From assembly GCF_000715075.1 (NCBI RefSeq), contig NC_134100.1, forward strand, positions 25,288,609 through 25,352,608: 64,000 nt of DNA, written 5' to 3'. A model generated the notes under the pieces. It saw only the letters and a list, made by a program, of their open reading frames with translations. It had not been told where the DNA came from and did no database searches. This DNA is from Nicotiana tabacum. Taxonomy: Eukaryota > Streptophyta > Magnoliopsida > Solanales > Solanaceae. This document shows, in pieces, positions 1 through 64,000 of the stretch. The position numbers and the translations under genes were made by a program. Position 1 is the first letter of the stretch. Each line of letters opens with the position of its first letter.

Positions 1-2940
1 AAAGACGGCAAGATTAGAGTATGCGTCGATTACCGCAATCTCAACAAAGCAAGTCCAAAGGATAACTTCCCATTACCCAATATCCATATTTTAATCGATA
101 ATTGTGCCAAACATGAGATGTGATCTTTTGTGGATTGTTATGTCGGGTATCATCAAATTCTGATGGATGAAGAAGATGCAGAAAAGATGGCATTCATCAT
201 CCCATGGGGGACTTATTGCTACCGGGTAATGCCATTTGGTTTGAAGAACGCCGGGGCAACTTACATGAGAGCAATGACCACGGTGTTTCATGATATGATA
301 CATAAGGAGATTGAGGTATACGTGGACGATGTGATCATAAAATCAAAGCATCAGGCCGACCACGTTGGGGATTTGAGGAAATTCTTCCTGAGACTTCACA
401 GGTAAAACCTCAAGCTTAACCCTGCCAAGTGCGCATTTGGTGTTCCATATGGAAAGCTGTTGGGATTTATAGTCAGTCGGCGAGGCATCGAGCTAGACCC
501 ATCAAAGATCAAAGCCATCCAAGAATTGCCACCTCCAAGGAACAAAACTGAAGTAATGAGTTTGTTAGGGAGGTTGAATTACATCAGCAGGTTTATTGCT
601 CAGCTCACGACAACCTGCGAGCCTATTTTCAAATTGTTGAAGAAAGATGCTGCGGTCAAATGGACTGATGAGTGTCAAGAAGCATTTGATAAGATAAAAG
701 GATACTTGTCAAACCCACCCGTGCTGGTTCTTCCAGAGCTAGGAAGACCTTTTATTCTTTACTTGACAGTCTTGGAAAACTCATTTGGTTGTGTTCTGGG
801 GCAACACGACATCACCGGCAGAAAGGAACAGGCCATCTACTACCTTAGCAAGAAGTTCACAGCTTATGAGGTTAAGTACACTCATCTGGAAAGGACATGT
901 TGCGCCCTAACTTGGGTAGCTCAGAAATTGAAACACTATTTGTCATCCTACACTACTTACCTCATTTCGCGTCTGGATCCGTTGAAATATATTTTTCAAA
1001 AGCATATGCCAATAGGGAGACTTGCAAAGTGGCAGATATTGCTCACAGAATTTGACATCATCTATGTGACTCGGACTGCAATAAAATCCCAAGCATTGGC
1101 CGATCATTTGTCCGAAAACCCGGTCGACGAAGAGTACGAGCCATTGAGAACTTATTTTCCCGATGAAGAAGTAATGCATATCGGTGAGATGGAGCAAATT
1201 GAAAAACCTGGCTGGAAACTTTTCTTTGATGGGGCTGCTAACATGAAAGGAGTCGGGATAGGAGCTGTGATTATTTCTGAAACCGGGCATCACTATCCTG
1301 TTACGGCTCAACTTCGGTTTTATTGCACCAATAATATGGCTGAGTATGAAGCTTGTATTTTGGGGTTAAGGCTAGCTGCAGACATGGGTATCCAGGAAAT
1401 CTTGGTTTTGGGAGATTCAGATATTCTGGTACATCAAATTCAAGGAGAATGGGAAACACGAGACCTGAAGCTCATACCCTACCAACAATGTTTACATGAT
1501 CTTTGCCAACGGTTTCGATTAGTGGAGTTCAGGCATATTCCGAGAATCCATAACGAGGTTGCCGATGCATTGGCAACCCTGGCATCAATGTTGCACCATC
1601 CAGACAAAGCTTATGTGGATCCACTGCATATTCAAGTCCACGATCAGCACGCTTACTACAACATGGTTGAAGAAGAATTTGATGGTGAACCATGGTTCCA
1701 CGACATCAAGGAGTATATCAGAATGAGGATATATCCAGCACAAGCCACAGGGGATCAAAAGAGAACCATTAGACGGTTGGCAAGTGGATTCTTCTTAAGT
1801 GGAGGAGTTTTGTATAAAAGAACACCAGACCTTGGATTATTAAGATGCATAGATGCTAGACAAGCTACGACTGTCATGTCTGAAGTACATTCGGGAGTTT
1901 GCGGACCCCACATGAGCGGATATGTGTTGGCAAAGAAAATTCTCCGAGCTGGTTACTATTGGCTTACCATGGAGCGAGATTGTATCAGTTTTGTGCGCAA
2001 ATGTCATCAATGCCAGATACACGGGGATTTGATTCATTCTCCACCATCCGAGTTGCACACAATGTCGGCACCATGGCCCTTCGTCGCTTGGGGCATGGAT
2101 ATTATTGGACCAATTGAGCCGGCAACATCCAATGGGCACAGGTTCATTCTGGTAGCCATTGATTATTTCACCAAATGGGTTGAGGCCAAAACATTCAAAT
2201 CGGTGACCAAGAAAGCTGTGGTAGATTTTGTTCACTCAAATATCATATGTCGATTCGGAATACCAAAGGTGATCATCACAGATAACTGTGCTAATCTTAA
2301 CAGTAACTTAATGAGAGAAGTATGTCAACAGTTTAAGATTATACATCGCAATTCTACCCCATATCAGCCCAAGGCGAATGGAGCAGTCGAGGCAACCAAC
2401 AAAAACATAAAGAAGATACTTCGGAAAATGGTAGAAGGTTCAAGGCAGTGGCACGAAAAATTACCATTTGCGTTGTTGGGATATCGCACTACTGTTCGCA
2501 CTTCGGTAGGAGCAACTCCTTATTTGTTGGTGTATGGCACTGGGGTAGTAATTCCTGTAGAAGTTGAGATTCCTTCCCTTCGGATCGTCGCCGAAGCTAA
2601 GATTGATGATGATGAATGGGTCAAAACCCGTTTGGAACAGTTAAACTTGATTGATGAAAAACGATTGGCAGCAGTATGTCATGGCCAATTGTATCAAAGA
2701 AGAATAGCAAGAGCATACAACAAAAAGGTACGTCCCCGAAAGTTTGAAGTGGGTCAACATGTGCTGAAACGTATTCTTCCACATCAGGTTAAAGCAAAGG
2801 GCAAATTTGCCTCGAATTGGCAAGGATCGTTCATTGTGACAAGAGTATTGTCCAATGGTGCATTATGTTTAACAGATATTGAAGGAAAATGCATAGACAT
2901 GGCTATCAATTCTGATGCGGTAAAGAGATATTATGCATGA
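1..2940 (+). pseudogene. Ogre A pol: RT, RNase H, archaeal-like RNase H, integrase
   Basis: One reading frame runs from base 1 to the TGA at 2938-2940, broken only by TGA at 121-123 and TAA at 403-405. The RT catalytic YVDD is at 319-330. The first RNase H (about 750-1060) lacks the usual catalytic Asp in its first strand, as is known for Tat elements. A second, archaeal-like RNase H follows at about 1205-1590, with Asp in FFDG and Glu in EYEA. Integrase has an HHCC finger (about 1880-2020, CHQC intact) and catalytic Asp at 2098, Asp at 2281 and Glu at 2389, a D-X60-D-X35-E triad. Its C-terminal domain ends the frame. Two nonsense codons in about 980 make it far better preserved than the Athila and Tekay copies here. 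It is not translatable as one protein. Confidence 0.93.
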
Positions 2941-3129
2941 TTTTTCTTTGGTATAATTATTGAATGTTTGTATTTGGCATTATTTCGAAGATTGGAATGA
3001 CAAAGGCAATTTATTTTGCTATCCAAACACTGTATCCTTTGTTCCCTCTTTTGAGCCATATTTTTTTTCTTTCCTACCCTCTTTTGGAATCCTTAATAAA
3101 AAAAAAAGAGAAAAGAAAATTATAGAAGT

Positions 3130-3186
3130 GAACTACGTTTGACCTGATTCCTCAAAAAGGATACGTAGGCACCTCACGGCTCGGTC
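3130..3186 (+). other. GAACTAC structured motif, copy a (after pol)
   Basis: The motif starts GAACTACGT about 190 nt after the pol stop. Helix P1 pairs CTACGT (3133-3138) with ACGTAG (3163-3168). Inside it, TCCT (3149-3152) pairs with AGGA (3158-3161). TGACC between the 5' arms of the two helices is complementary to GGTCA just downstream (about 3183-3187), so a crossing pairing is possible. Related copies lie at 5290, 16646, 19466, 27258 and 30637. The function is unknown to me. Confidence 0.6.
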
Positions 3187-4302
3187 ATAGGGTGCATAAT
3201 ATGCATAAAATGAAACATCAAGAGACCCCCAATCAAGAAATTGGGGCAGGAATTGTATTGGCAATAAGAAAAATGATTCCAAGAGTTGTAATTTTAAACC
3301 CATATCAAAATTGTTTAACTTTTGATACCCTTTCATTCCAACCACATACCAAAAGACCTTTCGATCAATCTTATAAAAATGCCGAGTCAAGAAAAAGGAG
3401 ATGGTTCGTAACACTCTGGTCCAAACAAGAAAAGCGATGAAAATGAGAGAGTCTTATAGGTGAAAACCCGCACGGGCACCATGAGACGATGGAAGCTGAG
3501 AGAAAATAAAATGAGAGAGTCTTATTGGTGAAAATCTTCGCAGGCACCATAAGGCGAAAAAGAATTAAGAAATAAATAAATGAGGAAGGTTTGTCAGTAA
3601 AAACTCTTTAAAACACTGCAAGTCAAACAAGGACCGTAAGGCAGCAAAAAGTAAAATTGGTTTGTGGAAGTTTTGAAAGGATTGTAAAGGAGATTGGTTA
3701 AATAAACTGGGCTGATTAATCCAAAATGCATACCCTGATCATTGGTGCCAGTAACTCCAATTAGATAAGTTCCTTATTCCTATCTCCAACAGTCATCCAA
3801 ATTTGGATTTTTCTGTTCATTCTTAATTGTCCAAATCATCATGTTTCGTCACTAATAGTCTTACTCTTCTAAAGTTTTGAGGTAAGTTTCGTTCCAAGCA
3901 AATAAAAAGGAATGTCAAGGTATACTACCAAGATTCAAGATGGCATAATGCAAAATACGGCCATGATAGGTGGGAAGTAGTAGGATGAAAATAGGATATG
4001 GGTGTGAGAAAAGTTGAATCAGAAAAGTGGTTTAGTAATGTCAGGAGAGACATATGATTACGATTGAAAGGGTTTGAAGTGAAAACAACAGTTGGGGACC
4101 CTACGGTTAAGGATCAATTACGAGGACAAAACAGTCTTTTTAACCGCTCCAAGGCAGTAAAACAGGACAAAGAGAAACTCCACCCCCAGCAAGAATGCCA
4201 CAACTAACCACCATGCCTTAAACTAACAAATTTTCTTTGATTTGAAATAGGGGCAAAAACAATATTTGTTTCAGGAAACACCCGGTGAGGGAAGAAGTCA
4301 GG

Positions 4303-4760
4303 CGTCCACCTGGAGAACAAGGAAGAGCAATGGGAGTATTAGCAATCAGGCATCCACCTGGAGAACAAGGAAGAGCAATGGAAGTATTAGCAATCAGGCA
4401 TCCACCTGGAGAACAAGGAAGAGCAATGGAAGTATTAGCAATCAGGCATCCACCTGGAGAACAAGGAAGAGCAATGGAAGTATTAGCAGTCAGGCGTCCA
4501 CCTGGAGAACAAGGAAGAGCAATGGAAGTATTAGCAGTCAGGCATCCACCTGGAGAACAAGGAAGAGCAATAGAAGCATTAGCAGTCAGGCGTCCACCTG
4601 GAGAATAAGGAAGAGCAATAGAAGTATCAGCAATCAGGCGTCCACCTGGAGAACAAGGAAGAAGAGTTGAAATAGCAATCAGGCGTCCACCTGGAGAACA
4701 AGGAAGAACAGTTGAAATATCAGCAATCAGGCGTCCACCTGGAAAACAAGGAAGGACAGT
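4303..4760 (+). repeat. 48-bp minisatellite, about 10 units
   Basis: About ten tandem units are centred on TCCACCTGGAGAACAAGG. The first seven or so keep a 48-bp period and the last two are shortened. Each unit contains a short inverted repeat CAGG-N6-CCTG. Variation between units is mostly single transitions (GCATCC/GCGTCC). The shared core is related to that of the larger array at 29031-30396 in Ogre B. Confidence 0.92.
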
Positions 4761-5289
4761 TGAAGTAATCAAGGTCAGGAGCCCCCTGAAGAATGGAATG
4801 GCGACTAATTTTCAAAGTAATCGAGGTCAGGAGCCCCCCTGAAAAATAGAATGGCAATTTATTTTTGACATTGCTGGTTGAAGTCAAGAGCCCGCCCATA
4901 TAATAGAGGAGTACACTTAGAGTCAATAAAGCAGAGGAATCCAACCGAATCCCCAGCGGGAAACAACAAGAATCCCAAACAGAGGAAGAAAGTACAAAAC
5001 ACAATGAAAAACAATGCGAAAAGAAATAAGCAGTTCGAGATCGGTGGTCAAAGGAGAATACGAGACAAGTCGGAAGCAAAGGATACCAAAGAGTCACCAA
5101 GACATCAAAGCAACAAGAAACGCAAGGGCATAATCTAGATAAGATTTTGTAATTCATATACCATGGTCTAGTCTAGCTTTTTGTTTTTCTTTAAGCAGGG
5201 TGTAATAAGGAGGTCAGCAAGCAGTAAAAGCAGCACGCAACAGCAGTAACATCACAGTCCCATGGTAGTCCCAGCTACCAACACTTCCC

Positions 5290-5357
5290 GAACTACATTG
5301 ACCTGATTCCTTTATAGCCAAGGATATGTAGGAAACCTTTGAAGCAGAGGTTCGATC
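5290..5357 (+). other. GAACTAC structured motif, copy b (before PPT)
   Basis: This copy lies about 115 nt upstream of the LTR. P1 is CTACAT with ATGTAG, an A-T pair where copy a has G-C. P2 is TCCTT with AAGGA. A third hairpin, AACCT with AGGTT, follows. TTGA in the internal loop is complementary to TCAA at the 3' edge. Confidence 0.6.
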
Positions 5358-5457
5358 AAATCTTTCAAAAATGCTTCCAACGGAGTATTCAAATAGGCAA
5401 AAATTGCTCGTATCCGCTCACTTTATCTTTGCACGAAAACTCTTCGTGTTTCCGGAC

Positions 5458-5469
5458 AAAGAGGGGCAG
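5458..5469 (+). other. Polypurine tract of Ogre A
   Basis: AAAGAGGGGCAG directly precedes the LTR (one T intervenes before TGTGAGC). This is the normal primer position for plus-strand synthesis. The equivalent in Ogre B (30811-30822) is AAAGAGTGGCAG. Confidence 0.8.
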
Positions 5470-6655
5470 TTGTGAGCACGTGATTTTTGCCTCACAAGAA
5501 CTACTCCGAAAGAAATCACAAATAATTTTTCTTTGCAAGCAATTTTTAGAATTTATGTGGTATTTTTGGATAATTATTTATGTGTTATCTGTAACTATTT
5601 ACTTTGTTATAGTAAAATAAAAATAAAATAAAAAATACATGTTGCATGCATATCTAGGATTTAATTACGCATTTAAGAATTAATTAAACCGTCATTTAGC
5701 TATAAGAAAAAGAAAATCACAAAAATATGTATTTATCCTATTTTTGCCATTAAAATATGTCATGGTGTGATTAATGTTTTGTCTTGTGTGTTAATGATTG
5801 TTAAGGGGTAATGGATATTTTTGTAAGGGTAATTTTGATTTTATAATTAAAATTAGGAATTTAATAATTAGGAATTAAAGGAAAATGAAAAAAGGGGAAG
5901 TAAATAGGAAGAAAAAATTGGGCTGGGCCATTTTTAATTAACAAAAATCAGGCCCAATGTGGGTAATAACCCAGTGCAGGACCAGGTCTCTCAGCCGTCT
6001 CCCAAACAACGTCGTTTGGATTCTTTCAATCTGAGCCGTTGATCGAACAAATCAAACGGTTCAGGGCAGCCCTGGTTTGATTTGAAACGGCACTGTTTCA
6101 GGTGTTCAATCTGAGCCGCCCATTTTCTTTGATCCAATGGCCCCAGAGCTTATAACAAACCCGATCCCACAACCCGGTCCACCTTTACCCGGTCTCTCAA
6201 AGAGACCAAACGACACCGTTTGTTTGAGTGGTTTAATCCAGGCCATTGCTCTCAGTTGATCCAACGGCCATGGTCCATCCACCCCACCCCGTATATAAGT
6301 CCCAAACCATACCCCACCCCCAAACCAAACACCCCTCTGTCCTGTTCATTGTCTCTTTCAAGAGACCAGATGAACCCCAATGTCTACCACCGTGCACCGC
6401 CCACTGGAAATCGCCTCACGGCGATTCCAGTGGTCCAAATGACCCCATCTTAACAACATAGCTTCCTCACGGCACCCTCTTTACAGATCTGGTGTTAGTT
6501 TCCCTCGAATCAGGCCACAACATCTCAAATCTTCGATCAAAGTTTGGTCTGAAAACCTAACTTTCTCCGATGGCTTCCAAATTAACACTATAGTTTCCCC
6601 TGTCCATCCTCGTCATGAACCTGTTAGTAGCATGGTTCGAATCTTCCTGGAACTG

Positions 6656-6681
6656 CTCGAATCTTCATTTGAAGATTCGAG
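6656..6681 (+). other. Perfect 12-bp hairpin in Ogre A U3
   Basis: CTCGAATCTTCA is followed by a TT loop and then its exact reverse complement. The same hairpin occurs in both Ogre B LTRs (12655-12680 and 31918-31943) with a single mismatch, although surrounding sequence is diverged. Confidence 0.75.
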
Positions 6682-6873
6682 TAAAACCTAACCCTACCCC
6701 AACCTACCCCAAACTCACACCAGTTGTCCACCTGACCTCCCTCGTGCCTAAAACACTGTTGGTTTGGTTCGACTATGTCTAGAAGTGTTCGAATTTTAGA
6801 TCAAAGAATCAGGAACCCTAAAAAATCCAAATCGTGGAAATTGCCCAAATTAAATGAGAGATTGAGGTCTAAG

Positions 6874-6921
6874 AGACTTTAATCGAGGTATTCTCAATTG
6901 AGAATACTTCGAATAAAGTCT
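6874..6921 (+). other. Long hairpin in Ogre A U3 (about 23-bp stem)
   Basis: The left arm AGACTTTAATCGAGG plus TATTCTCA pairs with the right arm ending AATAAAGTCT around a 2-nt AT loop, with one mismatch and one G-T pair. The inner GTATTCTCA/TGAGAATAC is GTGTTCTCA/TGAGAACAC in Ogre B, and the outer GACTTTA/TAAAGTC is GACCTTA/TAAGGTC there. Both are compensatory changes. Confidence 0.75.
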
Positions 6922-7951
6922 GTTCAACCTCAAAAGGTCCGAATCCTAATTTGAGCCTGTGTCCGTATGAGTTCTGAAGGTTGGAGGTATTTTTCCTTTT
7001 TCTTTTCCTGTGTTTATGGTTTTTGTTTATCTGTGTATTTGTGTATTTTAATTTTCCACATTCTCTCAATTCATCTTTTCATTCCCAGTATCCTTTTTAT
7101 TTGGTCGAATTTGTTTCTGTTCTTTGTTGTGAATAATTATAGGCTGTGTAATCGATTCGAATAAGTTCGTCAATTAGTTGTTAAAACCTCTGTTCTTGTC
7201 AATACTGATTGAAACTGCCTGATTATTTATACACTGATTATTGACAATTGTCGTAGGTAATCAGTTAATTAATACTCGTCAATTAAATCGTTCTTGTTTG
7301 TAAATCAATAAGTTTGTCAAATGGATGTTGTGTATGCTGATCTCTAAGCAATCAGTTCCAGGGCATTGTCAATATGCTTACAAGCTCCTGCATTCGTATT
7401 GATTTTAGTTCGATTTCTAATTTCAGTTTAAATGGTTCTGCTGAGTTCTGTGTGATATTAATATGTTTTTTTATTTAAGTTCAGTCTGTTAGTTCCATGT
7501 TTGAATTTAGTTTTTGTCAATTAGTTATTAGAAATTTGGTATGTTGGATCGGTCATAGCTATTGCATTTCCCTGTTTGGCACAATCGGTGAGGATAGAAT
7601 GTTTGTTTGATTTATTTTAGGAATTGGTTATTAGCTGTTAGGCAGATTAGTTTAGATAATTGTTAAGTTTGGGTAGTTTTGGTCTGGGGCAGTAATATTA
7701 AGGGATTTTCAGGGGTGTTTGGGGAATAAAACAGTTAGCATGATACTTTATTGCTAGTGCTTTATTAGTGGGGTATTAATTAATCCTAATGGGAAACCAA
7801 AGAAAGTGAAAGGGGCTGAAATCAAGGGAAAAAGGTATCCTTAGTTGTTTTGATTAATTGAAAATCCAGACTTAGTGTTATTTGAGTGGGAAATTCTGAT
7901 TTTAAAAGGGGAAAAGGGGTCGGGCAGCACAAAAAGAAAAAGGCATACTTG

Positions 7952-7957
7952 TATAAA
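7952..7957 (+). promoter_or_regulatory. TATA box of Ogre A LTR
   Basis: TATAAA in the context GTATAAAGAGGGGG sits where the Ogre B LTRs have TATAAATA (13950 and 32970), when the flanking GGGG-rich segments are aligned. It implies U3 of about 2.48 kb. Confidence 0.55.
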
Positions 7958-7980
7958 GAGGGGGTGTTGGGACTGATTGC

Positions 7981-8100
7981 AGGGGAGAGACAGGGAGAGA
8001 GAATAGATAGAGGGGACAGAGATAGAGAGGAGATAGAGAGAACAGATAGGCAGAACAGATATAGAGGAGGATAGAAAAGAAGAGAAAATCAGAAAAAAAG
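7981..8100 (+). repeat. Purine-rich low-complexity stretch
   Basis: Degenerate GAGA and GATAGA repeats lie 30-150 bases downstream of the TATA box of the Ogre A LTR, probably at the start of the transcribed R region. The minus-strand open frame over it is only the complementary low-complexity sequence. Confidence 0.7.
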
Positions 8101-10294
8101 CATGCACACATACACACAGAATCTGAAACAAAACAGAAAAAATAAGAGAAGTCAGAAATATGGTTTCCTCATATCTGTCTGGGTTTGTTTGGTGAAACTG
8201 TTTGATTGGATCTGAAATTTTCATAAAATTTCTGCTACTGTTCGTCTGTTTTCACGGGTCTTGCTGTTTTTGGCTCAAATCTGCTAAATCATTAGCATTT
8301 TTCTGCTGGTTTTTGTTGCTGCTGTTACTGCTGAACCTTACCTCTTTTACCCTCATTTCCAGGTACATATCTGTAGATCATGTCATAAAAAGCTTCAACA
8401 TTGCAAGTAAATGAAGTTTAGAATTGCAATTATGTCCTCTACTCATCTAAATCTATTAGTTAAGTTTCAGTTTTGTTTTAGTTAGTTAATATAGTATTAT
8501 ACTTGACATGATAAACTATTAGCCAATTTGCCTTTTGAAGTAGTATAAATTCTGCGGTAATATTATTTATTTTGAAGTTTGGTGATGACATGTATTTTTG
8601 AATTGTTAAGATAGGAAATATGGCAGAAAGCTAGCCATTAATTAAATCTTGTGATATTGTTGGCTAAGTATAGGATAGTATGGAAATATCAAGAAACTAC
8701 ATTATTAGCGTATCTCGTCAAATATCCGATTTTTGTTTAAAGCTAGATGATGTAAGTTGTATTTTGTTCGTATATGGCATGATAACGGTTATGTGTATAA
8801 CCAATAGGCGAAAAGTGAATTGATATAATCCGTTACGTTTACGATGTTGGAATACTGCGAATGGTTCAGATGTATAACTATGTTACATGTAATGTCATTT
8901 TATTAAATCATTTTGTAGATTAGTTCTCTTTCCAAACAACAAATGGTCCATTTATTTAAGAAACTTGTTTAACTCATTTCTTAAAAATAGTATATAAAAA
9001 ATAATGTCAATAATTTTTACAAAGTGTAGAATTAGTGTTTGTAAATAGCTTGCATAGGCCGAGAATAAAAATTGGTTTGATTTTATCTATCCCAAACTCA
9101 ATCATCGTAAGCGAATTAACCAAATAATTAGAACTTTGGACTAAGAACAAGTTGATGAGATAGGGGTGAGATTTATAAATACGAATTGCAACATTTTAAG
9201 TCAAAGATATACAAAAAGAATCCGTTCCGAATAGAACAATGAAAATTCTTCGACAACTATTAGTTTGCTTATCAATTAATTTTTTCCTAGTTTTTATACG
9301 TAATTCACTTTTGGTAAGTTTTCGAATGTATACACTTAGTCTTAAGCCTAGGAAAATAACAGACAAATTGTGCATATAATTATCAAGTACTAAAAATACA
9401 TAAACAAAATACGGATATTGTATTCACGATAAAAATGGTAGTTTTAGTTGCACGTTGTTTGTTTTTCATATCATTAATTCTTTAAATTTGAATAGTTTTA
9501 AGGTATATAATTCATACGTGTAAAATATGACCTGCGGTCAACACCTAATAAATTTTGAATTCTTTTCAAGAAATTTGGAAGCGTCCCAATCGGTGATTTC
9601 CCATGACTTTCACATTTAAAAATAGATGGACATAATTAATATTTACAGAGAATTTATATTACCATCAAGAATATTTTGTGTAATTAGGGATGCATTCGCC
9701 TGACCTGATTATACTTCTAAAGGCAATTCGGATTATGCGTTCGCGGAAATTCGATCAAAATATTTAAATAAAAGGGGGTTCTTCGGAGTATATTAAATTA
9801 ATTTCATATAACCCGAGATGTGTTGTTCACTATTTAATCATACAAGAGCGACAAACGTTCTTAACTTTATTTTAAGCACAATTTCGAACACAAGTTTTTT
9901 TATATATAATAAAAAATATAAAAAATATTATCAATCTTATTGTGTACACGTATGCGTGACACGATTCTTTATATTTATAAAAATGTATAATACGAATATA
10001 CGTACGCGTGATTCGTTTCAAGAAGGGTCTATAATTGTAAACAATCTAAACAAAAGCGGTAACAAAATCAGGCAACAAGAAAAAATGTATTTAATAAATC
10101 GAGATAATCAAGCCAAGTATAAAAATGGTTAAGCGACCGTGCTAGAACCACGGAATTCGGGAATGCCTAACACCTTCTCCTGAATTAACAGAATTCCTTA
10201 CTCGAATTTCTGGTTCGCAGAATGACAAACAGATTCATATTCTCCTCGATTCGGGATTAAAACCGGTGACTTGGGATGCCGTAAAATTCCCAGG

Positions 10295-10305
10295 TGGCGA
10301 CTCTG
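10295..10305 (+). other. PBS-like 11-mer inside the Ogre A LTR end
   Basis: TGGCGACTCTG is identical to the first 11 bases of the tRNA-Arg primer binding site of Ogre B (15884-15900), but sits 88 bp inside the LTR. Ogre B has related 10-mers at 15779-15788 (one mismatch) and 34798-34807 (exact). Confidence 0.6.
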
Positions 10306-10393
10306 AAATAAATAAACAAATTCCGTTTCGACTGTCCTTTAATTGGAGAAAACTCCTTGTACCCTCGCGGGGGCGGAAGAAGGAGGTGTGACA

Positions 10394-11150
10394 ATTATGA
10401 TTAGTTTACTGGTCCAGCTGATCTAAATTGAGATATTAATTACTGATTTGTTGACTTCACCCAATTATTACGCCTAAGGCATTTTATAATCAATCTTAGA
10501 TAGCTCAAACAGTAAGTACTTTCCCACTATAATTAATGAGAGGCGACGAAGACTTACTCTTCATAAAATAAATAAAAATATGAAGGATAATGTATTAGTG
10601 GGTCAGCAGAATTGTACATTATATGTAGTTGATCATTTTCAACTCTATTTTACAAGCATTCTAAAATATCTCAGCTTCAACATTTTTAACTGTGGTGAAC
10701 CAGCGATTACACAACCTAATAATAGGGCTTTATGCTTAACTCTAGATGAGCCAAAAATAAAAAGAATTATTTTTTATATAAAGCAAATAGTATCCCCAGA
10801 ATGGTTTTGATGAAGCTTTTATCACTATGCTAGGACGTTATCAAGATTGATATATAAACTTTATTCAAAGTTTTTCCAATGGGCTTGGACTAAACTATTT
10901 TGGGTTCTTTGGTATATCGAAATACCGAAATATTAAAAACCCAATATCGTATACCGTACTGAATTATCAAAATATTGAGATTTCTGTACCGGAATAAACT
11001 GAAATACAAAAAAAATCGAAATACCAAATTAATTCGGTTCGGTTCGGAATTCGGTTTTTATGCTCACCCCTACCGGATAGGGGCTGGATCTTGAAAGTAT
11101 CCATTTGTGCCGGTTGGGATTGTGTTACTGGTGGCCCGGACTGGTTGGAA
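10394..11150. other. Flanking DNA between Ogre A and the Tekay element
   Basis: AT-rich sequence separates the Ogre A LTR end from the Tekay LTR. I see no coding region with recognisable homology. Its right part is a hAT-like end (about 10900-11072). The last bases, TGGTTGGAA (11142-11150), recur directly after the other end of the Tekay element (45091-45099). Confidence 0.6.
10900..11072 (-). mobile_element. hAT-like terminal fragment
   Basis: Read on the minus strand from 11072, the sequence begins TAGGGGTGAGCATAAAAACC and continues with repeated CCGAA/CGGTATT-type words. That is the style of many plant hAT termini (short TIR starting T/CAGGGGTG, then subterminal CGGTT repeats). No opposite end and no matching 8-bp duplication was found, so this may be a fragment. 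Identification is by style only. Confidence 0.4.
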
Positions 11151-11558
11151 TCGGCACATTTCCCTAATAGGTCATGATGGCACCCAACACCATTGATGGG
11201 CAAGCCAACGCGGAAACTACCAAATAAGTTCTCATTTTAATTTTACCAAATATTTTCAATAATTCCTTAAGTTAAGATTAGGACATGCAATAACTAATAA
11301 TGTATCAAAAATAATTGTACAATCCTCAAAATAATAGTCTACTAATGTGTGTGTCAAGACCTGGTGTCATAAGTTGTAGGCAACTAGTAGAATATACAAA
11401 AGAATCACACTATCCTATTGTCCGAAACAGAATAGACAACAAAAATACATAAGAGAGACTCCTTCAGGCTGCTGAACGACATGGGAAAGGAAGCAGCTCA
11501 CTATAGGAGTCCCGAAACCTGCTCAGGAATGCGCACCAGACTGATAGCTAGAGACACC
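11151..11558 (-). repeat. Tekay 3' LTR, distal piece
   Basis: This 408-bp piece matches 42428-42838 of the other Tekay LTR (for example GGCAAGCCAACG and AACTACCAAATAAGTTCT). It is cut at ACACC, and its continuation resumes at 34905 beyond Ogre B. The outermost bases differ from the intact terminus TGTCACGGCC at 42424. Confidence 0.9.
11554..11558. repeat. Ogre B target site duplication, left copy
   Basis: ACACC precedes the TG of the Ogre B 5' LTR and is repeated after its 3' LTR at 34900-34904. The empty site ACACCTGCCTCAGATCC is seen intact in the sister Tekay LTR near 42832, which confirms the insertion point. Confidence 0.95.
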
Positions 11559-12654
11559 TGTGAGCACGTGATTTTTGCCTCACACAAATTACTCCCAAAA
11601 ATTCAAAATAAAATAGTTTTTCTTTTGTGTGCAGTTTTGTGAATTTTTCGTGATATTTTCAGCTATTGATTGCGTTTGTGTGTACACGTTTATTTGTGTA
11701 AATTAATGGAAAAGTACAAAAATATAGCATTTTGAATTTAGGATTTTATTTTTAGTAAAATTGTATTTTTACAAGAAAAGCATAAAATACAATGCACTTT
11801 GCATTTTAGTGTTTAATTGTGTGATTTGGTATTTAATTATTCTGTGATAATTACTACTTAGAGTTAATTAACATTTTTAGGATAAATTGATCAAGTTTAA
11901 ATTTAGGTTTGGATTTTTTTTATTTTATTAGAATTCTAGAATAATAAAAGGAAAAGAATAATAAATAGTTTATCAGAATTTTGGGCCAAATTCAGTTTAA
12001 TTTGAAAAGCCCAAATCAAATTCGCCCCCAACCCGGTCCGCCCCAGCGTCGACCAAACGACGACGTTTTGGTCACGTCAATCTGGACCGTTGAATCAGCT
12101 TGATCAAAGGTCCAGAAGTTAACCCATTCCCAAACCCTGACCCGACCTACCTTGTACCCGGTCCGGTCCAGCACCCATGTGGTTGAAACGACCCCGTTTT
12201 GATTATTACTCGATTAGGACCGTTGAATTTCATTCATCCAGCGGCCCTGATTAAATCAACAATTTTAATATACCACAACCTCCCAAACCTCTTACCCCCA
12301 TTTCATTTTCACACCCCCCGTCTCTCGTCTTCTTCAGAGACAAAACGTAATGCCACCGCCCGCCACCAAGCCGGAAATCGCCTATGGCGGTGTTCGGCGC
12401 CCAATCCCTCCCACTTTTACACTGTAGACTCCCCTCGACCTCCCCGTCCCGAATCCCCACTCCGTTTCCCTCGAATGTTGCTCGATCTTCTCGAATATTA
12501 GATCGAAAACCTGGAACCTTAATAGCCGCCACCCTTTCCCCCTTTCCTCTGGTGGCGGCACCACTTCCCCTCAGCCCCAAATTAACACCAAATGACCACC
12601 AAATCACCCCCAACCAAATCCATGAACCACTTGCCTCGAATTAACTTGGAACTT

Positions 12655-12680
12655 CTCGAATCTCCATTTGAAGATTCGAG
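12655..12680 (+). other. U3 hairpin 1, Ogre B 5' LTR
   Basis: CTCGAATCTCCA, TT loop, TGAAGATTCGAG: a 12-bp stem with one C-A mismatch, homologous to 6656-6681 in Ogre A. Confidence 0.7.
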
Positions 12681-12871
12681 CAGAACTCGAACCTACCCCA
12701 ACCATGCCCAAATTCATACCCTGGCACCCCCTGACCACCCTCTTGCCCAAACCACCTTTGGTTTGGGTCGAATCTGGCTAGAAACACTCGAACCCCAAAT
12801 CGAAACGTAAGAACCCTAGAAAACCAAAACTGGTTTTTGTCCGAAATTGAAGGGAATTTGGGTGTTTAACT

Positions 12872-12916
12872 GACCTTAGTCGAAGTGTTCTCAGTTGAGA
12901 ACACTCGATTAAGGTC
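12872..12916 (+). other. U3 hairpin 2, Ogre B 5' LTR
   Basis: A stem of about 22 bp: GACCTTAGTCGA then AGTGTTCTCA, loop GT, TGAGAACACT then CGATTAAGGTC. The outer arm has one bulged base and one G-T pair. It corresponds to 6874-6921 in Ogre A, with compensatory substitutions. Confidence 0.75.
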
Positions 12917-13949
12917 CGTTTGACCTCAAAAAGTTCAAGTCCGAGTCAATTCAAGTCCGTCTGTTCTCTGCTCCATTTAAGGTATTTTTCTTTCTTTCCT
13001 TTTATTCTATTTTTGATGTTTTAAATGTCTGTTTATTTGTTTAGATTTGTTATATTAATTTTTTCATTTTTGTCAAATGTTCTGTTCTTCTCACTCAAAC
13101 CTTTTATTTGGTCAAATTTACTTATGTTCGTTGCTGAGTATATATTATAGGTTGTATAATCGATTCGAATAGTTTTGTCGATTAATTAAGTTTTTATTAT
13201 AAATCCCTGTTTTTGTCAATGCCCCGTAAATTGCCTGATTATCTATTTCTGATTGCTTGTTGTCAATTGTTATAGGCAATCGGTTAATTAGTTATCGTCA
13301 ATTAATTCAGTTTTACTAGTAGTTTTCGTCAAATGGTTTGAGGTCGAATGTTGTATGTACTGATCTTTAGGCAATTAGCTTCAGGGCATTGTCAATATAC
13401 TGACAATGATCCTGCATTCTTGTATAGGTTTGACTTAGAATTGTGTTAGTTTAATCCTTGCATTCATGTGATTTTGATTCAGTTTCAGCTTCAGCTTTAA
13501 TGATTCTATTGAGTTCTGTGTTGTGTTAGTTTGGTTTTGATTTAAATTCAGTTCATTTGTTTCAATTGGAATTCAACCTTAGTCATTCAGTTGTCAGGAG
13601 GATTGGTTATAGCTGTTAATCAGAATTAGTTTTAGATAATTGTTAGCTTGAACAGATTTTAGAGTTAAAGGTTTTAATGCAGATGAATAGATTGTATTAG
13701 GGCAGTAATATTAAGGGGTTTCAGGGGTGATTTGGGAATGGAACAGTTAGGATAATATTTTAATGTTAGTGTCTTGTTAGTGGGGTATTAAATGTCTTTA
13801 AATTAATAAGTTAATGGGGAACAAGAGGGAATTGGGGCTGAAAATAAGGAAAAGCATTCCTTAGTGGGTTTTAAGTGGAAATATGCAAATTTTGGTTGCT
13901 TGGGGGGTCGGGTAGTTAAGTTTTAAAGAGGGGGCAGGTCTGTAATGAC

Positions 13950-13957
13950 TATAAATA
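13950..13957 (+). promoter_or_regulatory. TATA box, Ogre B 5' LTR
   Basis: TATAAATA in GACTATAAATAGAAGG, about 2.39 kb into the LTR. It is also present in the 3' LTR at 32970. It probably sets the U3/R border about 30 nt downstream. Confidence 0.6.
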
Positions 13958-15883
13958 GAAGGCATTTAGACTGATTAAGAAAAAAATTTTGGAGATCAGA
14001 AATTCAGAATTAGAAATATATAAAATAGGCCGACTTTTAATGTTGAAGAGGTCAGTTTAGTTTGAGAGTGAAAGTGACTGGATTTTAACACAAAAGTTCA
14101 GTTAGTTAGAGAGTGAAAACAGGCTGGATTTCAATACTAAGAGTTCAATATTGAGAGGAAGGAAGTCTAGTCTTCTTTGATTGATGAAAATCAGTTAAAA
14201 GAGTAGAGTTTCTTGAAAGTGTTCTTCTTTGAGAGTTAAAGAATAGAGAATCAGAAAGTACTGTTTCATTGCATTCTGAGTAGATTTCTGCCCTCTGTTT
14301 GTTTCTGGGAGTTCTCTGGTTCAGTTTGGTATTGCTGGGGTTGTCAACTGGTTTTTTTGAGTTTGTTGTGGGTTTCTCGTTACTGTTCCATTGGATATTG
14401 CTGGGATTTTGCTGGTTTTAATCTGTTATTGGGTTGTTGCTGTTTGTTGATGTTGTTGTGTTGCTACTGCATCTGTTGTTTCTCATCTTCCTCTTCTTTT
14501 GTTTCCAATACCAGGTACACAACTAAGCTCAATTTGATGTAGCTTTGAGATGTAAACATGAAATGGAAATGCTCGGGCCCTTAATTATTTGATGTTGTAT
14601 CTGTAGCTCAGTAGATATAGATGATAAGTAGTTGTATAGTCCAATTTGATCTATAACTCAATGAAATATAGACTGTGAAGTTTGTACCTAATTAGGACTG
14701 TTTAAACAGTTAATTCGTGTTCATTAGTTGTAGATTAGTATAGTTTAGTACTGATTTCAGCTAACATTGAGTTAAAAATCGAATATCAGTATTGTTTGGA
14801 CTTACAATTAATTCAGAAGTCAACATGTGGTGCTTATTCCGATTTCAGGTTAAACGCGCTTTTAAAACAGCCCAACATGCTAGTTATTGATGTCATCTCC
14901 TTTGTTCGTTAAGCTCACTACTTCGACGTAGGAACAAGTAATTGCATGCTAATGGTTAATATCAATAATCTACTTGAATTTGAATCAGTTAACTTATTCA
15001 TGAATGTTAGCAGAATCAAATAACCAAGTCGTGTAGTTCAAAACTCGATCCAGCATATGGATTGGGTTCTTTGGACCTAAAGTTGAAATGGCATTTGGTC
15101 TACTAATTTTCAATTGATAGACTATAGGATTTTCTAATAATAACTAATTACGGCCCCTTTTATTTATTTCTTTAGAGACAAATAAATAGAAGAATAATAG
15201 TCATTTTAGGATTAGCCTGTAAATAATAAATGAGACGAGCCTCGCCAAATAAAACGCATAAGTTGCGGGGCCCTCAGTAAATATTGCGTTAAAATACTTT
15301 AGATTTCGGGACAGACCGTCTAATGAATTTCACGGCTTTCCTCAAAATAATAACGCGCTAGTCACTTTAGGTGCGCTTTTAATAAATTACTTTCTTAAAC
15401 TCGGGTGCACATTTATGTGACCCAAATCCAAATCTCAACAGAGTCAAGATGTGTCAATAACCACGGGTGCATTGATGTGACGTGGTTCGAGACGTGTTTT
15501 CACGACGTTGCAATTCTCTCTTAAAATAACAACAATAAAAGCGGGAAAGAGTTAAAATTTGCACACAGGTTCAACATGTATAAAAATCAGATAAATAAGT
15601 CGAATATGACAGTTGCGCGACCGTGCTAGAACCACGGAACTCGGGAATGCCTAACACCTTCTCCCGGGTTAACGGAATTCCTTATCCGGATTTCTGGTTC
15701 GCGGACTGTAATACAGAGTCATTCTTTTCCTTGATTCGAGATTAAACCGTTGACTTGGGACACCATAAATCTCCCAAGTGGTGACTCTAAAATAAATAAA
15801 CAATCCCGTTTCGATTGTCCTTTAATTGGAAAAACTTCCTTTACGCCCTTGCGGGCGCAGGTAAAAAGGAGGTGTGACAGCTC

Positions 15884-15900
15884 TGGCGACTCTGCTGGGG
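15884..15900 (+). other. Primer binding site, tRNA-Arg type
   Basis: TGGCGACTCTGCTGGGG begins 5 nt after the LTR. Its complement ends GAGTCGCCA, like the 3' end of plant tRNA-Arg(ACG) as I recall it, with two differences. Ogre elements are known to use tRNA-Arg. Confidence 0.85.
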
Positions 15901-16645
15901 AAAAGAACCCAGAACGTTTTGTTCAGGGTTCAGAATTCGAGCTTAGATAATTGTTGTGTTTGGCTTTGTCTGATTTTGTTACATGATCTGTGCCTAATGT
16001 GCTAATTGACTGCTTTTACCGCTTTGATATTATGTGAACTATATATAAACTGTGCCGAAACCCATCTCCTCTCTGAGTCTTCTAAATCATGAAGAAGGGT
16101 GCACTTCGTGTGACTTCTTTTCTGTATAGTGTCTAATTCCCAATTTAGAACGAGGTTTGGATAAGTTGCAAAGCCGGCGAAGCTTCTGTCTTCCCGGTAC
16201 GCTGCCTCCCCCTCGGCTCGAGCTGTCTGCTCGGGTAAGCCAGGTCTAGAACAAACACCTAGGTTTTGAACCTAGAATAACTCAACCTCATGCCGGATCC
16301 CTAGTAGGAACGTTTATTTGCATCATGTGCATTTTGACTTAGGGAACTCAACACAAGGGTTGGGTCCGTCTAGGACAAGCAACCTGAAGTGAAAAGACCA
16401 TCCTACTACATCTTGTTTGATTTATGCATTTGTTTGTTCAAGATTTGCATGCGGACCGGCTTACGAAAATTAGGGAATACTAGAAAATCGTGAAAAAGAG
16501 AAAATAACAGTGTAGAGAGATACCTGCTTATTTTCAGAAAAAACCAATGTCCAAGTAGTGTCAAAACTCTGTCAAAATTTTGAAAAAAAAAGTGTATTTT
16601 TGAAAAGAAAGGAGTCTTGTTTTTTCTAGTTTGTTTTCCTTGCTC

Positions 16646-16705
16646 GAACTACGTCGGTTTGATTCTCACCGGATGTGAGATACGAGGCAACCCTCATCGG
16701 GTCCA
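16646..16705 (+). other. GAACTAC structured motif, copy f (leader)
   Basis: GAACTACGTCGG followed by P2 TCTCAC/GTGAGA (6 bp, loop CGGAT) and a third hairpin ACCC/GGGT. P1 is damaged: the 3' arm reads ACGAGG where other copies have ACGTAGG. It lies about 580 nt upstream of ORF1. Confidence 0.6.
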
Positions 16706-16764
16706 ACTTCCCCTTTTTGCAAAAATACCCAGAAAATGTCAAAAAAATTTTTATAAGTCGGGCG

Positions 16765-17137
16765 GTGCCGTTGTTGTCAAAAATAGCCAAATATTCCTCA
16801 AAGGGACGCTGGAGGGCTGACTTTGTATAAATGGCCACTTTTGGTCATTTTTTTTGAATTTTGACCAATTAGCCCACACAGCCTTAGAATCCTCGTCCCC
16901 GAGGCTCTGTAAGGCCGTGTTCTCAATGTCGAGTTACTATTTTGGAAAAACAAGAAAAGAGTCTTAAATAAATCAAGTGATGCTGTTTTTTGTCAAAAAT
17001 AGCCAAATGTTCCCGAAAGGGACGCCGGAAGGCTGACTTTTCATAAACGACCACTTTTGATCATCCTTTAGAGTTTTGATCGGTTGACCCTCACAGCCTT
17101 AAAATCTTCATCCCCCAAGTGCTGAAAGGCCGTGTTC
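16765..17137 (+). repeat. Direct duplication in the Ogre B leader
   Basis: Two copies of a unit of about 160 bp (16765-16922 and 16977-17137) start 212 bases apart and share TTGTCAAAAATAGCCAAAT, AAAGGGACGC, GGCTGAC and CACAGCCTTA. Each ends in a hairpin pairing GCCTT(A) with (T)AAGGC, flanked by CAC/GTG. Copy 1 has an inner CCTCG/CGAGG stem that copy 2 lacks. Confidence 0.85.
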
Positions 17138-17225
17138 GGAAAATCGGATCTTTCTTTCTGAAAATATAGTCAAATCATTTTTTGAGTCAAATAATTTTTT
17201 GCTTTTGTTTAAATCACCTTAATAA

Positions 17226-19283
17226 ATGTGCAGGATGAGCACAAGTGAAAACAAACCCTTCACCGTCTTTAGCAAGGTCCCTCTCCAGCTCTATATGTGG
17301 TGGGATGATTTGGGAAAAAGCAGCAAAGAAATAGTGGTCAGAGTCTTGGGGGGTCTCATCAGTCTACTAAATGTCAAGGCAAGGACGGATGTCATCGAGG
17401 CTTTGATACCATTTTGGGACCCGACCCAAAATGTATTTCGCTTTGCGGATTTTGAGCTTACACCCACACTGGAGGAAGTAGTAGGTTATGCGGGTATGAA
17501 TGGGAATCTAAGAAGTCGGTATCTGTTGTCACCAAGGCCGGTATCGCCACACCGATTTCTGGACTTGTTAAATATCAGCCGGACTGTGCAAAATAATGAT
17601 TTATCAAAAGGATGCTGCACTCTTCAGTTCTTATATCAGTGTTATGGTAATCCGCGGGGTTTTGACGAGCCAAATTTGGGACTGACTCACGCCGGAAACA
17701 GAGGTAAATGGGAAGCAAGACGAACCTTGGCATTCATAACGGCATTCTTGGGAATCATGGTTTGCCCACGAGACGACAAGAAAATAGAGATAGGTCTTGT
17801 GGGGATGGTTGATATCGCAATGAAAAGGGCTGACAACACTATAGTTCCTCTGATTTTATCAGAAATATACCGAGCATTGACCGTGTGTAAGGAGGGAGGA
17901 AGTTTTTTCCAAGGTTGCAATCTATTACTTCAGTTGTGGATACAGGAACATCTCTGCCATCGAGTGGGGTATATGAACTTCGGGCTGACTGGTTTAAACT
18001 ACATTGAAAAGTTTGAGAAGCGGGTAACGGGTGTTGCGTTCCCCGAGGGTACTGGAGATTGGTTTATACGACTGAGATCACTAACGGCGGACCAAATTGA
18101 ATGGGCGTTTGGGTGGTTGCTCGCTACTGAAGCAATATACATGTCGGCCAAAGAATGTTATGTTCTTCTGATGGGTGTCTGTAGTATCCAACCATACGCT
18201 CCCCATCGGGCATTGCGTCAATTGGGAAGGTTCCAGATTATCCCTCATGATGAAGATTTGAGCAAGCATACTATCGAGCTAAGACCGAATGCCACAGTCC
18301 CGGAAGATATAATTCGCAAATTGTGGCATGAATGCAGATTCCTTGAGCCCAAAACTATGGTGCGAGATTTAGCCAAAGGCGAGGTGGACCCGAAGTATGA
18401 TGCATGGTTTGGGAAAAGGTTCCAGATTCATCAAAGGCCTGATAAAAGAGCCTATGTCCAGCAATTCACGAATGACTCGCAAAAACAATGGGGTTGGCTG
18501 GCAAGAGAAGAAAGCTATCGGGTTGAAATTGGCAAGCTGAAACAGTAAATTGAGGATCTAAAATATGAAAATAGCGTGCAAGTCGATACTGACACAGGAA
18601 AAAAGAACAGATTGACTCAAGCAAATAAGGCCTTGAAAGCCCAAATCCAACGAGTCAGAATGGATGCCGACAACCAACAAAGGAGCCGGTTCGACGAAGG
18701 TCTGATAACTGGGTTGAGAAACCAAGTCATTGAAAGCCGAGAGGGTTTGGCAAGATCAGAGGCCTGCATAGCAAGAATTCGGGCTAGATGGGCAAAAGGT
18801 ACAACAGCGCGAGCAAAGCACTTACGGCAAGTGAGAAGGGATTATGAAGCGCGCATTGAAATATTAAGAGAAACGAATTCCACTCTCAAAGATCGGGTCT
18901 TTAAACAAGTCCGAGATGCCAGAATGGACAGGAAGCGCTGCTATGATTTAATGGCCCGAATGGAAGAACAAATGGAGAGGTTCCAAGATTAACTCGCTGA
19001 CAACGCTCAAGTACTGGGAGCAAAGAATCAACGAATAGAGCAACTGTTCACGGAAAGGGATAGAATCAGGGGTAGAATTGAGGAGATTAGGCATTACATC
19101 ATCATGAGGTGCCTAGCATGTGAGGAAATACCCTGTGATACCCTTTTTGCTTCAGTCATGGGTTACGTCCACCGAATCATGGAAGAATTGAAAAGCTTGC
19201 AAAGGGGCCTTGCACCAAAGCCCGCGGAAAGGCCGAACGATGCCCCGTGGGCACCAAAATTCAAAGCGTTAATGTACTCCTAG
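17226..19283 (+). pseudogene. Ogre ORF1 (DUF7745 / plant-mobile-domain-like, coiled coil)
   Basis: One frame of 686 codons runs from 17226 (a more likely ATG is at 17235) to TAG at 19281-19283. It is interrupted by TAA at 18546-18548 and TAA at about 18990-18992, both readable as former CAA (Gln). Residues of about 1-430 form a globular, tryptophan-containing domain resembling the DUF7745/plant mobile domain type found in Ogre ORF1. Residues of about 440-600 are charged and heptad-like, probably a coiled coil rich in Arg, Glu and Gln. ORF1 lies upstream of gag in Ogre elements and its role is not established. There is no membrane segment or catalytic motif that I recognise. Family assignment is from memory. 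Confidence 0.8.
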
Positions 19284-19852
19284 TTCAAATCTGTATTTTT
19301 CTATTTTCAAAAGTCTGTTGTATGTCCGTGTGTTTCCTTTTGGCATCAAATTATGTTAGTACTTCGGAGTCTGTATTTTGTTTTTCTTTTCCAAATGGGT
19401 AGTTTGTAATAGAAGTTTTAGTAATGAAATAAATTTTCCAAAAATTGGTGTCTTTATTTGTGGTAGAACTACGCACGGTCTGATTCATGTGGGGACATGA
19501 TACGTAGGCAATCCACATAAGATTCGACCACCGCTAAAAGAAAAAGTGAATAAAAGAAAGGATAAGAAAGAAAGGAAAAGAGAGAAAGAGAAAGCAAATA
19601 AAGGAAAGTTTCAGAAACACCTAAAGGGCACAAGTAAAATAAGCCGGGATGATGCATACGGAGCAAAGACATGTTAGAAATGGTTAAACTGCCTAGGAAC
19701 ATTGCATCCCCCAACGTGCAATTGCAATGTGTGTTAAACTCTAACGCTAACAAGTTTGTTGTTTTCCAAAGATTTCAAACCAGTTAGTTTGTTAGAACGT
19801 TCTGGAAGATTACCATTACCAAACAAGATCCAAAGGGCCCATACCGAAAAGC
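19284..19852 (+). other. ORF1-gag spacer of Ogre B
   Basis: This non-coding stretch of about 570 bp includes an AATAAA-like word (GAAATAAAT near 19427), the GAACTAC motif copy at 19466-19529 and a purine-rich segment. I see no conserved ORF. Confidence 0.7.
19466..19529 (+). other. GAACTAC structured motif, copy c (after ORF1)
   Basis: P1 CTACG/CGTAG; P2 TCATGT/ACATGA (6 bp, GGGG loop); P3 AATC/GATT. The internal loop carries GGTC and the 3' edge GACC, the reverse of the GACC...GGTC arrangement in copies a and e, yet still complementary. It starts 183 nt after the ORF1 stop. Confidence 0.65.
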
Positions 19853-22800
19853 ATGACTAACTCAGAAAACAGTGTTGAAGAGGAAAAGACGGAAAGTCAG
19901 ATGCTGAAAGAGGCAATGGAAAAAATGAAAAAAATGAGACTGGAGATGAACGAAATGTAGCTAGCCCTGGCTAGGGTACAAAAGGGGCCCGAACCACCCG
20001 TTACTCCTACTCTCCCACCAGGACACATACCGGAATACCGTTCACCCGGCCCTTCGACAAGCTTCCCAATTCACCACTACTATCAGGGAAGAAATCCCTA
20101 TGATCCCCAAGCTCCACCACCCAATCAGAACCTTCCCCCACCAAATGCTCCTATTTTCGTGGCACCCCCACCAACCACATTACAAAGATCATCCAGTGGG
20201 CCGTTGTTTCAGGCTCACGATAACCAATATTACCCCCTGAACCTACCCTCAAAGCACCCGAGCCATATACTTATCCTCACTTTGAAATCCCGGTGGAGAC
20301 TGAAAAGCCGGCTAAAGGCCCGGAGCAAGACGAAGTGATTCAAAAATTTAAAAGCCTGGAGCAGTCCTTCAGGAATATACATGGGTTAGGCAATCAGGTT
20401 AGTGTAGCTTACAAAGATCTATGTCCTTTCCCTGATGTTCAATTACCGGCAGGGTTCAAGATGCCAAAGTTTGATCTATATGAGGGGCACGGTGATCCAA
20501 TGGCATATTTGCGAGGGTTTTGCAGCAAGATAAGAGGAGCAGGTGGTAAAGATGAGCTGCTAATAGCTTACTTTGGTCAAAGTCTAAGTGGGTCTGCACT
20601 GGAATGGTACACAAGACAGGATCCAAGCAGGTGGTACACCTGGGACGATCTAGCACAAGCATTCGCAGGTCACTTCCAGTACAACCTTGAGATCGTCCCT
20701 GACCGTCTCACATTGCTGAAACTTGAGAAGAAGCCCAGGGAAAGCTTCCGAGAATTTAGGTTCCGGTGGAGAGAACAAGCAACAAGAGTTGATCCTCCGA
20801 TGAGAGAGGGGGAAATGGTGGACTACTTTCTGCAGACTCTAGAGCCAACTTACTTTGGTCACTTGGTGAAGTCAGTTGGCAAATCTTTCAACAAGGTGGT
20901 GAAAATGGGCGATATGATTGAAGAGGGACTTAAGCCTAACAAAATCCTGAGCTATTCTGCAATCAAAGCAACAACTCAGGCCATTTAGAGCGGCATGGGA
21001 GGTGCGCTCGGGAAGAAGAAAAGAGAAGAGGTCGCAACAATAGAGGCAGGTAATTAGTCCAGATCGGAGAGGTCCTTTCCCCCGCTACCAAGCCAGACCT
21101 CATCACCCAAATTACCCACACACTCCAAATTACCCTCCACAGCCCTACTACCCACCACAAGAACCATATTTCTCCGTCCATCAAGCCCAGACATATACCC
21201 ACCCTCCGGCTCGCCCACAGTGGCGCGAGCCAGCTCCCTAAAATACCTATCCACCTCCACAAAATACATATCCACCTCCACAAAACACATATCCACCACC
21301 AACGGCCTACAGAAATTCCGCAAGGCCAGGTTTCCGGGGGAATCAGGCTTTCAGAAATGAAAGAGTGCAGAGACAAAGAACATTCACTGAGTTGGGAGAA
21401 ACCTATACTGCTTTGTTCCACAAATTAAGTCCGTTAGGTTTGTTGAGTGCTGTTGAGCCCAGATTGCCGAATCCCCTTCCCCAAAATATGGACCTCTCGG
21501 TAAGCTGTGAGTATTGTTCGGGGGCTCTCGGACATGATACCGAGAAGTGCTGGAAGTTGAAACGTGCAGTGCAAGATCTTATTGACACCAAAAAGATCGA
21601 GGTTCAGAGACCGGAGGCACCCAACATCAATCAGAACCCATTACCAGCACACTACGAAACCCACATGATCGAGCTTGTGCACGAAGGAGGGGAGCTAAAG
21701 AAACCCTCACAGACGGTGATGATGATCCGTGCCAGTCCAAAAGAAAAGTCGACAGGTGGAGAAGAGGTGGTACAGTTGGAAAAGGTAGAGTCAAGCCAGT
21801 AGTGGTGATGGGGAAGAGTTCGCCTGTTGTTGCAAAGAATCCAAAGCCGGTCAAAGTAACAATGCGAGGGGTACCAAGCAAGCCAGCATACATAAGGCCA
21901 GTTGTCATCAGGCCAGTAATGCAGATGCCGATAACCAGCGAGAAAGCCGTGCCATGGAGCTACAGTAAAGCGATAGTAATGTACAAAGGGAAGGAGGTTG
22001 TGGAAGAAGTATGTGAGGCCCAAGGCTTAACTCGTTCGGGAAGGTGTTTTGCTCCCGTAGAGTTAAGAAGGTCCAACCCAGCGGTGGTAAAGAAGCCAGT
22101 GACAGAGGAAGAGGCTGAGGAGTTTTTGAAGAAAATGAAGGCACAAGACTACTCCATTGTGGAGCAGTTAAGAAAGACCCCAGCACAGATTTCGTTACTA
22201 TCATTGCTGATCCATTCCAGTGATCATTGCCAGGCATTGATGAAAATCCTGAACGAGGCCCATGTTCCGGATAAAATCTCTGTAAATCACTTGGAGAGGA
22301 TAGTGCACAAAATCTTTGAGGTAAACCGAGTGACGTTTTCTGATGATGAATTGCCAGTAGAGGGTACAGAACACAACAAAGCCCTATACTTGACCGTGAA
22401 ATACGAAGACTCGGTGGTCACCCGAGTATTGATTGATAATGGATCAAGCGCCAACATCTGTACTTTGACTACTCTGAACAAGCTGAAAGTTGATCATGAC
22501 CGGATTCACAGGAACAACGTCTGCGTCCGAGGTTTCGATGGAGGTGGTACCGACACGGTGGGTGATATCATACTAGGATTGACCATTGGTCCAGTGGAAT
22601 TCACCATGGAATTCCAAGTGGTAGACATGGCAGTATCATACAATCTTCTATTGGGGCGACCCTGGATCCATGACGCCAAAGCAGTGCCTTCTACATTGCA
22701 CCAGATGGTGAAATTTGAATGGGATAGGCAGGAGATAGTGGTGCACGAGGATCACGGTACAGGCATTGTGAGTGATGCTGTTGTGCCATTCATAAAAACT

Positions 22801-23346
22801 GATGACGACAAAGGTCCATGGGTGTACCAGGTTTTCAACGCGGTTTCAGTGGATAAAATTTCTGAAGGCGAGGACCTTCCACTTCCCAGGATCGCAGCTG
22901 CGACCTTCATGGTAGCCTCAGAAATGCTAAACAGCGGGTTTGTACCAGGAAAAGGTTTGGGGGTTGATCTGCAAGGTATGGTCCAGCCAGTTTCTTTACC
23001 AAGAACCTGGACACTTTTGGGCTAGGATTCAAGCCTACGGCAGCAGATGTAAGGCGGGCCCGAAAGTTGAAGAAGAAAGTTTGGGTTCTTCCCAAGCCAG
23101 TTCCACGTCTTTCCAGACCTTCGTCAGAGCAGGTATCAGAAGGTAGTCAGTCCCCAAAATTCTCGGACCTCTGATTGGGTCAGATGGAAATTTGAATCAG
23201 GGTTTTGAAAGGCTGTTCGCCGATGTCAACGTGATAGAAGCTGGAGAAGGTTCCAGTAGGGCAGATATACAGTTTGTGGGGCCTAGGGCCAATATCAACA
23301 ATTGGACAGCTACTCCTCTTCCTACCCGGAGGGAGTCATGGTAGTA
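19853..23346 (+). pseudogene. Ogre B gag-pro (capsid, zinc knuckle, protease, G-patch)
   Basis: The region starts at ATG 19853 and ends at TAG TAG (23341-23346 in context ATGGTAGTAG). Order: charged N-terminus; proline-rich linker; Gag capsid-like core (20293-20988); proline-rich tract with a tandem QNTYPPP-type repeat (about 21240-21300); CX2CX5HX4C knuckle (21506-21550); aspartic protease with DNGSSAN (about 22435); and a G-patch-like GKGLG segment (about 22950). Lesions include TAG at about 19952, a frameshift at a C run near 20235, TAG at 20986, further stops or shifts at 21050-21360, a frame change near 21800 and more after 23025. No intact Gag can be made. Confidence 0.88.
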
Positions 23347-23521
23347 GGCTCTGGAGTTTCTTTCTTATTTTCTGGATTATTCCAGAGTTGTAATCCAGTT
23401 TTGTTTTATTTTTGTATTCGACAAAAGCGTGAAATTCTATTATCTCGCATTTTAATAAAGTGAAAGGTTTCTCTCTTTATTTTGTTTTAATTCTGTTTTC
23501 TTCTTTTTTCTTTCTGAACAG
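23341..23521 (+). other. Putative Ogre intron between protease and RT
   Basis: A donor GTAGTA after CATG at 23340, and an acceptor CTGAACAG (AG at 23520-23521) after a strong T/C tract, delimit 181 nt. The two gag-pro stop codons lie in the first bases of the intron. Removing the segment keeps the reading frame into the acidic region ahead of RT. Ogre elements are known to have an intron here, so unspliced RNA would give Gag-Pro and spliced RNA Gag-Pro-Pol. Splice sites are read by eye. Confidence 0.65.
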
Positions 23522-26500
23522 TTCTCTTTATACTGGTTCTAATAACATGGCATGCACAACGGATCTTCAACCTAGTCTAAAAAATCAATCTGATTCTAAA
23601 CTAATTGTACAAGAGGTTATGATGATGAATCGGAATACGATGAGGATGAAGCCTTTGAAGAGATAAATAGAGAATTAAGCCAGTTCGAAGAGAAACCCAA
23701 GCCCAATCTGAACGACACTGAAGCTGTCAATTTAGGGGATGCAGACGATGTCAGGGAAACCAAAATAAGCATCCACATTGAGCTGAACATCAGGAAGGAA
23801 CTAATCAAAGCACTCATTGAATTCAAAGATATTTTTGCATGGTCGTACGATGACATGCCGGGCTTAAGCACCGATCTAGTGGTTCACAAATTGCCCACTG
23901 ACCCGACGTGCCCTCCCATCAAGCAGAAATTGAGGAAGTTTAAGACAGATATGAGTGTGAAGATTAAAGAAGAAGTAACCAATCAGCTGCAGACAAAAGG
24001 TTATTCGGGTCACTCGATATCCTGATTGGTTGGCTAATGTGGTGCCAGTGCCGAAGAAAGATAGGAAGATCAGAGTGTGTTATGATTACCACAATTTGAA
24101 TAGGGCAAGCCCCAAGGACAACTTTCCATTACCCAACATCCATATCTTGATTGATAATTGTGCCGGACGTGAGATCGGGTCTTTTGTAGATTGCTATGCT
24201 GGGTATCATCAGATTCTGATGGATGAAGAAGATGCGGAAAAGACGGCATTCATTACGCCGTGGGGGACTTATTGCTACCGGGTAATGCCTTTTGGCTTGA
24301 AGAACGCTGGGGCAACGTACATGAGAGAAATGACTACGGTGTTCCATGACATGATACACAAAGAGATTGAGGTATACGTAGATGATGTGATCATAAAATC
24401 TAAGCGTCAGGAAGACCACGTGGCAGACCTAAGGAAGTTTTTTCAAAGACTTCGAATGTACGACATTAAGCTCAACCCGGCCAAATGTACATTTGGTGTT
24501 CCATCTGGAAAGCTGTTGGGATTCATCGTCAGTCGGCGAGGCATTGAGTTGGACCCGTCAAAAATCAAATCCATCCAGGAATTACCACCGCCGAAGAACA
24601 AAACAGAAGTAATGAGTCTGTTGGGAAGGTTGAATTATATCAGCAGGTTCATCGCTCAACTCACGGCGACTTGTGAACCCATTTTTCAGCTACTGAAGAA
24701 AGATGCTGCGGTAGAATGGACGGCAGAATGTCAGGAAGCCTTCGACCAAATCAAGGGGTATCTATCAAACCCACCTATGTTGGTCCCACCTGAACCAGGA
24801 AGACCGTTGATTCTCTATCTAACGGTATTGGAGAATTCATTTGGTTGCGTACTGGGGCAATATGATATCACAGGAAGGAAGGAGCAAGCCATCTATTATC
24901 TCAGTAAGAAGTTTATGGTCTATGAGGTTAAGTACAGTCAACTTGAGAAGACGTGTTGCGCCCTAACTTGGGTGGCACAAAAGTTTAAACATTATCTGTC
25001 ATCATATACTACTTATCTCATTTCACGCTTGGATCCACTGAAGTATATTTTCCAGAAGCCTATGCCCACAGGGAGGTTAGCGAAATGGCAAATATTACTC
25101 ACGGAGTTCGACATATTCTATGTAACGAGGACGACCATGAAAGCCCAAGCATTGGCCGATCACTTGGCTGAGAATCCTGTTGATGAAGAATATGAGCCAT
25201 TGAGGACGTATTTTCCTGATGAAGAAGTGATGCATATAGATGAGTTGGAATTATCTGAGAAACCAGGTTGGAAGCTCTTCTTTGATGGAGCCGCAAATGT
25301 GAAAGGAGTTGGAATAGGAGCGATACTTATTTCTGAAACATGACATCATTATCCTGTTACGGCACAACTACGTTTCTATTGTACCAATAACATGGCTGAA
25401 TATGAGGCATGCATTTTGGGTTTACGGTTAGCTGCAGACATGGATGTCCAGGACGTCTTGGTTTTGGGAGACTCGGACCTCCTAGTGTATCAAATCCAGG
25501 GTGAATGGGAAACACGGGATTTGAAGCTTATACTATATCGACAATGTTTGCACGATCTGAGCAAGCGATTTCGATCAGTGGAGTTCAGACACATCCCAAG
25601 AGTTCACAATGAGGTTGCCGATGCTTTGGCCACTTTAGCATCGATGTTGCACCACCCAGACAAAATTCATGTTGACCCGTTGCATATCCAGGTTCGTGAT
25701 CAGCATGCTTATTGTAACATGATAGAGGAAGAAATGGATGGCGAGCCATGGTTTTATGATGTCAAGGAATACCTCAGGATGGGAATATACCCAGAGCAGG
25801 CCACCGGAGATCAAAAGAGAGCCATTCGGCGATTGGCAAATGGATTTTTCCTCAGTGGAGGAGTGTTATACAAAAGAACACCAGATTTGGGATTGCTGAG
25901 ATGTATAGATGTTGGTCAAGCCATGATAGTGATGACAGAGGTACATGCGAGAGTTTGTGGGCCACATATGAGCGGATATGTATTGGCGAAGAAGATTCTT
26001 CGAGCAGGGTATTATTGGCTCACTATGGAGCGTGATTGTATCAATTTCGTGCGAAAATGCCATCAGTGTCAGATACACGGAGATTTGATTCATTCTCCGC
26101 CAACAGAATTGCATACAATGTCAGCACCATGGCCATTTGTTGCATGGGGCATGGATGTCATTGGACCGATTGAGCCGGCAGCTTCCAACGGTCATAGGTT
26201 CATTCTGGTCACCATCGATTATTTCACCAAGTGGGTTGAGGCTAAAACTTTCAAGTCGGTAACCAAGAAGGCAGTGGTGGATTTCGTTCATTCCCATATC
26301 ATCTGTAGATTTGGGATCCCCAAAGTGATCATCACGGACAATGGCGCTAATCTTAACAGCAGTTTGATGAAAGAAGTATGTCAACAGTTCAAGATTACAC
26401 ACCGTAATTCCACCCCGTATCGTCCCAAGGCGAATGACGCGGTTGAGGAAGCCAACAAGAACATAAAGAAGATATTGATAAAGATGGTAGAAGGGTCCAG

Positions 26501-26996
26501 ACAATGGCACGAAAAGTTGCCATTTGCATTGTTGGGATATCACACTACTGTCCGCACTTCAGTAGGTGCAACTCCTTATTTGTTGGTATACGGAACTGAA
26601 GCAGTGATACCGGCAGAAGTAGAAATTCCATCCCTCCGGATTATCGCTGAGGCTGGGATTGATGATGATGAATGGGTCAAAGCCCGATTGGAGCAGTTGA
26701 GCTTGATTGATGAAAAGAGATTGGCAGCAGTATGTCATGACCAGTTGTATCAAAAGAGGATGGCAAGAGCATATAATAAGAAGGTGCGTCCCAGGAAATT
26801 TGAAGTAGGACAGCAGGTGCTGAAACGAATCTTGCCACATCAGGCCGAAGCAAAGGGCAAGTTCGCCCCGAATTGGCAAGGGCCGTTTATTGTGACCAGA
26901 GTGTTATCCAACGGCGCCTTATGTCTGACAGATGTCGAGGGAAGATGCATCGACATGGCTATCAATTCTAACGCAGTCAAGAGATATTATGTGTAA
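23522..26996 (+). pseudogene. Ogre B pol: RT, RNase H, archaeal-like RNase H, integrase
   Basis: An acidic linker (about 23620-23850) leads into RT, with YVDD at 24375-24386. RNase H 1 (about 24810-25120) lacks the canonical first Asp. An archaeal-like RNase H follows (about 25265-25650). Integrase has an intact HHCC finger (CHQC) and a D (26154), D (26337), E (26445) triad with X60 and X35 spacing. The C-terminal domain ends at TAA 26994-26996. Lesions: a frame change near 23620, an extra base in an A run near 23995, and TGA at 25341-25343. From 25344 to the end the frame is open. Ogre A is closely similar throughout. Confidence 0.92.
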
Positions 26997-27257
26997 TTCT
27001 TTTGATTGCAATTGATGTTTGTCTATTTGTACTTGGCATTTATCGGAGAATGAAATGACGGAGGCAATTCTTTCTTCTATCCAAACACTTTAACCTTTGC
27101 TTCCCCCTTTGAGCCTTATTTATTCTTTCATACCCCTCTCTTGGAATCACTAATGAAAATGAAAAACAAAAAAAACAAAAAAGAAAGAAAAGGAAGAAAA
27201 AATAATAACAAAACAAAAAGAAAAGCCACAAGAAAAAGAAATACAAAGGAATCGAGT

Positions 27258-27317
27258 GAACTACGTTCGACCTAATTCCTCAAAGAGGATACGTAGGCGC
27301 ATCACGGCTCAGTCATA
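27258..27317 (+). other. GAACTAC structured motif, copy d (after pol)
   Basis: P1 CTACGT/ACGTAG; P2 TCCTC/GAGGA with an AAA loop. The downstream half ATCACGGCTCAGTC resembles copy a. It starts 262 nt after the pol stop. Confidence 0.6.
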
Positions 27318-29030
27318 GTATAACAAACAAATAAAAATAAAAATCCCCAAGCACGAAACTGGGGCAAAAGTTGCGGGAAGGAAGTTTGATTCCAAGAGTT
27401 GTAATGTTTTACCCATCAAAATTATTTTTGAACCTCTTTTGATACCCCTTTTTGCCATACACAAAAACCCATATTGATGTCCAAAAAGACCTCCCGATCA
27501 GTATCCAAGAAGTGCCAAGTCATGCAAATAGAAGTTGAGAATAACACTCTGATCCTCAGCAGAAAGAGGATCATAAGATGGAAAGAATTGATAGCCAAAA
27601 GAATCCCCAACAGATTAAGTCTTATCGGTAACACTCCAATCCCCAGCTGAGAAAGAGAAAATAAAATGAGAGAGTCTTATGGTGAAAACCTTCATAGGCA
27701 CCGTAAGGCAACGAAAGCTGAGAGAAACAAAATGAGAGAGTTTTATGGTGAAAACCTTCATAGGCACCAGAAGGCGACAGAAGTTGAGAGAAATGAGAGA
27801 GTCTTATTAGTGAAAACCCCTCGAAGGGCACTATGAGGCGACAAGATAAGATTGGCGGAAAGGATCCGTCGAGGCATCAAACAATGCAAAAGTGTTGATT
27901 TGGCAAAGAGAGTTGGGCGCCTGCATATCCCCCAGCGAAATGAGGCCACCAGAAAGATTGATTGATACAAATAGACTGGGTTGATTAATCTGGAATGCAC
28001 GACATGATCGTTGGGATCGGTTATATCATTCAGATAAGTCCTTTTCCTTTCTTCTCCCCAGCATTCGTTCAGAAAGACTTCTTCTTTTTCCATCTTTTGA
28101 AATTATCACTTTTCATTTCTTTTTCTTTAAGAATTTTTCCTCCAGTAGTTTGTTTTGAGAAAGATTTTTCAGAGCTTACTACCAGTTGCCAAAACGGTGC
28201 AAAGCAAAATGCGAATAGGACAGGCCAAAGATAAGGCGACAAAGCCAAAAGAAGTTTGTCGCAAGACCAAATGATGAATGGGTCTAGATTCCAAGGGAAC
28301 CAAATTTCCAGGGGAAGTTGGAGAAAAACAGAAAATTAGGAAGTTGAAAAGTTATGGATCAAATTCCAAGAGGATCCCTAGCAGATTTGCGAGATGCAGG
28401 AACAACTCCGACAGATTATTGACCAAGTTCCGCGATGGTCGGACAACACAGAGCGGGGAATGAAGAGAAAATAAAAACCATCCCCAGCAGGAATATCATC
28501 CCCAGCAAATAATATCATCCCCAACAAGTTTTGTAATAAAACGCAAAGCAGGGAAAGGAAAAAGGGGAAAAACCATCCCCAGCAGGAATGGCACGACCAC
28601 TCACCATGTTTTAAACTAACAAATTTTTCTTTGATTTGAATCAGGGGAAAGGAAATGTTATAAACAGCGGGGAGACATGGACACAAAGAAGATTATCAAA
28701 CTGGGGCAGAAAATTTTCTCTCATTTCGAAAATTTTCTTGAAATCAGATACCCACTTGGGGAAGATGGAAGATAACACAAGTTTTGAAGGAAGTGAAATT
28801 CCCAGTAGTTTACGGGAGAAGGCAATACAAGTTTTAAAGAAAGCAATCTTGGAAGAAGCAAGATAACCCAAGTTTTAAGGGTAGTGGTCTTTGAATCAGT
28901 ATAATCCCCACCATTGTTAAAAGGAGGAAAGTAACTAGTCTTAAAGAAGGAAGATAATTCCCCAACAGTGTTATCCTCGGCAGGTTTCAGAGAAGTGAAA
29001 ACACCAGTTTGAGGGAAGTAATTGCTGGAG

Positions 29031-30396
29031 AAGTCAGGAGCCCGCCTGTAGAACGGAGGTTGTTATAATTTTAAGTCGAAGAAGTCAGGAGCCCGCCTGG
29101 AGAATGGAGGTTGTTATAATTTTAAGTTGAAAAAGTCAGGAGCCCGCCTGTAGAATGGAGGTTGTTATGTTTTAAGTTGGAGTCAGGAGCCCGCCTGTAG
29201 AACGGAGGTTGTTTATTTTAAAAGTTGAAGAAGTCAGGAGCCCGCTTGTAGAATGGAGGTTGTTAAATTTTAAGTTGGAGTCAGGAGCCCGCCTGGAGAA
29301 TGGAGGTTGTTAAATTTTAAGTTGGAGTCAGGAGCCCGCCTGTAGAATGGAGGTTGTTAAATTTTAAGTTGGAGTCAGGAGCCCGCCTGTAGAACGGAGG
29401 TTGTTTATTTTAAAAGTTGAAGAAGTCAGGAGCCCACCTGTAGAACGGAGGTTATTATGTTTTAAGTTGAAGAAGTCAGGAGCCCGCCTGTAGAACGGAG
29501 GTTGTTATATTTAAGTTGGAGAAGTCAGGAGCCCACTTGTAGAACGGAGGTTGTTATAATTTTAAGTCGAAGAAGTCAGGAGCCCGCCTGTAGAATGGAG
29601 GTTGTTAAATTTTAAGTTGAAGAAGTCAGGAGCCCGCCTGTAGAATGGAGGTTGTTAAATTTTAAGTTGATGAAGTCAGAAGCCCGCCTGTAGAATGGAG
29701 GTTGTTATAATTTTAAGTCGAAGAAGTCAGGGCCCGCTTGCAGAATGGAGGTTGTTATAATTTTAAGTCGAAGAAGTCAGGAGCCCGCCTGTAGAACGGA
29801 GGTTGTTAAATTTTAAGTTGATGAAGTCAGGAGCCCGCCTGTAGAATGGAGGTTGTTAAATTTTAAGTTGATGGAGTCAGGAACCCGCCTGTAGAACGGA
29901 GGTTGTTTATTTTAAAAGTTGAAGAAGTCAGGAGCCCGCCTGTAGAATGGAGGTTGTTATTTTAAAAGTTGAAGAAGTCAGGAGCCCGCCTGTAGAATGG
30001 AGGTTGTTAAATTTTAAGTTGGAGTCAGGAGCCCGCCTAGAGAATGGAGGTTGTTAAATTTTAAGTTGGAGTCAGGAGTCCGCCTGGAGAATAGAGGTTG
30101 TTAAATTTTAAGTTGGAGTCAGGAGCCCGCCTGTAGAACGGAGGTTGTTTATTTTAAAAGTTGAAGAAGTCAGGAGCCCGCCTGTAGAATGGAGGTTGTT
30201 AAATTTGAAGTTGAAGGAGTCAGGAGCCCGCCTGGAGAATGGAGGTTGTTAAATTATAAGTTGGAGTCAGGAGCCCGCCTGTAGAACGGAGGTTGTTTAT
30301 TTTAAAAGTTGAAGAAGTCAGGAGCCCGCCTGGAGAATGGAGGTTGTTATCTTTAAGTTGAAATTAAAGTCAGGAGCCCGCCTGTAGAACAGAGGA
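29031..30396 (+). repeat. Minisatellite, about 28 units of 45-52 bp
   Basis: Repeated unit: GTCAGGAGCCCGCCTG, then TAGAACGGAGGTTGTT, then an AT-rich spacer of variable length ending AAGTTGAAGAA or AAGTTGGA. I counted 28 cores. Each has the inverted repeat CAGG-N6-CCTG. Higher-order patterns exist (GGAGTCAGG-type and GAAGTCAGG-type units alternate in blocks). It occupies the same position between pol and LTR as the 48-bp array of Ogre A. Confidence 0.95.
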
Positions 30397-30636
30397 ATAC
30401 ACTCACAAGTCAAGTCAAATAAAGAAACAGCGGAGGAAACACAAGCCAACAAGAAAGCAAGGCGACCAGAGCAAGTTTGAAGATAGATAAGATTTTGTAA
30501 TCCCTAGTTTAGTCTAGCTTCTTGTTTTCTTTTACCAATGGTGTAATAAGGAGGTCGGTAAGCAGTAGCAGCAGCATGCAACAACAGTAGCAGCAAAATT
30601 ACAGTCTCATGGTAGTCCCAGCCACCAAAACTTTCC

Positions 30637-30704
30637 GAACTACATTGACCTAATTCCCTTTTAGACAGGGATATGTAGGAAACCTTCGAAGCAGAAGTTC
30701 GGTC
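30637..30704 (+). other. GAACTAC structured motif, copy e (before PPT)
   Basis: P1 CTACAT/ATGTAG; P2 TCCCT/AGGGA; P3 AAC(C)TTC/GAAGTT with one bulge. TTGACC in the internal loop is fully complementary to GGTCAA at the 3' edge (6 bp). Confidence 0.65.
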
Positions 30705-30810
30705 AACTCTTTCAAAAAATACTTCACACGGAGTACTCAAACGGGCAAAAAAAAAATTGCTCGTATCCGCTCACTTTATCTTTGTACGAAAACCCTTCGT
30801 GTTTCCGGAC

Positions 30811-30822
30811 AAAGAGTGGCAG
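30811..30822 (+). other. Polypurine tract of Ogre B
   Basis: AAAGAGTGGCAG just upstream of the 3' LTR. It has one T interruption compared with Ogre A. Confidence 0.75.
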
Positions 30823-30823
30823 C

Positions 30824-33800
30824 TATGAGCACGTGATTTTTGCCTCACACAAATTACTCCCAAAAATTCAAAATAAAATAGTTTCTTTTGTGTGCAATTT
30901 TGTGAATTTTTCGTGATATTTTCAGCTATTGATTGCATTTGTGTGTACACGTTTATTTGTGTAAATTAATGGAAAAGTACAAAAATATAGCATTTTGAAT
31001 TTAGGATTTTATTTTTAGTAAAATTGTATTTTTACAAGAAAAGCATAAAAAATAATGCACTTTGCATTTTAGTGTTTAATTGTGTGATTTGGTATTTAAT
31101 TATTCTGTGATAATTACTACTTAGAGTTAATTAACATTTTTAGGATAAATTGATCAAGTTTAAATTTAGTTTTGGATTTTTTTTATTTTATTAGAATTCT
31201 AGAATAATAAAAGGAAAAGAATAATAAATAGTTTATCAGAATTTTGGGCCAAATTCAGTTTAATTTGAAAAGCCCAAATCAAATTCGCCCCAACCCGGTC
31301 CGCCCCAGCGTCGACCAAACAATGATGTTTTGGTCATGTCAATCTGGACCGTTGAATCAGTTTGATCAAACGGTCCAGAAGTTAACCCATTCACAAACCC
31401 TGACCCGACCTACCTTGTACCCGGTCCGGTACAGCACCCATGTGGTTGAAACGACCCCGTTTTGATTATTGACTCGATTAGGACCGTTGGATTATTCTTC
31501 TAGCGGCCCTGATTAAATCAACAATTTTAATATACCACAACCCCCCCAAACCTCTTACCCTCATTTCATTCTCACACCCCCCATCTCTCATCTTCTTCAG
31601 AGACAAAACGTAACGCCACCGCCCGCCACCAAGCCGGAAATTGCCTACGGCAATGTTCGGCGCCCAATCCCTCCCACTTTTACATCGTAGACTCCCTTAA
31701 CCTCCCCGTCCCGAATCCCCACTCCGTTTCCCTCGAATGTTGCTCGATCTTCTCAAATATTAGATCGAAAACCTGGAACCCTAATAGCCGCCACCCTTTC
31801 CCCCTTTCCTCTGGTGGCGGCACCACTTCCCCTCAGCCCCAAATTAACACCAAATGACCACCAAACCACCCCCGATCCAAATCCATGAACCACTTGCCTC
31901 GAATCAACTTGGAACTTCTCGAATCTCCATTTGAAGATTCGAGCAGAACCCGAACCTACCCCAACCAAGCCCAAATTCATACCATGGCACCCCCTGACCT
32001 CCCTCGTGCCCAAACCACCTTTGGTTTGGGTTGAATCTGGCTAGAAACACTCGAACCCCAAATCGAAACGTAAAAACCCTAGAAAACCAAAACTGGTTTC
32101 TGTCCGAAATTGAAGGGAATTTGGGTGTTTAACTGACTTTAGTCGAAGTGTTCTCAGTTGAGAACACTCGATTAAGGTCCGTTTGACCTCAAAAAGTTCA
32201 AGTCCGAGTCAATTCAAGTCCGTCTGTTCTCTGTTCCATTTAAGGTATTTTTCTTTTTTTACTTTTATTCTATTTTTGATGTTATAAATGTCTGTTTATT
32301 TGTTTAGAGTTGTTATATTAATTTTTTCATTTTTGTCAAATGTTCTGTTCTTCTCACTCAGACCTTTTATTTGGTCAAATTTACTTTTGTTCGTTGTTGA
32401 GTATATATTATAGGTTGTATAATCGATTCGAATAGTTTCGTCGATTAATTAAGTTTTTATTATAAATCCCGATTTTTGTCAATGCCCATAAATTGCCTGA
32501 TTATCTATTTCTGATGGAATAGATAATTCAGTTGCCCCATAGTTTTTGTCAATGCCCCATAAATTGCCTGATTATCTATTTTTGTCAATGCCCCATAGTT
32601 TAGTCATTCAGTTGTCAGGAGGATTGGTTATAGCTGTTAATCAGAATTAGTTTTAGATAATTGTTAGCTTGAACAGATTTTAGAGTTAAAGGTTTTAATG
32701 CAGATGAATAGATTGTATTAGGGCAGTAATATTAAGGGGTTTCAGGGGTGATTTGGGAATGGAACAGTTAGGATAATATTTTAATGTTAGTGTCTTGTTA
32801 GTGGGGTATTAAATGTCTTTAAATTAATAAGTTAATGGGGAACAAGAGGGAATTGAGGCTGAAAATAAGGAAAAGCATTCCTTAGTGGGTTTTAAGTGGA
32901 AATATGCAGATTTTGGTTGCTGGGGGGTCGGGTAGTTAAGTTTTAAAGAGGGGGAAGGTATGTAATGGCTATAAATAGAAGGCATTTGGACTGATTAAGA
33001 AAAAAAATTTGGAGATCAGAAATTCAGAATTAGAAATATATAAAATAGGCTGACTTTTAATGTTAAAGAGGTCAGTTTAGTTTGAGAGTGAAAGTGACTG
33101 GATTTTAACACAAAAGTTCAGTTAGTTAGAGAGTGAAAACAGGCTGGATTTCAATACTAAGAGTTCAATATTGAGAGGAAGGAAGTCTAGTCTTCTTTGA
33201 TTGCTGAAAATTAGTTAAAAGAGTAGAGTTTCTTGAAAGTGTTCTTCTTTGAGAGTTAAAGAATAGAGAATCAGAAAGTACTATTTCATTGCATTTCTGA
33301 GTAGATTTCTGCCCTCTGTTTGTTTCTGGGAGTTCCCTGGTTCAGTTTGGTATTGCTGGGGTTGTCAACTGGTTTTTCTGAGTTTGTTGTGGGTTTCTCG
33401 TTACTGTTCCATTGGATATTGCTGGGATTTTGCTGGTTTTAATCTGTTATTGGGTTGTTGCTGTTTGTTGATGTTGCTGTGTTGCTACTGCATCTGTTGT
33501 TTCTCATCTTCCTCTTCTTTTGTTTCCAACACCAGGTACACAACTAAGCTCAATTTGATGTAGCTTTGAGATGTAAACATGAAATGGAAATGCTCGGGCC
33601 CTTAATTATTTGATGTTGTATCTGTAGCTCAGTAGATATAGATGATAAGTAGTTGTATAGTCCAATTTGATCTATAACTCAATGAAATATAGACTATGAA
33701 GTTTGCACCTAATTAGGACTGTTTAAACCGTTAATTCGTGTTCGTTAGCTGTAGATTTAGTATAGTTTAGTACTGATTTCAGCTAACATTGAGTTAAAAA

Positions 33801-34899
33801 TCGAATATCAGTATTGTTTGGACTTACAATTAATTCAGAAGTCAACATGTGGTGCTTATTCCGATTTCAGGTTAAACGCGCTTTTAAAACAGCCCAACAT
33901 GCTAGTTATTGATGTCCACTCCTTTGTTCGTTAAGCTCACTACTTCGACGTAGGAACAAGTAATTGCATGCTAATGGTTAATATCAATAGTCTACTTGAA
34001 TTTGAATCAGTTAACTTAGTCATGAATGTTAGCAGAATCAAATAACCAAGTCGTGTAGTTCAAAACTCGATCCAGCATATGGATTGGGTTCTTTGGACCT
34101 AAAGTTGAAATGGCATTTGGTCTACTAATTTCAATTGATAGACTATAGGATTTTCTAATAATAACTAATTAGGGCCCCTTTTATTTATTTCTTTAGAGAC
34201 AAATAAATAGAAGAATAATAGTCATTTTAGGATTAGCCTATAAATAATAAATGAGACGAGCCTCGCCAAATAAAACGCATAAGTTGCGGGGCCCTCAGTA
34301 AATATTGCGTTAAAATACTTTAGATTTCGAGACAGACCGTCTAATGAATTTCACGGCTTTCCTCAAAATAATAACGCGCTAGTCACTTTAGGTGCGCTTT
34401 TAATAAATTACTTTCTTAAACTCGGGTGCACATTTATGTGACCCAAATCCAAATCTCAACAGAGTCGAGATGTGTCAATAACCACGAGTGCATTGATGTG
34501 ACGTGGTTCGAGACGTGTTTTCACGACGTTGCAATTCTCTCTTAAAATAACAACAATAAAAGCGGGAAAGTTAAAATTTGCACACAGGTTCAACATGTAT
34601 AAAAATCAGATAAATAAGTCGAATATGACAGTTGAGCGACCGTGCTAGAACCACGGAACTCGGGAATGCCTAACACCTTCTCCCGGGTTAACAGAATTCC
34701 TTATCCGAATTTCTGGTTCGCGGACTGTAATACAGAGTCATTCTTTTCCTCGATTCGGTATTAAACCGGTGACTTGGGACTCCATAAATCTCCCAAGTGG
34801 CGACTCTAAAATAAATAAACAAATCACGTTTCGATTGTCCTTTAATTGGAAAAACTTCCTTTACGCCCTTGCGGGCGCAGGTAAAAAGGAGGTATGACA
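30824..34899 (+). repeat. 3' LTR of Ogre B (4.08 kb)
   Basis: It begins TATGAGCACG (the terminal TG has become TA) and ends GGAGGTATGACA, followed by ACACC. It is about 245 bp shorter than the 5' LTR. About 325 bp (the equivalent of 13254-13578) is replaced by roughly 85 bp of locally templated filler at about 32514-32600. It contains the TATA box (32970) and both U3 hairpins (31918-31943 and 32135-32179). No gene is present. Confidence 0.95.
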
Positions 34900-34904
34900 A
34901 CACC
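34900..34904. repeat. Ogre B target site duplication, right copy
   Basis: ACACC directly follows the 3' LTR, matching 11554-11558. Confidence 0.95.
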
Positions 34905-37138
34905 TGCCTCAGATCCTTTACAATTAAGTACATAAGTGTAGTATGAGTACATAAATAATATGTACCCAGTAAGTATCCCATCTAATCTCGAAGAAGTAGA
35001 GACGAGAGGTCGACTTGATACTTACTAGGTCAAATTATATGAGAAAGAATTTATAATAAACATGGATAGCACAATTATTTAACATATTATGGCAAGGAAT
35101 AACAGTTCTTTTCCAGATAATATCATGGGTATCCATTTATGTTTCAAGGCATATACGAAGTTCAGTCCACAGAAAAGTACTAAGTAAAGCGTGCACAAGT
35201 AACACCGAGGGACGTACGACCCGATCCAATATAAAAGTAAATTGTGCACTGCCGAGGGTCGAACGACACAAACCATAGATGCATCTATTACCCCGCTCGC
35301 GAATCACACGTGCGATGTGGTCAAATATAAATAAACTCAACAACAAGCAGACAATAATGTAAATAGAAGTAGTTATTCACAGGAATATTCAAATTCTCTT
35401 TTAAAAGACCAAGGAAAATAAGGTTCCTCTTACTAGTTTCATTTACCTTAATCAACATGATTTATACGAATCCAAATTTAACATGAAGTTACAAGAATAT
35501 CACATAGAGCATGCTTCTGGGTCCTAGACTACCCGGACTTATCATAATAGTAGCTACACATGGATTCTCGTCACCTAGTCCGTACGTCGCCCCCGCATAT
35601 AGTAGCAATTAATTTGATTATTACACCTATGGGGATAACTCTCTCTTACAAGGTTAGAAAGGAGACTCACCTCGCTCCAAGTATACTTCCAAATGCCAAG
35701 AAAGAGCTCAAACTCTCAATTTGGAGCCGAACGATCCAAAACTAGTTAGATGAGGTAGGAATTAGTCAATATAAGTTCACAAGATCGTATTCTAGCTATT
35801 TAAGCAATTCCCCAATCCTCAACCCAAGTTTCCTAAAATCCGACCCCAGGCCCACGTGCCCAAATTCCAAAATTTTTTGAAGGAAGTTGTTCTCTATAAC
35901 CTAAGGATCAATAATATATAATTTCTAATTCATTTTATAACAAATTTCGTGGTTAAATCTAACTTTTGTTAAAACCCTAGGTTTTGCTCTAACCCCCTTG
36001 ATTTTACCTAAATTCTAGTGTTTAATCCACCTAAGACACAAGCATTAAACTAAGAATAAGTGGGATAAACTTACCCCAAGATGCTAGGTGGAAGTATTCT
36101 CTCAAAAGCTCCCAAAATCGCCAATGGAGTAGTGAAAAGTGGTAAAAATGACTTAGAACCCGTATTAAATGAAGCTCACTGCTTTAGCGATTTCTGCATC
36201 TACGGTCAGGGGACCGTATATGTGGTCCCGCTTCTACGAGGAAGAGACCGCATCTGCGAAAAATGGGCGAAGCGGGCTGGGACCGCTTCTGCGGTCTTGA
36301 AGCAGCTTCTGCGGAGCCGCTTATGCAGTTCCTGGCCTAGACTGCCTTGGCCGTTTCTGCGTTTGGAGGACCGCTTCTGCGGTCTCTCACATGCGATCAA
36401 CCAACCGCAGGTTCGGTTATGATAAAAGCAGATGCTTCAGCACTTCTCAAAAAATTCCAACTTCACTCGAGCCTCGTCTGATTGACGCTCGGGGCTCCCG
36501 GGCCCCGCCTGAACATACTGACAAGTCTGAAATCACGAGATGGACCTACTCAAACCTTAGGAACGCTCGAAACAACGCTAAATCCAAGAATCACTCCTAA
36601 AACCAAATGAATCAAACTTATGAACTTCAAGTTCTTTAATTTTCCTCTAACGAGCCGAAGCGCCCTTAAACTACTCGGATTGACATCAAAGTTTTTGCGG
36701 GCAAGTCTTAGATGTTATATCGGACCTGTATCAGGCTCCGGAACCAATATGCAAGCCATATACCCATGGGATCAATCATTTATTAGTTTCTTTAAATCCT
36801 TAAAACTTCAGATTAATAATTTCTAATAATAATTCATTACTCAGGCTAGGGACCTCGGAATTCGATTCCGGGCATAAGCCCAGGCCCCATATTTTCCTAC
36901 AGTCCCTCCAGGACCGTAAAATCATTAATCCAGATCCGGTTGCTCAAAATGTTGACCAAAGTCAAACTTATCCCTTTAAGAAAATCCTAAGGAATCAAAT
37001 GGGTGTGTTTCACTCCAAACTCTTCCAAATCCCGAACCAACCATCCTCGTAAGTCGTAAATTAGTTAAAGCAAGCCCGGGAAGTTTTATTTAAGGGAACG
37101 GTGTTCTAAAAGGAAAAACGACCAGTCAGATCGTTATA
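34905..37138 (-). repeat. Tekay 3' LTR, proximal piece
   Basis: It continues the LTR interrupted at 11558 and matches about 42838-45090. It ends TCGTTATA, where the sister LTR has TCGTTACA. Near 36195-36400 it carries a cluster of short self-complementary words of the type CCGCTTCTGCGG. Small open frames here are not conserved genes. Confidence 0.92.
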
Positions 37139-40100
37139 TTCTCCACCTCTTAAACAAACGTTCGTCCTCGAACGAACATAGAAAAGTACATGAGCTGCTG
37201 AATAAATGTGGATATCTGCTCCGCATGTCCTCCTCGGACTCCCAGGTCGCCTCCTCGACTGGTTGGTCCCTTCACTGGACCCTCACCACAAAAATTCTCT
37301 TGGACCTCAACTGGCGATCCTGCCTATCAATAATGGCAATTGGCTCCTCCTCATAACTCAAACTCTCATCCAGCTGAATAGTACTAAAGTCTAACATATG
37401 TGACAAGACGGCATGATACTTCTGAAGCATCGATACATGAAAAACCGGATGAACTCCCGATAAGTTGGGGGGCAAAGCAAGCTCGTAAGCAACCTCCCCA
37501 ACTCACCTCAACACCTCAAATTGGCCAATAAACCTTGGGCTCAGCTTGTCCTTCTTCCCGAATCTCATAACATCCTTCATTGGCGAGACTTTCAAGAGGA
37601 CCTTCTCGCCAACCGTAAATGATACATCTCGCGCCTTCTGATTCGCGTAACTCTTCTGTCTGTACTGAGCCGTGCGAAGCCTCTCCTGGATCAACTTTAC
37701 CTTGTCCAAGGCATCCTTTACCAAATATGTACTGTATAACTTAGCCTCACCAGGCTCAAACCACCCGATAGGAGAACAACAACGTCGACCATATAAAGCC
37801 TCGTATAGAGCCATCTCTATGCTAGACTGATAGCTGTTATTGTACGCAAACTCCGCCAAGGACAAGAACTGATCCCACTGCCCTCTAAAGTCGATCACAC
37901 ATGCTCTGAGCATGTCCTCCAAAATTTGAACCGTCCGCTCTGACTGTCCGTCGGTCTGAGGATGGAATGCTATGTTGAGCTCTACACGGGTCCTCAACTC
38001 ACTCTGAACATCTCTCCAGAAATGGGAAGTGAACTGAGGGCATCTATCTGATATGATGGAAACAGGCACACCGTGCAACTGGAATATCTGCCGAATGTAA
38101 ATCTGAGCATACCTCTCTACTGTATAAGTAGTCTCCACTAGAATAAAGTGGGCCGACTTGGTCAACCTATCAACAATGACCCATACTGAATCAAACTTCT
38201 GCAAAGTCTGCGGCAGTCCAAATACGAAATCTATGGTAATGTGCTCCCACTTCCACTCTGGTATAGGTATTTGCTTAAGTATGCTACCCGGCCTCTGGTG
38301 TTCATACTTAACCGGCTGGCAATTCAAACACCTAGCCACATACTCTAGTATGTCTTTCTTCATCCTCTGCCACTAGTAATGCTGCCTCAAGTCACGATAC
38401 ATCTTTGTAGCACCCGGATGAATGGAATACCACGAACTGTGTGCCTCCTCTAGAATCCTCTCTCTCAGACCATCAACATTAGGAACACATAGGCGACCCT
38501 GGAGTCGCAAAACACCATCCTCGCCAATAGAAGCCTCCTTGGCACCTCCCTGAAGCACTGTCTCTCTGAGAACCGCCAGATGTGGATTATCGAACTGTCG
38601 GGCCTTTATTTGCCCCAATAACGAAGACTGAGAGACCACACATACAAGAACTCGACTAGGCTCTGAAATGTCCAACCTCATAAGTCTGTTAGCCAAGGAC
38701 TGAATGTCCAAAGCCAGTGGCCTCTCCTCTACTAGAATGAATGCCAAGCTACCCATACTCTCTGCCTTTCTGCTTAAGGCATCCGCAACCACATTTGCCT
38801 TGCCCGGATGATAAAGAATAGTGATGTCATAATCCTTTAGTTACTCAACCACCTGCGCTGACTCAAATTAATATCCCTCTATTTGAACAAATGTTGCAAG
38901 CTACGATGGTCAGTATAAACCTCACATGACATCCCATATAGATAATGCCTCCATATCTTAAGAGCATGAACAATCGCGGCCAACTCTAGATCGTGCATAG
39001 GAAAAATTTTCTTATGAATATTCAGTTGGCACAAAGCATAGGCAATAACTCACCCCTCCTACATCAATACACACCCCAATCCAACGCGCGAAGCATCGCA
39101 ATATATCGTATACATCCCTAAACCGGAAGACAACACAAGAACTGGTGTTGTGGTCAAAGCTATCTTGAGCTTCTGAAAGATCTCCTCACAATCATCGGAC
39201 CAATGGAAAAGAGCGCCCTTCTGGGTCAATCTAGTCAGTGGAGATGCAATAGATGAAAAGCCCTGCACAAATCGTCTGTAATAACCTGCTAACCCTAGGA
39301 AACTCCTAATCTCGGTCACTAAGGTAGGGCGTAGCCCACTCTGAACTGCCTCAATCTTCTTGGGATCCACCTTAATACCCTCTCCTGACACAACATGCCC
39401 CAAGAATGCCACTGACTCCAGCCAAAACTCACACATGGAGAACTTATCATAAAGTTTATGCTCTCGCAAGGTCTGAAGCACTACCCTCAAATGCTGCTCG
39501 TGCTCCCCCAGGCTACGGGAGTATATCAAGATGTCGTCAATGAAGACGATGACAAATGAATCAATATAAGGCCTGAATACCCTGTTCATCAAGTCCATAA
39601 ATGCTGCTGGGGCATTAGTCAAGCCAAAGGACATCACTAAAAACTCATAATGGCCATATCTAGTCCGGAATGTAGTCTTCGGAACATCTGAGTCCTGAAT
39701 CTTCAACTGATGGTACCCTGACCTCAAGTCTATCTTAGAGAACACCCTAGCACCCTGCAACTGGTCGAACAAATCATCGATATGAGGCAACGGATACTTG
39801 TTCTTGATGGTGACTTTGTTCAACTGGCGGTAGTCAATGCACATCCGCATAGTCCCATCCTTCTTCTTCACAAATAACACTGGTGAACCCCAAGGTGATA
39901 CACTGGGCCTATCAAACCCCTTCGCCAACAACTTCTCAAGCTATTCCTTCAACTCTTTCAACTCTTTAGGAGCTATACGGTATGGTGGAATAGATATAGG
40001 CTAGGTGCCTGGAGCCAAATCAATACAGAAATCAATATCACGATCCGGTGGTATGCCAGGAAGATCAAAAGGAAACAAAGTGGCAAACTCTCGAACCACT

Positions 40101-40680
40101 GGAACCGAATCAATCATCGGAAACTCTGCGGTGGTGTCCCAAACATAAGACAAATACGCCAAACACCCCTTCTCGACCATTTGCCGAGCCTTCAAGAAAA
40201 AGATAACCCGACTAGATATATCAACTATGGAACCCTTCCACTCCAACCTCGGTAACCCTGGCATCGCTAATGAAACAATTTTGGCATGGAAATATAGAAC
40301 GGCGTGATATAGAGATAATCAATATATGCCAAGGATAACCTCAAGGTCGATCATATCAAGCAACAGGAGATCCGCTCCAGTCTCAAAACCACAAAATGTG
40401 ACCACACAGAATCGGTAGATTCGATCCACAACCACAGAATCACCCACAGGAGTAGACACATGGACAGGAGTGCCCAAAGGCTCAGGGGAAATAACCATGA
40501 AACGAGCAAACAGAGATGATACATATGAATAAGTAGACCCTGGATCAAATAATACCGAAGCATCTCTACCGCCGACGAAAATAATACTTGTGATGACGGC
40601 ATCTGAGGTGAATGCATTTGGCTTGGTCGAAAGGGCGTAGAATCTGCCTGGAGCGCCGACTGGATGGCCTCCACCTAACT
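37134..40680 (-). pseudogene. Tekay pol: protease, RT, RNase H, integrase, chromodomain
   Basis: Reading leftwards: an aspartic-protease-like segment with FDPGST (about 40540-40580); RT with FIDD at 39533-39544; RNase H (about 38800-39130, with stops); integrase with HHCC (about 38340-38440, CLNC kept) and D, D, E motifs TIDF, ISDR and GQSE; the GPY-like C-terminus; and a chromodomain (about 37195-37480). In-frame lesions include TAG before RT (about 39942), stops near 39060 and 38830, TAG near 38372, TGA near 37502 and TGA in the chromodomain (about 37269). After these the same frame continues across the PPT, and its stop (TAA at 37134-37136) is formed by the first bases of the LTR. Confidence 0.88.
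37139..37151 (-). other. Polypurine tract of the Tekay element
   Basis: On the minus strand AAGAGGTGGAGAA abuts the LTR. This is the usual chromovirus primer for plus-strand synthesis. Confidence 0.75.
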
Positions 40681-42228
40681 AAGCAGTAGCTGGATAACCT
40701 CTCCCTGCTTGGCCTCCACCTCTAGGAAGACCCCTACCCATCTGCCCTCCACCTCTAGTTGGCGGGGCAGCCGGTGCTGAAATCATAGGCTGTTGACCCT
40801 ACTGCACTGCCTTGCCCCGAAGTCTGGGGCAGGTCCTCTTCATGTGACCCAGATCTCTACACTCGTAGCACACCCTCGGTACCATAGCCTGCTACCCTAA
40901 AGTCTGAGCCTCCTGACCCGAATACCCACTTGAAGAACCCTGGATGGCCGGTGGGCAATATGAACTCTCTAGCACGACACTGAGGTGAGCACTGGAAGAA
41001 TCCTGATAACCAGAATACCCGCCATAGGAATCTTGAATAGCTGGTGGGCGGTAAGAACTCTCCAGCATCGCACTGAAATAAGGTCTCACTGGAGCACCTC
41101 GAGGAGGGGGTGGTGGTACTGAGTATGGGGGCCTGCTAGGCTGACCCCTCCCGAAGTGACCTCTACCCCTAGCTGGGGAACCTCTGAACTCTCCTAAAAC
41201 GGGCCCTCTTGTCCTGCTAAATCTGCTCTCTACCCCTCTAGTGATAACCCTCAATCCTGTGAGCAATCTCTACTACTAGCTGGTACTCAGTACCCATCTC
41301 CACCTCTCAGGCCATGCTAGCTCGAATATTGGGGTGTAACCCCACAATAAATCTTCGCACTCTCTTTGCATCTGTGGGAAGTATCATGAGTGCATGGTGA
41401 GACAACTCAAAGAACCTTAACTCATAATCGGTCACGGACATCTGACCCTGCTCAAGATGCTCAAACTGATACCGTAGCTCTTCCCTCTCAGAGGGTGGAA
41501 TATACCTATCCAAGAATAACTGGGTGAACTGACCCTAGGTGAGGGAAGGAGAACCTGCTAGCCTGCCAAGAACATAGGACTGCCACCATCTACGGGCCCT
41601 GCCCTCCAGTTGAAAAGTAGTGAAGTCAACTCCATGCGACTCCAGTATCCTCATATTGTGCAGTCTATCCCTGCACTTATCAATGAAATCCTGGGCATCC
41701 TTATGGCGCTCACCCCTGAAGATAAGAGGGTGAAGTCTAGTCCATCTATCCAATAACTTTTGTGGGTCACCATCCACAACTGGTCTGGGCTGGGAGTTGC
41801 TGCTGCAACTAGTTGGGCCCCATCTGTGGGCAGTGCACTTGGAGTCTGATACACTGTAGCTGCATGTCCAGGAGCCTGATCAGTAGGGGTCTATGCTCCC
41901 CCTCCTACCTGTGATGTAGCTGGATCTACTGGAAATAAACCAGCCTGAGTCATAGAATCCATGAACCACAGCATACGGCCCATGACCTCCTGGAATCCCG
42001 GTGCTATCATAAAGTCCACCGGGGTAGGCTCAGCTGTGGGCACCTCGCCCTACTCCTCGATGATAGGATCTCCCCCGGATCTGTTGGTGGTAATACTTGG
42101 ATAAATGTGGGACACCCTCATCCCCTACCTCGGGCCGGTGCCCTCCCCTGTCCTCTGCCTCGGCCTCTAGCAACAGGGGGAGCAGCTCTGCCTGGGTCTG
42201 GAACATCAGTCGTGCGTGTCCTCACCAT
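40681..42228 (-). pseudogene. Tekay gag (capsid and zinc knuckle)
   Basis: A start at 42228 (minus) opens an Arg/Gly/Pro-rich N-terminus that is interrupted after about 36 codons. The capsid-like core lies at about 41310-41780, with a stop between its halves (about 41535), and is followed by a Ser/Tyr/Pro-rich linker. A canonical CX2CX4HX4C zinc knuckle is at 40829-40870. Several stops and frame changes separate these blocks. Gag would package the RNA through the knuckle; this copy cannot produce it. Confidence 0.82.
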
Positions 42229-42408
42229 CTGTGAGAGAATAAAAGAGGAAACTTTTAGTATACCAACCACTGAACGATAGGAAATGAATAAAGAATAGTT
42301 TTTCCTAACACCCTATAGCCTCTCGAAGATAAATACAGACGTCTCCATACCGATCCGCAAGACACTATTAGGTTTGCCCATGACTTGTGAGACCTACTTG
42401 AACCTAGT

Positions 42409-42420
42409 GCTCTGATACTA
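42409..42420 (-). other. Tekay primer binding site, tRNA-iMet type
   Basis: On the minus strand TAGTATCAGAGC follows the 5' LTR by three bases. The usual initiator-Met PBS is TGGTATCAGAGC, so one base differs. Confidence 0.75.
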
Positions 42421-42423
42421 TGT

Positions 42424-45090
42424 TGTCACGGCCCATTTCCATAATAGGTCATGATTGCGCCCAATACCATTGCCGGGCAAGCCAACGTGGAAACTACCAA
42501 ATAAGTTCTTATTTTACTTTTACCAAATATTTTCAATAATTCCTTAAGTTAAGATTAGGACAGGCAATAACCAATAATGTATCAAAAATAATTGTACAAT
42601 CCTCAAAATAATAGTCTACTAATGTGTATGCTAAGACCTGGTATCACAAGTTGTGGGCAACTAGTAGAATATACAAAAGAATCACACTATCCTACTGTCC
42701 GAAATAGAATAGACAACAAAAATACATAAGAGAGACTCCTTCAGGCTGCTGAATGGCATGGGAAGGGAAGCAGCTCACCGTAGGAGTCTTAAAATCTGCT
42801 TAGGAATGCGCACCAGACTGATAGCCAGAGACACCTGCCTCAGATCCTTTACAATTAAGTACATAAGTGTAGTATGAGTACATAAACAATGTGTACCCAG
42901 TAAGTATCCCGTCTAATCTCGAAGAAGTAGAGACGAGAGGTCGACTTGATACTTACTAAGGTCAAATTATATGAGAAAGAATTTATACTAAGCATGGATA
43001 GCACAATTATTTAACATTTTATGGAAAGGAATAACAGTTCTTTTTCCAGATAATATCATGGGTATCCATTTATGTTTCAAGGCATATACGAAGTTCAGTC
43101 CACAGAAAAGTACTAAGTAAAGAATGCGCAAGTAACACCGAGGGACGTACGGCCCGATCCAACATAAAAGTAAATTGTGCGCTGCCGAGGGTCGAACGAC
43201 ACGAACCATAGATGCATCTACTACCCCGCTCGCGAATCACACGTGTGACGCAATCAAATATAAATAAAGTCAATAACAAGTAGACAATAATGTATATTTG
43301 AGAGGTAATTATTCACAAGAATATTCAAATTCTCTTTTAAAAGACCAAGGAAAATAAGGTTCCTCTTACTAGTCTCATTTACCTTAATCAACATGATTTA
43401 TACGAATCCGAATTTAACATGAAGTTACAAGAATATCACATAGAGCATACTTCTGGGTCTTAGACTACCCGGACTTAGCATAATAGTAGTTACGCACGGA
43501 ATCTCGTCACCTAGTGCGTACGTAGCCCCCGTATATAGTAGCAATTAATTCGATTATTATACCTATGGGGACAATTCCCTCTTACAAGGCTAGAAAGGAG
43601 ACTCACCTCGCTCCAAGTATACTTCCAAATGCCAAGAAAGAGCCCAAACTCTCAATTTGGAGCCGAACGATCCAAAACTAGTTAGATGAGGTAGGAACTA
43701 GTTAATATAAGTTCACAAGATCGTATTCTAGCTATTTAAGCAATTCCCCAATCCTCAACCCAAGTTTCCTAAAATCCGACCCCAGGCCCACGTGCCCGGA
43801 TTCCGAAATTTTTCGAAGGAAGTTGTTCTTTATAACCTAAGGATCAATAATATATGATTTCTAATTCATTTCATAACAAATTTCGTAGTTAAATCTAACT
43901 TTTGTTAAAACCCTAGGTTTTGCTCTAACCCCCTTGATTTTACCTAAATTCTAGTGTTTAATCCACCTAAGACACAAGTATTAAACTAAGAATAAGTGGG
44001 ATAAACTTACCTCAAGATGCTAGGTGGAAGTCTTCTCTGAAAAGCTCCCAGAATTGCCAATGGAGGAGTTAAAAGTGGTAAAAATGACTTAGAACCCGTA
44101 TTAAATGAAGCTCATTGCTTCAACGATTTCCGAATCTGCGGTCAAGGGACCGCATCTGCGGTCCCGCTTCTACGATGAAGAGACCGCATCTGCGAAAATG
44201 GGACAAGCGGGCTGGGACCGCTTATGCGGTCTTTAAGCAGCTTCTACGGAGCCTCTTCTGCGGCTTGGGAGTCGCTTCTGCGGTTCCTGGCCTAGCCTGC
44301 CTTAGCTGCTTCTGCAATAGGAGGACAGCTTCTGCGGTCTCGCACCTGCGGTCAACCAACCGCAAGTGCGGTTATGCCAGAAGCAGATGTTTCAACACTT
44401 CTCAAAATTCCAACTTCACTCGAGCCTCGTCGGATTGACGCTCGGGGCTCTCGGGCCCCGCCTGAACATACCGACAAGTCTAAAATCATGAGACAGACCT
44501 ACTCAAACCTTAAAAACGCCCGAAACAATGCTAAATCCAAGCATCACACCCTAAAACCAAATGAATCAAACTTATGAAGTTCAAGTTCTTTAATTTTCCT
44601 CTAACGAGACGAAATGCCCTTAAACTACACGGATTGACATCAAATTTTTGCGGGCAAGTCTTAAATGTTATATCGGACCTATATCGGGATCCGGAATCAA
44701 CATGCAAGCCCGATACCCATGAGATCAATCATTTCTTAGTTTCTTTAAATCCTTAAAACTTCAGATTAACAATTTCTAATAAAAATTCATTACTCAGGCT
44801 AGGGACCTCGGAATTCGATTTCGGGCATACGCCCAGGTCCCATATTTTCCTACGGACCTTCTAGGACCGTCAAATCACGAATTCGAGTCCGTTTTCTCAA
44901 AATTTTGACCAAAGTCAAACTTAGTCCTTTAAGAAAATCCTAAGGAATCAAATGGGCGTGTTTCACTCCAAACTCTTCCAAATCTCGAACCAACCATCCT
45001 CGCAAGTTGTAAATTAGTTAAGCAAGCGCGGGAAGTTTTATTCACGGGAACGTGGTTCTAAAAGGCAAAACGACCAGTCGGGTCGTTACA
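42424..45090 (-). repeat. Tekay 5' LTR (2.67 kb)
   Basis: On the plus strand it runs from TGTCACGGCC to GGGTCGTTACA. It matches the split LTR at 11151-11558 plus 34905-37138. By eye the two differ by roughly 5-6% over the 145 bases near 35140/43080. It contains the uninterrupted ACACCTGCC target of Ogre B and a palindrome cluster at about 44130-44380. Confidence 0.93.
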
Positions 45091-45795
45091 TGGTTGGAAT
45101 TGGTTAAGTCACATCAAGTTATAATCGGTTACCCGGACCGGCTTGGATCGGTTCAATATCCAGTTCATTCAAAAAAACTATCTAGCCAAAAATGTCCTTA
45201 ACATATTGAAAATGGCTCAAAAATACCCTATATGAACCTTTGGGACCAGAAATACCCTCAACGATGTTTTTTTGCTCAAGTCTGCCCATGAGATTTAACA
45301 GACCAGTCATGGTCAAATTTATACTTTAAATTTCCATGTGGCACGTTATAAGTGTGCTACATGTATTAAATAGTAAGAAAAATTAAAATACATCTTTAGA
45401 AAGATATCCGAACCAACCCGCTACATATAATGCATTTAACTAAAACTTAAAAACAAGTGATAATTCTTCAGCAAAACATTTCACTCTTCTTTCATGGCTT
45501 AGACTCGATTCTTGTGTGTGAAGTCGATTTTCGGAGTAAATGTATAGGAATTTCAAGGACTCTCTTGAAGATTCATATCCAAAGTCAAATGTGAGTTTTT
45601 TTTACTGTTTGTATGAATTTTTGCTTTCGGAATTTTTGGGTATCGACAACCTTGTCCTTCTAATACATTTTTTACTTTATTTATGTTGGTTGAAGCTTTT
45701 AATAGCGTCATTTACTCATTTTTGTTCACTTGTGGTCCCTTGTCAATTTGTCTTGTCGAAAATTTAGGGTTATTAAACTAGTGGGTGGGGATTAT
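45091..45795. other. Flanking DNA, possibly upstream part of a MULE
   Basis: No conserved coding sequence is seen. The first bases, TGGTTGGAA, repeat the left flank of the Tekay element. Since the MULE transposase frame begins shortly after the Athila at 59737, this stretch is plausibly the 5' region of that MULE split by the Athila. I found no confirmed terminal inverted repeat. Confidence 0.4.
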
Positions 45796-47332
45796 TGATA
45801 ACTAGGGATTTTAACGCATTTTATACTCCTTCTTGCTTATGCTTTATTAGAAATTCATACAAAATAGTCCCAAAAGGCTCATAAGTTGTGCTTGATTGCA
45901 GGTTTAATCAACAAAGTGACAAGATGTCAAAGATCAGCTCAAAAGGAGTGAAACTTGCACAAGTACCAAGACAAGACAAAGCTCAGGCAAAGCAAGGCCA
46001 GTGCGGCCGCACTACATTCTGTGTGGTCCGCACTATGAGGTTCAGAGAGCATGACTTTCAAGGCACAAAGGTAATATGGCCACACTAGGATTTGTGCGGT
46101 CCACACTGAAGCCAATGCGGCCATACTCAATTTAGTACGGTCCGTAGAACCCAAAATCAGAGAAGTGCCAGTTTCAAGGATTCAAGTCAATGCGGTCCGC
46201 ATTCCATTTTGTGCGAACCGCACTAGAAGCCTCCGTAGCCGCAGTCCATTCTCTGTGGTTCGCAGTGCCTGAGTTCAGAGAGTCAGATCTTCAAATTCAG
46301 AGCCCTAGTGCGGCCGCACACCATTTTGTGCGGTCTGCACTAACCCCACATGGGCATTTTTGTGCAGAATTTTCAGCGTAGTATAAATAGCTTCTTTTCC
46401 CATTTTTTAGGGTATCAGATATTGTAATTAAGTAGATGCGCTCATGGGTTCGAGATTCTTATCTCTTTTGGGCAATTTTATCTACTTTTCATTATTGAAT
46501 CTTGTTATTTAGCTTAACAATTAATTAATATGAGTTGTTCTTCATCTATTTCTTGCTTTCCTTCTTTAATTATGAATAGCTAGACCCATAAGCTAGGGTT
46601 GTGGCTCAACCCTAGTGTGGGTAATTGATGGGTCTTGTATTTTAGGGCTAAATTGACTATGAGTGTTTGATGTTTGGGCCTATTTCATGGTTAATTTCTA
46701 AATTAGTGGTTGCAAACACTAGTTTGTGTTATGTTGACTTGGGTTCTTCTTGAGAAAGAGAGCCTAAGTTTCCGAAATTGGTCCAACAAGGAATTGGGGC
46801 ATATTCAAGAGATTTATATCCCCAATTAAAGGGTTAAACCTCAAGAGAGTAATACCCAACTTGAACTCTAGTTGTTTGTGCAAATTTGCATACCCAATTG
46901 GTCTTGAGAAAGTCAATTCGGGCAAAATCACTCGAACCACCGAGAGGTGTAGAGTGGGTAAAATAGTGCAACGGTTATATCATACTCCCCAATCATGTCA
47001 ATTGTGTCTTAGACTCAAGTACCCTTCAATTGACCACCTAGGCGGAAGTCACTACCCAAGTGCCTTTTAAATCATTTGAACAACCCGTAGTATTAACTCT
47101 TAGCTTAATCTAGTGGCATTTACCATTTGTAGTTGATAATAGTAGAAGTAAAATGAAAACCCCAAAAATGATTAAAAGTGTAAATTTGGAACACATATGC
47201 AATCCTAAACTAGATAGATACTCGATTCCAAATTCTAGCTCCCTGTAAAAATCGATCCCGACCCTAAATCGGGTAAAAGCTGCTTCGACCCTCTCTCGCT
47301 ACTCAATAGTAGTGTGGAGTAAGCCGCGATCA
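45796..47332 (+). repeat. Athila 5' LTR (1.54 kb)
   Basis: It starts TGATAACTAGGGATTTTAAC, carries a cluster of GTGCGGNCGCAC-type palindromes (about 46000-46345) and a TATAAATA at 46382-46389, and ends CCGCGATCA. It is paired with 58102-59597. No gene is present. Confidence 0.93.
46382..46389 (+). promoter_or_regulatory. TATA box of Athila LTR
   Basis: TATAAATA lies about 40 nt downstream of the last palindrome. The 3' LTR copy is at 58648-58655. The same word occurs internally at 53417, also after a palindrome cluster. Confidence 0.65.
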
Positions 47333-47338
47333 ACTTTT

Positions 47339-47355
47339 TGGTGTCGTTGCCGCGG
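47339..47355 (+). other. Athila primer binding site, tRNA-Asp type
   Basis: TGGTGTCGTTGCCGCGG starts 6 nt after the LTR. Athila elements typically have TGGCGCCGTTGCCGGGG. The changes include C-to-T, as expected from methylcytosine decay. Confidence 0.75.
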
Positions 47356-47452
47356 AGCTAACGGTTTTGGCTATCTATTTAGTTAGTCTTGTGTATTGTT
47401 CTTCTTTCCTTCTTTGTTACTAACTTGTTTGTGATCACAACTCAGGTACCAA

Positions 47453-48640
47453 ATGGTAGCGAACAACACTAATGAACCTCTTAGAAATGTGATTTACGGG
47501 GAGGAGGTAGATGATGTCAGAGATGATGAGGTCCCTCTTGTACCTCAAGGACAATGTAGAGGCCGCAATACCAATGCTAATCCCAACGACAATGCTCCAG
47601 ACCCTCCTCCGCCACCTCCAAAAGTGGCTCCCGGGGTACTTCTGAACCAAGGCTATGCGAGTGCTATTGTCCCACCCCGAATTCGGGCGGGCAATTTTCA
47701 GATAACCAATGTGATGTTGACCTTACTTTAGCATCGTGAGTATTTCACAGGCACTGCAAATCAAAATGCCTACAAACATCTCAAGGGGTTCGTGGATACA
47801 TGCTGGGGAGCAAGCAGGCGAATGTGTCCGAGGATGCTCTTAGGTTGAGATTCTTCCCATTCTCACTTTGGGGGAAGGCATTAGATTGGCTCGAGAGACT
47901 TCCTAACCATTCCATCACAACTTGGGATGAGTTGGCAGATAAATTCATTGCTAAATTTTTCTTGCCGGGGCATATGGCGGCATTGCGTGATGAGATATTG
48001 GCTTTCAAGCAAGAGACCATGGAACCTTTGCATGAGATTTGGGAGTGTTATAGAACAATGGTGAAATAATGCCCCAACAATGATATGACTGAGGCTATGA
48101 TACAACAAACCTTCTACCAGGGCATCAATACAACAAATCAATGCATAGTGAACCAACTTGCTGGGGGCAACTTTATGAAGCTTTCATATGATGAGGCATG
48201 TGATATACTTGACGAGATGGCTGACACTTCTTCTACATGGAAAAATAGAGCCAATGTGCCTCAGGGTGACCCCACGGTTATTTATTTGCACAAGGAATTA
48301 CATGATCATGACCAAGGGAATTCTGAGCAATTTGATGATGATTGTGATGGATTTCAAAATGATGGTTATGATGACCAAAGTGAAGAGGTTCAATATGTAA
48401 ATAACTGTCAAGGCCAACGGGGCAACTCTTCCAACCAACAACAGTGGAGACCTCAAGGAAATTGGGGCAACCAACAACAAAACAATGGTAATTAGGGGAA
48501 CAACAACTGGGGCAATCAGAACAACAATCAAGGCAACAGAGGGAATTGGAATAGTATAACAACAATTGGGGTGGCAATAACAGTCAAGGTGGATAGAACA
48601 ATGGAAACCAAGGAAATCGGGGGCAAGGCTTTCAAAGGCC
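47453..48640 (+). pseudogene. Athila gag
   Basis: ATG at 47453 opens a proline-rich N-terminus, closed by TAG at 47729-47731. The capsid-like core (about 47800-48240, with the motif RLRFFPFSLWGKALDWL) continues after a frameshift near 47797 and is again stopped by TAA at 48067-48069. The C-terminus is Asn/Gln/Gly-rich with TAG at 48493-48495 and a frame change before 48645. I see no clear CCHC knuckle. The core pattern is what places the element in Athila. Confidence 0.83.
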
Positions 48641-48644
48641 CCCA

Positions 48645-51600
48645 ATGTACCAACAACCGAACAATCCACCCTTATTTCCATCTCAAGGTCGTAGTTCTTC
48701 TGGCAATGATATGAGTAGAATTGAAATGATGTTCGAACAAATGATGAAGAAGAATACGGATTCTGATGCACAGTTAGCTTCCCACAATACCTCTATCAGA
48801 AACTTGGAGGTGCAATTAGGCCAAATCTCTCAGTCTTTAAATACTCGCTCCAAGGGTGCTCTACCAAGTGATACGGTGGTGAACCCTAAGGGTGGGAACA
48901 ATCATGTTATGGCGGTTACAACAAGAAGTGGGAGAGGCGGTGATGTGAATGCCTCTAAGCAAAAGCAAGTTTTGAATGATGATGTTGAGTTGCAAGAAGA
49001 GAAAATCCCTTTGGTAGTTGAAGATGTGGTTGATGAAAATGTGAACAATGATGTGAGGATTGATATTCAAGATGTCGAGGTGGAAACTCAAAATGATGTG
49101 AACCCGTCTAGGGAGCACATAATAGACATGTCAGAGACGGTTGTGCCAAAAGCCAAGGCACCTTTGCCAAGGCCACCTCCACCTTATCCTCAAAGGCTCG
49201 TGAAGCAAAAGAATGAGAATCAATTTAAAAAGTTAATTGACATGATGAAGAGCTTATCTATTAATGTGCCTTTGGTGGAGGCACTTGAACAAATATCGGG
49301 CTATGCAAAATTCATGAAAGACTTGGTCACAAAGAAGCGTTCTATGGATTGTGAAACTATAAAGATGATTCACCAAGTTAGTGCTATAGTGCATTTAATG
49401 GCCTCTAAGCTTGAAGATCCTGGTGCTTTCACCATTCCTTGCACCATTGGGAGTACGGATTTTGCCAAGGCTCTATGTGATTTGGGAGCTAATATCAATT
49501 TAATGCCTTACTCAGTTTTCAAAACTTTGGGTATTGGGCAACCTAGTCCGACTTCTATGAGGTTACAAATGGCGGATAGATCGATGAAGAGACCCTTGGG
49601 TATTATTGATGATGTGCTTGTCCGGGTGGAAAATTTATCTTGCTAGCTGATTTTGTGATTTTAGACTGCGAGGTGGACTACGAAGTTCCTATCATATTGG
49701 GAAAACCTTTCCTAGCTACGGGGAAGGCATTGGTCGATGTGGAAGCAGGGGAACTCACTTTCCGGGTGGGTGATGATAAGGTGGTCTGTCATGTGTGCAA
49801 GTCTATGAAGTAGCCCAATAGTACCGAGGTGTGCTCTTTTGTTGACCTCATCACAACACTGATAATTGATGACACCAGTGCAATGATCAATGTGGAGGAC
49901 CCATTGGAGGCCGTATTGTTGAATCTTGATGTCAATAAGGATGAAAGCTGAGTGGAGTGCGTGAATGCTTTACATGGAATGAGCTCTTATTCTTATGAGC
50001 CTAGGAAATTGTCTTTGGATCTCGAGAATTGAAAGACTCCACCAACTAAACCTTTAATTGAGGAGCCTCCGATGTTGGAGTTGAAACCACTTCCTCCACA
50101 CCTCAGGTATGAGTTCTTAGGCTCAAATTCTACTTTGCCAGTTATTCTTTCTCCTTGCCTTACTAACATACAGGTTGATGTCACATTAGCGGTGCTTCAA
50201 AAGTGGAAAAAGGCAATTGGATGAACTCTAGCTGATATTTGGGGAATAAGCCCCGCATTGTGTATGTACAAAATTATCTTGGAGGATGATGCAAAGCCTT
50301 CCTTGTTGCATCAAAGAAGATTGAACGAAGTAATGCAAGAAGTTGTGAAAAAAGAGGTGATCAAGTGGTTGGATGCGGGGTTGTGTACCCCATCTCTGAT
50401 AGCTCTTGGACTTTACCGGTGCAATGTGTACTGAAGAAGGGTGGCATGACCATGGTGACAAATTCTAAAAATGAGTTGATTCCGACAAGAACAGTTACCG
50501 ATTGGAGGGTATGCATGGACTATCGCAAGTTGAATAAAGTGACCCAAAAGGATCACTTTCCTTTGCCATATCTGGATCATATGTTAGATCGACTTGTTGG
50601 GCATGCCATCTATTGCTTCTTGGATGGGTATTCTGGGTACAACCAAATCTTGGTTGCTCCGGAAGATCAAGAGAAGACCACATTCACTTGTCCGTATGGC
50701 ACATTTGCTTTCTCTAGGATGCCTTTTGGGTTGTGTAATGCACCGACTACATTTTAGCAGTGTATGATGGCCATTTTCACTGATATAGTGGAAGACATTT
50801 GGAGGTGTTTATGGATGATTTTAGTGTTGTGTGGGGACTCATTTGAAGAATGCTTGAAGAATCTTGATAGGGTGTTGGCCTGTTGTGAAGAAACCAATCT
50901 TGTTCTCAATTGGGAGAAATGCCACTTTATGGTGGAAGAAGGAATTGTTCTTGGGCATAAAATTTCGAAGCATAGTATTGAGGTAGATAAAGCAAAGAAC
51001 GATGTGATTTCAAGGCTCCTTCCCCCTACATCCGTCAAGGGAGTTCGAAGTTTTCTTGGGCATGCGGGGTTCTACCAGAGATTTATCAAAGACTTTTCGA
51101 AGATAGTGAACCCCTTGTGCAAGTTATTGGAAAAAGATGCTAAGTTCGTGTTTGATGAGAAATGTTTGCAAGCCTTTGAACTTCTCAAGCATAAATTGAC
51201 CACTACCCCTATCATTATCGCGCCTAATTGGAGCTTGCCCTTTGAGCTCATATGTGATGCAAGCGATGTTGCAGTTGGGGCGGTTTTGGGTCAAAGAGTG
51301 AACAAAATGTTTCATCTGGTGTACTATGCGAGCAAGACAATGAATGATGCTCAAGTGAACTACATGGTGACCGAGAAAGAACTTTTGGCTATTGTGTTTG
51401 CTATGGAAAAATTCCGGCCGTATCTTATGGGTGCCAAGGTTATTATTCATACCGACCATGCTGCACTCTGGTACTTGATGACGAAGAAGGACTCCAAAGC
51501 TAGACTGATGCGATGGGTCTTGTTACTTCAAGAGTTTGATTTGGAGATTGTGGACCAGAAAGGTAGTGAGAACCAAGTGGCGGACCACTTGTCTCGCTTG

Positions 51601-52969
51601 GAGGAGGAGGGGAGGCCTAATGATGGCCTAGAGATCAATGATTCATTTCCTGATGAACAACTCCTTTCGGTGTCGATGAATGATATGCCATGGTTTGCCG
51701 ATGTTGCTAATTTTCTTGTGACCGGTATAATCTCGTATGAGCTCTCTTCTAACCAAAGGAAGAAGCTCAAGTGGTATAGTTTGGACTTCTATTGGGATGA
51801 GCCGTACTTTTTCAAGATTTGCACGGATGGTGTGATCCAAAGGTGTGTCCCGGAGGAGGAGCAATTGAGTATCTTGGAGGCTTGTCATTCCTCTCTCTAT
51901 GGTGGCCATCATGGCGGGGCGAGGACGACTTCTAAAGTTCTTAGTTGTGGGTTTTATTGGCCAACCTTGTTCAAATATGCAGGTGATTTTGTGAAGAGAT
52001 ACGAGGAATGCCAAAGAGCGGGTGGAATTTCGAAGAAAGATGAGATGCCTCTCAATACAATCTTTGAGGTTGATATTTTTGATGTATGGGACATTGATTT
52101 CATGGGCCCATTTATTAGCTCTTGTGGGAACACTTACATTCTTGTGGCGGTTGACTATGTTTCTAAGTGGGTTGAAGCCATGGCTTTGCCCAACAATGAG
52201 GCCCGGAGTGTTGTTGCATTCCTCAAGAAAAGCATTTCTACAAGGTTTGGTACTCCGCGTGTAATCATCAGTGATGAGGGGTCTCATTTTTGCAATAGAG
52301 CTTTCAACACTTTGCTTTCAAAGTATGGTGTCAATCACAAAGTTTCTACTCCCTATCATCCTCAAGCAAGTGGCCAAGTTGAAGTCTCCAACAGGGAAAT
52401 CAAAAGTATATTGTCAAAGACGGTCAATGCAAATAGGACTGATTGGTCGAAGAAGTTGGATGACGCTCTGTGGGCTTATAGGACTGCTTACAAGACTCTG
52501 ATTGGTATGTATCTGTATCGGTTGGTGTTTGGGAAAGCTTGCCATTTACCGGTTGAGTTAGAGCACAAGGCCATGTGGGCCTTGAGGAAGCTAAATCTTG
52601 AGTGGGATGTTGCAGCCAATCTTCGTGTGGAGCAGCTCAATGAACTTGATGAATTCAGAATTCCATGCCTACTCCAGTTCGTCCTTGTATAAGAACAAGA
52701 TGAAGTACCTTCATGATAAATATGCTTGTGGAAATGAGTTCAAAGTAGGTGATTTGGTTCTCTTGTTCAACTCCCGGTTACGTCTGTTTCCGGGAAAGCT
52801 CAAATCAAAATGGAGTGGACCTTTTGAAGTGGTGTATGTGACCCCGTTTGGTGCTCTTGATTTAAAGAACAAAAATGGTGAATTTTTCAGAGTTAATGGG
52901 CACCGGGTCAAGCATTATCTTGGAAAAATTGATGACAGCCACGTGGTGGCTCTTCTCCATTTCAAATGA
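48645..52969 (+). pseudogene. Athila pol: protease, RT, RNase H, integrase
   Basis: The Gag tail and protease (CDLGAN near 49480) share one frame to TAG 49644-49646. A linker with several stops follows (TAG about 49812, TGA about 49950 and 50030). RT occupies about 50160-50990; a TAG at about 50756 interrupts it. The FMDD box is present in DNA near 50810, but out of frame between two opposing 1-bp indels. RNase H (DAS near 51255) and integrase (51870-52590) share one long frame. The zinc finger has lost its first Cys (YEEC), while Asp, Asp and Glu of the DDE triad (WDIDF, ISDEG, GQVEV) remain. A frameshift near 52660 precedes the C-terminal domain, which ends at TGA 52967-52969. Confidence 0.88.
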
Positions 52970-54214
52970 TGTGATTGTAACTTGCGTAGTGCCGCGACGT
53001 TAAATCAAGCACTTCTTGGGAGGCAACCCATGTGTTTTTCTTCTTGTTTTTCTTTTATTTTCATTATATGATAGGATTTATTTTTGGGCTAACTGGTTGT
53101 GAGATGTTACAGGATTGTGTTGGTGCAGCGCAGGACATAGTGGAAAAAGTGCCAGGTCTCTGAAGTTGTTAATGCGGACGCACTGCATTTAGTGCGGACC
53201 ACATTGGTAAGGGTGAAATATAGACCTCTCTGAAGTTTGCCACTGCGGCCGCACTACATTTTGTGTGGTCCACAGTGGACCACTGTGACCGCAGTCCATT
53301 TTGTGCGGACCGCAGTAGGTTACTTGGCCGAACTTGGCAAAAGTAGTATAGTGCGGACCGCGGTCCATTTTGTGCGGTATGCATTGGTTGGTGAGACTGG
53401 ACCCCAGGTCCTTTTCTATAAATAGGTCCTGAGGCCCTCCTGTTCAAACTTTTCGATCTCTTTACTCTTAGACTCACTAAAACATTGTTCATCCTCGTCT
53501 CTACTCGTAACTAACTGCTTAGAACCGTCATTCTTCATTTCATCTAATAGCTGGTAACATTACACTCCTTTTTACTTGTTCAACTTTGTTAATTTCATTT
53601 AATTTTTGTTTTTCTTGCTTTCCTTCCTATGCTTTCCGTAGTTTCTTCAATTATTTAGGTTAGGGTAATTAAATTTTTTATTAAGGTAGACTTAGGTAGT
53701 TCAATACAATGGGCAAACATGTAAGGACACTAATTAGGTGCATAATTGAGCTTAAAATAAAAATAAAAAATCCATGAACCCTAACTTAGTGCCACAACTG
53801 GGCACTCAGTGCGGACCGCAGTCATTTTTGTGCGGTCCGCGGTGCCCCTGTGCGGTCCGCGGTACCATTTTGTGCGAACCGCCTTAATGAAATACTTGGA
53901 AGCTGAACTTTGGGCAGTGCGGCCGCACTACATTTTGTGTAGACCGCACTGGCCCTTGTGCGGCCGCACTATATTTTGTGCAGTCCGCACTACCTAGATA
54001 CAGAGGGTGGGTAGTCTGAACCTTTACCATGTGCGGACCACATGGCCATTTTGTGCGGTTCGCATTGACCCTTGTGCGGCCGCACACCATTTTGTGCGGT
54101 CAACGCTGGGTGATTTCTAAGAACTGTCTGTAATTTTTCTTTTCTATTTTGCAACTTTGGTTCTTAACTGATTACACTGATACTAACAAGCTGATTGAAT
54201 TATGGTTGCAGACA
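52970..54214 (+). promoter_or_regulatory. Athila pol-env spacer with LTR-like promoter elements
   Basis: The region is non-coding. Two clusters of TGCGGNCGCA-type palindromes joined by CATTTTGTGCGG (about 53172-53387 and 53806-54108) copy the design of the LTR U3 cluster. The first is followed 31 nt later by TATAAATA (53417-53424). An acceptor-like TATGGTTGCAG (AG at 54210-54211) sits 3 nt before the ATG of the env-position ORF. Either an internal promoter or splicing could supply that ORF's mRNA; neither is shown by sequence alone. Confidence 0.55.
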
Positions 54215-56243
54215 ATGGTAAAACAACGAGGCAAAGGAACTAAACAACCTGGCAGAGGTGGATCTTCCCGGGGAGGGAAGCAGAAAATGATAAAACTCAC
54301 ACCCCAAGCTAGGCAAAACATCAAGAACATGAGGAAAGCGATAAAAGCTGCTGACAGAGCCATTGGCATGTCGTGGAGTGAGTACGAGCCTTCCGGGGAG
54401 ATCTCTTCGGACTCTGTGCCAAAATACATCCCTGACTGGACGAAGAGGCATAGACTAAGAGATATACCTCCAGCATCCCCCACTGCCCAAGCATCAGTGA
54501 ACATCTCTTCTGGGTCGTCTGAGGGCTCAGGTGATGGTAGTGGGGAATACTCCATTTCTCCCACAGCTTCATTATCTGGAGAGGGTGCAATAGGTGATGA
54601 GGAGGAAGTAGGGGGAGACGAAGAAGTAGGAGAAGGAGGTGAACCACAAGTGGGGGGGGGGGGATTGCCCGAACTAGGAATCTGTAGGTGTGGCAGGACC
54701 GGTTTGTTAGTGAGGTAGCGTACCATAAGTTTCGGGAATGCCAGTGAGGAAGTTAATCCCGAAGCAAAGTTTTATTGATAGAGACTTGCTACCTCACAAC
54801 CCCAACGTGAGGAGGCAGTTCAGGACAAGAGTGGGCTGGGAACATTTTCTAGATGAGTGTGTGAATGCCAATGAACACTTGGTCAAGGAATTTTACAGCA
54901 ACGTAGCTCACATCAAAAAGGGCTCCAAAGTGACCAAGGTTCGAAATCTGAAGGTGTTGTTCGACGGGAAGACAATCAATGACTATCTTGGGTTTAATGA
55001 GGAAAATTAGACCATGTACATGGCAAAGATGGAAATGGGTGAGGAGGTTTGTCCCTGGCTAGCACAGTACCTGGCAATCCCAGGTACCGCCCCCAACTAG
55101 TTGACTGTTGGAGTCAAGATCTTGAGACGGAGTTTGAACTTTGAGGCACGAGGGTGGGAGACCTTTGTATATAGCAGGTTGGACCCCACGACACATGACA
55201 ATTCCCTCCCTCTCTACCGGGATGTGTTAGTGGATTCGATCATGGCGGGGTACACAATCAATGTAGGGAATGTGATGTCGCGGATTATTACTATTGTAGG
55301 TGTCGAGCATGACAGAAACTACCCGTTCCCCAGTTTCCTCACTATGTACTTTCGGGACTTGAAAGTGGAGAAGAGGCCCTTCGACATCAAATTCAAAGTG
55401 AATGACCCTTTCTCCTGGTACAACATGCAGGGGGATGACAACCCCAAGAGAAAAAACTTCAAGAGTACAGTTACTGCTCCCACTTGCTAGTCTGAAGAGC
55501 CAGTTGTGGTAGTGACTCCAGCTAAGCCTGCATATACTTCCACTGCTACCCCTCCTGGTCCATCCACCTCGGCGGACCCGGAGATTCCATCTTTCCGGGC
55601 CCATCCTATTACTGTCCGCCAACTGAGCCAGGCACTTCTGAGTATCAACAACTGGATGCACACTGCCTTATCTAAGTTGTCCATCCTGACTACCACGGTA
55701 GAGGCTCAGTTAGCACCTCCAGCACCACAGGTTTCCCAGTCGATAGAGGATGCTTTAAAAGAGATTTTAGACAACTAGAAGAAAATCCTCAACACTCAGA
55801 AGATGCTCACAGATGCAGTTGCTTCACACAGCCAGTCTCTTAAGGAGCTTGCTAGGGAGCACAAGAAGTTGAGAAAGACACGGACATCCAAGGAGTCTGT
55901 AAAGGCGTTGAGAGCTGATGTTGATAGATTGAAGGAAGATCAGCTGCCTGTAGACTTACTGCTCCAGGACCCAATACCCGCAGCTCATTCCCAGCCAGAG
56001 CAGTCATAGAGGCTTCCCAAGAGGAAGAGGATGATTCCTAGAGCGGATGATGCAGTCATTCAGCTGGCCGATCCACCAGAGGCTTCCTCTAGTCAGCCAC
56101 AAGATACACCACAGGAGCCTGTCCAGGTCCAGACTCAGGTCCCAGCAGCACAGCAGCAGGCCACCAGGAACCAACCTGAGGTTCCAAAGCACAATGAGGA
56201 CCCTGGGACCACTCAGGAGCCTATGCAGACAGACAGGCCATAG
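54215..56243 (+). pseudogene. Athila env-position ORF with 'putative plant transposon protein' domain
   Basis: ATG 54215 begins a basic N-terminus (KQRGKGTKQPGRGG), then a Ser/Gly/Glu acidic stretch. Frame changes occur at a run of 12 G (54652-54663) and near 54739. From 54738 the frame is constant to 56243 but cut by TAG at 55008, 55098, 55488, 55776, 56007 and 56241; no TAA or TGA occurs. A domain at about 54800-55450 resembles the plant transposon protein domain found 3' of pol in Athila-like elements. The rest is Pro/Gln-rich with a coiled-coil-like stretch (about 55780-55960). I see no signal peptide. Env function is inferred only from position. Confidence 0.75.
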
Positions 56244-58101
56244 GAAGTCCCTATATCCTTTTTCCTATCTCTTTTTGATGCTTTATTTGGTTTTGTTGGC
56301 ATTGGGGACATTGCAGGCTTTCGTTTGAGGGGTTAGGCTCTACTTTTTATTCATTCAGATGATTGTATATATATTTGATACTCTTTTATGCTTTCTTGAT
56401 TTTTCATCTTTGGGTTGTATATAATTTTAACATTTCGTACATTTATCGCACTTTTATTTTACTTTGGGTCTGTATATAAAGTTATGTTATATTGTACATA
56501 TTCATCCAATCTATTGTATATTCAAATCCCCTCTTGTGTATATTCATGCTACTTTCCGCAAATTTTTCGTTCTTAGCTTCTTATTTGTGATTCGTAGCTT
56601 CTTGTTTCTCAAGTTTGCAATAAGCCTTTGGTTTTCTTAGTGCCACGGTTCTTTCCAAAGGTGGAGTGTTGTGTGAACCGGGTAGCTCTTCCCAATAATG
56701 GATGGCGTGACAACCTTCTTAAGGGTTTGAGTCCGTTTTTCTTTTCGTTTTTAGTAGTTAATAGTTAAGGGTGCCTCAAGCAAAGATTCACTTGGGCCTA
56801 GCACATTTGCCTTTGATCTTATGGTCAAAAACAAATTGTTGTGTTTAGGATGGTGAAAGTAGTGACCTTGAGACTCTTGTGTTGACCGATAATCATCAAG
56901 TGATTTTTCAGGACCATTGTGTGCTCAAATCTTATCTAAGGTCGTTGTGGGCCCCCGACTCTGCGTCTTTAGTAATCCCATGGCTTGTGTGGTGAGTAAT
57001 CGCATTGCAAGTTGAAGTCCCGAGCCATTGGTCTAGAACTTGCCCTGAATGTTTGTTGAGGCGAAATCCTAAGTGAATTCTGATTTGAGACATGATTATA
57101 GGCTCTCCTTGGTCCAAATGATAGTTTAACACACCCATAACCTACCAATGATAAGATCCCTAGTCAACCCTTTTGAGCCTTAGACATTTTTCCTTCAAGA
57201 ATCATAATACAAGCCTATACCCGTTCTAAAAGATAACCCTTTTGGCACTCGATTTTTTCTTTAGCACATGGCAAAAGTATAAATTTGGGGGGAGACGAAT
57301 ATTGCAACAAAGTGGTAAAAAGGCACAAAAATGAAGAAAGGAAAGGCAATGAAAAAAAAGAAAAGTAAAATGGCAAATAGAATGTTTAATATGAAAAAGA
57401 ACAAAAAGGGATTCAAGAAAAGTAAAGAATGAAAGGTGTGGAAAGTTGAAAAAGGAGAAAAGGTTTGAAATGCATAAGAAAGAGTAATAGTGTGTCTCTC
57501 TAACCCCTTAGAAAGAAGTGAAATGACTCAAAGAGTCAAGTGAATGTGTACCCAATGAATCAAAAGAAGTGCTTAAGGGAAGAGGGAACTTACTTAGACC
57601 AAAACATTTCCTACCCCGAACCAAAAGCCTTCACAATGTCTCCACAAAAGCCCTATATGATCTTGAGTTGAATGAAGCTTACATTAATGTATACTCATAT
57701 AAGGGGCAAGCATATGGTACCTAGAGTCGGACTTGTGGCTTTTTCTTGAGAGAGATGAGCGAACTTCCATTAACCTCGTTTTGCGTGCCACTATTCTAAA
57801 GGTGAGGTTTGCTTAGGGAGAGTTGAGGATATGTGAGTTTGGGTTCCACAATGACCAAAGTAATAGAAAGAGTCATTTGATGTGTTGAGCCAACTCTTGG
57901 TGCTCTTGTGTCGCACTTAATCCATGGTGTTTCAAAGAGTAAAAGTTGTTAATGATTCATTTGTATTGAGGGCAATTGTTAGTCCCAATTGATGCTAGAT
58001 GAGGTTACTTTAGGTCAGCTAAAAACCTTTTGGATTTCCCTTAAGGGGTGGGTCTTATTTTGTTTGCTTGAGGACAAGCAAAAACTTAAGTTTGGGAGAG
58101 T
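56244..58101 (+). other. Athila 3' non-coding region and PPT
   Basis: The frame of the preceding ORF stays open for 30 more codons to TAG at 56334-56336, encoding a short hydrophobic stretch; this may be a real tail or chance. Beyond that I see no coding sequence. A PPT-like AAATTTGGGGGGAGA lies at about 57283-57297, and the true PPT TTTGGGAGAG at 58091-58100. Confidence 0.7.
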
Positions 58102-59597
58102 TGATAACTAGGGATTTTAACGCATTTTATACTCCTTCTTGCTTATGCTTTGATTAGAAATTCATATAAAATAGTCCCAAAAGGCTCACAACTTGCGCTT
58201 GATTGCAAGTTTAATCAACAAAGTGACAAGATATAAAAGATCAGCTCAAAAGGAGTAAAACGTGCACAAGTACCAAGACAAGACAAAGCTCAGGCTAAGC
58301 AAGGCCAGTGCAGCCGCACTACATTCTGTGCGGTCCGCATTGTGAGGTTCATAGAGCATGACTTTCAAGGCACAAAGGCAATGCGGACGCACTCAATTTA
58401 GTGCGGTCCGCAGAACCCAAGATCAGAGAAGTTCTAGTTTCAAGGATTCAAGTCAATGCGGTCCGCATTCCATTTTGTGCGGACCGCACTAGAAGCCTCC
58501 GCGACCGCAGTCCATTCTCTGCAGTCCGCAGTGCTTGAGTTCAGAGAGTCAGATCTTCAGATTCAAAGCCCTAGTGCGGCCGCACACCATTTTGTGTGGC
58601 CCGCACTAACCCCGCAGGGGCATTTTTATTCGGAATTTTCAGCTTAGTATAAATAGCTTCTTTTCCCATTTTTTAGGGTATCAGATATTGTAATTAAGCA
58701 GTTGCGCTCGTGGGTTCGAGATTCTTAGCTATTTTGGGCAATTTTATCTACTTTTCATCATTGAATCTTGTTATTTAGCTTAGCAATTAATTAATATGAG
58801 TTGTTCTTCATCTATTTCTTGCTTTCCTTCTTTAATTATGAATAGCTAGACCCATAAGTTAGGGTTGTGGCTCAACCCTAGTATAGGTAATTGACGGGTC
58901 TTGTATTTTAGGGCCAAATTGACTATGTGTGTTTAATATTTGGGCCTATTTCATGATTAATTTCTGAATTAGTGGTTGCAAACACTAGTTTGTGTTTAGT
59001 TGACTTGGGTTCTTCTTGAGAAAGAGAGCCTAAGTCTCCGAAATTGGTCCAACAAGGAATTGGGGCGTACTGAAGAGATTGATAGCCCCAATTAAAGGAT
59101 TAAACCTCGAGAGAGTGATACCCGACTTGAACCCTAGTTGCTTGTGCAAATTTGCATACCCAATTGGTCTTGAGAATGTCAATTCGGGCAAAATCACTCA
59201 AACTGCCGAGAGGTGTAGAATGGGTAAAATAGTGCAACGGTTATATCATACTCCCCAATCATGTCAATTGTGCCTTAGACTCAAGTACATATCAATTGAA
59301 CACCTAGGCGGAAGTCACTACCCTAGTGCCTTTTAAATCATTTGAACAACCCGTAGCATTAACTTTTAGCTTAATCTAGTTGCATTTACCATTTGTAGTT
59401 GATAATAGTAGAAGTAAAACGAAAACCCCAAAAATGATTAGAAGTGTAATTTGGAACACATACGCAATCCTAAACTAGATAGATACTCGATTCCAAATTC
59501 TAGCTCTCTGTGAAAATCGATCCCGACCCTTAATCGGGTAAAAGCTGCTCCGACCCTCTCTCGCTACTCAATAGTAGTGCGGAGTAGGCCGTGATCA
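58102..59597 (+). repeat. Athila 3' LTR (1.50 kb)
   Basis: Homologous to 45796-47332 from TGATAACTAG to GTGATCA. The palindrome cluster is at about 58310-58612 and TATAAATA at 58648-58655. It is slightly shorter than the 5' LTR because of a deletion among the palindrome units around 58380. Confidence 0.93.
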
Positions 59598-59736
59598 GTT
59601 ATTTATTCATTTGTCGTCCTATTATTTGTTAAATGTCGTTAGATTCTAATTTATTTTATTTTTATTTTCTGATATGGTCTATATTTACCTTCTTTTTTGG
59701 CTTGCATGTGCTAGTTTACGAAGAATACAAGAAAAA

Positions 59737-61240
59737 GTGGACTTGATTTTTAATTATGGGGGTATTTGGGTCCGAGAACCTCAATTGGTCTATATTAAAA
59801 AACTAAAACACATGTGGAAAGGGTATTATGATGTTGACCTACTATCATAAATTGATATATGTCAAAGATATAAGGAAGAGCTAGGGTTTAGTGAGGGGAA
59901 GCAGTTGTTAGTTACAGGGCCATCAAGTAAGATCTATTTGTTAGAGGGTTATGAATGTATTAGAACCCTTTAGTTTTTGTTGTGTGTTGAATTCAATTTA
60001 CTGAACTTATTTGCAATAGATGAAAGTGAAGAGAATGTGGCTGCTCTTAATATAATTCATCATAGTGAAACTTACGTTGGCTCTATAGTTGTTGGCACTA
60101 ATTGTGATAGTTTTGAGGAAGAGGAAGGTGATGAACTTGTATCTAGTGATTATTATAGTGAGGAGTTGGAGGTGTTTAGAAAGGAAATGTCTAAAGAAGT
60201 CAATGAAAAATTAGAGTACAAAGAGCTGGAAAAAGGTATGACCATTAAAGAAATACCTAAAGCTAGAAGAATTATTGGATTTTATATCGTTGATAATTCT
60301 AAGGGTCTAAAGGTAAAAAAGAGTGATACAAAAATACTTAGCTATAAATGTGATACTGGATGTCCTTTTAGGTGCTTTATTTCTAAGGATGGGCAAAGTC
60401 AAACTTTTAAGATCAAGACTTTTGAACCTAAATCACGATTATTATCCAGTTTATCAGAATCGTAGAGGTGATTCCAAAATTTTTAGCGCATTAATTTACG
60501 AAAAAATTCAGAACAATCCTAAGTATAAGATCAAAGATATATCAGGGGAGACTTGGAAGGAGAATTCAAGCTCAATGTAGCAAGTTAAAAATGAAAAGAG
60601 TTAAGAAGATTGTATTGGAGAAATTGGATGGGAGTTATATAGATGACTACAATATATTAAAGGCATATGCATAAGAATTGAGAGAGAGCAATCCTGGTTC
60701 TGATGCGGTGATAAATACATCCAAAGAAACCTTGGCATCCAGGTAAAAGAAGATTTCTTAAGGTGTATGTGTGCTTCCAAGTTATGAAACATGTCTTTAA
60801 AGATGGTTTGAGACCTTTCATAGGGTTGGATGACACATTTTAAAAGGGAAATGTAAGGGGCAGCTACTGGTGGCTGTTGGACAAAATTCTGTGAATCATT
60901 TTTATCCACTTGCTTGGGTGGTGGTGGATAAAGAAATCAATAGGACATAGAGTTGGTTTGTGGAGATGCTGAAGATTTCATTGGACTTGAAGGACAGTGA
61001 AAGAGTGACCTTTATCTCAGATATGCAAAAGGTATCTTTTTACTATTATGTCTTCCATATTTTCTTTAAATGAGGTCCTTATTCATAAATTTAATTTTTT
61101 TCCTGCTATTTTTAACTATTGCAGGGGCTGCTGGATGCTATTTCTATAGTGGTTCCTAAAGAAAATCATAGATTTTGTGTAAGACATATTAAAGCTGTCT
61201 GGGCAAAGAAAAACAAGAGGGGTGACGAACGCAAAATATA
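59737..61240 (+). pseudogene. MULE (Mutator-like) transposase, 3'-truncated
   Basis: From 59737 the frame resembles plant MuDR-type proteins: an N-terminal segment with YGGIWVREPQ; an acidic region; and the MuDR DNA-binding domain near 60260-60430 with KCDTGCPFRCFISKDG. A frameshift near 60440 and several stops (TAA about 59851, TAG about 59971 and others) intervene. The MULE transposase domain follows (about 60800-61220) with catalytic Asp in GLDDTF and in FISDMQKG. The last catalytic Glu is missing because homology ends near 61240. An intron of 93 nt (61032-61124, GT...GCAG) interrupts the codons after MQKG. This is the likely host of the Athila insertion upstream. Confidence 0.82.
61032..61124 (+). 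other. Intron within the MULE transposase
   Basis: Donor AAAAG|GTATCT and acceptor ACTATTGCAG|GGGCTG. Removing it keeps the transposase frame across the junction. The intron is T-rich, as is usual in plants. Confidence 0.7.
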
Positions 61241-62194
61241 ACACAAAACTTATCCTCGCTAGCCAAAGATAGTATAATATGATTATCGTCTACATAGGGA
61301 TTGAATTTAAATAATGCTCTAGTAATTACTGGTTTAGTTGCTATTTAGGATGATCAAAATTTGATCGGAATGATTACAAACTACGATTAACTACTAAAGT
61401 AAATCAATTGATAATTGGCGGCAAAGAACTAGAGATTAGTAGAGTTGTTTTCTTATCAATGTGAGAAATAAGGGTTTTGACATGATAAGTGCAAGATTGC
61501 TATTCTGGATATGATACTGTTATATTTCACTCTTGAGGTTCTATCTATTCTCAAAAATTCAAAAGGTGATTAGCTTATACTTCAAATTCATATTCCTCTC
61601 TCGATTAAATCTAAATCTTTCAAATAAACTAATGTGAACTCCGGTAAAATTTGCAAGAATTTGTTGGTAGGAATGATCTAAGAGAAACTTCTCGCGAATA
61701 TTTCTCAATATTAATTTAAACGGTAACTCAAAAAACTCTCTTGATGACTTCAAAGAATCACCAAAATAAACTAAGACATATGCTGCAATAATATTCAATA
61801 AGATGTTCCTCTTTCGATTAAACACTATAAAGAATAAAATCACAACTATATAAAGCTCCTCCAATAAATTAAAGCAATTAAGTAGTAATAAAATTCATAA
61901 ACAACAACCAAGTCACTAAATCATGTCAAGCCCTAATGTAAACTACTCCATAATTATGGAGGAATTCATTATAAATATAATTAAAGCATGAGAAAGTATC
62001 AATCTAATGTTACAATCCAAACTCACGTATTAAATTAATGGAAAGATGATAAAATCCCGTGTCTTGTAGCCTCCAATGCTCTTCCAAAACTTCGAAGGTC
62101 AAAAGTCCTCTTAAAATCGTATTTTTGGTGTATTTATACCATGTAGGAACGAACCCAGACGAAACTATCCTTTCCAAGCCGAAGTAGGAGAAAT
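61241..62194 (-). repeat. LTR-like remnant, probably minus strand
   Basis: About 950 AT-rich bases separate the MULE break from the next LTR. On the minus strand the sequence has the style of an LTR: GTATAAATACACC (about 62130-62142), then a T-rich leader-like part, and near 61250-61310 a word complementary to ATCGTCTACATAGGGATTGA that recalls LTR 3' ends. No partner copy and no protein are visible. The 101-codon open frame here is not recognisable. Confidence 0.35.
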
Positions 62195-63748
62195 TGTGAT
62201 GATCCGATAGGTCATCTTATGATTTAGAACCAAACTCTGTATTTTGAAGCCTTTAGAACCTCATTCTAGCCTTCCTCGATTTATGTGCGCAATCCGGGTA
62301 TTGACCCGAAAGGCTTATATGCTAAAAACTGATAAATAAAAAAATTTCCTTAAAAGTTAATTTTAGTTGATTTCGCTCAACATTTTGAGTAAACGGATCT
62401 GGACCCATATTCTAACAGTCCCGGTGGGTCCGCATTGAAATATGGGACCTGGGCATATGCCCGAAATCGAATTCGGAGGTCCCTAGCTTGAGTAATAGAC
62501 TTTTATTGAAAATTAAAAGTCGGAAAATCTAATGGTTTTTTAAAATTGATTGATGCTTGGCCTTGTTGATACCGATCCTTATTTTGATTCCTGAGTCCGG
62601 TACAGGTCTAATACCATATTTATAACTTATCTGTGAAATTTGGTGAGAAACGGAGTTGGTTTGATGTGATTCGGACGTCTGGATAAAAAATTAGAAGTTT
62701 CAAAGTTTTCTTGAAACTTTCATTCGATTTGGTGCTAAATTCGTAGTTCTAGGTGTTATTTTGGCAATTTGATCACACAAACAAGTTCGTATGATGTTTT
62801 AAGACTTGTGTGCATGTTTGGTTTGGAGTCTCGAGGGCTCGGGTGAGTTTCGGATAGGCTATGGAGTGAAATGAACTTAGAAATCATAGCTGATATGCAT
62901 CAGACCTGCAGGTCTCGCATTTGCGAGCCTAACCCCGCATTTGCGAAGTTGGTCTAGGGGAAGGGATCTTCACATTTGCAAAGAAGGAGGTCGCATTTGC
63001 GATCCTCTAGCATCGCATTTGCGAACAAAATGTTCGTATTTGTGAAGGCAGCATAAATGCGATAGGTTCGCATTTGCGGTACTTTTCTCGCATTTGCGGG
63101 AAGGTTGCATTTGCGATATCTGCAGCTGTGTAAAAGTGACTTAGATGGGATTTTTCTCCCATTATTCAAATTTTCAAAACCTAAAACACAATAGGCGATT
63201 TTACAAAGAACCTCTCTTCCCAAAATCATATGTAAGTGATTCTAAACTAGTTTCTTTCAATCTTTCACTACATTTTTCAAGATTTTAACCTAGAATCTAA
63301 GATTTTCATGGTGGAATTGAGGATTTTTGGGTAAAAATTAGGGATTTCAAAATTTGGGGATTTAGACCTCAAATTGAGGTTGGATTCCAAAATTAATTAT
63401 ATATCCGGACTCGGGGGTGAATGGGTAATCGGATTTTGGTTCGAATTTCGGGTTTGGACCAAGCGGGCCCGAGTGTTGATTTTTTGTTGAATTTTCCAAT
63501 AATGGTCTAAATTAAATCTTTTGCAATCATGGGTAGTTCCTAATTGTGACTCCAGATTCTGGGTAGTATTATATATTGAGGTTGTTATGGATTTCCCCGC
63601 ACTTTTTTTTAAACTTGTTATGGTTTAATTGTTGTTAATCATTGAAACATTTAAGAATTGGCTTAATGATCTCTGACGTTGGCTTGCCTAGCAAGTGAAA
63701 TGTTAGGCACCATCACGGTCCCGACGGTGAAAATTTCGAGTTGTGACA
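62195..63748 (+). repeat. LTR of the second chromovirus (1.55 kb)
   Basis: Starts TGTGATGATCCGATAGGTC (decayed from TGTGACGACCCG-type ends) and ends GAGTTGTGACA. It carries a cluster of TCGCATTTGCGA-type palindromes at about 62905-63115. No gene is seen; the minus-strand open frame near 62954-63229 overlaps the palindromes and is not credible. Confidence 0.82.
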
Positions 63749-63750
63749 AG

Positions 63751-63758
63751 TTGGTATC
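63751..63758 (+). other. Truncated PBS, tRNA-iMet type
   Basis: TTGGTATC lies two bases after the LTR. The usual site continues CAGAGC, but here CGAGAGGG of RT follows directly, so the PBS is cut at the deletion junction. Confidence 0.7.
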
Positions 63759-64000
63759 CGAGAGGGTATTTAGGTGGATCCTAAGAAGATTGAGGCCATT
63801 CAAAATTGGCCTAGACCTACTTCAGCCACAGAGATCCGTAGTTTCTTAGGTTTGGCGGGTTATTACCGTCAGTTTGTAGAGGGGTTTTCATCTATCACAA
63901 CCCCGTTGACCCAGAAGGGTGCCCCGTTTAGATAGTCAGACGAGTGTGAGGCGAGCTTTTAGAAGCTCAAGATGGCTTTGACTACAACTTCGGTGTTGGT
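63759..64000 (+). pseudogene. Chromovirus RT C-terminus fragment
   Basis: The frame reads the end of RT and the start of the connection to RNase H ([10 protein letters not shown], then [18 protein letters not shown]), close to the Tekay copy at about 39170-39390. Stops: TAG at about 63771, TAG near 63934 and TAG near 63960. A small in-frame loss follows TTPL relative to the Tekay copy. It continues past the window edge. Confidence 0.85.

Follow-up and report, generated by a model that had tools for sequence, protein, structure and literature searches.

The GAACTAC motif of tobacco Ogre elements is a conserved pseudoknotted element, the fold of which is shown by covariation summed over helices, not by single base pairs. 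It occurs in fixed sense orientation at four sites in Tat/Ogre elements and is retained in gene-less elements. We propose that it serves plant mobile elements as a portable, cis-acting RNA module and as a putative mechanical roadblock to a 5'-to-3' exonuclease, a tentative reading to which we give a probability of about 0.3.

In the 64,000-nt stretch of Nicotiana tabacum DNA analysed here (the window), copies starting with GAACTAC were confirmed at 3130, 5290, 16646, 19466, 27258, and 30637, exactly where the initial annotation had listed them. The 7-mer alone is unremarkable in the window (8 occurrences on the plus strand and 6 on the minus strand); a covariance scan of the whole window returned these six copies only, the next-best match scoring 11.7 bits. 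A sequence-free descriptor of the fold gave 814 and 711 matches over the window and was rejected as too loose. The six copies are 57–68 nt long when the pseudoknot strand is taken as their 3' limit. It begins with an unpaired GAA, which is followed by the helix P1, a joint carrying the 5' pseudoknot strand and UGAU, the inner hairpin, the 3' strand of P1, a third hairpin, and a last strand that pairs with the one in the joint. A pairing of the GAA with the bases before the last strand was considered in the 69-row alignment and rejected by eye.

All six copies lie on the plus strand, four in the element Ogre B and two in Ogre A. Copy a of Ogre B, in the leader (16646..16708), has P1 CTACGT/ACG-AG with a one-base deletion in the 3' strand, pseudoknot GGTT/AACT with one G-U, inner hairpin TCTCAC/GTGAGA, and third hairpin ACCC/GGGT, and it scored 56.3 bits against a covariance model of which it is itself a row. 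Copy b, between ORF1 and gag (19466..19529, 75.0 bits), has P1 CTACGC/ACGTAG, the innermost pair being a C-A mismatch, pseudoknot GGTC/GACC, inner hairpin TCATGT/ACATGA, and third hairpin AATC/GATT. Copy c, after pol (27258..27314, 61.4 bits), combines P1 CTACGT/ACGTAG and inner hairpin TCCTC/GAGGA with a pseudoknot containing one mismatch (GACC/AGTC), and copy d, before the 3' LTR (30637..30704, 59.2 bits), consists of P1 CTACAT/ATGTAG, pseudoknot GACC/GGTC, and inner hairpin TCCCT/AGGGA. In Ogre A, copy c (3130..3186, 67.6 bits) has P1 CTACGT/ACGTAG, pseudoknot GACC/GGTC, and inner hairpin TCCT/AGGA, and copy d (5290..5357, 68.3 bits) has P1 CTACAT/ATGTAG, pseudoknot GACC/GATC with one mismatch, inner hairpin TCCTT/AAGGA, and third hairpin AACCT/AGGTT. 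Because the two elements are related and 3130 corresponds to 27258 and 5290 to 30637, the window provides four independent sites.

The initial annotation had described an inner helix that differs between copies and still pairs, and this helix is indeed perfectly paired in all six. The third hairpin, which it had reported for several copies, is clear by eye in four (5290, 16646, 19466, and 30637) and weak in two (3130 and 27258). Its two P1 variants were correct, but the deletion in copy 16646 had been overlooked; its pseudoknot lettering held in part. The nested fold of the single copies, scored without the pseudoknot, was not unusually stable (z -1.55 to +0.44 for the six window copies). When folding energies of ten copies were compared, only a copy from outside the tobacco genome (L007, described below) stood out, with a z of -3.16.

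Tat/Ogre LTR retrotransposons are characterized by an ORF before gag, a second RNase H (RVT_3) before the integrase, and very long LTRs, and the host element Ogre B has all three traits. On the plus strand, its ORF1 frame (17226..18548, plant mobile domain / DUF7745) lies between copies a and b, and the gag frame (20224..20988, Retrotrans_gag) lies 3' of copy b. Reverse transcriptase, RNase H, the second RNase H, and integrase are encoded in two adjoining open frames (23979..26996), which end 262 nt upstream of the first base of copy c. The approximate 5' LTR (11555..15879) matches the 3' LTR (30820..34899, also approximate, its boundary set by eye) in two blocks at 96.0 and 97.9% identity. 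A CCHC-like stretch was seen by eye in the frame 21242-21802.

When the six window copies were aligned with L007, 97.1% of the cells were paired and 9 of 16 pairs had changed on both sides; sliding the same seven rows by 1–3 columns left 29–47% of the cells paired and 0–2 pairs changed on both sides. One of five measures applied to the seven rows, 'further pair types', was not clearly above shuffles (78/500). Among 95 distinct copies the pseudoknot was paired in 364 of 380 cells. Compared with a tree-aware null, the covariation sums of the pseudoknot and of the inner hairpin were reached in 0/1000 replicates, and that of P1 in 1/1000 in one run and in 28/1000 in the 95-row run. The third hairpin (P4) was the weakest helix, its sum being reached by 29/1000 nulls in an alignment in which class c was shifted by one column. 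No single base pair was significant against the same null (best E 0.12 in one run and 0.15 with 95 rows), and in 69 rows neither 'further pair types' (483/500) nor 'pairs with a change on both sides' (80/500, not clearly) rose above shuffles. In seventeen further d-type copies, 59 of 68 pseudoknot cells paired and ten copies were fully paired, but strand exchange among these copies still gave 3.2 of 4 pseudoknot pairs. The initial annotation had argued for selection on RNA shape, the pseudoknot included, a reading that a lack of covariation in a deeper alignment would have refuted. It is supported by the 69- and 95-row alignments at the level of helix sums.

Part of the core is constant beyond what pairing would require: A2, T17, A19, T20, and T41 are present in 69/69 rows. 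A C stands just before the last strand in 65/69 rows, and the inner-hairpin loop is GAAA or AAAA in 5/69. A hand tally in the 95 rows, covering the pseudoknot, inner-hairpin pairs one to four, and P1 except for the innermost pair, counted 25 G-U cells against 19 A-C cells. Since this is no clear excess of G-U, the strand assignment rests on orientation.

Two strict motif patterns gave 22,959 and 14,382 matches in the source genome (4.0 Gb), and their reversed controls gave 0. Twenty 10-kb genome stretches, which had been selected via motif matches, mostly of copy c, were sampled, and all 20 contained parts of Tat/Ogre elements or of gene-less relatives. The order of copies in them was consistent with one scheme, namely a (leader), ORF1, b, gag-pol, c, and d (before the 3' LTR), and 55 of 56 covariance matches lay on the main strand of their stretch. 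Copies a, b, c, and d were kept in three stretches with no coding match (L051, L053, and L059), and a, b, and c in a fourth (L064). An ORF1 match between a and b was absent from 10 of the 12 stretches that had both copies. The sequence around copy d is itself conserved (flanks 0.64–0.87), and the retention of copies in gene-less elements may be partly passive. The association with Tat/Ogre coding borders drawn in the initial annotation thus held throughout the sampled stretches, but not for one copy from another plant, which lies behind a hAT transposase.

This copy, L007, was obtained by a pattern scan of genome contigs. It is a full motif copy, the helices of which have other sequences, and it lies on a gut-bacterial contig that is chimeric; in the three other stretches of the same scan (L005, L006, and L008) the fold was absent by eye. 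The contig runs on for 1.9 kb beyond the copy and carries a hAT transposase (L112), an open frame of 656 aa in which Dimer_Tnp_hAT and hAT-like RNase-H domains were identified. Its stop codon precedes the motif by 52 nt, gene and motif being on the same strand, and no match to an Ogre protein was detected beside it at E below 0.4. A bacterial origin was rejected because the match of the ssb gene beyond the copy to the SSB profile begins only at position 59 of the 104, and because the best named relatives of the hAT protein, among the best 120 of 251 matches, were plant proteins from the maple family (Dipteronia, Acer, and Xanthoceras). The metagenome-assembled genome containing L007 (900,000 bases) gave no other match at E <= 0.001, and a plasmid search with the 311 bases around the copy gave none. 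The location of the copy suggests that the label 'of Ogre' is perhaps too narrow. As an alternative reading of this single case on a chimeric contig, the hAT element may be nested in a Tat element, or the contig may contain a second joint.

One pattern scan of viral contigs returned no match, three further scans returned 4, 14, and 2 stretches that were all judged by eye to be chance, and the Ogre protein was not found in the viral contigs. Rfam 15 assigned 0 families to the whole window at gathering score. At E<=10, the motif-bearing stretches showed matches only far below gathering, including CRISPR-DR54 inside a copy d (15.7 bits against a gathering score of 39, E 2.1) and snR49 on the opposite strand, overlapping the copy in L040 (18.6 against 45); two other relaxed scans (one at E<=5) placed nothing on any copy. 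No account of the motif was found among the matches listed by the open-access literature search. Within these searches, we regard both the RNA family and its arrangement as new; retroelements in general are already known to contain RNA structures that act in cis.

The roadblock proposal draws on a likeness to xrRNA_D of Tombusviridae and Luteoviridae, which is also compact, with a P1, a hairpin, a covarying pseudoknot, and in some cases an extra hairpin, and which is likewise found in plant RNAs, between genes and in 3' UTRs. The 5' pseudoknot strand of xrRNA_D lies in the apical loop of the hairpin, whereas that of the motif lies between P1 and the hairpin in the 69 rows, and the extra hairpin of the motif stands before, not behind, the 3' pseudoknot strand. 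A study of plant-virus xrRNA_D describes intergenic and 3' placement, P1 with a hairpin and a covarying pseudoknot, and some copies just upstream of ORFs (PMC6299227). The same combination with covariation is present in the motif by helix sums, not by single pairs. Coremin (xrRNA_C) has in common with the motif its intergenic and 3' UTR sites and the letters ACUAC, which we take as chance. Coremin requires a 5' hairpin with a YGAD loop, a spacer, and a second hairpin (PMC10520033); no such 5' hairpin was seen by eye in the ten bases that precede each of the six window copies. In the motif, the strand that exits P1 comes back to the top of this helix and might encircle the 5' end. If so, 5'-to-3' decay would halt at P1, and RNAs starting at a, b, c, or d would survive, as would the 3' part of the transposase RNA. 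Its use by gene-less Ogre relatives, and possibly by a DNA transposon, suggests that the motif works alone or with host factors. The placement and covarying fold, by analogy with xrRNA_D, may count for the roadblock; the differently placed pseudoknot strand and the leader site, where copy a brings no obvious gain, count against it.

Close rivals of the roadblock are host-protein binding and Gag packaging. A host RNA-binding protein may read the constant core (GAA, P1, UGAU, and GAUACGUAGG) for putative export, stability, or localisation of the element RNA, a serious candidate although well short of even odds. The core constant at five positions in all 69 rows fits this, as do the gene-less elements and the copy beside the hAT gene, but no such family was among the Rfam matches at gathering score in the window. 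The copies may instead be repeated putative binding sites for the element's Gag, tagging genomic RNA for packaging or assembly. The CCHC-like stretch and the copies kept by gene-less relatives are in line with that, and there are parallels: a major site of a yeast Ty1 Gag fragment is reported to be in the 5' pseudoknot, with scattered packaging sites thought likely (PMC4974528), and BARE1 particles are reported to package a BARE2 RNA from which no Gag is made (PMC3735527). The Ty1 structure resembles the motif as a pseudoknot in LTR-retrotransposon genomic RNA that is bound by a Gag fragment; it is one long-range structure near the 5' end, whereas the motif is a compact module repeated at gene borders, and a packaging role of the Ty1 pseudoknot could not be demonstrated (PMC4974528). 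The hAT context lowers the odds for Gag packaging and raises those for host or intrinsic action, since a hAT DNA transposon has no Gag, unless the L007 copy belongs to a nested Tat element. We regard the Gag reading as rather doubtful.

Control of translation of successive ORFs by putative internal entry, reinitiation, or ribosome block is unlikely: copy a precedes ORF1 and b precedes gag-pol, but c, d, and the hAT copy sit behind ORFs, and the retention of a to d in gene-less elements argues against a role confined to successive ORFs. A putative self-cleaving ribozyme that cuts 5' of P1 is very improbable in spite of its HDV-like topology. The strand order P1-P2-P3-P1-P4-P2 of HDV-like (delta, theta) ribozymes is that of the motif in the 69- and 95-row alignments, and the joint linking P4 to P2 has a C in both. 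HDV-like ribozymes have a helix P1.1 that links loop 3 to the bases following P1; it is impossible in the copies with GAAA or AAAA loops. The motif further differs by the UGAU between P2 and P3, by the lack of an Rfam match, and by the conserved GAA upstream of P1, which would fall outside the product; four cuts would also break the genomic RNA. The catalytic C of theta ribozymes is the first base of J4/2 (PMC10879173); the motif has a C there in 65/69 rows, but usually as the sole base of the joint. We give least credence to a DNA-level element or passive repeat devoid of RNA function: the P1 strands contain TACGT/ACGTA and wobble pairs do not favour the sense strand over its complement, but the crossing helix covaries, and order and orientation are fixed.

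In Ogre-type elements, a single long RNA has to provide for two ORFs, for packaging, and for reverse transcription. A fold that is compact, matches one genome tens of thousands of times, stands at gene borders, and persists in gene-less relatives offers a test-tube handle on how it does so, and the motif marks Ogre-type elements in assemblies. It is perhaps common to Ogre elements and a DNA transposon. More speculatively, it might be an RNA 'punctuation mark' common to unrelated plant mobile elements, four copies dividing an LTR-retrotransposon RNA at its gene borders and one standing behind a hAT transposase. Such a mark would be a candidate for defining RNA ends by exonuclease block or guided processing, independently of element proteins, and it may have spread between element classes or be an older RNA component of plants that was taken up by several of them.

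All six positions at which the initial annotation had placed a GAACTAC motif were found to be exact by inspection of the window. The 7-mer itself is found 8 times on the plus strand and 6 on the minus strand, and at the six sites (16646, 19466, 27258 and 30637 in Ogre B, 3130 and 5290 in Ogre A) it starts a unit of 57–68 nt. The unit opens with unpaired GAA and the 5' strand of the outer helix P1. A joint of 1–3 bases then leads to the 5' strand of the pseudoknot, UGAU (UAAU at 27258 and 30637) and an inner hairpin; after a lone U, P1 is closed by its 3' strand, and a G, a third hairpin, in most copies one C, and the 3' strand of the pseudoknot complete the unit. With a covariance model, the six copies scored 56–75 bits. 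Since they are rows of the model themselves, these scores prove little, and the informative part of the scan is the empty remainder of the window, in which no match above 11.7 bits (E 0.13) was detected on either strand without filters.

In Ogre B, the LTRs lie at approximately 11555–15879 and 30820–34899. Copy a, in the leader, begins 580 nt upstream of the ORF1 frame (17226–18548), which matches the plant mobile domain (PF10536)/DUF7745; copy b lies between ORF1 and gag (20224–20988); copy c begins 262 nt downstream of the pol frame, whose RT, two RNase H domains and integrase occupy 23979–26996; and copy d ends about 115 nt upstream of the 3' LTR. In Ogre A, pol is already under way at the window edge, and copies c and d are present. 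Tandem repeats of about 50 bases were observed between copies c and d of both elements (29026–30395 and 4298–4865), and a 150-base leader segment is doubled 3' of copy a (16771–16922 and 16987–17137). Near the end of the post-gag frame (21586–23025) there is a weak match (19.7 bits, below the cut-off of 22) to the G-patch domain, which occurs in some retroviral proteases.

The gapped pattern CTACGT-TGATTC-GATACGTAGG gave 11,566 + 11,393 matches in the 4.0-Gb source genome and its A-U counterpart CTACAT-TGATTC-GATATGTAGG gave 7,235 + 7,147, whereas reversed control patterns gave none. We applied tblastn and the covariance model to twenty 10-kb stretches, each surrounding a match chosen from 100 listed; all of them fall within the first 10 Mb of a single contig. 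They contained 56 motif matches at E ≤ 0.1, each of at least 49.9 bits, many being model rows. All but one have the predominant orientation of the stretch in which they lie, and the exception presumably belongs to a neighbouring element. A full coding element was visible in none of the stretches; what each displays is a portion of the arrangement a-ORF1-b-gag-PR-RT-RH/INT-c-d. No stretch contradicts this arrangement, apart from L067, where the automatic class letters of two copies do not agree with their positions. Six stretches (L052, L055, L057, L060, L061, L065) have a regular PR-RT gap of about 960–1030 bases, as at 23025–23979 of the window, which we take to be perhaps the Ogre intron; the covariance model found no match inside the gap of these six. 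On contig C1, two class-c-like copies (L085, L086) lie 1.2 kb apart on the same strand, at 6479912 and 6481082, possibly in an element whose c site is duplicated. By eye, the inner sequences in an alignment of 69 copies are class-specific across families (e.g. TCATG or TCACG in b). Since the classes retain their own inner sequences, the four sites seem to be older than the families.

The 69 distinct copies were aligned with MAFFT by sequence alone. Of 1231 cells, 94.0% were paired, versus 21–38% with partners slid by 1–3 columns, and the covariation score was 0.381, versus at most 0.102 slid and at most 0.186 shuffled (reached by 0/500 shuffles). All four pseudoknot pairs had changed on both sides; two count measures were not clearly above the shuffles (80/500 and 483/500). 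In a larger set of 106 copies (95 distinct), the inner hairpin and P1 were registered by anchors, not by pairing. Pairing was found in 364/380 pseudoknot cells, in 366/370 cells of the first four inner-hairpin pairs (the fourth alone 84/85, the fifth 65/77, the sixth 22/58) and in 534/569 P1 cells (innermost pair 70/95). Fully paired pseudoknots included GACC/GGTC, GACT/AGTC, GGTC/GACC, GATC/GATC, GGTT/AACC, AGTT/AACT, AACC/GGTT and GGCC/GGCC. In both alignments the 3' end of L007, a copy from a gut MAG, is misaligned, which counts against the structure there. Against a home-made, R-scape-like null, in which substitutions were re-dropped 1000 times on a FastTree tree, the summed helix covariation of the 95 copies was 465.7 (null maximum 200.3); the helix sums were reached by 0/1000 nulls for the pseudoknot, 0/1000 for the inner hairpin and 28/1000 for P1. 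The top five of 1540 column pairs were all predicted pairs. No single pair was significant (best E 0.15, or 0.12 in another tree-aware run), because the copies are too closely related. Motif identity was 0.70–0.97 when 28 chosen copies were compared class by class, both inside and across families (85 comparisons). Flanking sequences of 70 bases were mostly near the shuffled level of 0.47–0.70 for a, b and c (exceptions up to 0.96, L066/L068), and those of d are themselves conserved (0.64–0.87).

Three stretches (L051, L053, L059) retain a, b, c and d, and L064 retains a, b and c, with zero coding matches. These four represent a non-autonomous family related to Ogre B, with 3–4 motif copies per stretch; their LTR and noncoding blocks are about 73–86% like those of Ogre B, tandem repeats aside. 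The a-to-c blocks shared with L053 are 83–94% alike in the other three, 81–88% in L054 and L056, which have gag, and 76–83% in L058, which has gag and remnants. The 150-base leader segment of Ogre B is also matched repeatedly in L051 and L053. L066, L068 and L070 belong to other families with shortened b-c parts (gag 53, 66 and 46% like Ogre B, respectively; ORF1 40% in L070). An ORF1 match between a and b was absent in 10 of the 12 stretches holding both. With L067 read by position, d was found within 12 of the 17 stretches with c (not in L054, L060, L064, L066 and L068). Since the stretches were found through motif matches, mostly of class c, the presence of c in them carries no independent weight.

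L007, on a roe deer gut MAG contig, has P1, the inner hairpin TCCTC/GAGGA, the third hairpin CTTAATT/AATTAAG and the pseudoknot GGCCTT/AAGGCC. The contig extends 1.9 kb past the stretch first examined. This part (L112, G001:C163:7600-9923) carries, on the motif's strand, a 656-aa frame that runs off the contig end. It contains the domains Dimer_Tnp_hAT (E 1.9e-21) and hAT-like RNase-H (E 2e-9), and its stop codon ends 52 nt upstream of the full motif copy. Its best protein match is 97%, and the named close relatives are from Dipteronia, Xanthoceras and Acer (best 120 of 251 matches). Ogre protein pieces gave no match to the hAT part (best E 0.45). The opposite side is bacterial, with an ssb gene lacking the first half of its domain; the contig, assigned to a 'Bacilli' MAG, thus combines bacterial genes with a plant hAT transposase gene and is chimeric. 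The motif-bearing piece presumably comes from a plant, probably a member of the maple family. This copy may be part of the hAT transposon itself or of a surrounding element.

The RNA family and its four-site arrangement match nothing tested here. No Rfam family reached its gathering score in the window, and weak matches in motif-bearing stretches were far below theirs, such as CRISPR-DR54 inside copy d (15.7 bits versus 39). Among the papers listed by full-text searches of an open-access library, none dealt with the motif. Coremin requires a hairpin that was not seen by eye in the ten bases 5' of the six window copies. HDV-like ribozymes have the same strand order but different joints; P1.1, part of their definition, is impossible in copies with GAAA or AAAA loops. 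xrRNA_D shares placement and parts with the motif, but its pseudoknot partner is located elsewhere, in the loop.

The fold, sites, orientation and retention of the motif were demonstrated; its partners and function are inferred, and an exonuclease roadblock ranks first among the functions considered. Binding of a host protein ranks second. Packaging by Gag was moved down from first to third rank by the hAT finding, and a role in translation would come fourth and self-cleavage fifth. The gene-less relatives and the hAT-linked copy argue for an action that would proceed without the element's own proteins.
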